This document shows positions 1-39,254 of a DNA stretch of 39,254 nucleotides, in pieces (position 1 is the first letter of the stretch; each line of letters opens with the position of its first letter). The DNA comes from an uncultured bacterium (GTDB lineage: Bacteria; Bacillota; Clostridia; Oscillospirales; Oscillospiraceae). The notes under the pieces are model-generated. The model did not search any database and was not told where the DNA came from. It saw nothing but the letters and a program-made list of their open reading frames with translations. The DNA lies in the NCBI GenBank assembly GCA_947643715.1, contig CANRXB010000023.1, forward strand, positions 1-39,254. Direction: 5' to 3'. Made by a program: the position numbers and the translations under genes.

Positions 1-1
1 C

Positions 2-178
2 CGCCTGCTCTGGGCCCGCGCCAGGGCCGCCAATCTGGAGCGCCGCGGGGGAGGGCGGACCGTCTGGAGATCTAGACGTTTTGGTCCTAGGGCTTCCATT
101 TTCGAGTTGGTGGCCCCTTGGCTTCCAGAAACGATCTTCTTATATATCGTAAATCTGGTACGGAAAAACAAACTTTGA
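2..178 (+). CDS. 3' end of an upstream gene, product unknown
   Basis: An open frame enters from the left edge and stops with TGA at 176-178, 15 bases before the next start. Its last residues are a hydrophobic stretch (ETIFLYIVNLV) followed by a basic tail (RKNKL), as at the end of a membrane-associated protein. The frame has no stop over 58 codons, and the other two + frames read less like protein. The position suggests an earlier gene of the polysaccharide operon, perhaps a glycosyltransferase, but nothing seen here proves it. Confidence 0.4.
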   Translation, partial: RLLWARARAANLERRGGGRTVWRSRRFGPRASIFELVAPWLPETIFLYIVNLVRKNKL

Positions 179-193
179 AATGAGGGTCAAAAG

Positions 194-949
194 ATGAAAG
201 TGATCGGGATCATTCCGGCTCGTTATGACTCCAGTCGACTGCCTGGCAAGCCGCTTGCGGATATCTGCGGGAGGCCCATGATTTGGTGGGTGTATCAACA
301 AGCGAAAAAAGTGCAGCGATTGGAAAAAATTTATGTGGCTGCTGATGATGACCGTGTAAGGGATACCTGTCAAGCATGGGATATCCCTGTCATTATGACA
401 TCGAAAGATAATCCGACTCATTTGAATCGGATCTATGAGGTCGCTCAAACAGTGGATGCAGACCTTTATACTGTTATATGCGGGGATGAACCATTGATCA
501 AAAGCGAAGTCATTGGTGCTGTCATCCCCGACAGTATGCCGGATCAAAAGTATATTGCCCGAGCGTTGATGCGGGAGATCAAGGAGCCTACAGAGGCTAT
601 CGATCCAGGAAATATAAAGATCGCGGCGAACGATAGGGGCGATTGCATCTATCTTTCGCGTAGTCCGATCCCATTCCCATATAAGACGGTCTTGTACAAG
701 TTTTGGAAGATCGTGGGGATCGAGTGCTATAACAAAGCTGCATTGGACTTTTTTGTCCATACTCCGGCAGGTGATTTGGAAAGGATCGAGGATATCGCGA
801 TCCTTCGGTTCATGGAAAACAAGATCGGGATGCATTTTACACGGGTAGTTTCTGATGCACTGTCGGTGGATACACAAAGAGACTTGGAAAAGGTGAGGCT
901 GCTTTTGAAGCAACGACTTGAGACAGAAGGTGGGATTGATAAAAGATGA
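194..949 (+). CDS. KdsB-like sugar-acid cytidylyltransferase
   Basis: The 251-residue product is a nucleotidyltransferase of the CMP-Kdo synthetase (KdsB) family, which joins CMP from CTP to an acidic keto-sugar. The N-terminal nucleotide-binding motif IPARYDSSRLPGKPL spans residues 7-21 and the second signature GDEPLI starts at G97. Length matches the family. The Kdo-enzyme element usually written SGT(D/E)R is replaced here by THLNR (about residues 75-79), so the substrate may be an acidic sugar other than Kdo; that is inference. TGAGGG lies just upstream of the ATG. The stop overlaps the next start (ATGA), so the gene is translationally coupled to the aldolase gene. The N-terminal region is A/T-richer than the housekeeping genes further right. 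Confidence 0.85.
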   Translation: MKVIGIIPARYDSSRLPGKPLADICGRPMIWWVYQQAKKVQRLEKIYVAADDDRVRDTCQAWDIPVIMTSKDNPTHLNRIYEVAQTVDADLYTVICGDEPLIKSEVIGAVIPDSMPDQKYIARALMREIKEPTEAIDPGNIKIAANDRGDCIYLSRSPIPFPYKTVLYKFWKIVGIECYNKAALDFFVHTPAGDLERIEDIAILRFMENKIGMHFTRVVSDALSVDTQRDLEKVRLLLKQRLETEGGIDKR

Positions 950-2541
950 AAAAGATCCATTTGCTTGATTGTACGCTTCGAGATGGCGGTTTCGTCAACC
1001 AATGGAGGTTTGGCGAGGAGTGCATCATCAATATATTCGAAAGGTTGCAGCTCTCCGGCATGGATATCATTGAAGTCGGCTATTTACGCGATCGTGTTTC
1101 CTTCGATTTGGACGAGACCCAGTTTCCAGATACGGCGTCGATTGGAAAACTACTTCCGTCCAAGATCAGTGAAGAGACCAGCGTTGTGGCCATAATAGAC
1201 TATGGAGACTGTTCACTTGACCGTATTTCTCCCTGTGCAGATAGCGTGCTGGATGGGATCCGGGTGACGTTCAAACAGAAAGACATGCTGCAGGCGTTGA
1301 GTTTCTGCAAAGAGATAAAGAAAAAAGGGTATTTTGTTTCACTTCAGCCGGTATCGTTCATGGACTATACACCTCAGGATGTGTTGGACTTGGTGGCTGG
1401 GGCCAATGAATTGATGCCGCTTGCAGTGTGTATCGTAGACACCTATGGCTTTATGAACAAACGCGATTTGTTGCGCTACTATTCCCTGATGGACGCTACA
1501 TTGGAGCCGGAGATCGCACTGGGATATCACTCTCATAATAATTTTCAACTGGCCTACTCCAATGCTGTTGAGTTCATCGAACAGTTCACTCAACGGCGGA
1601 TGATCGTCGACTGTTCTGTCATGGGGATGGGAAAGGGCGCAGGAAACGCGGCAACAGAACTGATGGCGCTCTATATCAACAACTATATGGGCGGGGATTA
1701 CGATGTAAATCAGATCCTTGAGATCGCGGATACCTACATCGAGAAGGAAAAGAAAAAGAACGATTGGGGGTATTCTCTCAAGTATTACATCGCGGCGTCG
1801 AACTATTGCCATCCTAGATACGTGTCCTTTTTGCTGAACAAAAAGACACTCTCGATCAAATCGATCAATGAAGTCATTTCTCGGATAGATCCTGAGAAAA
1901 AGACGAGGTATGACGAGGAACATATCGTTTTTCTTTATCAAGAGTTTCAAAAGAAGTGTGTAGATGACCACGCTTCATATGCTGAGCTGCGCGCTGCGAT
2001 AGGTGATCGTCCTATCTTAGTGCTCGCTCCTGGAAGCAGCCTTTTGAAAGAAAAAGAGAAGATAGAGGGGTATGTTCGTAAAAGTGACCCCTATATCATC
2101 AGTATCAATCATTTTTCAGAGTTATACCGTTCCGATGCAGTTTTCGTCAGTAATCATAAACGATATAGCCAGATCGCGCTGCGGATGAAAAAGCATCCAT
2201 CCGGAGCGCGCGTCATCGCGACTTCGAATATCGATCCTGCGACATTGGAGGTGGACCTTTATTTGAACTACTCCAGCCTATTGGTAGATGATCAGGCTGT
2301 TTCGGACAATGCGACGCTGATGCTAGTCAATGCTATGATCAAAATGGGCTCGAAAGAAGTGACACTGGCCGGGTTCGATGGATATAAGAGCGAGGGCAGT
2401 AATTACTTCAATGATGGATGGGATTTTATGGGGCAGTCTTGGCTGCAAAATGAGGCGATCGAAGCGGCGGTGAAGCGGCTGGAAGAGAAGATCTCCATCC
2501 GCTTTTTGACGGAAAGTTTGTACAGGAAGAGGGCAGAGTGA
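946..2541 (+). CDS. DRE-TIM aldolase fused to an unidentified C-terminal domain
   Basis: The 531-residue protein has two parts. Residues 1 to about 340 are an HMG-CoA-lyase-like TIM barrel of the 4-hydroxy-2-oxovalerate aldolase type: CTLRDGG at 9-15 (R12, D13), the metal-binding HSHNN (H195, H197) and GMGKGAGN at about 227-234. Such enzymes make or break C-C bonds next to 2-oxo acids using a divalent metal. Residues from about 354 begin with LVLAPGSSL and include a later VTLAGFDGY; this resembles DUF115/MptE-like or sialyltransferase-like Rossmann domains, but I cannot assign it. The gene overlaps the cytidylyltransferase gene by 4 bases and abuts the HAD gene. Inference: it makes a 2-keto-3-deoxy sugar acid that is then dephosphorylated and CMP-activated. 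Confidence 0.8.
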   Translation: MKKIHLLDCTLRDGGFVNQWRFGEECIINIFERLQLSGMDIIEVGYLRDRVSFDLDETQFPDTASIGKLLPSKISEETSVVAIIDYGDCSLDRISPCADSVLDGIRVTFKQKDMLQALSFCKEIKKKGYFVSLQPVSFMDYTPQDVLDLVAGANELMPLAVCIVDTYGFMNKRDLLRYYSLMDATLEPEIALGYHSHNNFQLAYSNAVEFIEQFTQRRMIVDCSVMGMGKGAGNAATELMALYINNYMGGDYDVNQILEIADTYIEKEKKKNDWGYSLKYYIAASNYCHPRYVSFLLNKKTLSIKSINEVISRIDPEKKTRYDEEHIVFLYQEFQKKCVDDHASYAELRAAIGDRPILVLAPGSSLLKEKEKIEGYVRKSDPYIISINHFSELYRSDAVFVSNHKRYSQIALRMKKHPSGARVIATSNIDPATLEVDLYLNYSSLLVDDQAVSDNATLMLVNAMIKMGSKEVTLAGFDGYKSEGSNYFNDGWDFMGQSWLQNEAIEAAVKRLEEKISIRFLTESLYRKRAE

Positions 2542-3189
2542 ATGAAGAGGCATCGAGCGGTCTTTTTTGATTTGGATGGGACCTTATTGGATACTTCTGC
2601 TGGAGTGATCCACACGATCGATCACATCATAACGCAGTTCGACTTGCCAATGCTTTCTGAGGAAGAAAAGCGTAGTTTCATAGGTCCGCCGGTGCAGCAG
2701 TCATTCCAGGAGCATTATGGTTGTACCCAGGAACGAGCATGGGAATTGGCGGCGGCTTGGCGGGAAGCATATAAAGAAAAGTTCCTGTTTGAAGCTGTGC
2801 CGTATGACGGTATATATGATCTGCTCGATGTGTTGCGAAGCAAAGGGATCAAAACATGTGTGGCGACCAATAAGCGAGAGGATTATTCGCTGAGACTGTT
2901 GGAACACTTTTATTTCCTGCCCTTGTTCGACTGTGTCGTTGGCTCGGACCTTGAGGGAAAACGCAGGAAATCGGATATGATAAAGCTATGCATGGATCGA
3001 ACTGAAGTGGTCGATCCGGCTCAAGGTTTTATGGTGGGAGATACCGTAGGAGATATGAAGGCGGCACAGGAGGTCGGGACCAATTTTATAGGTGTGACCT
3101 ATGGCTTCGGCTTCAAAAAAACAGATGTGATAGACGGAGTGCTGTTGGTAGACGATGTCCAAGGCATCGGTCGGATATTCGACGAGTGA
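2542..3189 (+). CDS. HAD-superfamily phosphatase, Gph-like
   Basis: The 215-residue hydrolase has the HAD motifs in order: FDLDGTLLD with nucleophile D10 and acid/base D12, a motif II threonine at T109 (VATN), a lysine-rich motif III near residues 140-143, and MVGDTVGD with D167 and D171. The cap domain lies between residues 16 and 85. By sequence it is closest to phosphoglycolate-phosphatase-type HADs. The ATG directly follows the TGA of the aldolase gene. Its place between a C-C-bond enzyme and a cytidylyltransferase parallels KdsC in Kdo synthesis, so a sugar-acid phosphate is the likeliest substrate; that is inference. The next gene starts 18 bases after the stop. Confidence 0.85.
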   Translation: MKRHRAVFFDLDGTLLDTSAGVIHTIDHIITQFDLPMLSEEEKRSFIGPPVQQSFQEHYGCTQERAWELAAAWREAYKEKFLFEAVPYDGIYDLLDVLRSKGIKTCVATNKREDYSLRLLEHFYFLPLFDCVVGSDLEGKRRKSDMIKLCMDRTEVVDPAQGFMVGDTVGDMKAAQEVGTNFIGVTYGFGFKKTDVIDGVLLVDDVQGIGRIFDE

Positions 3190-3207
3190 AGGGGAGAACA
3201 AGGAGCT

Positions 3208-4971
3208 ATGAAGAGGTGCATCGTTTTCTTTTTCTACGATAAAGACGGCATCGTAGATAGGTATATCTTTCACATCTTGCAGGATCTGGTCCAACGAAGT
3301 GAGCGGATCGTCTTTGTCTGCAACGGGAAACTGGATGCCAAGGGCAGGAGAGCTGTGAGCGAATATACGAAAGACATCATGGTCCGGAAAAACGAAGGGA
3401 TGGATGTCTGGGCATATAAAGAGGCGCTGTCGTATCTTGGCTGGCAAGAGATATACCGCTATGATGAGCTCGTTTTGATGAATTTCACTATTTTCCCGAC
3501 GCTGCACTCATTTTGCGAGATGTTCGATGATATGGAGCGGATCGACACAGACTTTTGGGGGACGACTACCTTCTTTGGGAGGAACACCGCAGTCGCGGGG
3601 CAAGTGCCGGACCATATACAATCGCATTTCATTGCAGTCCGTCATCCGATGCTCTCCAGCTATGAGTTCAAGAAATATTGGGAAGAGATGCCGAGCATCC
3701 AGTCGTATGCCGATTCGGTCAGGCTCCATGAAAGCAGGTTCACGCAACGTTTCGAAGGATATGGATTCAGATCGTACGCTTACGCGGGAGCGGAAGAGCT
3801 GCGCCCGCTGACAGGCTGTCCGGCATTTTGGCGGCAGAAGTATCTGCTCCAGAACACGAAGGTGCCTCTCATAAAAAGAAAGACATTTTTTTACCCGCCG
3901 TATGATGGCCTGGTATACGAGACTGCGGGGGAGGCAGCGGTGGCCCCCTATGATTTTTTGAAAAAGAGCGGCGGGTACGATACGGATATGATATGGGAGA
4001 ACATCCTTCGCACGAGTCCCATGACAGACATCAAGAACGCGCTCCAATTGAATCATATCTTTCCCTATGAAGAGCAAGGACAGGACAGGACAGGACAGGA
4101 CAGGACAGGACAGGACAGGACAGGACAGGACACTACGGTCGATCCATTTGTTGGTGTCGTCCTTTTCGTGCGTTCTTGCGAACACATCGAACAATTCGAA
4201 GAGTACTTGAACGCCATACCTCAAGGTGCAGACGTACATATCTTATCGCCGCTGGAAGATGTCGGATCATTCGAGAGGATGTTATCCCAACAGCACAGAG
4301 TCTCGGTACATAAAACAGAACGAGAGACAGTCGCCAGTACAGCTATCATGCGATATCTAGCGCAGATCGAACTGACGTATCGGTATCTGCTGGTCCTCCG
4401 ATTCGATGTCTCAGACCGTGCAGACTATGCAGCGACGTACAAATCCATGGAGTGCCTGTTAAAAAGTCCGCGATTCGTCCGAAACGTCTTGGATAAGTTT
4501 GAAGATGAGCCGCGTTTGGGGCTATTGTTCCCATCGCCTCCCAATAACGATAAATATACATCGTTCATGGGGAGAGAATGGATCGACTTCAAAGACGGGG
4601 TGATCGAGCTCGTCGATGAGCTGGGTGTCGCGTTCGATGCGCAGCAGACGCCCGTCGCGCCGTACTTTGGCATGTATTGGTGCAGAGCGCAGACCATGCG
4701 AGAGATCTTGGGCATGTGTCCGCTTTCGGCCATTCAGAAGTATGAGAACGAGCGGAGAGGCTTTTTCGAGTTTTGGGACATAGTCATCGGACTTCTGGCG
4801 CAAAAGGGGGGATATTATTCTGCATGGTCCTATAATGTGGACTTTGCTGCCATCGAGATCACGAATACGATGTTTTATCTCAATAAATTGATACGTTCTT
4901 CGAATGCTGCTCCGAAAGAAGGTATCTGGCAGATCGCGCGCAGGCTGGGGCCAAATGCTGCGCAGAAATAG
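3208..4971 (+). CDS. RgpF-family two-domain glycosyltransferase with an in-frame CAGGA repeat
   Basis: The 587-residue protein belongs to the rhamnan-synthesis RgpF family, which builds rhamnose-containing wall polysaccharides at the cytoplasmic face. The N-terminal domain (about 1-290) has YDKDGIVDRY at 10-19, a VCNG turn, RKNEGMDVWAY (N62, G64, D66) and YDELVLMN. Residues 292-308 are repeats of Gln-Asp-Arg-Thr-Gly encoded by ten CAGGA units, exactly at the junction with the second domain (about 310-587). The second domain keeps the PSPP and FGMYW regions shared with its two paralogues but lacks their EN-G-R-D-SALL motif, so its activity may differ. AGGGGAG upstream fits the start. A change in repeat number not divisible by three would truncate the product at about 335 or 366 residues, leaving only the first domain. 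Confidence 0.85.
   Translation: MKRCIVFFFYDKDGIVDRYIFHILQDLVQRSERIVFVCNGKLDAKGRRAVSEYTKDIMVRKNEGMDVWAYKEALSYLGWQEIYRYDELVLMNFTIFPTLHSFCEMFDDMERIDTDFWGTTTFFGRNTAVAGQVPDHIQSHFIAVRHPMLSSYEFKKYWEEMPSIQSYADSVRLHESRFTQRFEGYGFRSYAYAGAEELRPLTGCPAFWRQKYLLQNTKVPLIKRKTFFYPPYDGLVYETAGEAAVAPYDFLKKSGGYDTDMIWENILRTSPMTDIKNALQLNHIFPYEEQGQDRTGQDRTGQDRTGQDTTVDPFVGVVLFVRSCEHIEQFEEYLNAIPQGADVHILSPLEDVGSFERMLSQQHRVSVHKTERETVASTAIMRYLAQIELTYRYLLVLRFDVSDRADYAATYKSMECLLKSPRFVRNVLDKFEDEPRLGLLFPSPPNNDKYTSFMGREWIDFKDGVIELVDELGVAFDAQQTPVAPYFGMYWCRAQTMREILGMCPLSAIQKYENERRGFFEFWDIVIGLLAQKGGYYSAWSYNVDFAAIEITNTMFYLNKLIRSSNAAPKEGIWQIARRLGPNAAQK
4081..4130 (+). repeat. Pentanucleotide microsatellite (CAGGA)x10 inside a coding region
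   Basis: Ten perfect, uninterrupted copies of CAGGA, preceded by the near-match CAAGGA. Five is not a multiple of three, so each unit gained or lost shifts the frame. At 10 copies the gene is open. Worked by hand, 11 copies leads to TGA at 4208-4210 and 9 copies to TAA at 4311-4313 (numbering of this sequence). The repeat itself has no stop in any + frame. Confidence 0.97.
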
Positions 4972-5010
4972 AGTGACGGCCTCAAATCCATAAAAGGTTA
5001 GGTAAGAAGG

Positions 5011-7119
5011 ATGAAGAGAGCGGGAATATATTTCTTTTTCGATAAGGATGGGATCGTTGACCGGTATGTGCCTTATTTCATCACAGGACTGCATGAAGTC
5101 GTCGATTATATCGTCGTAGTCGTGAATGGGAGGTTGACGGCAGAGGGCAGGAAAACGCTGGCGGAAGCTGCGGACGATCTGATCGTGCGGGAAAATCGGG
5201 GCTTCGATGCCTGGGCATATAAAGAGGCCATAGAGTATATCGGCTGGGATGAACTGCGTGAGTTTGACGAACTTGTCATAGCGAATTCTACCATATATGG
5301 TCCGCTCTATCCCTTCCAAGAAGCGTTCGATAGGATGGATGCGGATCCCTGCGATCTCTGGGGCATGTATTTGGCATATGGGGACAAGAAGAAAAAGGAT
5401 TGGTTCGGGATCCCGCTGCCCAATGGTCTGCAAGACCATATCGCGAGCAACTTTGTGGTATTCAAGCAAAGCATACTGCATAGTTACGAATTCTATCATT
5501 TTTGCAACGATATCCCTGAAATCAAAGACTATTTTGAAAGTGGTGCCTATTTTGAGTTTCCCTTGACGGGGGAGTTTAGCGATGCCGGTTTCACATGGGC
5601 TACCTTAGATGAAGGAGCATTTCGGCATGTGTGCCCAAATCCGATGGTCTATGGTGCACTGCAAGCGGTCTCAGAGTACAGGGTCCCGATCCTTCGTAAG
5701 AAAGCGTTCTTTGATGCCAACGGATCCATAGACTTTTGTACAGACATCCCGCGGGAACTGATGCGATATATCGAGGAACACACAGAGTATGACTGTGGCC
5801 TGATTTGGGAAAACCTCTTGCGGACAGTGAACCAATATGATTTGAAAAATTGGTTCAATTTGAATCAGATCCTGCCGCTCGATCACTCCAAACCGGTGCA
5901 GCGGGGGACCAAAATAGCGGCGATCTTTCATAGCTCTCATGAAGATAGGATGGGCCGATATCTACATAATATCAAGTCGTTTCCTGATGGAACGGATCTC
6001 TATTTCACCACAGATACCCAAGACAAGTTGGAGGTATTGAAAGAGCTGCTTTTACCATTGAACGCTCGGTTCAATATCGAATACCGGTTAGTGGAAAACG
6101 GAGGGCGGGACGTATCGGCGCTTTTGATCGGCTGCAAGGATGTGGTGCTTGACGGCGGGCATGACCTTGTCTGCTTCATGCATGACGTAGATGAAGCCGG
6201 AGATGATGACAGATTCTCTTGTGTCAGCCGTGCTTTTTCCGACTGCTGCTTTGAAAATGTGGCAGCAAGTGCGGATTATGTGAACAATGTCGTGGAATTG
6301 TTTCGGAAGCAGGAAAAGCTGGGGCTTGCGGTCCCACCTCCCCCCAAGAATGCGGATTGCTACAGGGCGATCGGAGGTTCATGGGGGAACTCGGAGAACT
6401 TCTCCAGCGTACAGAAGATGCTGGCAGGATTGGAGTTGAAAGTGCCCCTGGACCCCAAAAGACCTCCAGTAAGCGCTTATGGGTCTATGCTTTGGTTTCG
6501 GCCGAAGGCGCTTGCTCCTTTGTTCCAGAGAGAATGGTGTGTGGAAGATCTCGATAAAGGCGCTATGTATGGAGACGGTAAGATACCTGGTACTATCGCG
6601 TGTTGCTATGGGTTCGTCGCACAAAGCCAAGGCTATTATACCTCCTATATCATGAACCGTATATATGCGGAGCAAGAGGTCACGAGGATGACCGACATCG
6701 CGCATACCTATGTAGAGTTGACACTCCAACATGTGGGCGCGAAAGCAATGCTGAAGATCGCTACAGCGGATTTTTTGCGTATGCTGCAACAAAAGAAAGC
6801 AGCCGGCACACCTCCACCGGCCAAAAAGCCGGTATCTCCCGCCAAAAGATCGGCGTCTCCAGTAAAGCAGCCGCTCCCTCCGGCAGTCCGAAAGCCCAGG
6901 GGACGTGGGAAGAGCTTTTTGCGGGGGATCTGTCCCATCGGGCTATGGAACCTGCTGCGCCGGGTCCGGTGCGCTGCGGCAGGCGGGCGGTATGTGGAGC
7001 CTTCCGTGGAGCGTGGCCCCATCAAAACCGTGGTGCGTGCTTGTATGCCTCGTTTTTTGTGGGACATGCTCCGCAAAGCGAAGTGCAAAGAAAACGGCTG
7101 GATATATGTAGAGGACTGA
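5011..7119 (+). CDS. RgpF-family two-domain glycosyltransferase with repeat-bearing C-terminal tail
   Basis: This 702-residue RgpF paralogue has DKDGIVDRY at 11-19, VVNG, RENRGFDAWAY (N62, G64, D66) and FDELVIAN in the first domain. The second domain has ENGGRDVSALL (N363, R366, D367), a VPPPP segment and SMLWFR. It therefore looks like a complete tandem pair of transferase domains. After about residue 595 comes a Pro/Lys/Ala/Ser-rich linker and then two related segments of about 16 residues (near 640-655 and 677-692) of the form C-P/M-x-x-LW-x-x-LR-x-x-x-C. The tail is absent from the other two paralogues; its role is unknown, perhaps membrane or partner docking. AAGAAGG abuts the ATG and AGGTTAGG lies further upstream. 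The next gene starts 4 bases after the stop. Confidence 0.85.
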   Translation: MKRAGIYFFFDKDGIVDRYVPYFITGLHEVVDYIVVVVNGRLTAEGRKTLAEAADDLIVRENRGFDAWAYKEAIEYIGWDELREFDELVIANSTIYGPLYPFQEAFDRMDADPCDLWGMYLAYGDKKKKDWFGIPLPNGLQDHIASNFVVFKQSILHSYEFYHFCNDIPEIKDYFESGAYFEFPLTGEFSDAGFTWATLDEGAFRHVCPNPMVYGALQAVSEYRVPILRKKAFFDANGSIDFCTDIPRELMRYIEEHTEYDCGLIWENLLRTVNQYDLKNWFNLNQILPLDHSKPVQRGTKIAAIFHSSHEDRMGRYLHNIKSFPDGTDLYFTTDTQDKLEVLKELLLPLNARFNIEYRLVENGGRDVSALLIGCKDVVLDGGHDLVCFMHDVDEAGDDDRFSCVSRAFSDCCFENVAASADYVNNVVELFRKQEKLGLAVPPPPKNADCYRAIGGSWGNSENFSSVQKMLAGLELKVPLDPKRPPVSAYGSMLWFRPKALAPLFQREWCVEDLDKGAMYGDGKIPGTIACCYGFVAQSQGYYTSYIMNRIYAEQEVTRMTDIAHTYVELTLQHVGAKAMLKIATADFLRMLQQKKAAGTPPPAKKPVSPAKRSASPVKQPLPPAVRKPRGRGKSFLRGICPIGLWNLLRRVRCAAAGGRYVEPSVERGPIKTVVRACMPRFLWDMLRKAKCKENGWIYVED

Positions 7120-7123
7120 GGAC

Positions 7124-8395
7124 ATGTTCATACCATTTGTTTTTAATATGTCTACCTTCAACGAGGCGCCTTATCTTTGGTGGTTCTACAAGGGACTGGA
7201 CTTTGTGAAAAGAACGAACTCCGCGATCGTTGCGCAAGAGATATATTGCGATACGCCCGTGTCTTATTTCGTTTCGGCGGGTCGTTCGGAAGCGATCAAT
7301 AAGCAACGTTGGGGATACTCCATGCCCAAGAATCAGGACCTTCGAACGGATCGGATATACAAGATACCGGATGCCCTGCTCGAGCCTTTGATCCGGGAGA
7401 AGGGTTCTGTTTCAGACGCGTTTTGCTATTTGTTGAAGCAGCCGGATGCAGATCTGTGTGCGTTCCTGGATAAGCTGATCGTGAGGATCGAATCGGAGCG
7501 CAGAGAAAAGATAGAGGGCTTCATCACTTTGATGGCTCTTCCAAGTCTTACGAAGGTCGCCCATGACAGGGGGATCCCGGTGATCCACTTTGAGTTGGGG
7601 TGCTTGCGAGACCCGACCTATCTCAAGACAGCTTTTTGGGATCTGCAGGATCTCCAGGGGGGAGATTCGGTGGAGCGGCGCTGGGAACGCTTCCAGAGGG
7701 AGCATGAGCAGCGGCCGATCCCGATGTTCAGCAAGAGAGAATGCTTGGCGCTGCTGCTGGAAAAAGAGAAGCTGCCGTTGCTGGATGGGTATGACCGGAG
7801 GCCAGTGAAGCAGATCGGCGTGGCGTTGGGCTATACGACGTATGAGATATTCTCCTACAAAACGCATCTCAACGATTCGGAGCTGCTGTATCGAGTCAGG
7901 CAGAAATACGGCATGGATCAGATGCTGATCCGCAGACATCCTGGAGATCCGTATGGGGGACAGTACCCACGGTATGCATCTGCTATGGACAAGCCGAAAA
8001 GGAGTATGCCGGATTTCATTTTGGATTGTGAGACGGTGATCTCTCTGCTGTCCGGCACAGGGATAGAGGCCATGCTCTGGGGGCGAAAAGCCATCACCCT
8101 GCTGCCGAGCCCTTCCTACTTTGCGTCTGGTCACGAGATAGAGGGGGAAGGAAAGTGCGCGGATGAGGGATTCATCAGCTTTTTCGCGTTTTGCTATCTG
8201 ATCCCGTTGGAATTTTTGACTGATTTGGACTATCTGCGCTGGAGACTCACCATGCCGACGGAACGGGAAATCTATTTCAAGCATTTGGATCTCTACTTCA
8301 AGAGGAAAGCGATCCCCACAGACCTGATCTTTGGAACGCCGGGGAGCCGGCTGGATAGGATGCTGTCAGCGCAGGGGGTCCGGCTGAAAGGATAA
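7124..8395 (+). CDS. KpsC/KpsS-like capsule glycosyltransferase (putative)
   Basis: The 423-residue protein has no signal peptide or clear membrane segment. Several elements recall capsule enzymes of the KpsC/KpsS type, GT-B-fold transferases that use CMP-Kdo: an HFELGCLRDPTY segment (about 155-166), RRHPGDP around H272-P273, and SGTGIEAMLWGRK (about 310-322), followed by a loop with SPSYF. The first 150 residues are not recognised. If the assignment is right, it would be the natural user of a CMP-activated acidic sugar made by the first three genes. It sits between RgpF and RmlD genes in the same operon. Another GT-B family, or a non-transferase capsule protein, remains possible. Confidence 0.5.
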   Translation: MFIPFVFNMSTFNEAPYLWWFYKGLDFVKRTNSAIVAQEIYCDTPVSYFVSAGRSEAINKQRWGYSMPKNQDLRTDRIYKIPDALLEPLIREKGSVSDAFCYLLKQPDADLCAFLDKLIVRIESERREKIEGFITLMALPSLTKVAHDRGIPVIHFELGCLRDPTYLKTAFWDLQDLQGGDSVERRWERFQREHEQRPIPMFSKRECLALLLEKEKLPLLDGYDRRPVKQIGVALGYTTYEIFSYKTHLNDSELLYRVRQKYGMDQMLIRRHPGDPYGGQYPRYASAMDKPKRSMPDFILDCETVISLLSGTGIEAMLWGRKAITLLPSPSYFASGHEIEGEGKCADEGFISFFAFCYLIPLEFLTDLDYLRWRLTMPTEREIYFKHLDLYFKRKAIPTDLIFGTPGSRLDRMLSAQGVRLKG

Positions 8396-8403
8396 AGCGC
8401 GTT

Positions 8404-9291
8404 ATGAGGCTGCTCATTACAGGAAGCGAAGGACAGCTTGGATCAGAGTTGAAGCGGCAGCTCCGCGCAGGCGGCTGTGTTTTGGGAGAGCTGCCGAGGG
8501 AGTTGGCCGGGGCCAAATCGTTTTGTACGCAGTTCGATGAGCTCGACATATGCGACGAGGCGGCTGTCGATTCGTATGTGCGGGAGATGTGCCCGGACGT
8601 GGTATTGCATTGCGCTGCCATGACCGACGTGGACGGCTGCGAGGAGGATCCGGCGCAGGCGGAACGCGTCAATGGGACAGCGGTGAGGTACATCGCGCAG
8701 GCATGCCAAGGTGTGGGGGCAAAGCTGGTGTATGTTTCCACCGATTACGTTTTTTCCGGCGACAAACACAGCGCCTATATGACGGACGATGCTTGCGTGC
8801 CGCAGACGGCCTATGGGCGCAGCAAGCGGTCGGGGGAGGAGAACGCGCTGGCGTATTGCTCCCGCACGTTCATCGTTCGGACCGCATGGCTCTACGGCTT
8901 CCATGGAAAGAACTTCGTGAAAACGATCTTGCGAAAAGCGGCCGGATCGGACCTGATACGGGTCGTATCCGACCAGTATGGGAACCCCACCAACGTCGAG
9001 GACCTGGCATACCACATGCTGCTGCTGGCCGCTACCGAGCGGTACGGCATATACCATTGCACCGGAGGCGGGGTGTGCAATTGGTATGAGTTCGCGAGGG
9101 AGATCGTGAGGCTGTCTGGCCACGGCTGCCGGGTGGAGCCGTGCGCTTCGGCAGAATATCCGCAAAAGGCGAAAAGGCCGGCCTACTCCGCGCTGGACCA
9201 TAGCGCCCTGGAAGCTGCGGTGGGCGATAAGATGCGTCCCTGGCAAGAGGCGCTGAGAGATCATATCGATAGATTGGAGGAGATGGAATGA
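8404..9291 (+). CDS. rfbD: dTDP-4-dehydrorhamnose reductase
   Basis: The 295-residue reductase makes dTDP-L-rhamnose from the 4-keto intermediate with NAD(P)H. It has the N-terminal dinucleotide motif TGSEGQLG (6-13), HCAAMTDVDGCE, VSTDYVFSG, the catalytic YGRSK (Tyr and Lys) and the family C-terminal RPAYSALD. Length and order match RmlD/RfbD. No rmlA, rmlB or rmlC homologue lies in the window, so the earlier steps must be encoded elsewhere. Its presence among three RgpF genes supports a rhamnose-containing polymer. The stop overlaps the next start (ATGA). Confidence 0.9.
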   Translation: MRLLITGSEGQLGSELKRQLRAGGCVLGELPRELAGAKSFCTQFDELDICDEAAVDSYVREMCPDVVLHCAAMTDVDGCEEDPAQAERVNGTAVRYIAQACQGVGAKLVYVSTDYVFSGDKHSAYMTDDACVPQTAYGRSKRSGEENALAYCSRTFIVRTAWLYGFHGKNFVKTILRKAAGSDLIRVVSDQYGNPTNVEDLAYHMLLLAATERYGIYHCTGGGVCNWYEFAREIVRLSGHGCRVEPCASAEYPQKAKRPAYSALDHSALEAAVGDKMRPWQEALRDHIDRLEEME

Positions 9292-10130
9292 GCCGAGTCT
9301 TGGTGACAGGCGCCTGTGGATACATCGGCCGGCATGTGGTCAAGAGCCTGTTGGAGCGTGGGCACCATGTGATCGCAGCCGATGTCCGGGACGATGGCTG
9401 CGACTTTCGGGCCGAGATGTGCCTGTGCGATATCTTCAGCGGGGATCCGGAGCTCTATCAAAAGCTTGGCAGTCCGGAAAAGTTGGTCCACCTGGCGTGG
9501 CTGGACGGGTTCGTACATAACAGCCCCCGCCATATAGAATATCTCCCGCTGCATTATCAGTTCCTCGATCGGATGCTGTCTGGCGGTGTGGAGCAGATCG
9601 CCGTCATGGGGACGATGCATGAGATCGGATATCATGAGGGCGCGATCGATGAGGATACGCCGGCAGCCCCTCTGTCCCTCTATGGCATCGCAAAGAACAG
9701 CCTCAGACAAGCCTGCGGCGTTCTGCAGGACCGATACCCCGATGCAGTGTTCCAGTGGCTCCGGGCCTATTATATCTGTGGCGACGATGCGTTCAATCAC
9801 TCGATCTTCGCAAAGATCGCGGCGGCAGAGCGCGAGGGAAAAAAGACTTTCCCGCTGAACTCAGGAAAGAACCGATACGATTTCATCACAGTGGAGGAAT
9901 TAGCATGGCAGATCGCGGCGGCCGTATCACAAAAGGAGGTCTGCGGCGTCATCGACTGCTGTACCGGCCAGGCCACGTCTCTCAGGGAGAAGGTGGAGCG
10001 TTTCATCCAGGAGCGCGGCTTTTCGATCCGGCCGGAATATGGAGCGTTCCCGGACCGGCCGTATGATTCTCCTGGGGTGTGGGGGGATCCGGCAAAGATA
10101 CAGGAGATCGTGAAACGGATGTCGCCATGA
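9288..10130 (+). CDS. NAD-dependent epimerase/dehydratase (extended SDR)
   Basis: The 280-residue protein is an extended short-chain dehydrogenase acting on nucleotide sugars. It has TGACGYIGRHVV (7-18) for NAD(P) binding, LVHLAW in place of the common HLA(A) turn, and YGIAK as the Tyr-x-x-x-Lys catalytic pair. It is somewhat shorter than typical GalE/RmlB enzymes, which suits a 4-ketoreductase or epimerase of a deoxy-sugar. The exact reaction cannot be read from sequence. It overlaps rfbD by 4 bases, and GGAGGAGATGG before the ATG supports the start. Confidence 0.8.
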   Translation: MSRVLVTGACGYIGRHVVKSLLERGHHVIAADVRDDGCDFRAEMCLCDIFSGDPELYQKLGSPEKLVHLAWLDGFVHNSPRHIEYLPLHYQFLDRMLSGGVEQIAVMGTMHEIGYHEGAIDEDTPAAPLSLYGIAKNSLRQACGVLQDRYPDAVFQWLRAYYICGDDAFNHSIFAKIAAAEREGKKTFPLNSGKNRYDFITVEELAWQIAAAVSQKEVCGVIDCCTGQATSLREKVERFIQERGFSIRPEYGAFPDRPYDSPGVWGDPAKIQEIVKRMSP

Positions 10131-10145
10131 TGGGAGAACGGGACC

Positions 10146-12059
10146 ATGAAGATCGATGATGGAAAGGCCAGGCGCCTGGGGATATATTTCTTCTACGATG
10201 CCCAAGGGATTGTGGACGGATACGTATATCATTTTTTGGATGGCATCCGTCCCTGCCTGTGTGAGTTGTATATCGTGTGCAACGGGTCCGTGGAGGAGGC
10301 TGCCCTGGAACGATTCGAACGGTACGCAGCCGGCAACGTTTTGGTGAGGGAGAACCGTGGGCTGGATGTAGGCGCTTATAGGGCTGCGATAGAGCGCGTC
10401 GGGTTCGACCGGCTGGGAGACTATGACGAGCTCGTGCTGATGAACGCCACCGTATTCGGGCCCTTGACCCCGTTCACGGAGATGTTCGCGTCGATGTCGG
10501 TGCGGGACCTGGATTTCTGGGGCATCACGTCCCATGCCGGGGTAGAGGGAAATCCGTTCCCACAAAACGGACTGAAGGATCTTCCGGAGCACATCCAATC
10601 CCATTTCCTCGTACTGCGAAAAGAGCTCTTGCGTTCGCCGTCTTACAGGGAATATTGGGATTCATTGCCTGAGATAAGGACCTATGAGGACTCTGTGAGC
10701 CACTATGAATGCACCTTTACCCGGCATTTCGCTGCCCTTGGATTCCAGTGGGCGACCTACACCGGCACAGAGCATTTGGCGCACGTCAGCGCACAGCCGA
10801 TCATGACCATGCCGGCGGTCCTGGTGAGGGATCGCCGGTGCCCGATCGTGAAGCGTCGGTGCTTCTTCCAAGATCGCAGCGTTCTGTTGAACGATACGAA
10901 CGGAGACCAGGGCCGGGAGGTGTTCGAATATATCCGAGATCATCTGGAGTATGACGTCGAACTCATTTGGGAGAACCTCCTGCGCACCTGCAACCATGCG
11001 GCGCTCCGCCGGTGCTTGCAGTTGGACCATGTCTTGCCCGATCGTCTCGTCCAGGGAGGGACGAGACCGGCGCTTCGGGTGGCGCTCTGGATGCACATCT
11101 ACTACATCGACCTGCTTCCGGAATGCTTCCGCTATGCCGGTGCGATGCCGGAGTACGCCGATGTGATCGTGACGACGGATGCACCGGAAAAAAAGAGGCA
11201 GATCGTGTCCATGTTTTCCGGACTTTCCGTGCGCAAAGTCGAGGTCATCATGATCGAGAACCGGGGGAGAGACAACAGCGCTCTGCTGGTAGGGTGCGCG
11301 CCGTTTTTGGACGAGTACGATGTGGTGTGTTTTGCCCACGATAAAAAGGTCGGTCATCTTCGTTATGAGGTACAGGGGCGGTCTTTTGCAGAGCACTGCT
11401 ATCGGAACACATTACAAAGCAAAGGATTCGTGGAGAATGTGGTGCGGGCCTTTGCCGAAGAGCCTAGACTGGGGCTCCTGTGCCCGCCTCCGCCATATGC
11501 GTCGGCATATTACAACACGATCGGGATCGGTGATTGGGGGCCGAACTTCGACAATACCAAAGAGCTGTATGACCGCCTGGGCCTGCGGGTGCCGATCGAC
11601 AGGGGAGAGGAGCCGGTGGCTCCCTTTGGATCGGTCTTTTGGTTCCGCACCCGTGCGTTGGCCGGGCTTTTCCAGTATGGGTGGAGATACGAGGACTTCC
11701 CGGAGGAACCGGTGGATTTCGACGGGACGTTCCTCCACGCCGTGGAGCGCATCTATCCCTTCGTGGCGCAGCAGGCGGGCTATTACAGCGGGTGGCTGCT
11801 GTCCAGCAGCTTCGCGTCTGTGGAGCTGACCAACTACCATTACATGCTGCGCCAGCTCAACATCCGCCTCATCCCGATCTGCGGATCCGGAGATTTCAAT
11901 GAGCTTTGCAGAAAGGTGGAGCGGCTGTCTCCCGGTCCGCTTCGTGCCTGCTATCTCGCGTTGAAACGCTGGCTCGAAGCACATTTGCCTGAAAAAGCGT
12001 TCCAGACGCTGAAAAAACTCAAAAAATGGGTCTTTCGTCATATCGGTATCGGACCATAG
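10146..12059 (+). CDS. RgpF-family two-domain glycosyltransferase
   Basis: This third RgpF paralogue is 637 residues. The first domain shows FFYDAQGIVDGY, VCNG, RENRGLDVGAY (near 68-78) and YDELVLMN; the second shows MIENRGRDNSALLVG (N372, R375, D376), CPPPP and SVFWFR. It lacks both the tandem repeat of the first paralogue and the proline-rich tail of the second, so it is the plainest form and a useful reference for domain limits. It is visibly more GC-rich than the other two. The C-terminus is lysine-rich (LKKLKKW), perhaps contacting the membrane. The ABC permease gene follows after 28 bases. Confidence 0.88.
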   Translation: MKIDDGKARRLGIYFFYDAQGIVDGYVYHFLDGIRPCLCELYIVCNGSVEEAALERFERYAAGNVLVRENRGLDVGAYRAAIERVGFDRLGDYDELVLMNATVFGPLTPFTEMFASMSVRDLDFWGITSHAGVEGNPFPQNGLKDLPEHIQSHFLVLRKELLRSPSYREYWDSLPEIRTYEDSVSHYECTFTRHFAALGFQWATYTGTEHLAHVSAQPIMTMPAVLVRDRRCPIVKRRCFFQDRSVLLNDTNGDQGREVFEYIRDHLEYDVELIWENLLRTCNHAALRRCLQLDHVLPDRLVQGGTRPALRVALWMHIYYIDLLPECFRYAGAMPEYADVIVTTDAPEKKRQIVSMFSGLSVRKVEVIMIENRGRDNSALLVGCAPFLDEYDVVCFAHDKKVGHLRYEVQGRSFAEHCYRNTLQSKGFVENVVRAFAEEPRLGLLCPPPPYASAYYNTIGIGDWGPNFDNTKELYDRLGLRVPIDRGEEPVAPFGSVFWFRTRALAGLFQYGWRYEDFPEEPVDFDGTFLHAVERIYPFVAQQAGYYSGWLLSSSFASVELTNYHYMLRQLNIRLIPICGSGDFNELCRKVERLSPGPLRACYLALKRWLEAHLPEKAFQTLKKLKKWVFRHIGIGP

Positions 12060-12087
12060 ACGCTGAGGCGGCCGGAAAAGGGAGGCT

Positions 12088-12858
12088 ATGATGTTCAAGA
12101 GACTCAAAAAGTACCAGTTCTTGTTCGAAGAACTGGTCAAGCGAGATTTCAAAAAGAAATACAAACGAACGGTCCTCGGCATGGCGTGGAGCGTCCTGGC
12201 GCCGCTGCTCCAGCTCCTGGTCATGCGCCTGGTGTTCACCCAGTTTTTTGGACGGACCTCGCCTCACTATACCATCTATCTGTTCTGTGGCACGCTGGTG
12301 TTCTCCTATTTCAGCGACGCCACGAACCAGGGCATGTCCTCCCTCATGAGCAACGCCGGGATCTTCACCAAGGTGAACGTCCCCAAGTATCTGTTCTTGT
12401 TCTCTAAGAACGTCCAGGCGCTGATCAATTTTGGGCTGACCATGATCGTGTTCGTGGTGTTCTGTGTCTTGGACGACATCACGTTCACATGGAGGATCGT
12501 CTTGCTGGTGTACCCGATCTGCTGCCTGGTCCTGTTCAATGTGGGGGTGGGCCTGATCCTCTCCGCGCTGTTCGTGTTCTTTCGGGACATCCAATACCTT
12601 TGGGGCGTGTTCACCCAACTCTTGATGTACATGTCTGCCATCTTCTACACCATCGACAGCTATAGCCCGCCCATGCAGGACCTGTTCCTCCTCAATCCCG
12701 TCTACCTGTTCATCCGATATTTCCGGACGATCGTCATCGATATGGAGGTCCCTCCGGGCTGGTTCCACCTGCTGATGCTGGCGGACTCGGCGGTCGTGCT
12801 GGGGATCGGCTGCTGGATGTACAAAAAATACAACACCCGCTTCCTGTACTATGTGTGA
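12088..12858 (+). CDS. ABC-2 type polysaccharide export permease (Wzm/TagG-like)
   Basis: The 256-residue membrane protein has an N-terminal amphipathic part with the DFKKKYKRTVLGMAW motif typical of Wzm/TagG/RfbA permeases, then about six hydrophobic segments and the family's conserved LNPVYLFIRYFR before the last two. It would carry lipid-linked polysaccharide across the cytoplasmic membrane. Such permeases need an ATPase partner (Wzt/TagH); none is encoded in this window, so it is either upstream of base 1 or elsewhere. GGGAGG precedes the ATG. The MBOAT gene follows after 30 bases. Confidence 0.9.
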   Translation: MMFKRLKKYQFLFEELVKRDFKKKYKRTVLGMAWSVLAPLLQLLVMRLVFTQFFGRTSPHYTIYLFCGTLVFSYFSDATNQGMSSLMSNAGIFTKVNVPKYLFLFSKNVQALINFGLTMIVFVVFCVLDDITFTWRIVLLVYPICCLVLFNVGVGLILSALFVFFRDIQYLWGVFTQLLMYMSAIFYTIDSYSPPMQDLFLLNPVYLFIRYFRTIVIDMEVPPGWFHLLMLADSAVVLGIGCWMYKKYNTRFLYYV

Positions 12859-12888
12859 CGGCGCACGCTCGACAGAAGGAGAATCATC

Positions 12889-14352
12889 ATGGTATTTTCA
12901 TCCCCGATATTCCTGTTCGCGTTCCTGCCTGCGGTCCTGGCCGGATATTACCTACTGGACCGGCGGTTCAAAAACGGTTTCCTGTTGATCGTTTCGCTGC
13001 TGTTCTATGCCTGGGGCGAGCCGAGGTTCGTCCTGGTCATGATGGTGTCCATCCTGGTCAACCACGCCTTCGCCCTGGCGATCGACCGCGACCTGAAAAG
13101 GGTGCAGGATCTGGCCGGGCGTTCCACGGGAGACCGGTATCGAAAAAGAGCGAAGACGCTCCTTGCCCTGGCGGTGCTCTTCGATCTGGCGCTGTTCTTC
13201 GTGTACAAGTATCTGGACTTCACGATCGCCAATCTCAACGCGGTGGGGGCTCTGTTCGGCGCGCCGGAGATACCGCTGAGACACATCGCGCTCCCGATTG
13301 GCATCTCCTTCTTCACGTTCCAGGCCATGAGCTACGTGTTCGACGTCTATTTGCGAAAGGGACGGGTGCAAAAAGACCCTCTGGACACCGCGCTCTACAT
13401 CGCGCTGTTCCCGCAGCTGATTGCGGGGCCGATCGTCCGGTACGAAACGGTGGCCGAGGAGATCAACCGCCGCCAGGAGACGCTGGAGGATGTGGCGAAA
13501 GGGATCAGGCGGTTCATCGTGGGCCTGGCGAAAAAGGTGATATTGTCCAACAGCGTCGCCGTCATCGCCGATCAGGCGTTCGGCTGGGCCGATCCGTCCG
13601 GGCTCTCCGTGCTCATGGCGTGGCTGGGCGCGGTGGCATATACGTTGCAGATCTATTTCGACTTCTCCGGATATTCCGACATGGCGATCGGCCTGGGCCT
13701 GATGTTCGGCTTCCATTTCGATGAGAACTTCGACTATCCCTACATCTCGAAGTCGGTCTCGGAGTTTTGGCGGCGTTGGCACATCTCACTGAGCTCGTGG
13801 TTCCGAGATTACGTCTATATCCCCTTGGGCGGTTCCCGGGTGGAGGGCCGGGCCCGGCATATCCGGAACCTGTTCGTCGTTTGGTTCCTCACCGGCTTCT
13901 GGCACGGCGCGGCGTGGAACTTCGTGGCCTGGGGCATGTTCTACTTCGTACTGATCGTCTTTGAGAAGCTCACAGGGATGCCCCAGCGGCTGGAGCGTCC
14001 AGCAGGGCGGTACGTCTATCAGGCGGCGGTGTTGGCAGCGGTCACGATCGGCTGGGTGCTCTTCCGGGCGGACGGGGCGCGGGACGCGCTGCGGTACGTC
14101 GGCTGCATGTTCGGCCTGCTGGGGAACCCTGGCGTGGACCCGGCGGCGGTGTTCCTGTGCAAGCAGAGCGCGGTGCTCTTGGCGGTGGCCATGCTGTTCA
14201 GTACGCCTGTGGTCCCGAAGCTGACGGAGATCGTCGGCCGGAAGGCCACTACCCTCGGGGGGGGGGGTAATCACAAAAGAAGCGGTGTCGATCGTGCTGC
14301 ATCTGGCGTTGTTCCTCGTTGGGGTGTCCTTTGCTGTGACCAGCGATTATGA
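12889..14352 (+). CDS. MBOAT-family O-acyltransferase (AlgI-like), frameshifted at a poly-G tract
   Basis: This membrane-bound O-acyltransferase of the AlgI/DltB class moves acyl groups across the membrane onto polysaccharide. It has many hydrophobic segments, FWRRWHISLSSWFRDYVYIP with H298, and the catalytic-type FWHGAAWN with H339. AAGGAG 9 bases before the ATG supports the start. As read here it is 487 residues, but after residue 460 (the Gly run from G11 at 14257-14267) the last 27 residues are unlike the family. In another frame the DNA continues with a hydrophobic helix ending in DPFIYFNF and TGA at 14375-14377, the normal MBOAT ending. Ten or 13 G would restore it (495 residues for ten), while 9 or 12 G would stop immediately. 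The sequence therefore shows an altered state, or a homopolymer error. Confidence 0.9.
   Translation: MVFSSPIFLFAFLPAVLAGYYLLDRRFKNGFLLIVSLLFYAWGEPRFVLVMMVSILVNHAFALAIDRDLKRVQDLAGRSTGDRYRKRAKTLLALAVLFDLALFFVYKYLDFTIANLNAVGALFGAPEIPLRHIALPIGISFFTFQAMSYVFDVYLRKGRVQKDPLDTALYIALFPQLIAGPIVRYETVAEEINRRQETLEDVAKGIRRFIVGLAKKVILSNSVAVIADQAFGWADPSGLSVLMAWLGAVAYTLQIYFDFSGYSDMAIGLGLMFGFHFDENFDYPYISKSVSEFWRRWHISLSSWFRDYVYIPLGGSRVEGRARHIRNLFVVWFLTGFWHGAAWNFVAWGMFYFVLIVFEKLTGMPQRLERPAGRYVYQAAVLAAVTIGWVLFRADGARDALRYVGCMFGLLGNPGVDPAAVFLCKQSAVLLAVAMLFSTPVVPKLTEIVGRKATTLGGGGNHKRSGVDRAASGVVPRWGVLCCDQRL
14257..14267 (+). repeat. Homopolymer G11 in the MBOAT gene
   Basis: Eleven consecutive G in frame position 1 at codon 457. 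Three outcomes follow from length: 10 or 13 G gives the family C-terminus ending at the TGA now at 14375-14377; 11 G (seen here) gives a 27-residue unrelated tail ending at 14352; 9 or 12 G puts TAA directly after the tract. Confidence 0.97.
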
Positions 14353-14416
14353 CCCGTTCATTTATTTCAACTTCTGAGCAGGATGACGGCAGGGATCAAA
14401 ATGGAGGCGAAAGTGC

Positions 14417-16054
14417 ATGGAAAATGAACTCGATCGGTCCAATAGAGATAAGAGACCAGTTCAAACGAGAGATGCCGCTAAAAAAATAGGGGATGTATTT
14501 TTGGTGGCGGTTTTTTGCACGATATCACTGTCTTTTCTGCTCTTGAATTATTCCAGCTTGAGAAAGTCTATCCTGGAACAAGGGAAGGGGACCGGCACGT
14601 TACAGCAGAGGCTGATGCTGGCGGAAGCACAGTTCCGGGAGTCGATACGATATCGAAGATCGTTCATAGACCTATACGGCGTGGCATTGAACATCTTGGA
14701 CTTGAAGGTCGTAGGGGATCTTGATTTTGTCAAGGATGAGCGCGGTGTGATGCAAAGGCCGACGACAGGGGTGGATGAAGCTCTTTTTTCTCATGACATG
14801 TACGAACTGGAAAGGGTCACGGCGGCAGCCGGCACTCCATTGGTCTATGTGTCCCTGCCAGACAAGACGAGATATTTCGGGTTGGCGAAAAGCGATGCGT
14901 TCCTGTTCGACGGACAAGTGAGCAGCCGGATGGGGACATTGCTGGAAGATGAGATCGACTGTCTCGATATAGGTGCGCTGATCGACAGCGGGGGAGACGC
15001 GCCGTCCTTCGATGAGTTCTTTTTCAAGACGGATGTCCACTGTTCGACCTATGGTGAATTTTGGATGGCGAAAATGTTGGCAGAGCACCTGACCAGCCGA
15101 AATGGGATCGTGTTCCCTGATGGTGAAAGGGTATTCGACCTGGCGAATCATGATATAGCTCGCTATGAGTTCGTCGGTAATACAGCCAGGTCTGCCGGAA
15201 AATATTTTGCTGGAACAGATCTTTTTGAGATCTATAAACCAAAGTTCGAGACCGATTTGAAGCTGGTGAACCCGTCGGCTTCAGAGCAGATAGCGGGGAA
15301 CTTTGAAAAAGTGATGCTGAATGGGTATGAAAGCAGAGAAGATATCGATGAATATACCTACTGGGTCACGGATTATGGCCGCTTCACATCGCCATACTAC
15401 AAGTATGTCAATGAAAGTGCGCCTGGAAGCGCTCCACGTATATTGGTGGTCGGCGATTCGATCTTCATGCGGGGCGTTGCCTATTTGACATTGGCCTGCA
15501 AAGAAGTCACCGTCATGGACCCGCGCTATTTCGATGGGGTGGAATATTTGGCGGGCGAGTTGGCGTCTGAACATTATGACGCTGTGGTCGTGATCGCCAC
15601 GTCGGTCAATTTTTATCGGTCGCGATTCGCATCGTCAACGGAACTCCCCGACCTTCCTGAGTGGCCCGCGCAGACCTCGGACGGATGGATCGGGACCAAC
15701 GGCATGTTCCTGGACACGTACAATAGCGAGAGGATCCAGAATGCCGACCCGATTCCCATCGATCGGGAAGCCATGCGGTTCCGGCTGGTGGGCTGGGCGG
15801 CGGATTTCGACGGCCAGCGGCCGTTGAGCGCGTTGTATCTACAGGTGGGGGACATGATCGTCCGATGCAACTATGGGATCGAGCGGACCAGCGTGTCCGA
15901 CCATTTCCAGAACGACGATCTGAAGGACACCGGGTTCGATGTGGAGTTCCCCGCGTCTTATCTGCAAGGGGTGGACGAGCTGCGTTTCATCCAGATCGGG
16001 ACGGACGGAAGTTATCGGTATGAGCCGGTCGTCTACCGGCTCCCCCAGGGATGA
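14417..16054 (+). CDS. AlgX/AlgJ-like SGNH O-acetylation partner
   Basis: The 545-residue protein has one N-terminal membrane segment (about residues 25-47) and a large outward-facing part. FFFKTDVHCSTYGEFWMA recalls the D-x-H block of the AlgJ/AlgX/DltD group, and ILVVGDSIFMRG is an SGNH-type GDS block carrying the likely nucleophile serine. The last 120 residues look like a beta-sandwich sugar-binding module. In known systems such proteins take the acyl group moved by the adjacent MBOAT protein and attach it to the glycan outside the cell. GGAGG at 14403-14407 fixes the start. From about 15,650 the DNA becomes clearly more GC-rich than the earlier part of the gene, suggesting mosaic origin. 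Confidence 0.75.
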   Translation: MENELDRSNRDKRPVQTRDAAKKIGDVFLVAVFCTISLSFLLLNYSSLRKSILEQGKGTGTLQQRLMLAEAQFRESIRYRRSFIDLYGVALNILDLKVVGDLDFVKDERGVMQRPTTGVDEALFSHDMYELERVTAAAGTPLVYVSLPDKTRYFGLAKSDAFLFDGQVSSRMGTLLEDEIDCLDIGALIDSGGDAPSFDEFFFKTDVHCSTYGEFWMAKMLAEHLTSRNGIVFPDGERVFDLANHDIARYEFVGNTARSAGKYFAGTDLFEIYKPKFETDLKLVNPSASEQIAGNFEKVMLNGYESREDIDEYTYWVTDYGRFTSPYYKYVNESAPGSAPRILVVGDSIFMRGVAYLTLACKEVTVMDPRYFDGVEYLAGELASEHYDAVVVIATSVNFYRSRFASSTELPDLPEWPAQTSDGWIGTNGMFLDTYNSERIQNADPIPIDREAMRFRLVGWAADFDGQRPLSALYLQVGDMIVRCNYGIERTSVSDHFQNDDLKDTGFDVEFPASYLQGVDELRFIQIGTDGSYRYEPVVYRLPQG

Positions 16055-16068
16055 TGGGCGCAGGACGC

Positions 16069-16106
16069 AAAAGAGGCAAGGGCGAACGATCGCCCTTGCC
16101 TCTTTT
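16069..16106. terminator. Bidirectional hairpin terminator between convergent genes
   Basis: Perfect 17-bp stem (16069-16085 with 16090-16106), loop ACGA, with AAAA at one foot and TTTT at the other, so it can end transcription from both sides: the polysaccharide operon (+) and the tail-fibre-like gene (-). Confidence 0.93.
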
Positions 16107-16115
16107 ACATGTGTA

Positions 16116-16952
16116 TCACAGGTCCGCGTCGGCGGTGTAGTAGGTCTTGCCGTCGATCTGGATTCTCCCCAGCGCGGGGTCGGCGCGCAAAGGCGGCTGG
16201 GCCAACCATGCTTTCGTTGGCCGCAGGGCCGCGTCGGGGAAGATCTGGTAGTGCCGGCGGCACTTCGTCAGCTCCAGCGCTCTGCTGGGGGGCGGGTCGT
16301 TGAGCACCCAGTCCCCAGCCGCGTCCTGGTGGGCCAGGGTCTGGGCCTTCCCCAGCTCCAGCTTGGCTGCGACCGGGACGCACGACCCTCCGGGGGACAG
16401 CAGCCAATGCACGCGAAATTGCGTAGGGACGATGTCGTTTTCCATGGTGAAGGTGACGCTGGCCAGGCCGTCGCGGGAGATAGGGGCGCCGAACGGGGCG
16501 GTGTCGCCCGCGTTCGCATAGGCGGTGGCCGTGAGCGTCCCATGCAGGTCTCTGCACAGGACGGAGAACGTGAGGGTCTTTCCCGCGAACAGCCACGGGG
16601 ACTCCAGCAATTGGAAGAAGCAGTTCCGGCTGATATCGCCGTCGATGTTTTCCAGGCGGAGGGTCTTTGAGGACGGGTCCGTCGTCAAAGCGCCGTTGGC
16701 GATCCTCCATCGGTCGATGGTGTAGCCGGTGGCCGTGTAGGACGTTTGGCCCCGCTGATGGATCGGATCGGTGAAGTACCAGTTGTCCAACAGGTTTTGG
16801 TTGCTCCAGCCGTCCTGTGCGGCTGCGGCGCCTCGCGCGTCGAAGCCCACCACTTGGCCCGGCGTGCCAGTGAGGCTGTCCTGCTTGGTGGTCAGGGTGT
16901 TCTTGACGCTCTGCCAAAGGTAGCCGAGGCCGTCGTTGTTCAGATATCCCAT
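16116..16952 (-). CDS. Phage tail-fibre-like protein with carbohydrate-binding-type fold
   Basis: The 278-residue protein starts with a short coiled-coil-like stretch (LWQSVKNTL) and then has NLLDNWYF, INQRGQTSY-like IHQRGQTSY, and YTIDRW, a pattern known from C-terminal modules of phage tail fibres in gut Firmicutes. Near the end is a block with WVLNDPPP and a cysteine-arginine pair preceding RRHYQIF, also typical of that module. No terminase, capsid, holin or integrase gene is nearby, so this is either a prophage remnant or a captured glycan-binding gene. GAGGTGA lies 6 bases before the ATG. It converges on the polysaccharide operon. Confidence 0.65.
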   Translation of the reverse strand: MGYLNNDGLGYLWQSVKNTLTTKQDSLTGTPGQVVGFDARGAAAAQDGWSNQNLLDNWYFTDPIHQRGQTSYTATGYTIDRWRIANGALTTDPSSKTLRLENIDGDISRNCFFQLLESPWLFAGKTLTFSVLCRDLHGTLTATAYANAGDTAPFGAPISRDGLASVTFTMENDIVPTQFRVHWLLSPGGSCVPVAAKLELGKAQTLAHQDAAGDWVLNDPPPSRALELTKCRRHYQIFPDAALRPTKAWLAQPPLRADPALGRIQIDGKTYYTADADL

Positions 16953-17002
16953 ATGCGGTCACCTCTCTGCGTCGGGCCGTCGTTTTTTGCGTCTGTGTTC
17001 AT
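16940..17002 (-). CDS. Possible 20-residue leader peptide
   Basis: A short open frame begins with ATG at 17002, 9 bases after a strong GGAGGAG, and ends with TGA at 16940-16942, overlapping the start of the tail-fibre-like gene by 13 bases. The peptide is hydrophilic (MNTDAKNDG...). It could couple translation to the next gene, or be chance. Nothing else coding is seen between 17,003 and 17,170. Confidence 0.25.
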   Translation of the reverse strand: MNTDAKNDGPTQRGDRIWDI

Positions 17003-17174
17003 TCTGAGATCTCCTCCAGCTTTCGTTCGCCGGTGTGTTCTCGTGCCGGCGGTGATGATTGGCGCAAGATAGATGCGCGGATTGCCTCCTTTCAAGGCTG
17101 ATAAGTACGCACGGAGAGTTTCCTGTCGGAGTGCATCGTTACCGTGCTTTCCGGCGGAGAAGATCGGACGAAGG

Positions 17175-17209
17175 ACGCCCCATGCCGATAGCGGATCGGC
17201 ATGGGGCGT
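17175..17209 (-). terminator. Hairpin after the ABC exporter operon
   Basis: Perfect 15-bp GC-rich stem (17175-17189 with 17195-17209) and a 5-base loop, 40 bases past the last ABC gene. There is no good T-run on the - strand side, so termination may be weak or Rho-assisted. Confidence 0.6.
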
Positions 17210-17249
17210 TTCTGGCGTGGGTGTGGGGGGACGGAGACCAAAGGTGTGG

Positions 17250-19454
17250 TCAATCCAGTTCGAATTGTCCGGTATAGAGCTGGTAATACCGTCCCTGTTC
17301 CGCGATGAGCTGGGCATGGCTGCCCTTTTCCATGATGCGGCCGCCCTCGATGACGACGATGCAGTCCGCGTTGCGGACGGTGGACAGGCGATGGGCGATG
17401 ACGAACACGGTGCGGCCTTCCATCAGCGCGTCCATGCCTTGCTGGATGTGCTGTTCGGTCCGGGTGTCGATGGAGGATGTGGCCTCGTCCAGCACCATGA
17501 TGGGCGGGTCTTTGACGGCGGCCCGGGCGATGGCCAGGAGCTGGCGCTGTCCTTGGGACAGGTTGGCGCCGTCTCCGGTGAGCATGGTCTGATATCCCTC
17601 GGGCAGACGGCGGATGAAGCCGTCTGCGTTGGCGGTGCGGGCGGCCTGGATGCACTCCTCATCGGTGGCGTCCAGGCGACCGTAGCGGATGTTGTCCATC
17701 ACGGTCCCGGTGAACAGGTGGGTGTCCTGGAGCACCGCGCCCTGGCTCAGCCGCAGGGAATCCTTTTGGATGTCGCGCACATCGATGCCGTCGCAGGTGA
17801 TGACGCCGCCCTGGATCTCATAGAAACGGTTGATGAGGTTGGTCACTGTGGTCTTGCCCGCCCCGGTGGAGCCCACGAAGGCGATCTTTTGGCCTGGGTT
17901 GGCGTAGACTGTGACCTCTTTCAGTACGGGTTTGCCCTCCACGTAGGAGAAGTCCACCTGGTTCAGCCGCACTGCGCCCCGCAGTTCCGTATAGCAGAAC
18001 TCTTCGCCCGGGACGTTGCGCACCGCGCCGCGGATGAGGTGGAGCCCCATCGTCCCATCCGGGCCGGGATATTTCCACGCCCAGCCATGACTGGCCATCT
18101 CCGCCGCGGTGAGGGGAGCGAGGGCGCCGTCCGTCCCGATCCGCACCCACAGGCCGGTCTTGGAATCTTGACCGGGTGGGAGAAGCTTGAGCATACCGTT
18201 CTCCTCGTCCGCCTGACCCAGCTCCAGCAAGGTCTCGTCCGGGCCTACCGACACGGGGACCAGGGTGATGGCGCAGGTCCGGGGCACCTTCCAGGCCCAG
18301 GTCCGGGGCCTGCCCTGGCCGCTGTATTGGGACAGCGTACCGTTTTCGTCTTTGTCCACGGGCACCAGAGTGACCTTCCCGTCATCCGTTTCAGGCGGAG
18401 CGTCCATCACCTGGAAGATACGCTCCGCACCTGCCAGGGCAGACAGCAGAGAGGTCATCTGCATGGAGATCTGGTTCACAGGCTGGGTGACCTGACGGTT
18501 GTATTGCAGGTAGATGACCAGGGAACCCAAGGTGAATCCCGCGTTCACGCCGGAGCTCATGGCCAGGATAGCGCCCAATACGGCGGTGACCGCATACCCT
18601 ACGTTAGTGAGGTTGGACGCGATCGGCATGATGGCAGAGGAGTAGAACCCGGCGTCGCTGGCTGCGGAGCGGTAGTCCTCATTGAGGGCCTGGAACTGTC
18701 CCTTGGCCTGCTCCTCATGATTGAAGGCTTTGACCACCTTCAAACCCTCTATCATCTCCTGGATATTGCCGTTCACTGCGCCCATAGCGGCTTGCTGCCT
18801 GGTATAGTACTTCCGGCTGCGCTTGCCGAAGATGGCGAACACCGCCATCACGGCCGCCAGCATCACGAGGGAGGCCAGGAACAGCGCGGGGGAGAGGACG
18901 ACCATCATGATGACCACCCCGGCAAAGGTGACCACGCTGGACAAGAGCTGGATCACCGATTGTTGGAGGGCCATCTGTACGTTGTCCGCATCGTTGGTGA
19001 ACCGGCTCATGAGTTCTCCGTGGGTGTGGGCATCGAAATAGCTCAGGGGGAGCTGCTGGAGCTTGTCGAACAGCTCCTTGCGCAATTTGTTGCACCCCTT
19101 TTGGGCGAGCTGGGCCATGAGGTTGGCCTCGATATAGATGCACGCTGCGGCGAGCAGGTAGACGAGCGCCAGCTCCGCGCAGCTAACGAGCAGTTCAGGC
19201 AGGTCTGTCTGGCCTTGGGACAAAGCCAGAGCGATGCTGTCGATGATGGGCTTCTGCATATAGGTGGCTCGGACCCCGAGCACGGCCTCCACCACCACGC
19301 AGGCCAGAGCGGCGATGAGTAACGCGGGTCTGCTGGCGATATATCGCACCGTGCGAAGGGCGGTGCCCCACAGATCCTTGGGCTTGCCGTAACCTCCGCG
19401 CGGACCGCCGTGTGGTCCGCCGTGCGGCCCCCCAGGGCGCTTGTTCTCACTCAT
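17250..19454 (-). CDS. ABC exporter half-transporter with a large insertion before its ATPase domain
   Basis: The 734-residue protein is one half of a heterodimeric ABC exporter, probably for drugs or toxic compounds. A Gly/His/Pro-rich N-terminus (GGPHGGPHGG) precedes six membrane helices (about 40-340). Residues about 357-490 are an insertion not found in ordinary half-transporters, rich in Gly, Pro and Trp with repeated WAWK segments. The ATPase domain follows: Walker A GSTGAGKT (528-535), a non-consensus signature LSQGQ (632-636), Walker B IMVLDE (E657) and switch H688. AAGGAGG 8 bases before the ATG at 19454 decides the start, although the frame is open further upstream. It overlaps its partner gene by 8 bases. 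Confidence 0.9.
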   Translation of the reverse strand: MSENKRPGGPHGGPHGGPRGGYGKPKDLWGTALRTVRYIASRPALLIAALACVVVEAVLGVRATYMQKPIIDSIALALSQGQTDLPELLVSCAELALVYLLAAACIYIEANLMAQLAQKGCNKLRKELFDKLQQLPLSYFDAHTHGELMSRFTNDADNVQMALQQSVIQLLSSVVTFAGVVIMMVVLSPALFLASLVMLAAVMAVFAIFGKRSRKYYTRQQAAMGAVNGNIQEMIEGLKVVKAFNHEEQAKGQFQALNEDYRSAASDAGFYSSAIMPIASNLTNVGYAVTAVLGAILAMSSGVNAGFTLGSLVIYLQYNRQVTQPVNQISMQMTSLLSALAGAERIFQVMDAPPETDDGKVTLVPVDKDENGTLSQYSGQGRPRTWAWKVPRTCAITLVPVSVGPDETLLELGQADEENGMLKLLPPGQDSKTGLWVRIGTDGALAPLTAAEMASHGWAWKYPGPDGTMGLHLIRGAVRNVPGEEFCYTELRGAVRLNQVDFSYVEGKPVLKEVTVYANPGQKIAFVGSTGAGKTTVTNLINRFYEIQGGVITCDGIDVRDIQKDSLRLSQGAVLQDTHLFTGTVMDNIRYGRLDATDEECIQAARTANADGFIRRLPEGYQTMLTGDGANLSQGQRQLLAIARAAVKDPPIMVLDEATSSIDTRTEQHIQQGMDALMEGRTVFVIAHRLSTVRNADCIVVIEGGRIMEKGSHAQLIAEQGRYYQLYTGQFELD

Positions 19455-21183
19455 CCTTGCCGCCTCCTTCCTGCTGGGAATCATAGATCTCACGGTAGAT
19501 CTCGCTGTTGGCCATCAGCTCGTCGTGGGAACCGATATCGGCCACGGTCCCCTCGTCCAGCACCACGATCTTGTCGGCGTACTGCACCGAACTGATGCGC
19601 TGGGCGATGATGATGACGGTGGTGTCCTTCAGGTTTTCCCGGAAGGACTCTCGGATGTGTCCCTCAGTGGCGGAATCCACAGCGGAGGTGGAGTCGTCCA
19701 GGATGAGGACGGCGGGCCTGCGCACCATGGCCCGAGCGATGCACAGGCGCTGCTTTTGACCGCCGGAAACGTTCACGCCCCCTTGTTCCAAATAGGTATC
19801 GAAGCCGTCGGGGAAGGACATGATGAAGTCGTATGCCTGTGCGTCCTTTGCCGCCTGGACGAGTTCCTCTTCCGAAGCGTCCTCCCGGCCCCAGAGGAGG
19901 TTCTCACGGATGGTCCCGGAAAACAGCACGTTGTTTTGCAATACCATGCCGATGCGGCTGCGCAGGCCGTCCAGGGGGTAGTCCCGTACGTCCAGCCCGT
20001 CCACCAGCACTTGGCCGGAGGATGTGTCGTAGAACCGGGGGATGAGGTTCACGAGGGAGGACTTGCCTGTGCCGGTGCCGCCCACGATGGCCACGAATTC
20101 TCCGGGAGCGATGTCGAGATCGATGTGCCGCAGCACGTCCTCGCCCGCGCCTTCGGTCTGATAGCGGAACGACACGTCCCGAAATTCCACCCGGCCCCGG
20201 GGAGCGGGGAGCTTCTCTGCATCGCCGTCTGTGATGGCGCTTTGGGCGTCGATGACCTCGAACACGCGGTGTGTGGAGGCTTGGGCTCGGGTGTATTGCA
20301 GCAGAGCCATGCCGACGAACATCACCGACATCAGGATCTGCATGATGTAGCCGATCACGGTCTGGAGATAAGCGATGTCCAACTCGCCCCCAAGCACCAT
20401 GTTGCCGCCGTTATAGAGCACCAGCACTGTGGCTGCGGCCATGCAGATCATCATCACCGGCTGCATGGCCACCACACGCAGCACCGCGCGAAGTCCGGCG
20501 GTGGTGAAGCCGTCGTTGGCCTCTTTGAATTTTTCCCGCTCGTGGTCCTCCCGGACGTAGGACTTCACGACTCGGACAGCGATGAGGTTTTCCTGGACCG
20601 TCTCGTTGAGGTGGTCCAAGGCTTTTTGCATCTTTTCGAACAGAGGCATACAAAGCTTCATCAAAAGACCCAGGCCGATGGCCATGACGGGCAGGATGAC
20701 GCATACCACCAGCGCCAGCTTGGGGCTGATCAGCAGGGTGAGCGTCACGCTGGCCACCAGCATGGAGGCCGCCCGGATGAGCACCCGCAAACACATGATG
20801 CACACGTTCTGGATGTTGGTCACGTCATTGGTCATGCGGGTGATGAGGGAGGAAGAGGAGAAACGGTCGATGTCGGCGAAGGAGAAAGCGGAGATCTTTT
20901 CGAACTCCGCCCGGCGCAGGTTGGCGCCCAGGCCCTGCGCGGCATAAGCGGCGCACCGGGCTGCCAAGCCGCCCATCACTGTGGCGACGAGGGCCACCAG
21001 CACCATCAGCCCGCCGTATTTCCAAATCGCGGTCATGTCCTCCTCGTAGATGCCGTGGTCGATGATCTGGGCCATGAGCAGGGGGATGGTGAGTTCACAG
21101 GCGGTCTCCACCATCACCAGCAGGGGAGAGCCTATGGCATACCGTTCATAGCCCTTCAAATAGGACGCGATACGTCTCAACAT
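19447..21183 (-). CDS. ABC exporter half-transporter with a degenerate ATP site
   Basis: The 578-residue protein has six membrane helices (residues about 15-300) and an ATPase domain with Walker A GGTGTGKS (368-375) and a canonical signature VSGGQ (472-476). Walker B ends LILDD with D497 where the catalytic Glu is expected, and the switch residue is Q528 instead of His. Its partner supplies the variant signature LSQGQ. All three changes fall in the same composite ATP site, the pattern known from heterodimeric exporters such as TM287/288 and BmrCD, so one site should hydrolyse slowly or not at all. It overlaps the marR gene by 7 bases. Confidence 0.93.
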   Translation of the reverse strand: MLRRIASYLKGYERYAIGSPLLVMVETACELTIPLLMAQIIDHGIYEEDMTAIWKYGGLMVLVALVATVMGGLAARCAAYAAQGLGANLRRAEFEKISAFSFADIDRFSSSSLITRMTNDVTNIQNVCIMCLRVLIRAASMLVASVTLTLLISPKLALVVCVILPVMAIGLGLLMKLCMPLFEKMQKALDHLNETVQENLIAVRVVKSYVREDHEREKFKEANDGFTTAGLRAVLRVVAMQPVMMICMAAATVLVLYNGGNMVLGGELDIAYLQTVIGYIMQILMSVMFVGMALLQYTRAQASTHRVFEVIDAQSAITDGDAEKLPAPRGRVEFRDVSFRYQTEGAGEDVLRHIDLDIAPGEFVAIVGGTGTGKSSLVNLIPRFYDTSSGQVLVDGLDVRDYPLDGLRSRIGMVLQNNVLFSGTIRENLLWGREDASEEELVQAAKDAQAYDFIMSFPDGFDTYLEQGGVNVSGGQKQRLCIARAMVRRPAVLILDDSTSAVDSATEGHIRESFRENLKDTTVIIIAQRISSVQYADKIVVLDEGTVADIGSHDELMANSEIYREIYDSQQEGGGKDE

Positions 21184-21680
21184 GGGTCACACTTCCTTTC
21201 CGGAGATCCTGGCGGCGTACAAGGGGCGTCTCCCTGGCAGTGGCCGCCGATTTGATAGAGGTTTTCCAGCATACGCTGGTGGAACCGATGGACCTGCTCC
21301 CGTTCCTCCGGGGAGAAGCCTTGGTACATGTGGTCGTCCACCTGTTGGAAGGCCCGTTCACCGGCTTCCACCACGTCCCGGCCCTTTTGGGTGATGGAGA
21401 TACGGTTGCGGCGGGAATCTTTCTCATCGGTACGCCGGGCCACGTAGCCCTGCCGTTCCAGACACTTCAGCGAGGCGGCGATGGTGGGCGGGGCGCTGTG
21501 GAGGCGGTCGGCCAGCTCTTTTTGAGTGGGGGCGTGGTCCGGGTCGTCCGGGTAGTGGGACAACGTCACCAACAGACGGGGAGAGCCGACGTCTCCCGCG
21601 CCGAAGCGGGCCAGGGCCGCCATACATGCGTTGTGATGGGTGCGCAAAAGTTGGTTGAACAGCAGCGCAGATCCATCCAT
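21177..21680 (-). CDS. MarR-family transcriptional regulator
   Basis: The 167-residue protein has the winged-helix core of MarR regulators: TQKELADRLHSAPPTIAASL as recognition region, LERQGYVARR, and DSRRNRISIT as the wing. It is the first gene of a three-gene operon with the two exporter halves and probably represses it until a ligand binds. AAGGAGGG 7 bases before the ATG supports the start. The C-terminal 20 residues contain three Cys (HCQGDAPC, KCDPC), unusual for the family and conceivably redox- or metal-responsive; that is inference. Confidence 0.92.
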   Translation of the reverse strand: MDGSALLFNQLLRTHHNACMAALARFGAGDVGSPRLLVTLSHYPDDPDHAPTQKELADRLHSAPPTIAASLKCLERQGYVARRTDEKDSRRNRISITQKGRDVVEAGERAFQQVDDHMYQGFSPEEREQVHRFHQRMLENLYQIGGHCQGDAPCTPPGSPERKCDPC

Positions 21681-21702
21681 GGAGGTCCCTCCTTTTTATT
21701 CG

Positions 21703-21721
21703 TGGGCTAATCGTTAGCGCA
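21703..21721. promoter_or_regulatory. Probable MarR operator
   Basis: Imperfect 19-bp palindrome with arms GCTAA and TTAGC around TCG, extended by TG/CA at the ends with one mismatch. It starts at the expected transcription start of the marR operon, where a bound repressor would block initiation. Confidence 0.6.
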
Positions 21722-21727
21722 CGCATC

Positions 21728-21755
21728 ATTTTACTCCATCCATCTCAAATGTCAA
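21728..21755 (-). promoter_or_regulatory. SigA-type promoter of the marR-ABC operon
   Basis: Reading the - strand: -35 TTGACA (21755-21750), 16-base spacer, -10 TAAAAT (21733-21728). The operator palindrome follows directly. Confidence 0.8.
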
Positions 21756-21918
21756 GAGGAAACATGTGAAAAAATTGTTAATTGCGTTTCGACCGACGTG
21801 CGACCGGCGATGTGCCGCTCAGATCCTTCGGGCTGCAAAAAATACCTGCGTGGAATGGAGCTGACCGGCACATAATGAATCGCGGGGAACAAGAAGAAAA
21901 AGCAGGAGGCATGAAACG

Positions 21919-22320
21919 ATGAAACTGAAATGTTTTGCTCTTACCATGGTCCTTGTGATGGCTGTGGCATTCACGGGCTGTTCTGCCGGCCGCGATGACA
22001 CGCCCGGATCCATGGAGCCGACCAATAGCGTGTCGTCTGATGATGGTGTAAACAGCGATCGTCCGGACGATCGTGTCCAGAACAGTGCTGGGGTAGGCAA
22101 CGACGCGACGCAGGGCGGCGGTGCAGGCGGGACCAATGACCGAGACAACGATGGTCTGCCTGACGGCGACACAGACCGAGACCGTCCTGGAAGGGACGAT
22201 GGGATCGACGACGTAGGCGACGCTGTGGGCGACGTGGTCAAGGGCGCGGGCAATGCGGCCCGGAGCGCAGGCGATGCCATCGGCAATGCGGCTAATGACG
22301 TAGGCAGGGCGATGCGCTGA
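21919..22320 (+). CDS. Small acidic lipoprotein
   Basis: The 133-residue protein has a lipoprotein signal peptide (MKLKCFALTMVLVM...) and lipobox AFTGC with Cys21 as the lipidated residue. The middle is low-complexity and rich in Asp, Gly and Asn, including DRDNDGLPD, which fits the D-x-D-x-D-G-x-x-D calcium-loop pattern of thrombospondin type-3 or dockerin repeats. The last 35 residues form a Gly/Ala-rich amphipathic segment (VGDAVGDVVKGAGNAA). It would sit on the outer face of the membrane; function is unknown. AGGAGG at 21904-21909 selects this ATG over the one at 21911, whose frame stops at once. CATAAT at 21871-21876 may be its -10, but no -35 is clear. Confidence 0.8.
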   Translation: MKLKCFALTMVLVMAVAFTGCSAGRDDTPGSMEPTNSVSSDDGVNSDRPDDRVQNSAGVGNDATQGGGAGGTNDRDNDGLPDGDTDRDRPGRDDGIDDVGDAVGDVVKGAGNAARSAGDAIGNAANDVGRAMR

Positions 22321-22326
22321 ATGAGC

Positions 22327-22362
22327 CAGGGCGGCCGGGAACACCCGGCCGCCCTGTGTTTT
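22327..22362 (+). terminator. Hairpin terminator of the lipoprotein gene
   Basis: Perfect 13-bp GC-rich stem (22327-22339 with 22344-22356), loop AACA, followed by TGTTTTATT. It begins 7 bases after the stop codon. Confidence 0.9.
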
Positions 22363-22372
22363 ATTGGAGACG

Positions 22373-22392
22373 GAGGATCCCTGACGATCCTC
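22373..22392 (-). terminator. Weak hairpin after the pyrimidine operon
   Basis: Seven-base stem GAGGATC/GATCCTC with a 6-base loop, about 30 bases past the phosphatase-GNAT stop. No T-run follows on the - strand, so its role as a terminator is uncertain. Confidence 0.3.
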
Positions 22393-22422
22393 TGAACGGG
22401 AGACATCTCGTGTGATATCTCT

Positions 22423-23571
22423 CTATAGCTCCAGCCCGATATACTTTTCCATGGTATCCAGGTGCCCGATGCCGCCAGGCTCTTCACCCACCTTGCGGAA
22501 GCCGTGGGAGTGGTAAAATCTCTTCGCCTGTTCGTTTTCCGGCGCACAGCGCAGCCGGAGCACTTGCCGTCCCATAGCACGGTAGGTGCATACGGCATGT
22601 CCCAAAAGCTGGACGCCCAGTCTGCGGGAGCGGAAGTCCGGGGCGATGTAGAGGAAGGGGACACGGCCCGCTCGTTGGTCCGCATCCTGGCGCCAGTCCA
22701 TCTGCAACACGCCCACGAAGGTATCGCCAAGGTGGGCCGACAAGACGCAGTTTGGATCCTGAGCGCTGTTTTCCTGCGCTGCGGTCAGGAAGCGCTCTCC
22801 ATCGAAGCCGTCCATAGTGCCATGGCTGGCCTGCCAACCATCCTTCCGGGCGGAAAGGTACAGCTCCGGATCTTGAGACAGGAGCAGCGGACGGAAGTGT
22901 AGGGCGTTCTTTTCCATGCCCGCTACGCCATAAACACAGTTGGCAGAAGAGACCGTGTCAAGGGTGCCAAGGTGGCTAGCGTCATTGTAATAGACCACTC
23001 GGATCTGTCCGTCCTCGTGTTCCAGCTTGGCCACGCCAGTGTTGTCCGGCAAGGGGAGCCGGTCCATCTCGCCAACGTCCATGCCGAGCCATGCGGACAG
23101 GCCGGCACGGATCGCGCAGCCGTGGGAGACCACTGCCACCGTCTGATCGGGGTGGGATGCGGCGATGCGCTCTATCGCGGCCTGGACCCGGGCACGGACC
23201 TGGGGGAAGGTCTCGCTGCCCTCGACCTGCCAGGCGGGGTCGCAATGGAGGAAGGCGGTCAAGCTGTCCCGGTGGTCATAGAGCAGCTTTCCCCAGGGAA
23301 CGTCCTCCCATATGCCCGCACCGATCTCCCGAAGCTGCGGGTCCACCCTCAGGGGAAGGCCCCGAGGACGGTAGATGGCCCCGGCGGTGGACATGGCCCG
23401 GTAGAGGTCGCTGGAATACGCCGCATCGAAATGGGTGCCGTCGAAGCGCTGCTCCAGAGCCTTCACCTGTTCCCGCCCCTTGAGGGTGAGCAGGCCGTTG
23501 TGCCAGCTATGGCAGCGGCGGTAGAGATTGCCTTCTGCCTGACCGTGGCGGATCAAATAGATAGTGGTCAT
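22423..23571 (-). CDS. Histidine phosphatase fused to a GNAT acetyltransferase
   Basis: The 382-residue protein joins two enzymes. Residues 1-205 are a histidine-phosphatase (phosphoglycerate-mutase-like) domain: LIRHG with R8/H9, the SSDLYRAMSTA block near 53-63, and VVSHG with the second His at 150. Residues about 220-382 are a GNAT domain with the acetyl-CoA loop YIAPDFRSRRLGVQLL (308-323) and ENEQAKRFYHSHGF (345-358). The ATG at 23571 is preceded by AAGAAGG; the open frame upstream to 23820 lies inside pyrD and is rejected. The start is 17 bases after the pyrD stop, so it is cotranscribed with the pyrimidine genes. The substrates are unknown; a nucleotide or sugar phosphate is plausible. 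Confidence 0.85.
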   Translation of the reverse strand: MTTIYLIRHGQAEGNLYRRCHSWHNGLLTLKGREQVKALEQRFDGTHFDAAYSSDLYRAMSTAGAIYRPRGLPLRVDPQLREIGAGIWEDVPWGKLLYDHRDSLTAFLHCDPAWQVEGSETFPQVRARVQAAIERIAASHPDQTVAVVSHGCAIRAGLSAWLGMDVGEMDRLPLPDNTGVAKLEHEDGQIRVVYYNDASHLGTLDTVSSANCVYGVAGMEKNALHFRPLLLSQDPELYLSARKDGWQASHGTMDGFDGERFLTAAQENSAQDPNCVLSAHLGDTFVGVLQMDWRQDADQRAGRVPFLYIAPDFRSRRLGVQLLGHAVCTYRAMGRQVLRLRCAPENEQAKRFYHSHGFRKVGEEPGGIGHLDTMEKYIGLEL

Positions 23572-23588
23572 CGTGATGCCTTCTTTCT

Positions 23589-24605
23589 TTACCAAGGGCG
23601 TATGCCGCCTGTGAGCATGTTGACCGCAGAGAGGTCCTGCTGGACCGCGATGGCAGCGAGTCCGTCCCGCACCTTCAATGGCGCATAAGGATCGGCGAAC
23701 AAGGCGGTTCCTACCGCTACGGCGCTGGCCCCGGCCAACATGAGCTGAGCGGCGTCCTCTCCGGTGGACACGCCGCCCATGCCCAGGATGGGGAGTTTGA
23801 CGGCGCAGGCCACCTCCCACACCATGCGCACGGCGATGGGGAGGACGGCGGGGCCGGACAGTCCGCCGACGTTCATCTTCAGGATGGGGCGGCGGGAGCT
23901 CACGTCGATGCGCATCCCCCGCAGCGTGTTGATGAGGGAGAGGGCGTCCGCCCCTGCGTCCGCCACCGCACGGGCGATCTCCGTGATGTCGGTGACGTTA
24001 GGGGAGAGCTTCACCATTACAGGGACGGTGGCATGGCTTTTCGCCATTTTCGTGACCTCTGCCGCCAGTTCGGGGCGAGTCCCATAAGCCATCCCTCCCG
24101 CCTTCACGTTCGGACAGGAGATGTTGACTTCGATCATGTCCACCCCTGCGGCAGACAGTCTTTCGCACATCACGCCGTATTCCTCGGGCGTATCGCCGGA
24201 GATGTTGGCGATGACCTTCACGTCGGACCGCTGGAGGAGCGGGAGCTCATGGGCGATGAATCCGTCCACGCCGGGATTTTGCAGGCCCACGGAATTGAGG
24301 ATGCCCATAGGGGTCTCGGCGATGCGGGGCGCGGGGTTGCCCTGCCTCGGATGAAGGGTAAGGCCTTTACAGCAGATCGCGCCCAGCTCGGACAGATCGT
24401 AGAACTGTCCGTATTCCCGGCCGAAGCCAAAGGTGCCGGAAGCGACCACCACCGGGTTTTTCAAGGGGACGCCCGCCAGATCCACCGACAGGTCCACATG
24501 AGAGGTGTCCGGAGACTCCGGAGCAGGGAAGAGCTGCTCCGATGAGCAGCCGTTCCCTGCGTGTCCAACGATGGTCTCAGGCTCAAAGGATCTTTCTTCA
24601 TGCAT
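23589..24605 (-). CDS. pyrD: Dihydroorotate dehydrogenase, class 1B catalytic subunit
   Basis: The 338-residue FMN enzyme oxidises dihydroorotate to orotate in the fourth step of UMP synthesis. It has ASGTFGFG (55-62), NSVGLQNPG, the active-site NISCPN with C164, and GMGGVSTGEDA near the C-terminus for FMN phosphate. The class 1B type, which passes electrons to PyrK and on to NAD+, is supported by the adjacent pyrK. About 36 residues precede the usual start of the family (VDLSVDLAG); GAGGAGG 10 bases before the ATG at 24605 still supports the long form. It overlaps pyrK by 8 bases. Confidence 0.95.
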   Translation of the reverse strand: MHEERSFEPETIVGHAGNGCSSEQLFPAPESPDTSHVDLSVDLAGVPLKNPVVVASGTFGFGREYGQFYDLSELGAICCKGLTLHPRQGNPAPRIAETPMGILNSVGLQNPGVDGFIAHELPLLQRSDVKVIANISGDTPEEYGVMCERLSAAGVDMIEVNISCPNVKAGGMAYGTRPELAAEVTKMAKSHATVPVMVKLSPNVTDITEIARAVADAGADALSLINTLRGMRIDVSSRRPILKMNVGGLSGPAVLPIAVRMVWEVACAVKLPILGMGGVSTGEDAAQLMLAGASAVAVGTALFADPYAPLKVRDGLAAIAVQQDLSAVNMLTGGIRPW

Positions 24606-25383
24606 CCCAGTCCACCTCCTCAGCGTCGAACACCGGACCGTCCTTGCAGGCGTGTTTCATGGTGCCGTCTTTCATAGGGACCGCGCATACCAGACATGCT
24701 CCGATGCCGCAGCCCATCCGCTCCTCCATGGACACTTGACAGGGGACGCTGAACTCCGACGCGACCTTTGCCACGCTTTTCAACATGGGCTTTGGGCCGC
24801 AGGCCAGAATGGCTGTAAAGCTTTTTTCCTTTTCCAAAAGGTCCCGCACTTGTGCGTCCACGAAGCCATGGCGGCCCAGGCTGCCATCGTCAGTACACAG
24901 GAACGTCTGCTCACAGTGGTCCTGGAAGCGGCTGGTGATGCAGGGGAACGCTTTGCTTCCGGTGCGGAAGCCAAGTACAGCCGTCCGAGGCCACTGTAAG
25001 CGTTCGCCATATTCGATGAGCGGCGGCACGCCGATCCCGCCGCCCACCAAAAGGTAGCGGCCTGGCTGCGATACGTCGAAGCGGTTGCCCAAGGGGCCCA
25101 GTACGTCCAGCGTGTCTCCCGGCTTTCGCTGGGACAGCCATTTCGTGCCCTCGCCCCGGACCTCGAAGATGAGGGTGACGAGGTCCTCGGGTTCGTCCCA
25201 TCCGGTGATGGCCACCGAGATAGGACGGCGAAGGAGCTGGCCGTCCCCGCATTTGATATGTAGGAACTGTCCGCCGGACAGTCCGTGGTCAGATACCAGT
25301 TTGCCTGCCTCCAGCGTCATCCACCAGGTGACGCCGTCTAGCTGGGTCATAGAAGCCACGGTACAGGTCTGTTGGATAGGCAT
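24598..25383 (-). CDS. pyrK: Dihydroorotate dehydrogenase electron-transfer subunit
   Basis: The 261-residue flavoprotein carries electrons from PyrD to NAD+. It has the FAD motif RRPIS (52-56), a nucleotide-binding GGGIGVPP (114-121), and four cysteines C225, C230, C233 and C246 for the [2Fe-2S] cluster (MGCGIGACLVC, then HACKDGP). GGGAGGG just before the ATG at 25383 decides the start; the open frame upstream to 25416 overlaps pyrF and lacks a ribosome site. It starts 16 bases after the pyrF stop. Confidence 0.95.
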   Translation of the reverse strand: MPIQQTCTVASMTQLDGVTWWMTLEAGKLVSDHGLSGGQFLHIKCGDGQLLRRPISVAITGWDEPEDLVTLIFEVRGEGTKWLSQRKPGDTLDVLGPLGNRFDVSQPGRYLLVGGGIGVPPLIEYGERLQWPRTAVLGFRTGSKAFPCITSRFQDHCEQTFLCTDDGSLGRHGFVDAQVRDLLEKEKSFTAILACGPKPMLKSVAKVASEFSVPCQVSMEERMGCGIGACLVCAVPMKDGTMKHACKDGPVFDAEEVDWDA

Positions 25384-25399
25384 GGTCGTCCCTCCCAAT

Positions 25400-26323
25400 T
25401 TACAGGATCGTGACATAGCGTTTGATCTCGTCCCGCATCTTTTCTGCGGCGGCTCGGGCGGCGTCCTGGTAGTCGGAGCCGTCTTTCCCGGTCTTTTGCC
25501 ACGCGCACATGATGGAACGGGAGGCGTTGACGATCGCGCCCCGGCCCAGTTCGTCGAAAGCGGATCTCACGTCGGCGGCAGTGCCACCCTGGGCCCCATA
25601 GCCGGGGACGAGGAAAAAGGTGCGGTCCAGGCGGCGGCGCAGCTCCTTGAGGACGGAGGGATGGGTGGCGCCCACAACGGCGCCCAGAGCCTGATAGCCG
25701 TACCGGCCTTCGGTACCCTGGCCCCAGCGCTGGATGAGGTCGCCCATGACGGTATATACCAGCCGGTCGCCCGCCACGATGTCCTGGAGCTCTTTAGAAG
25801 ATGGGTTGGAGGTCTTGGCCAGCACGAAAGCGCACTTGTCCCGCTTCGTACAGTCCTCCAGGAAGGGCTTGACGGCGTCGGAACCCATGTAGCCGTTGAG
25901 GGTGACGCAGTCGGCGTCGAACACCGGGCAGGAGGTGGAGCCGACTTGGATGGAGCCGAGCCACGCTTCGCTGTAGGCGGCGGCGGTGGTGCCGATGTCG
26001 CCCCGTTTGACGTCAGCGATGATGAACAGGTCCTTGCTCTTGGCGTAGGCGGTGATCTCCTCCAGCGCTTTCATGCCCCGCCAGCCCAGCATCTCGAAAT
26101 AAGCGGCCTGGGGCTTGACGGCGGGCACCACGTCCGCCAGCGCATCGATGAGGCCGCAGTCGAATTCCTGCACGGCTGCGGCCGCGGCCTCCAGCGTCTC
26201 GCCGGCGCGATCGATATGCTTTTTCAAGATGGAAGGCGGCACGTATTCCACTCGGGCGTCCAGCCCGGCCACGGTGGGGTTCTTTTTTTCCTTGATCTTA
26301 TCCTGAAGTACATCGAACGACAT
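25400..26323 (-). CDS. pyrF: Orotidine 5'-phosphate decarboxylase, long (type 2) form
   Basis: The 307-residue enzyme makes UMP from OMP in the last step of the pathway. The catalytic IADVKRGDIG carries D104, K106 and D109, and VPGYGAQGG near residue 235 binds phosphate. Length and N-terminus (PTVAGLDAR) fit the longer bacterial subfamily rather than the 230-residue form. The start is 3 bases after the pyrC stop, so the two are tightly coupled. Confidence 0.95.
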   Translation of the reverse strand: MSFDVLQDKIKEKKNPTVAGLDARVEYVPPSILKKHIDRAGETLEAAAAAVQEFDCGLIDALADVVPAVKPQAAYFEMLGWRGMKALEEITAYAKSKDLFIIADVKRGDIGTTAAAYSEAWLGSIQVGSTSCPVFDADCVTLNGYMGSDAVKPFLEDCTKRDKCAFVLAKTSNPSSKELQDIVAGDRLVYTVMGDLIQRWGQGTEGRYGYQALGAVVGATHPSVLKELRRRLDRTFFLVPGYGAQGGTAADVRSAFDELGRGAIVNASRSIMCAWQKTGKDGSDYQDAARAAAEKMRDEIKRYVTIL

Positions 26324-26326
26324 GTT

Positions 26327-27601
26327 TCAGCCCTCCTGATAGATGATGTTTCCCTGGGAAATGGTGTACTTGACTTTTCCCCGCACGGTCCGGCCGTGGA
26401 AGGGGGTGTTGCGGCCTTTGGATAGGAACTGGTCCTTGTCGACGATCCATTCCCGATCGGGGTCGAAAAGGACCAGATCGGCGTCGCGGCCCACGCCAAG
26501 GGTGCCTTTGTCCAGGCCCAGCAGGGCGGCGGGGGAGGCGGACATGAGGGCGAGCACCCGCTTGAGCGGCAGCAGCCCGGTGTGATACGTTGCGGTGAGA
26601 GCCAGCGCCAGGGACGTCTCCAGTCCTACCATGCCGCTGGGGGCTTCCGGCAAAGGTCTGGCCTTCTCCTCAGCGGTGTGTGGGGCGTGGTCGGTGACGA
26701 TGGCGTCGATGGTCCCGTCTGCCAGCCCGGCCAGGATGGCCTCCACGTCCGCCCGGGTGCGAAGGGGCGGATTGACCCTGGCCAGGGAGCCTTGGCGGAG
26801 CACTTCGTCCTCGGTAAGGATGAAGTACTGCGGACATGTCTCGCAGGTGACTCGGATGCCCCGCCTCTTCGCCTGGCGGACGATCTCCACCCCTTTGCCG
26901 GTGGAGATGTGGCAGATATGGACGTGGGCGCCGGTCTCCTCCGCCAGCATCACGTCCCGCATGATCTGGAGCTCCTCGGCGATGGCGGGACGGCCGGGAA
27001 GGCCGAGCCGGGCGGATATCCTGCCCTCGTTGACGGCATAGTTGCACACCATGTCCCGGTCCTCGCAGTGGTCCAGCAAGGGTAGCCCCAACTTTTTGGC
27101 CTGGATCATGGCTTGGCGGAGCAAAGCGAGATCCTGGATGGGCACGCCGTCGTCGGTGAGAGCGGGGGCCCCGGCGGCTTTCAGCGCGGCGAAGTCGGTG
27201 AGCTGTTCCCCCATCTGCCCCACCGTCACCGCGCCGGCGGGGAGGACGTGGATCTTCGTAGGCGCAGCCTTTTCCCGTACCAGCTCCACGACGGCTGGGC
27301 AGTCGGTAGCGGGCCGGGTGTTGGGCATGGCGACCAGGGTGGTGACGCCGCCATGAGCGGCGGCGGCGCAGCCGGTGGCCACGGTCTCTTTGGCCTCGAG
27401 CCCTGGCTCCCGCAGGTGGACGTGGATGTCCACGAGCCCAGGGGCCACGATCAGGCCAGAGGCGTCGATCGTCCGCGCGCCGTCGCTGGGCAGGGACCTG
27501 CCCAACTGGGCGATCTTCCCGTTTTCGATATGGATATCCAGGTGGCCGTCGATTTCGTGGGCGGGATCGATGACCCGCCCGCCTTGGATCAGAAGCCGCA
27601 A
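26327..27601 (-). CDS. pyrC: Dihydroorotase, class I, TTG start
   Basis: The 424-residue zinc hydrolase cyclises carbamoyl-aspartate to dihydroorotate. It has the metal-binding DIHVHLREPG with H60 and H62, MPNTRPATD, LLDHCED and TDHAPH. It begins with TTG at 27601-27599; AGGAGG 8 bases upstream and the canonical N-terminus (LLIQGGRVIDP) support this non-ATG start. It is the first gene of the pyr operon in the window; pyrB and carAB are not here. A TATAAT -10 lies 45 bases upstream. No PyrR-type attenuator is evident in the short leader. Confidence 0.95.
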   Translation of the reverse strand: MRLLIQGGRVIDPAHEIDGHLDIHIENGKIAQLGRSLPSDGARTIDASGLIVAPGLVDIHVHLREPGLEAKETVATGCAAAAHGGVTTLVAMPNTRPATDCPAVVELVREKAAPTKIHVLPAGAVTVGQMGEQLTDFAALKAAGAPALTDDGVPIQDLALLRQAMIQAKKLGLPLLDHCEDRDMVCNYAVNEGRISARLGLPGRPAIAEELQIMRDVMLAEETGAHVHICHISTGKGVEIVRQAKRRGIRVTCETCPQYFILTEDEVLRQGSLARVNPPLRTRADVEAILAGLADGTIDAIVTDHAPHTAEEKARPLPEAPSGMVGLETSLALALTATYHTGLLPLKRVLALMSASPAALLGLDKGTLGVGRDADLVLFDPDREWIVDKDQFLSKGRNTPFHGRTVRGKVKYTISQGNIIYQEG

Positions 27602-27645
27602 AGGGATGCCCTCCTCCGTGATTCAGTGATATCGTTGGTCCATTC

Positions 27646-27674
27646 ATTATATAGTAAAAAAGATGTGAGCGCAA
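27646..27674 (-). promoter_or_regulatory. Promoter of the pyr operon
   Basis: Perfect -10 TATAAT (27651-27646) with a 17-base spacer to TTGCGC (27674-27669), a partial -35. The leader to the TTG start is about 40 bases, too short for a classical attenuator. Confidence 0.65.
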
Positions 27675-27693
27675 CGGACAAAAGAAGAAGAGA

Positions 27694-27712
27694 TCGATGC
27701 CTGGGGCATCGA
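27694..27712 (-). terminator. Second hairpin downstream of rnpB
   Basis: Eight-base stem (27694-27701 with 27705-27712) and a 3-base loop. On the - strand it is followed by a T-rich tract (TCTCTTCTTCTTTT), so it could be the effective rnpB terminator ahead of the pyrC promoter. Confidence 0.5.
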
Positions 27713-27736
27713 AAATCAGGATAAGATGGACAATAG

Positions 27737-27765
27737 GACACGGGGCCCCTTCGGAGCCCCGTGTC
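27737..27765 (-). terminator. Hairpin directly after RNase P RNA
   Basis: Ten-base stem GACACGGGGC/GCCCCGTGTC starting 6 bases past the RNA 3' end, with a short inner GC helix. The T-run after it is poor (CTATTG). Confidence 0.55.
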
Positions 27766-27770
27766 TGGTG

Positions 27771-28121
27771 CAAGTGAGCCTGTAAGCCGGGTTCTGTCAT
27801 TCAAGACAGCCATCTATCTAGGCGTGTCGTTGCCGGCACGCTCCAGCCGCCTCCTGAACACGGCCGGGCCAGCCGATGTGTTCCCACGGCGTTGCTCCGG
27901 ATAGAGTTTACAGCAATGGGCGCTTCCGCGCCATTGGGTGAGCTCTTACCTCGCCTTTCCACCCTTACCGGCAGACTCGCGTCCACCGGCGGTATATCTC
28001 TGTTGCACTTTTCCTAGGGTCGCCCCCGGCGGGTGTTACCCGTTATCCTTGCCCTGTGGAGCCCGGACTTTCCTCACGGACGGCCTTTCGGCCTGGCCGC
28101 GCGGCTGTCCAGCTCACTTGC
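27771..28121 (-). ncRNA. rnpB: RNase P RNA, bacterial class A
   Basis: The catalytic RNA of RNase P, which trims tRNA 5' ends. On the - strand it has the conserved GAGGAAAGTCCGGGCTC block near its 5' end (about 28080-28060) and ACAGAACCCGGCTTA near its 3' end. The ends pair as helix P1 (CAAGTGAGC with GCTCACTTG), which sets the limits to within a few bases. Length of about 350 nt fits class A. It lies between the pyr operon and the divergent murD gene. Confidence 0.97.
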
Positions 28122-28128
28122 GATTTTG

Positions 28129-28157
28129 ATTGTACTTCAATTTTAGGTGATTGTCAA
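28129..28157 (-). promoter_or_regulatory. Promoter of rnpB
   Basis: On the - strand: -35 TTGACA (28157-28152), 17-base spacer, -10 TACAAT (28134-28129), with the RNA beginning about 8 bases further on. Near-consensus, as expected for a stable RNA. Confidence 0.88.
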
Positions 28158-28179
28158 ATGGATTTGGATGGGGTATAAT
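28151..28179 (+). promoter_or_regulatory. Promoter of the murD operon, sharing its -35 with rnpB
   Basis: On the + strand: -35 TTGTCA (28151-28156), 17-base spacer, -10 TATAAT (28174-28179). Five of the six -35 bases are also the rnpB -35 read on the other strand. Confidence 0.78.
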
Positions 28180-28245
28180 AAAACGATACAATATTTTCCT
28201 CCGGGCTCGCAAAATGGGGCCGGGGGTTTGGAGGTGCGGATACTG

Positions 28246-29634
28246 ATGGAGTCGGCGCTGAAGGGATATCTCAGTTCGCTGAAAGGGAAGAAAGTGGCGG
28301 TGATCGGTCTCGGTGTGTCCAATGGGCCGCTGGTGGAAAGGGCGTTGGATGTGGGCGTGCCGGTGCTGGTGTGCGACAAACGCCGGAGGGAGGAGTTCGA
28401 CGGCCGTATCGAGACGCTGGAGCGCAGGGGAGCGAAAATGGCGCTGGGGCCCGGCTATCTGGACCGTCTGGACGGGGCCGACGTGATCTTCCGCACGCCT
28501 GGGCTGAGGCCCGACGTGCCACAGATCGAGAAAGCAGTGGCCGCCGGAGCGGAGCTCACGTCCGAGATGGAGGCGTTCTTGGCGTTGTGTCCCTGCCGTG
28601 TGATCGCAGTGACCGGATCGGACGGCAAGACCACCACGACCACTATCATCGCCGGGCTGTTGAAAGCGGCGGGCTACCGTACCTTCGTGGGCGGGAACAT
28701 CGGCCGGCCGCTGCTGTGCGAAGTAGACGATATCCGTCCGGACGATATCGTGGTGCTGGAACTGTCCTCCTTCCAACTGATGACGGTCCGTCAGAGCCCC
28801 GGCATCGCGGTGATCACCAACCTGGCGCCTAATCATCTGGACGTACACAAGGATATGGACGAATATGTGGCTGCCAAACGGAACATCTTCGCATATCAGG
28901 ATTCCCAGGACCGGCTGGTGCTCAACGCGGACGATGAGATCACTGCGGGGTTCAGCAGTCAGGCCAGGGGAACGGTCGCCCTGTTCAGCCGAAGGAAGGC
29001 GGTGGAGGGTGGAGTGTATCTGAGAGACAGGACCGTGATCTGCAATGGGCGCCCGGTGCTCACTGCGGACGATATCCTCCTGCCCGGCCTGCATAACCTG
29101 GAGAATTACATGGCCGCCATCGCTGCGGTGGATGGTCTGGTGCCGGACGAGACCATCCGTGAGTTCGCCCGGACATTCGGAGGGGTGGCCCATCGCATCG
29201 AGTTGGTGCGGGAGCTGGACGGCGTGCGCTATTATAACGACTCCATCGCGTCCAGCCCCAGCCGGACCATCGCGGGGCTGCGCAGCTTCGATCGAAAAGT
29301 GATCCTCATCGCAGGGGGCTACGATAAGCATATCCCCTATGACGTGCTCGGACCAGAGGTCGTAAAAGGTGTAAAGGCATTGCTCTTGACGGGGGACACC
29401 GCTGAGAAGATCAAGACGGCCACCGTTTCCGCGCCCGGATACCGGGAGGGAGAGCCTGCGATCTATGACTGCGCCGACCTGGAAGGAGCGGTGGAGCAGG
29501 CCCATGCCATAGCGTGCCCAGGGGACGTGGTCATCATGTCGCCAGCCAGTGCGTCGTTCGACCGTTTCAAAAATTTTGAGGAGCGGGGCAACGTGTTCAA
29601 AGAGATGGTAGAGCGTTTGAGCTCGAGATCGTGA
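28246..29634 (+). CDS. murD: UDP-N-acetylmuramoyl-L-alanine--D-glutamate ligase
   Basis: The 462-residue cytoplasmic ligase adds D-Glu to UDP-MurNAc-L-Ala in peptidoglycan synthesis. It has VAVIGLGVSN (17-26) for UDP binding, the ATP loop GSDGKTT (124-130), GGNIGRPL, LELSSFQL, TNLAPNHLD and the C-terminal YNDSIASSP. The ATG at 28246 is 11 bases after GGAGG; the frame is open back to 28147 but that stretch contains the promoter, so the longer start is rejected. It stands outside a division/cell-wall (dcw) cluster and leads a mixed housekeeping operon. Confidence 0.95.
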   Translation: MESALKGYLSSLKGKKVAVIGLGVSNGPLVERALDVGVPVLVCDKRRREEFDGRIETLERRGAKMALGPGYLDRLDGADVIFRTPGLRPDVPQIEKAVAAGAELTSEMEAFLALCPCRVIAVTGSDGKTTTTTIIAGLLKAAGYRTFVGGNIGRPLLCEVDDIRPDDIVVLELSSFQLMTVRQSPGIAVITNLAPNHLDVHKDMDEYVAAKRNIFAYQDSQDRLVLNADDEITAGFSSQARGTVALFSRRKAVEGGVYLRDRTVICNGRPVLTADDILLPGLHNLENYMAAIAAVDGLVPDETIREFARTFGGVAHRIELVRELDGVRYYNDSIASSPSRTIAGLRSFDRKVILIAGGYDKHIPYDVLGPEVVKGVKALLLTGDTAEKIKTATVSAPGYREGEPAIYDCADLEGAVEQAHAIACPGDVVIMSPASASFDRFKNFEERGNVFKEMVERLSSRS

Positions 29635-29653
29635 AAGAAGGAGAGGAACGGAC

Positions 29654-30688
29654 GTGGATACAGAAGGGATATTAGAGCGACTGTGCGCGGTAGGCGCGCC
29701 GTCTGGGTTCGAGCGGCCTGCTGTGCTGGTAGCGAAAGAGCTCCTGGAGCCGTCGATGGACGAGGTCTGGATCGATCGGCTGGGCAACTTGGTCGGTGTC
29801 CGCCGCTGTGGGAAGCCAGGGGCGAAGAAGCTGCTGCTGGATGCCCACTTGGACGAGGTGGGGATGGTCGTCACCGGGATAAAGGACGGGTTCCTCCGCT
29901 TCACGGCCCACGGGGTGGACGCTCGTATGCTGCCCGACCGGGAGGTGTCGGTGCTCACGGACCCGCCCATGCTGGGGGTAGTGGCCTGCTTGCCGCCCCA
30001 TGTGCTGTCTGAGGAGCAGCGAGAGCGCGCCCCGGAGATCAAGGATCTGTTCATCGATGTGGGAATGGACCAGGAGGAGGCGGAGCGGCGCATCCCCATC
30101 GGGACCCCCGTCGTGTATCAGGCGGACGTCGTCCGGCTGGGGGCGCGTCAGATGTGCGCCAAAGCCATGGACGACCGCGCTTGCTTCGCGGCCTTGCTGC
30201 GGGCAGTGGAGCTGCTCCGGGACAAGGAGCTGGACGTGGATCTGTACGTGTTGGGCAGCGTCTGCGAGGAGGTCAGCGGCGTGGGAGCCACGGTGGCCGT
30301 CCAGGCGGTGATGCCGGACTATTGCGTGGCGGTGGATGTGACGCACGGCAGGACGCCGGACAGCGCCAAAGACGAGACCTTCGTCATGGGCGGTGGCCCG
30401 GTGATTGGGATCGGTCCCAATATGACTCGGTGGATGACCAAGCGTCTGTTGGACGATGGGGCGGCGATGGGCATGTCTGTCCAGAAGGAGATCATGGGGG
30501 GCAATTCTGGCACCAATGGCTGGGGGATGCAGATCGCCAATGAAGGCGTGGCGACAGCCATCCTCTCCTTGCCGCTGAAATATATGCATACCCCGGTGGA
30601 AGTGGTGGAGCTGAGCGACGTGGAGGACTGCGCCCGGCTGCTGGCCGCTTTCGTGGTGGATCTGGGGAAGGAGGGCGAAGCGCTGTGA
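29654..30688 (+). CDS. M42-family metallo-aminopeptidase (first of three)
   Basis: The 344-residue protein is a di-metal aminopeptidase of the M42 (FrvX/TET-like) family, which usually forms large dodecamers that digest short peptides. Metal and catalytic residues are visible: AHLDEVG (H65, D67), AMDDR (D173), CEE (E205, E206), VAVDVTHG (D228) and YMHTPVE (H312). It starts with GTG at 29654, with AAGGAGAGG upstream. Its stop overlaps the next start (GTGA). Confidence 0.9.
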   Translation: MDTEGILERLCAVGAPSGFERPAVLVAKELLEPSMDEVWIDRLGNLVGVRRCGKPGAKKLLLDAHLDEVGMVVTGIKDGFLRFTAHGVDARMLPDREVSVLTDPPMLGVVACLPPHVLSEEQRERAPEIKDLFIDVGMDQEEAERRIPIGTPVVYQADVVRLGARQMCAKAMDDRACFAALLRAVELLRDKELDVDLYVLGSVCEEVSGVGATVAVQAVMPDYCVAVDVTHGRTPDSAKDETFVMGGGPVIGIGPNMTRWMTKRLLDDGAAMGMSVQKEIMGGNSGTNGWGMQIANEGVATAILSLPLKYMHTPVEVVELSDVEDCARLLAAFVVDLGKEGEAL

Positions 30689-31707
30689 TCGAGACATTGA
30701 AAACGCTGTGCGCTCTGTCTGGCGTATCTTCCCATGAGGATCAGGTGCGCGATCATATCCGGCGGCAGGTGGAGCCCTATGCCGATGAGATACGCATCGA
30801 CGCGTTGGGCGATCTCATCGTGTCCAAGCGCGGGGCGAAAGCCACTGGGAACAAGTTGATGTTGTCCGCCCACATGGACGAGGTGGGGCTCATCGTCAGA
30901 TCGGTGACGGAGGAAGGATATCTGAAGTTCGGCTGTGTGGGTGGGATCGACCGCTGGGTGCTGCTGGGCAAGCAGGTGTCCGTAGGAGAGAAGGCCGTGC
31001 CAGGTATCATAGGACGAAAGGCCATCCACTTGACGACCGCTGAGGAGCGGAAGAAGGTGCCGAAGCTCACAGAGCTCTATATCGATATCGGAGCGAAGGA
31101 TAGGGACGAGGCTCTGGAGCGGGTCGAGCTTGGGGACATCTGCACCTTCGTCAGCGAAGCGGTGGAGTTTGGCAGCGGGATGCTCAAGGCCAAGGCCATC
31201 GACGACCGGGTGGGCTGTGCCGTGATGATGGAGCTGCTGAAAGAGGATCTGCCCATGGACTGCACGTTCGTTTTCTCCGCCATGGAGGAGGTGGGGACCC
31301 GGGGAGCCTTTGGTGCGGCCTTCTCGGTGACGCCGGAGATAGCCCTGGTCCTGGAAGGGACCACTGCCGCCGATATACCGTCCTTAGAGCCGAACAGGCA
31401 GGTCTGCTGGCCGGGGAAGGGCCCCGTCCTGTCGTGGATGGACGGGGGCGCTATCTACGATCGAGAGCTGTTCGAGCTGCTTCGAGGGCTTGCAGAGGAG
31501 CGCGGTCTGCCTTGGCAGATGAAGCACTATCTGTCCGGAGGGACCGACGCGAAGGCCATCCAGCGCACGAAAGCCGGCGTACGGGTGGCGGGGATCTCGG
31601 CGGCGGTGCGCTATCTCCATGCCCCCAGCAGTGTATGCAGTATTTCTGATGTGGAACAGATGCTCGTGCTGGCCCGGTCGTTCATCCAGGCTGTAGCAGA
31701 GCGCTGA
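30685..31707 (+). CDS. M42-family metallo-aminopeptidase (second of three)
   Basis: This 340-residue M42 paralogue has AHMDEVG (H63, D65), AIDDR (D173), MEEVGTRG (E201, E202), LVLEGT where the first copy has VDVT (E224 in place of Asp, a known natural alternative that can change metal or substrate choice), and a C-terminal YLHAPSS. It starts with GTG after AAGGAGGG and overlaps the previous stop by 4 bases. It probably works on peptides in the cytoplasm; mixed oligomers with its neighbours are possible. Confidence 0.9.
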   Translation: MIETLKTLCALSGVSSHEDQVRDHIRRQVEPYADEIRIDALGDLIVSKRGAKATGNKLMLSAHMDEVGLIVRSVTEEGYLKFGCVGGIDRWVLLGKQVSVGEKAVPGIIGRKAIHLTTAEERKKVPKLTELYIDIGAKDRDEALERVELGDICTFVSEAVEFGSGMLKAKAIDDRVGCAVMMELLKEDLPMDCTFVFSAMEEVGTRGAFGAAFSVTPEIALVLEGTTAADIPSLEPNRQVCWPGKGPVLSWMDGGAIYDRELFELLRGLAEERGLPWQMKHYLSGGTDAKAIQRTKAGVRVAGISAAVRYLHAPSSVCSISDVEQMLVLARSFIQAVAER

Positions 31708-31723
31708 CAGGAGGTTTATCGAT

Positions 31724-32755
31724 ATGGATATGATGAAGGTCTTGACGAGGTTGGCGGTCGCGTTCGGTCCCTCCGGTGCGGAAAGTGAGGTCACCAGCGT
31801 CATCGAGGAGCTGGCACGGGATCATGTGGACGAGATATCGCGGGACACGCTGGGCAATCTGATCTGCCATAAGAAGGGGGACGGCCCTAGGGTGATGTTC
31901 TCCGCCCATGCGGATTCCATCGGTCTGGTAGTCACCCACATCGATGAGAAAGGTTTCGTGCATGTAGGCGCGCTGGGCGGTGTGGGTGCGAAAGACGTGA
32001 TCTATACCCCGGTGCGGTTCCAAAACGGTGTCCGTGGCTTGGTCTGTAAGGACGGGGGAGCCGACCATGATAAGCTCTCGGTGATGGATCTCCGCATCGA
32101 TATCGGCGCAGCTAGCGAGGACGAGGCCAAAAAGTTGGTCCAGATAGGGGATGCCGCAGTGTACGATGCCCCGACTTATCCGGCGGCGGGCCGTGTCGTC
32201 TCGCCTTATTTGGACGATCGGATCTCCTGCCTCATACTTCTCATGGCCATGGAGCGGCTGGAAAAAACAGACAACGACCTGTATTTCGTGTTCTCTGCGC
32301 AGGAAGAGGTAGGGTGCCGTGGCGCAAAGACCGCAGCGTGGGCCATCGACCCGGACTACGGCGTGGCGGTGGACGTCACCTGCGCGGACGATGAACCAGG
32401 GAGCAAGCACCAGGGGAGCAGCGTGTGTGGGAAGGGCGCTGCGGTCAAGGTGATGGACCGTTTGACGATCTGTACGCCTGAACTGGTGGAAAAGCTGATG
32501 TCGTTGGGGAAGGAAAAGGGGATCGCCGTCCAGCGGGACGTGCTGCAGGTAGGCGGCACGGATGCCGGACCGATCCAGGCCACCCGCGCCGGTGTGTATG
32601 TCGGCGGGATCTCGATCCCATGCCGGTACGTCCACACTCCCACCGAGATGGTGGACCTGAACGATGTACAGGCATGTGTGGACCTGGTGGCGGCGTTCTC
32701 CGCGTGCGGACTGGAGCGGCATAGGACGGCCGGACAGGGTGGAGAGTGTAAATGA
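31724..32755 (+). CDS. M42-family metallo-aminopeptidase (third of three)
   Basis: The third M42 paralogue (343 residues) has AHADSIG (H62, D64), where the usual Glu-Val after the Asp is Ser-Ile. It also has YLDDR, QEEVGCRG, VAVDVTCADD and YVHTPTE, so all metal ligands are kept. The conserved GGTDAGPIQ segment is present. AGGAGG 11 bases upstream supports the ATG. The stop overlaps the next gene by 4 bases (ATGA), continuing the coupled operon. Confidence 0.9.
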   Translation: MDMMKVLTRLAVAFGPSGAESEVTSVIEELARDHVDEISRDTLGNLICHKKGDGPRVMFSAHADSIGLVVTHIDEKGFVHVGALGGVGAKDVIYTPVRFQNGVRGLVCKDGGADHDKLSVMDLRIDIGAASEDEAKKLVQIGDAAVYDAPTYPAAGRVVSPYLDDRISCLILLMAMERLEKTDNDLYFVFSAQEEVGCRGAKTAAWAIDPDYGVAVDVTCADDEPGSKHQGSSVCGKGAAVKVMDRLTICTPELVEKLMSLGKEKGIAVQRDVLQVGGTDAGPIQATRAGVYVGGISIPCRYVHTPTEMVDLNDVQACVDLVAAFSACGLERHRTAGQGGECK

Positions 32756-34005
32756 GCGATACTTTACAGATATCGGAGCGCGTGGAGTTGCTGTCCGTGC
32801 AGGCGGAGCGAGGGCTGGAGAGCCAGTTCAGCCGCATCGATGCCGTTTCTCAAGCGAACACACGGAGAGTGTTGGCTGCGTTCCAGAAACACCGAGTGGC
32901 GGAAAGCTATTTTGCAGGCACGACTGGCTATGGCTATGACGATCTGGGACGGGACAAGCTGGACGAGATCTACGCCGAGCTGTTTGGAACAGAGGACGCG
33001 CTGGTGCGTCTGCAATTCGTCAATGGGACCCATGCCATCACCTGTGCCTTGTTCGGGGCATTGAAAGCGGGGGACGTATTGGTGTCCGCGGTAGGCGCGC
33101 CCTATGACACCTTGCTGGGCGTGATAGGTACGACAGACAAGGGCCATGGTTCCTTGAAAGACTATGGTGTCGAGTACCGGCAGGTGGAGTTGGTGGACGA
33201 CGCCCCGGATCTGGACGGGCTCGCCCAGGCGGTCGCCGATCCTAGGGTGAAAGCAGTGTTGATCCAACGCTCGAAGGGATATGCCACGCGTGCGTCCTTA
33301 TCGGTGGATGAGATCGGAGAGATGTGCCGCATCATACGGGCGAAAAACCAGACGGCTGCTATTCTGGTGGACAACTGCTATGGTGAGTTCGTCGAGGAGA
33401 GAGAGCCCACCCATGTGGGCGCCGATCTGGTAGTGGGTTCCCTCATCAAGAACCCCGGCGGCGGTCTGGCGCCCGCCGGAGCATACGTGGCCGGGCGGCG
33501 CGATCTGGTGGAGGGGGCGGCCATGCGCCTCACCTGTCCAGGGATCGGACGGGAGTGCGGCGCCACGTTCGGGAGCAACCGCCTGCTGTATCAGGGGTTG
33601 TTCATGGCTCCGCACACGGTGGCCCAGGCCCTCAAGACGGCCGTTTTCGCGGCCCGGCTCATGGAGCTGCTGGGCTATGAGACGCAGCCGCGCTCCGATG
33701 CGGTCCGCCATGACATCATCCAGATGATCCATCTGGGCGATGCGGGAGCGGTGAGGCGGTTCTGCAAAGGGATCCAATCCGGCGCGCCGGTCGATTCATA
33801 TGTCACGCCTGAGCCTTGGGACATGCCGGGATACGACTGCCAGGTCATCATGGCGGCAGGCGCTTTCATCCAAGGGGCGTCCATCGAACTGTCCGCCGAT
33901 GCGCCCATGCGCGAACCATATACGGTCTATCTGCAAGGCGGGCTGACCTACGAGTCGGGCAAGGCAGGGATCATGCTCGCGGCGGAGGAGCTGCTGCGGA
34001 GCTGA
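32752..34005 (+). CDS. YnbB-type PLP-dependent lyase (methionine gamma-lyase family)
   Basis: The 417-residue fold-type I PLP enzyme belongs to the group called methionine gamma-lyase-like or aluminium resistance protein (B. subtilis YnbB). It has TTGYGYDDLGRD (57-68), VNGTHAI, ILVDNCYGE with the ring-binding D207, and GSLIKNPGG with the PLP lysine K233. The true substrate of the family is not settled; cysteine or methionine C-S cleavage is the usual suggestion. It overlaps the third M42 gene by 4 bases, which points to a shared role in amino acid turnover. Confidence 0.88.
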   Translation: MSDTLQISERVELLSVQAERGLESQFSRIDAVSQANTRRVLAAFQKHRVAESYFAGTTGYGYDDLGRDKLDEIYAELFGTEDALVRLQFVNGTHAITCALFGALKAGDVLVSAVGAPYDTLLGVIGTTDKGHGSLKDYGVEYRQVELVDDAPDLDGLAQAVADPRVKAVLIQRSKGYATRASLSVDEIGEMCRIIRAKNQTAAILVDNCYGEFVEEREPTHVGADLVVGSLIKNPGGGLAPAGAYVAGRRDLVEGAAMRLTCPGIGRECGATFGSNRLLYQGLFMAPHTVAQALKTAVFAARLMELLGYETQPRSDAVRHDIIQMIHLGDAGAVRRFCKGIQSGAPVDSYVTPEPWDMPGYDCQVIMAAGAFIQGASIELSADAPMREPYTVYLQGGLTYESGKAGIMLAAEELLRS

Positions 34006-34026
34006 CATAGGCCGGGCCTGCCAGGG

Positions 34027-34056
34027 CATACAGTTGTCTGTGGGGGTGACTGTATG
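34027..34056 (+). promoter_or_regulatory. Hairpin enclosing the yunB ribosome-binding site and start codon
   Basis: Eight-base stem CATACAGT/ACTGTATG (34027-34034 with 34049-34056), extendable by a G-T and a G-C pair. The loop holds GGGGGTGA, the ribosome-binding site, and the 3' arm contains the ATG. It could limit translation of yunB from the operon transcript. Confidence 0.45.
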
Positions 34057-34722
34057 TCAGTAAAGCTGAAACGCTTGCGTGCTTGCTTCCGGCGGGAGGG
34101 GCCTCTGGTCATGGTGCTGCCGGTGGTGCTGGCTTCGGTGCTGGCCGGAGCGTTCTTCCATGCGGCGAACGAGAAGCTGCTCCCGGTCTTGGAGACGGTG
34201 GCTGTCAGCCAGACCACCAACCTGATGACTCAGGTCATCAATGCCGCCGTGGACGATCGACTGTTGGAGAACGATATGAGCTATGCTGATTTCGTCACGG
34301 TCTCGACAGACCGGGAGGGGAGAGTGACGTCGCTCACCAGCAACACTGCGGCCAACAGCCGCTTCAAGCGGCAGGTAGTGGAGACCGTGATCCGCCAGTT
34401 CGAAACGCTGGACAAAGACGCGCTGGCGGTGCCGTTGGGGACGCTCATGAGCCAGCCGCTGCTGTTCGGTGCAGGCCCCTGCATCCGGGTAGAGGTGGGG
34501 TCGGTGGGAGACGTCACCGCGGATTATTCCCACTCGTTCACTTCTGCCGGGGTGAACCAGACCTTGCATCGTGTTTGCTTGGATATCGCAGCGACGGTGT
34601 ATCTGTTCCTGCCGGGAGAGGTGCTCCCGGTCTCTGTCACCAGCAGCGTGTGCGTGGCGGAGACGGTCATCGTAGGAGAGATACCCGACACCTATTTGAA
34701 TCTTGAAAAGGGGAGTGGTTGA
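34054..34722 (+). CDS. yunB: Sporulation protein YunB
   Basis: The 222-residue protein has a basic N-terminus, one membrane segment (about 17-36) and an outward domain with family blocks: VPLGTL, SHSFTSAGVNQTLHRV and ETVIVGEIPDTYLNL. YunB is made in the mother cell under SigE in Bacillus and is needed for normal sporulation; the molecular role is not known. It lies inside a housekeeping operon and its start region can fold into a hairpin, so it may have separate control. The ligA ATG follows the stop directly. Confidence 0.9.
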   Translation: MSVKLKRLRACFRREGPLVMVLPVVLASVLAGAFFHAANEKLLPVLETVAVSQTTNLMTQVINAAVDDRLLENDMSYADFVTVSTDREGRVTSLTSNTAANSRFKRQVVETVIRQFETLDKDALAVPLGTLMSQPLLFGAGPCIRVEVGSVGDVTADYSHSFTSAGVNQTLHRVCLDIAATVYLFLPGEVLPVSVTSSVCVAETVIVGEIPDTYLNLEKGSG

Positions 34723-37935
<3,213 letters not shown>

Positions 37936-37939
<4 letters not shown>

Positions 37940-38655
37940 GCCGGGGGCGGTCTGGTGTCAAGACACGAAAGCGCCAAAAGTCAGGCAGCCTTCTGTGGGC
38001 ACTGGTATTTTTCGTTTTGGTGGTCCTGTCCGCATGGGTCCGGCTGGAACAGGAGCGGTCGGAACGGATCGTTTTGGGGCAGGTCCCGGAATTTTCAGGG
38101 GAGCCTTATGTCGTCCTCCAAAACGGTCAGCCAGACTTTGGCCTGGACGATCTGACTTTGGAGCCCTTTGAGATCTACAGCGATTTGGACCATTTAGGCC
38201 GATGCGGGACAGCTTATGCGAACGTTTGCCTGGATATCATGCCGACACAGCCCAGAGGGGATATCGGGCAGGTGAAGCCAACGGGGTGGCAAACTGTGAA
38301 ATATGACTGTGTAGATGGGAAGTATCTCTATAATCGCTGTCATCTGATCGGCTATCAGTTGGCAGGGGAGAACGCGAATGAGAAGAACCTGATCACAGGC
38401 ACCCGATATATGAACGTGGTCGGGATGCTGCCGTTCGAGAACATGGTGGACGATTATGTGGAAGACACAGGCAACCACGTATTGTATCGGGTGACGCCAA
38501 TCTTTTCTGGCGATGAGCTGGTGGCCCGCGGCGTCCAGATGGAAGCTTTCTCAGTGGAAGACGAAGGGGAGGGCTTGTGCTTCAACGTTTACGTCTATAA
38601 CGTCCAACCTGGGATCGTCATCGACTATGCCACAGGCGTGAGTTGGGAAGGATGA
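37936..38655 (+). CDS. Membrane-anchored DNA/RNA non-specific endonuclease
   Basis: The 239-residue protein has a basic N-terminus, one hydrophobic helix (about 19-35; signal or anchor) and an outward nuclease domain of the beta-beta-alpha-metal type. The active segment is YNRCHLIGYQL with H136, followed by NEKNLITGTRYMN (N160). Many members have DRGH; the Asp-Arg-Gly is Asn-Arg-Cys here, as in some clostridial DNA-entry nucleases. Likely roles are degrading extracellular DNA for nutrients or during DNA uptake. The ATG at 37936 follows GGAGGG; the open frame upstream belongs to the aminotransferase region and is rejected. Confidence 0.85.
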
Positions 38656-38663
38656 ATCAAAAG

Positions 38664-38710
38664 ACTGACGACCAGCCTCGAGATTTCGGGGCTGGTCGTC
38701 AGTTTGTTTC
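38664..38710 (+). terminator. Terminator of the murD-nuclease operon
   Basis: Fourteen-base perfect stem (38664-38677 with 38690-38703), extendable by three pairs including one G-T, a 6-base loop, and a TTTGTTT tail. It begins 8 bases after the nuclease stop. Confidence 0.92.
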
Positions 38711-38752
38711 AGGCCACGAAGCTCGGGGCCTGCTGTTTCTTTGATAGGAGGA

Positions 38753-38956
38753 TCATTTATCGAAAGCAGGGTTGGTGAAGTATACGTTTTTCTGATCCAT
38801 TCGCGCTTTGGCAAGGTTGATCGCTTCGCCGAAACGCTGGAAATGGACGATCTCTCGTTCGCGAAGGAACCGGATAACGTCATTGACGTCCGGGTCATCG
38901 GACAAGCGAAGGATGTTATCGTAGGTAAGTCGAGCTTTTTGCTCTGGTGCAATCAC
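38753..38956 (-). pseudogene. C-terminal fragment of a CotJC-like manganese catalase
   Basis: The 67-residue remnant matches the end of the CotJC/manganese-catalase family, spore-associated ferritin-like di-manganese proteins. APEQKARLTYDN and FLREREIVHFQRFGEA carry the Glu and His that bind metal in the intact protein. Roughly the first two thirds of the family are missing, and no ribosome site precedes the GTG at 38956. In the same frame upstream there is a short unrelated stretch and then the TGA of the small gene to the right. A near-palindrome (CACGAAAGTGCAACTTCGTG) marks the junction. Confidence 0.7.
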
Positions 38957-38995
38957 GAAAGTGCAACTTCGTGCAGAAAATGTCGAAAAATCAAG

Positions 38996-39190
38996 TCAAA
39001 TGGTATCCGCAATGTGGTCAATCTTGCGCTGGAGGCGTTCCAGTGTCTTTTGCAGCGCGGCCCGGTCTACGTTCAAATCGCTGGCGGACAGGCGGGCCAG
39101 GGTCAGCATTTGCTCCAGAGTGCGCTCAATCTCGCCCAGGGCCTGGTCGATAGATTGGACGGATTTTTCAAATTCTTCTTTGGGTGGCAT
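38996..39190 (-). CDS. Small coiled-coil protein of unknown function
   Basis: The 64-residue protein is almost entirely helix-forming, with a heptad-like pattern (SIDQALGEIERTLEQMLTLA, then LQKTLERLQRKIDHI) that suggests a two-helix coiled coil. AGGAG at 39205-39201 lies 10 bases before the ATG. I do not recognise the family. It ends 39 bases before the CotJC-like fragment and in the same frame, so that deletion may have brought the two together. Confidence 0.6.
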   Translation of the reverse strand: MPPKEEFEKSVQSIDQALGEIERTLEQMLTLARLSASDLNVDRAALQKTLERLQRKIDHIADTI

Positions 39191-39223
39191 GGGTCTATGC
39201 TCCTATTACAATATAATTTGGTT

Positions 39224-39252
39224 GGAACCCTCGGCAGCCAGCCGGGGGTTTC
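39224..39252. terminator. Hairpin at the right edge
   Basis: Ten-base stem AACCCTCGGC/GCCGGGGGTT with one G-T pair and a 5-base loop. It may end a - strand gene beyond the window; the flanks are too short to judge. Confidence 0.35.
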
Positions 39253-39254
39253 GT

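Follow-up and report, generated by a model that had tools for sequence, protein, structure and literature searches.

The window analysed here is a stretch of 39,254 nucleotides from an uncultured bacterium of the Oscillospiraceae, and it opens with a polysaccharide-type gene cluster (Table 1). The cluster contains a cytidylyltransferase, HMGL-like and HAD proteins, three RgpF proteins, a GT99-like protein, RmlD-like and epimerase-like open reading frames (ORFs), an ABC-2 permease and an MBOAT protein. Its first six genes have a GC content of 0.46–0.53, compared with 0.615 for positions 17250–39254; this difference in composition suggests acquisition by transfer. As for the host, the genome encodes Spo0A (E 1.4e-46) and gave no match to LpxC, a combination that fits a monoderm member of the Bacillota. 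Between positions 194 and 8395, a CTP_transf_3 cytidylyltransferase is accompanied by a protein with a GT99 N-terminal domain, a family that we take to be Kdo transferases. In a genome with no LpxC match, this raises the question of a Kdo-like sugar in a non-LPS polysaccharide.

One of the three RgpF genes encodes a putative two-domain glycosyltransferase of 587 residues. Its family, proposed in the original prediction from the sequence alone, is supported by a Pfam match of 307.6 bits against a cut-off of 25, covering profile positions 1–466 of 503. The ten exact CAGGA units noticed there at 4081–4130 turned out to be the core of a longer perfect run of AGGAC units, 56 bp in full (11.2 copies, 100% match, TRF score 112). 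The 11 other arrays that TRF finds in the window score 37 at most. When the window was shuffled 200 times with its dinucleotide counts preserved, the longest run of period 5 averaged 12.7 bp and reached 18 bp at most; outside the tract, the window itself holds period-5 runs of 11–12 bp at most. With its 11.2 units the tract thus exceeds both chance expectation and the cut-off of five units published for pentanucleotide repeats with PhasomeIt (PMC6321876).

The repeated unit encodes the peptide GQDRT, which is identical in all three frames and contains no stop in any of them; for this reason, a tract of any length is translatable. The unit length is not a multiple of three and the tract lies in the coding frame, with premature stops in two of the three phases downstream. 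A slippage-prone, non-triplet repeat inside a coding region, as originally described, is therefore what the locus holds.

Table 1. Features of the window and candidate slippage tracts elsewhere in the same genome. Plain coordinates refer to the window; runs are given by base and length.
Feature	Position	Strand	Tract, frame or profile	Basis
Polysaccharide-type cluster	194..16054	+		ORFs, Pfam, GC; RmlD and epimerase names from ORF reading
RgpF-family two-domain putative glycosyltransferase, 587 aa	3208..4971	+	open in assembly	ORF; PF05045, E 2e-91
First RgpF domain	3208..4068	+	profile 1-255; kept at all lengths tried (4-17 units)	Pfam; frame table
Perfect AGGAC tract	4077..4132	+	(AGGAC)11+1	TRF, shuffles, sequence
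Second RgpF domain	4138..4971	+	profile 274-466; lost on frame shift	Pfam; frame table
MBOAT O-acyltransferase gene	12889..14377	+	frames split around G11	Pfam; paralogue; frames
G homopolymer, second candidate slippage tract in the cluster	14257..14267	+	G11	SSR scan; sequence
RgpF	contig C7		G9
Two adjacent Acyl_transf_3 genes	contig C13 (L280:1607-3806)		G13; 15 as C on coding strand; both out of frame
Acyl_transf_3	contig C38		G15, upstream of domain, inside frame
Glyphos_transf	contig C47		G11 at residue 500, just after the best of two matched stretches (119-493)
Acyl_transf_3	contig C56		G10, after domain
Histidine-kinase frame	contig C19		G9, C on coding strand
Run with no gene assigned	contig C8		14

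The consequences of a change in length were tabulated by script, with the number of full AGGAC units varied from 4 to 17. The full-length protein is obtained at 5, 8, 11, 14 and 17 units, a pattern with a period of three units, while at all other lengths the product stops at 325–340 or 356–376 residues. As predicted, one unit more than the 11 full units of the assembly shortens the protein of 587 residues to 335, and one unit fewer (10 units) shortens it to 366. After the repeat, these OFF products would carry about 25 (12 units) or 59 (10 units) foreign residues. The placement of the tract was also described correctly: it sits at the junction of the two RgpF domains, the first of which precedes it and stays intact when the frame shifts, while the second follows it and is removed. 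The single copy of the gene that we have seen, in one genome, is open.

We considered whether the second domain could be translated independently after a frameshift. This appears unlikely: judged by eye, the in-frame starts 3′ of the tract have poor upstream sites.

In an alignment of six RgpF proteins from the genome, the four other two-domain paralogues (two in the window and two in contig C7) lack approximately 15 residues at the tract, and the sixth protein ends before the tract position. An AlphaFold model of the window protein, computed from a three-row alignment, reached a mean pLDDT of 54, and only its secondary-structure outline was used. At this low confidence, it depicts two alpha/beta regions, spanning roughly residues 3–200 and 315–540, and a coil from 279 to 314. 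A search by sequence for solved structures gave no match to the window RgpF at E values up to 1. At the end of an RgpF gene in C7 (L176:12560–13100), we also observed in-frame repeats of about 42 bp that encode a coiled-coil-like EKDELDQIRRIYLD motif.

The CAGGA unit is shared with a second gene. Three sites in the whole genome carry (CAGGA)4: the tract of the window, the initial 85 bases of contig C50 and the final 55 bases of contig C73. The end of C73 carries 11 units within an ORF that matches Acyl_transf_3 at profile positions 2–197 (71.7 bits). The start of C50 carries 17 units and an ORF matching positions 218–324 of the same profile at 26.5 bits (E 4.1e-06), which falls short of the cut-off of 31. 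The natural reading is that the two pieces derive from a single acyltransferase gene that the assembly split within a tract of at least 17 units; given the frames on the two contigs, the gene would be open at 11, 14, 17 or 20 units. Neighbouring ORFs on both contigs look like those of a polysaccharide locus, going by names assigned on reading them. We rejected the difference between 11 and 17 units as a sign of length variation, these being most likely the two ends of one broken tract.

We then consider the homopolymers. G or C runs of at least nine bases occur at 47 places in the genome. Of these, 31 are no further than about 200 bp from a contig end; they were set aside, along with those in GC-rich patches of contigs C1 (two) and C2 (five), and nine isolated interior runs remain. 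The contig ends (L179:1–110, L218–L224 and others) carry clustered G and C homopolymers, as long as G31, that are probably assembly debris, and the interior patches of C1 and C2 resemble them. The raw tally was rejected as evidence, since 31 of the 47 runs are near contig ends and chance alone gives more.

Seven of the nine isolated runs, 9–15 bases long, fall in glycan-type genes. Three of these seven genes are out of frame (the window MBOAT and both genes of C13) and four are open. In the window MBOAT, the upstream frame extends over 12889–14352, and a C-terminal end resembling that of a paralogue (...YDPFIYFNF, with the stop at 14375–14377) is found in another frame immediately after the G11; this paralogue, in C7, is 56% identical. 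In the two C13 acyltransferases the Pfam matches stop at profile positions 260 and 252 of 326, and a hydrophobic continuation lies in another frame; the shifted frame of one of them, taken alone, gave no Pfam match.

How far these runs depart from chance was assessed on 468 kb of the same genome, with the C2 debris excluded. This sample holds three G/C runs of at least eight bases, against 76.5 expected from dinucleotide shuffles: they are about 25 times rarer, hence strongly avoided. Scaled to the genome, the shuffles predict about 137 runs of at least 9 bases, 12 of at least 11, 1.1 of at least 13 and none of at least 15, whereas the isolated interior runs number 9, 6, 4 and 2, respectively. 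Judged on length, only the four longest stand out, and runs of up to 11 bases are not beyond chance. An earlier shuffle control with loose thresholds had given 25 repeats in the shuffle and 11 in the sample. Since the runs do not go beyond chance in number or, up to 11 bases, in length, it is their concentration in a single functional class, together with the altered frames, that makes the case for the G/C tracts. The run lengths come from a draft assembly and could be miscalled.

The flanks of the in-gene G runs (L206, L215, L217, L225 and L276) show some regularities. CTC often precedes them, as in the window, C38, C56 and one C13 gene, and TAA stands directly 3′ of the run in the window, C38, C47 and C56, providing a stop in one frame. 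A shared origin of these flanks is possible.

Among relatives, the pentamer appears confined to this genome: (CAGGA)4 is absent from 41 of the 42 genomes of the genus and (CAGGA)5 from 399 of the 400 genomes of the family, the sole carrier being our genome in both cases. In the 41 other genomes of the genus we found neither an orthologue of the window RgpF gene nor the companion acyltransferase of C73 and C50. Distant RgpF homologues, with 28–39% identity, are present in four of 300 family genomes searched, all of them without (CAGGA)5. Runs of at least 10 G are more widespread and occur in 24 of the 42 genomes of the genus, our own included. Ten reading frames were scanned out of the 30 such loci in the genus: none gave a match to glycan families and two were DNA-methylation genes. 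We thus claim a concentration of G/C tracts in glycan-type genes for this genome only.

More broadly, a scan of genome contigs for (CAGGA)5 returned at least 115 stretches. The 80 loci listed hold 82 tracts, of which 37 have nine or more units. For 17 of the 37, a single reading frame was scanned; ten of these frames had Pfam matches and seven had none. Gene classes well known from phase-variable systems account for seven of the 17, namely two restriction enzymes, a pair of GT2 proteins (one on the other strand), a TonB receptor, a hexapeptide transferase and a weak PMT match below its cut-off. Other matches at the listed loci included MerR, radical SAM and PAS/histidine kinase.

Length differences can be followed in Komagataeibacter and Gluconacetobacter, where five orthologues among the matches listed carry 6.2, 14.2, 16.2, 21.4 and 26.2 CAGGA units. 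They are 86–100% identical after the tract, and the one scanned is a Type ISP restriction-modification enzyme; in these enzymes (L053, L056, L081, L105 and L115) the tract lies near the start of the C-terminal specificity domain region. Frames upstream and downstream of the tract agree in two of the five and disagree in three, and some of these orthologues show a few base differences next to the tract as well. The comparison started from seven loci of acetic acid bacteria, two of which (L052 and L117) were unrelated and left out of the count. The clearest pair is K. oboediens and K. europaeus: the printed flanks are the same and the 286 residues after the tract are identical, the tracts are two units apart and the frame differs. 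CAGGA tracts consequently do change by steps other than three.

Other bacteria carry the unit in different arrangements. Nc350_bin205, a metagenome-assembled genome of the Streptococcaceae, has at least eight CAGGA loci (8 among the 80 listed). In three of the eight listed, a near-identical leader and the start codon come immediately before the tract, and two of those three have different identified genes downstream. Its tracts fall into two leader families with the start codon just upstream (L045, L070 and L092; L080, L093, L094, L101 and L114), and the whole looks like a cassette-based phasome. In Bordetella pseudohinzii (L051 and L100), a contig end and a contig start both fall in CAGGA tracts of 11 units; B. 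hinzii (L098) has a tract of 17 units. Viral contigs hold 16 stretches with (CAGGA)5 or more (L258–L273).

We now propose that the RgpF gene is very likely subject to phase variation by slipped-strand mispairing, and that it is probably one locus of a multi-gene set. On this proposal, built on sequence features, AGGAC units would mispair during replication and be gained or lost. Since a unit of five bases does not preserve the triplet frame, every one-unit step would take the downstream half of the gene out of frame or bring it back. Cells with 8, 11, 14 and so on full units would make the full two-domain RgpF enzyme; those with other counts would make only the first domain, extended by the repeat-encoded peptide and a short tail of foreign residues. 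Switching would then turn on and off a single step in the synthesis or modification of an exported surface polysaccharide. We infer both the slippage in this strain and the sugar chemistry, and the benefit would probably be avoidance of phages or of host immunity.

The tract is probably one of about nine in glycan-type genes of this genome that are prone to slippage: two genes with CAGGA and seven with G/C tracts, three of the latter being out of frame, with lengths from a draft assembly and runs of up to 11 within chance. Individual cells may therefore show different combinations of coat modifications.

A special case of phase variation in RgpF deserves tentative consideration, though we find it rather doubtful: the OFF product would itself be a working one-domain transferase, with two polymer structures alternating instead of a coat that is present or absent. 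In its favour, the first domain remains intact, one RgpF of C7 is apparently split at the same domain boundary into two adjacent genes, the first of which covers profile positions 1–255, and the G11 of the Glyphos_transf gene in C47 follows closely on a matched stretch. The second half-gene of C7 is less helpful, however: its RgpF match (positions 295–471, E 0.0076) is weak and below the Pfam cut-off, and although it resembles the C-terminal half of a third C7 RgpF (BLASTP E 6e-10), it has no significant similarity to the C-terminal domain of the window RgpF. The foreign residues carried by the OFF products speak against a working enzyme too, and linkers are also simply the safest position for a tract.

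An extended form of the same idea is more speculative still and appears to us improbable as a whole. It takes the tract for a structure selector instead of an on/off switch, choosing, through a frame shift located precisely between two catalytic domains, between a bifunctional polymer-building enzyme and a working single-domain one within a nine-gene, two-motif coat phasome of a monoderm host from a spore-forming lineage. If it were true, one clone would display many different polysaccharides.

More unlikely than either is a neutral repeat in a tolerant linker. Here the array would have expanded by chance, extra GQDRT copies would be harmless and frame-shifted cells would be lost, such that the tract mutates with no adaptive role. 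The tract does sit in a variable inter-domain linker and gives the same peptide in all three frames, the pentamer is present in only one of 400 family genomes, and the number of companion G/C runs does not go beyond chance; these points speak for a neutral repeat. It accounts poorly, on the other hand, for the presence of CAGGA in a second, unrelated glycan-type gene, for the concentration of G/C tracts in the same functional class with a mixture of open and shifted states, and for the recurrence of CAGGA at restriction, glycosyltransferase and receptor genes elsewhere.

Finally, an assembly or sequencing artefact is extremely improbable. In its favour, the draft comprises 93 contigs, many contig ends carry G/C debris, and a contig break interrupts the companion repeat. 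Against it, the 56-bp tract is perfect and in frame, lies inside a contig between dissimilar flanks and is exceeded in length by common reads, and a broken companion would be expected of a real tract too long for the assembler.

Phase variation of RgpF by slippage is thus the reading that we compare with known systems. In Neisseria, the opa genes carry CTCTT pentamers near the gene start. The tetramers of Haemophilus are described as simple-sequence contingency loci (PMC2651432). As in these two systems, the present tract is a perfect, short, non-triplet repeat within an ORF, whose copy number sets the frame; one unit is likewise common to more than one locus per genome, and the targets are surface glycan genes. 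Unlike them, it is made of CAGGA, it stands mid-gene at a domain junction, and its host is positive for Spo0A and negative for LpxC.

Another pentanucleotide repeat, CACAG, is cited for the type III restriction system of Pasteurella haemolytica, with a possible role in gene modulation (Ryan and Lo 1999, via PMC6321876); our tract resembles it in period and in such a possible role, and differs in unit, gene class and phylum. The poly-G/C phasomes of Campylobacter comprise many in-ORF G tracts, with no repeat units longer than two bases reported for the Campylobacter genomes of that survey (PMC6321876). Our genome is similar in having in-ORF G/C tracts, in seven genes, and differs from that description in combining G/C tracts and pentamers.

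In the literature collection searched there was no paper that joins CAGGA with phase variation and repeats, and none that joins RgpF, rhamnose and phase variation. Phrases of the type 'CAGGA repeat' retrieved no bacterial paper, the sole match being on human repeats. Among the literature matches listed, in their titles and abstract openings, no simple-sequence phasome was reported for Clostridia. The kind of system is known, then, and what is new is the CAGGA unit, its placement at a domain junction and the host lineage.

That CAGGA recurs across distant phyla, at genes for restriction, glycosyltransferase and receptor proteins, suggests that this unit is worth including in surveys of phase variation. 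For the bacterium itself, our results suggest that several surface features could flicker at random. In Clostridioides difficile, pdcB and pdcC are described as switching by invertible promoters; it is with these that the up to nine slippage-prone, coat-type genes of this Spo0A-positive, LpxC-negative bacterium may be compared.
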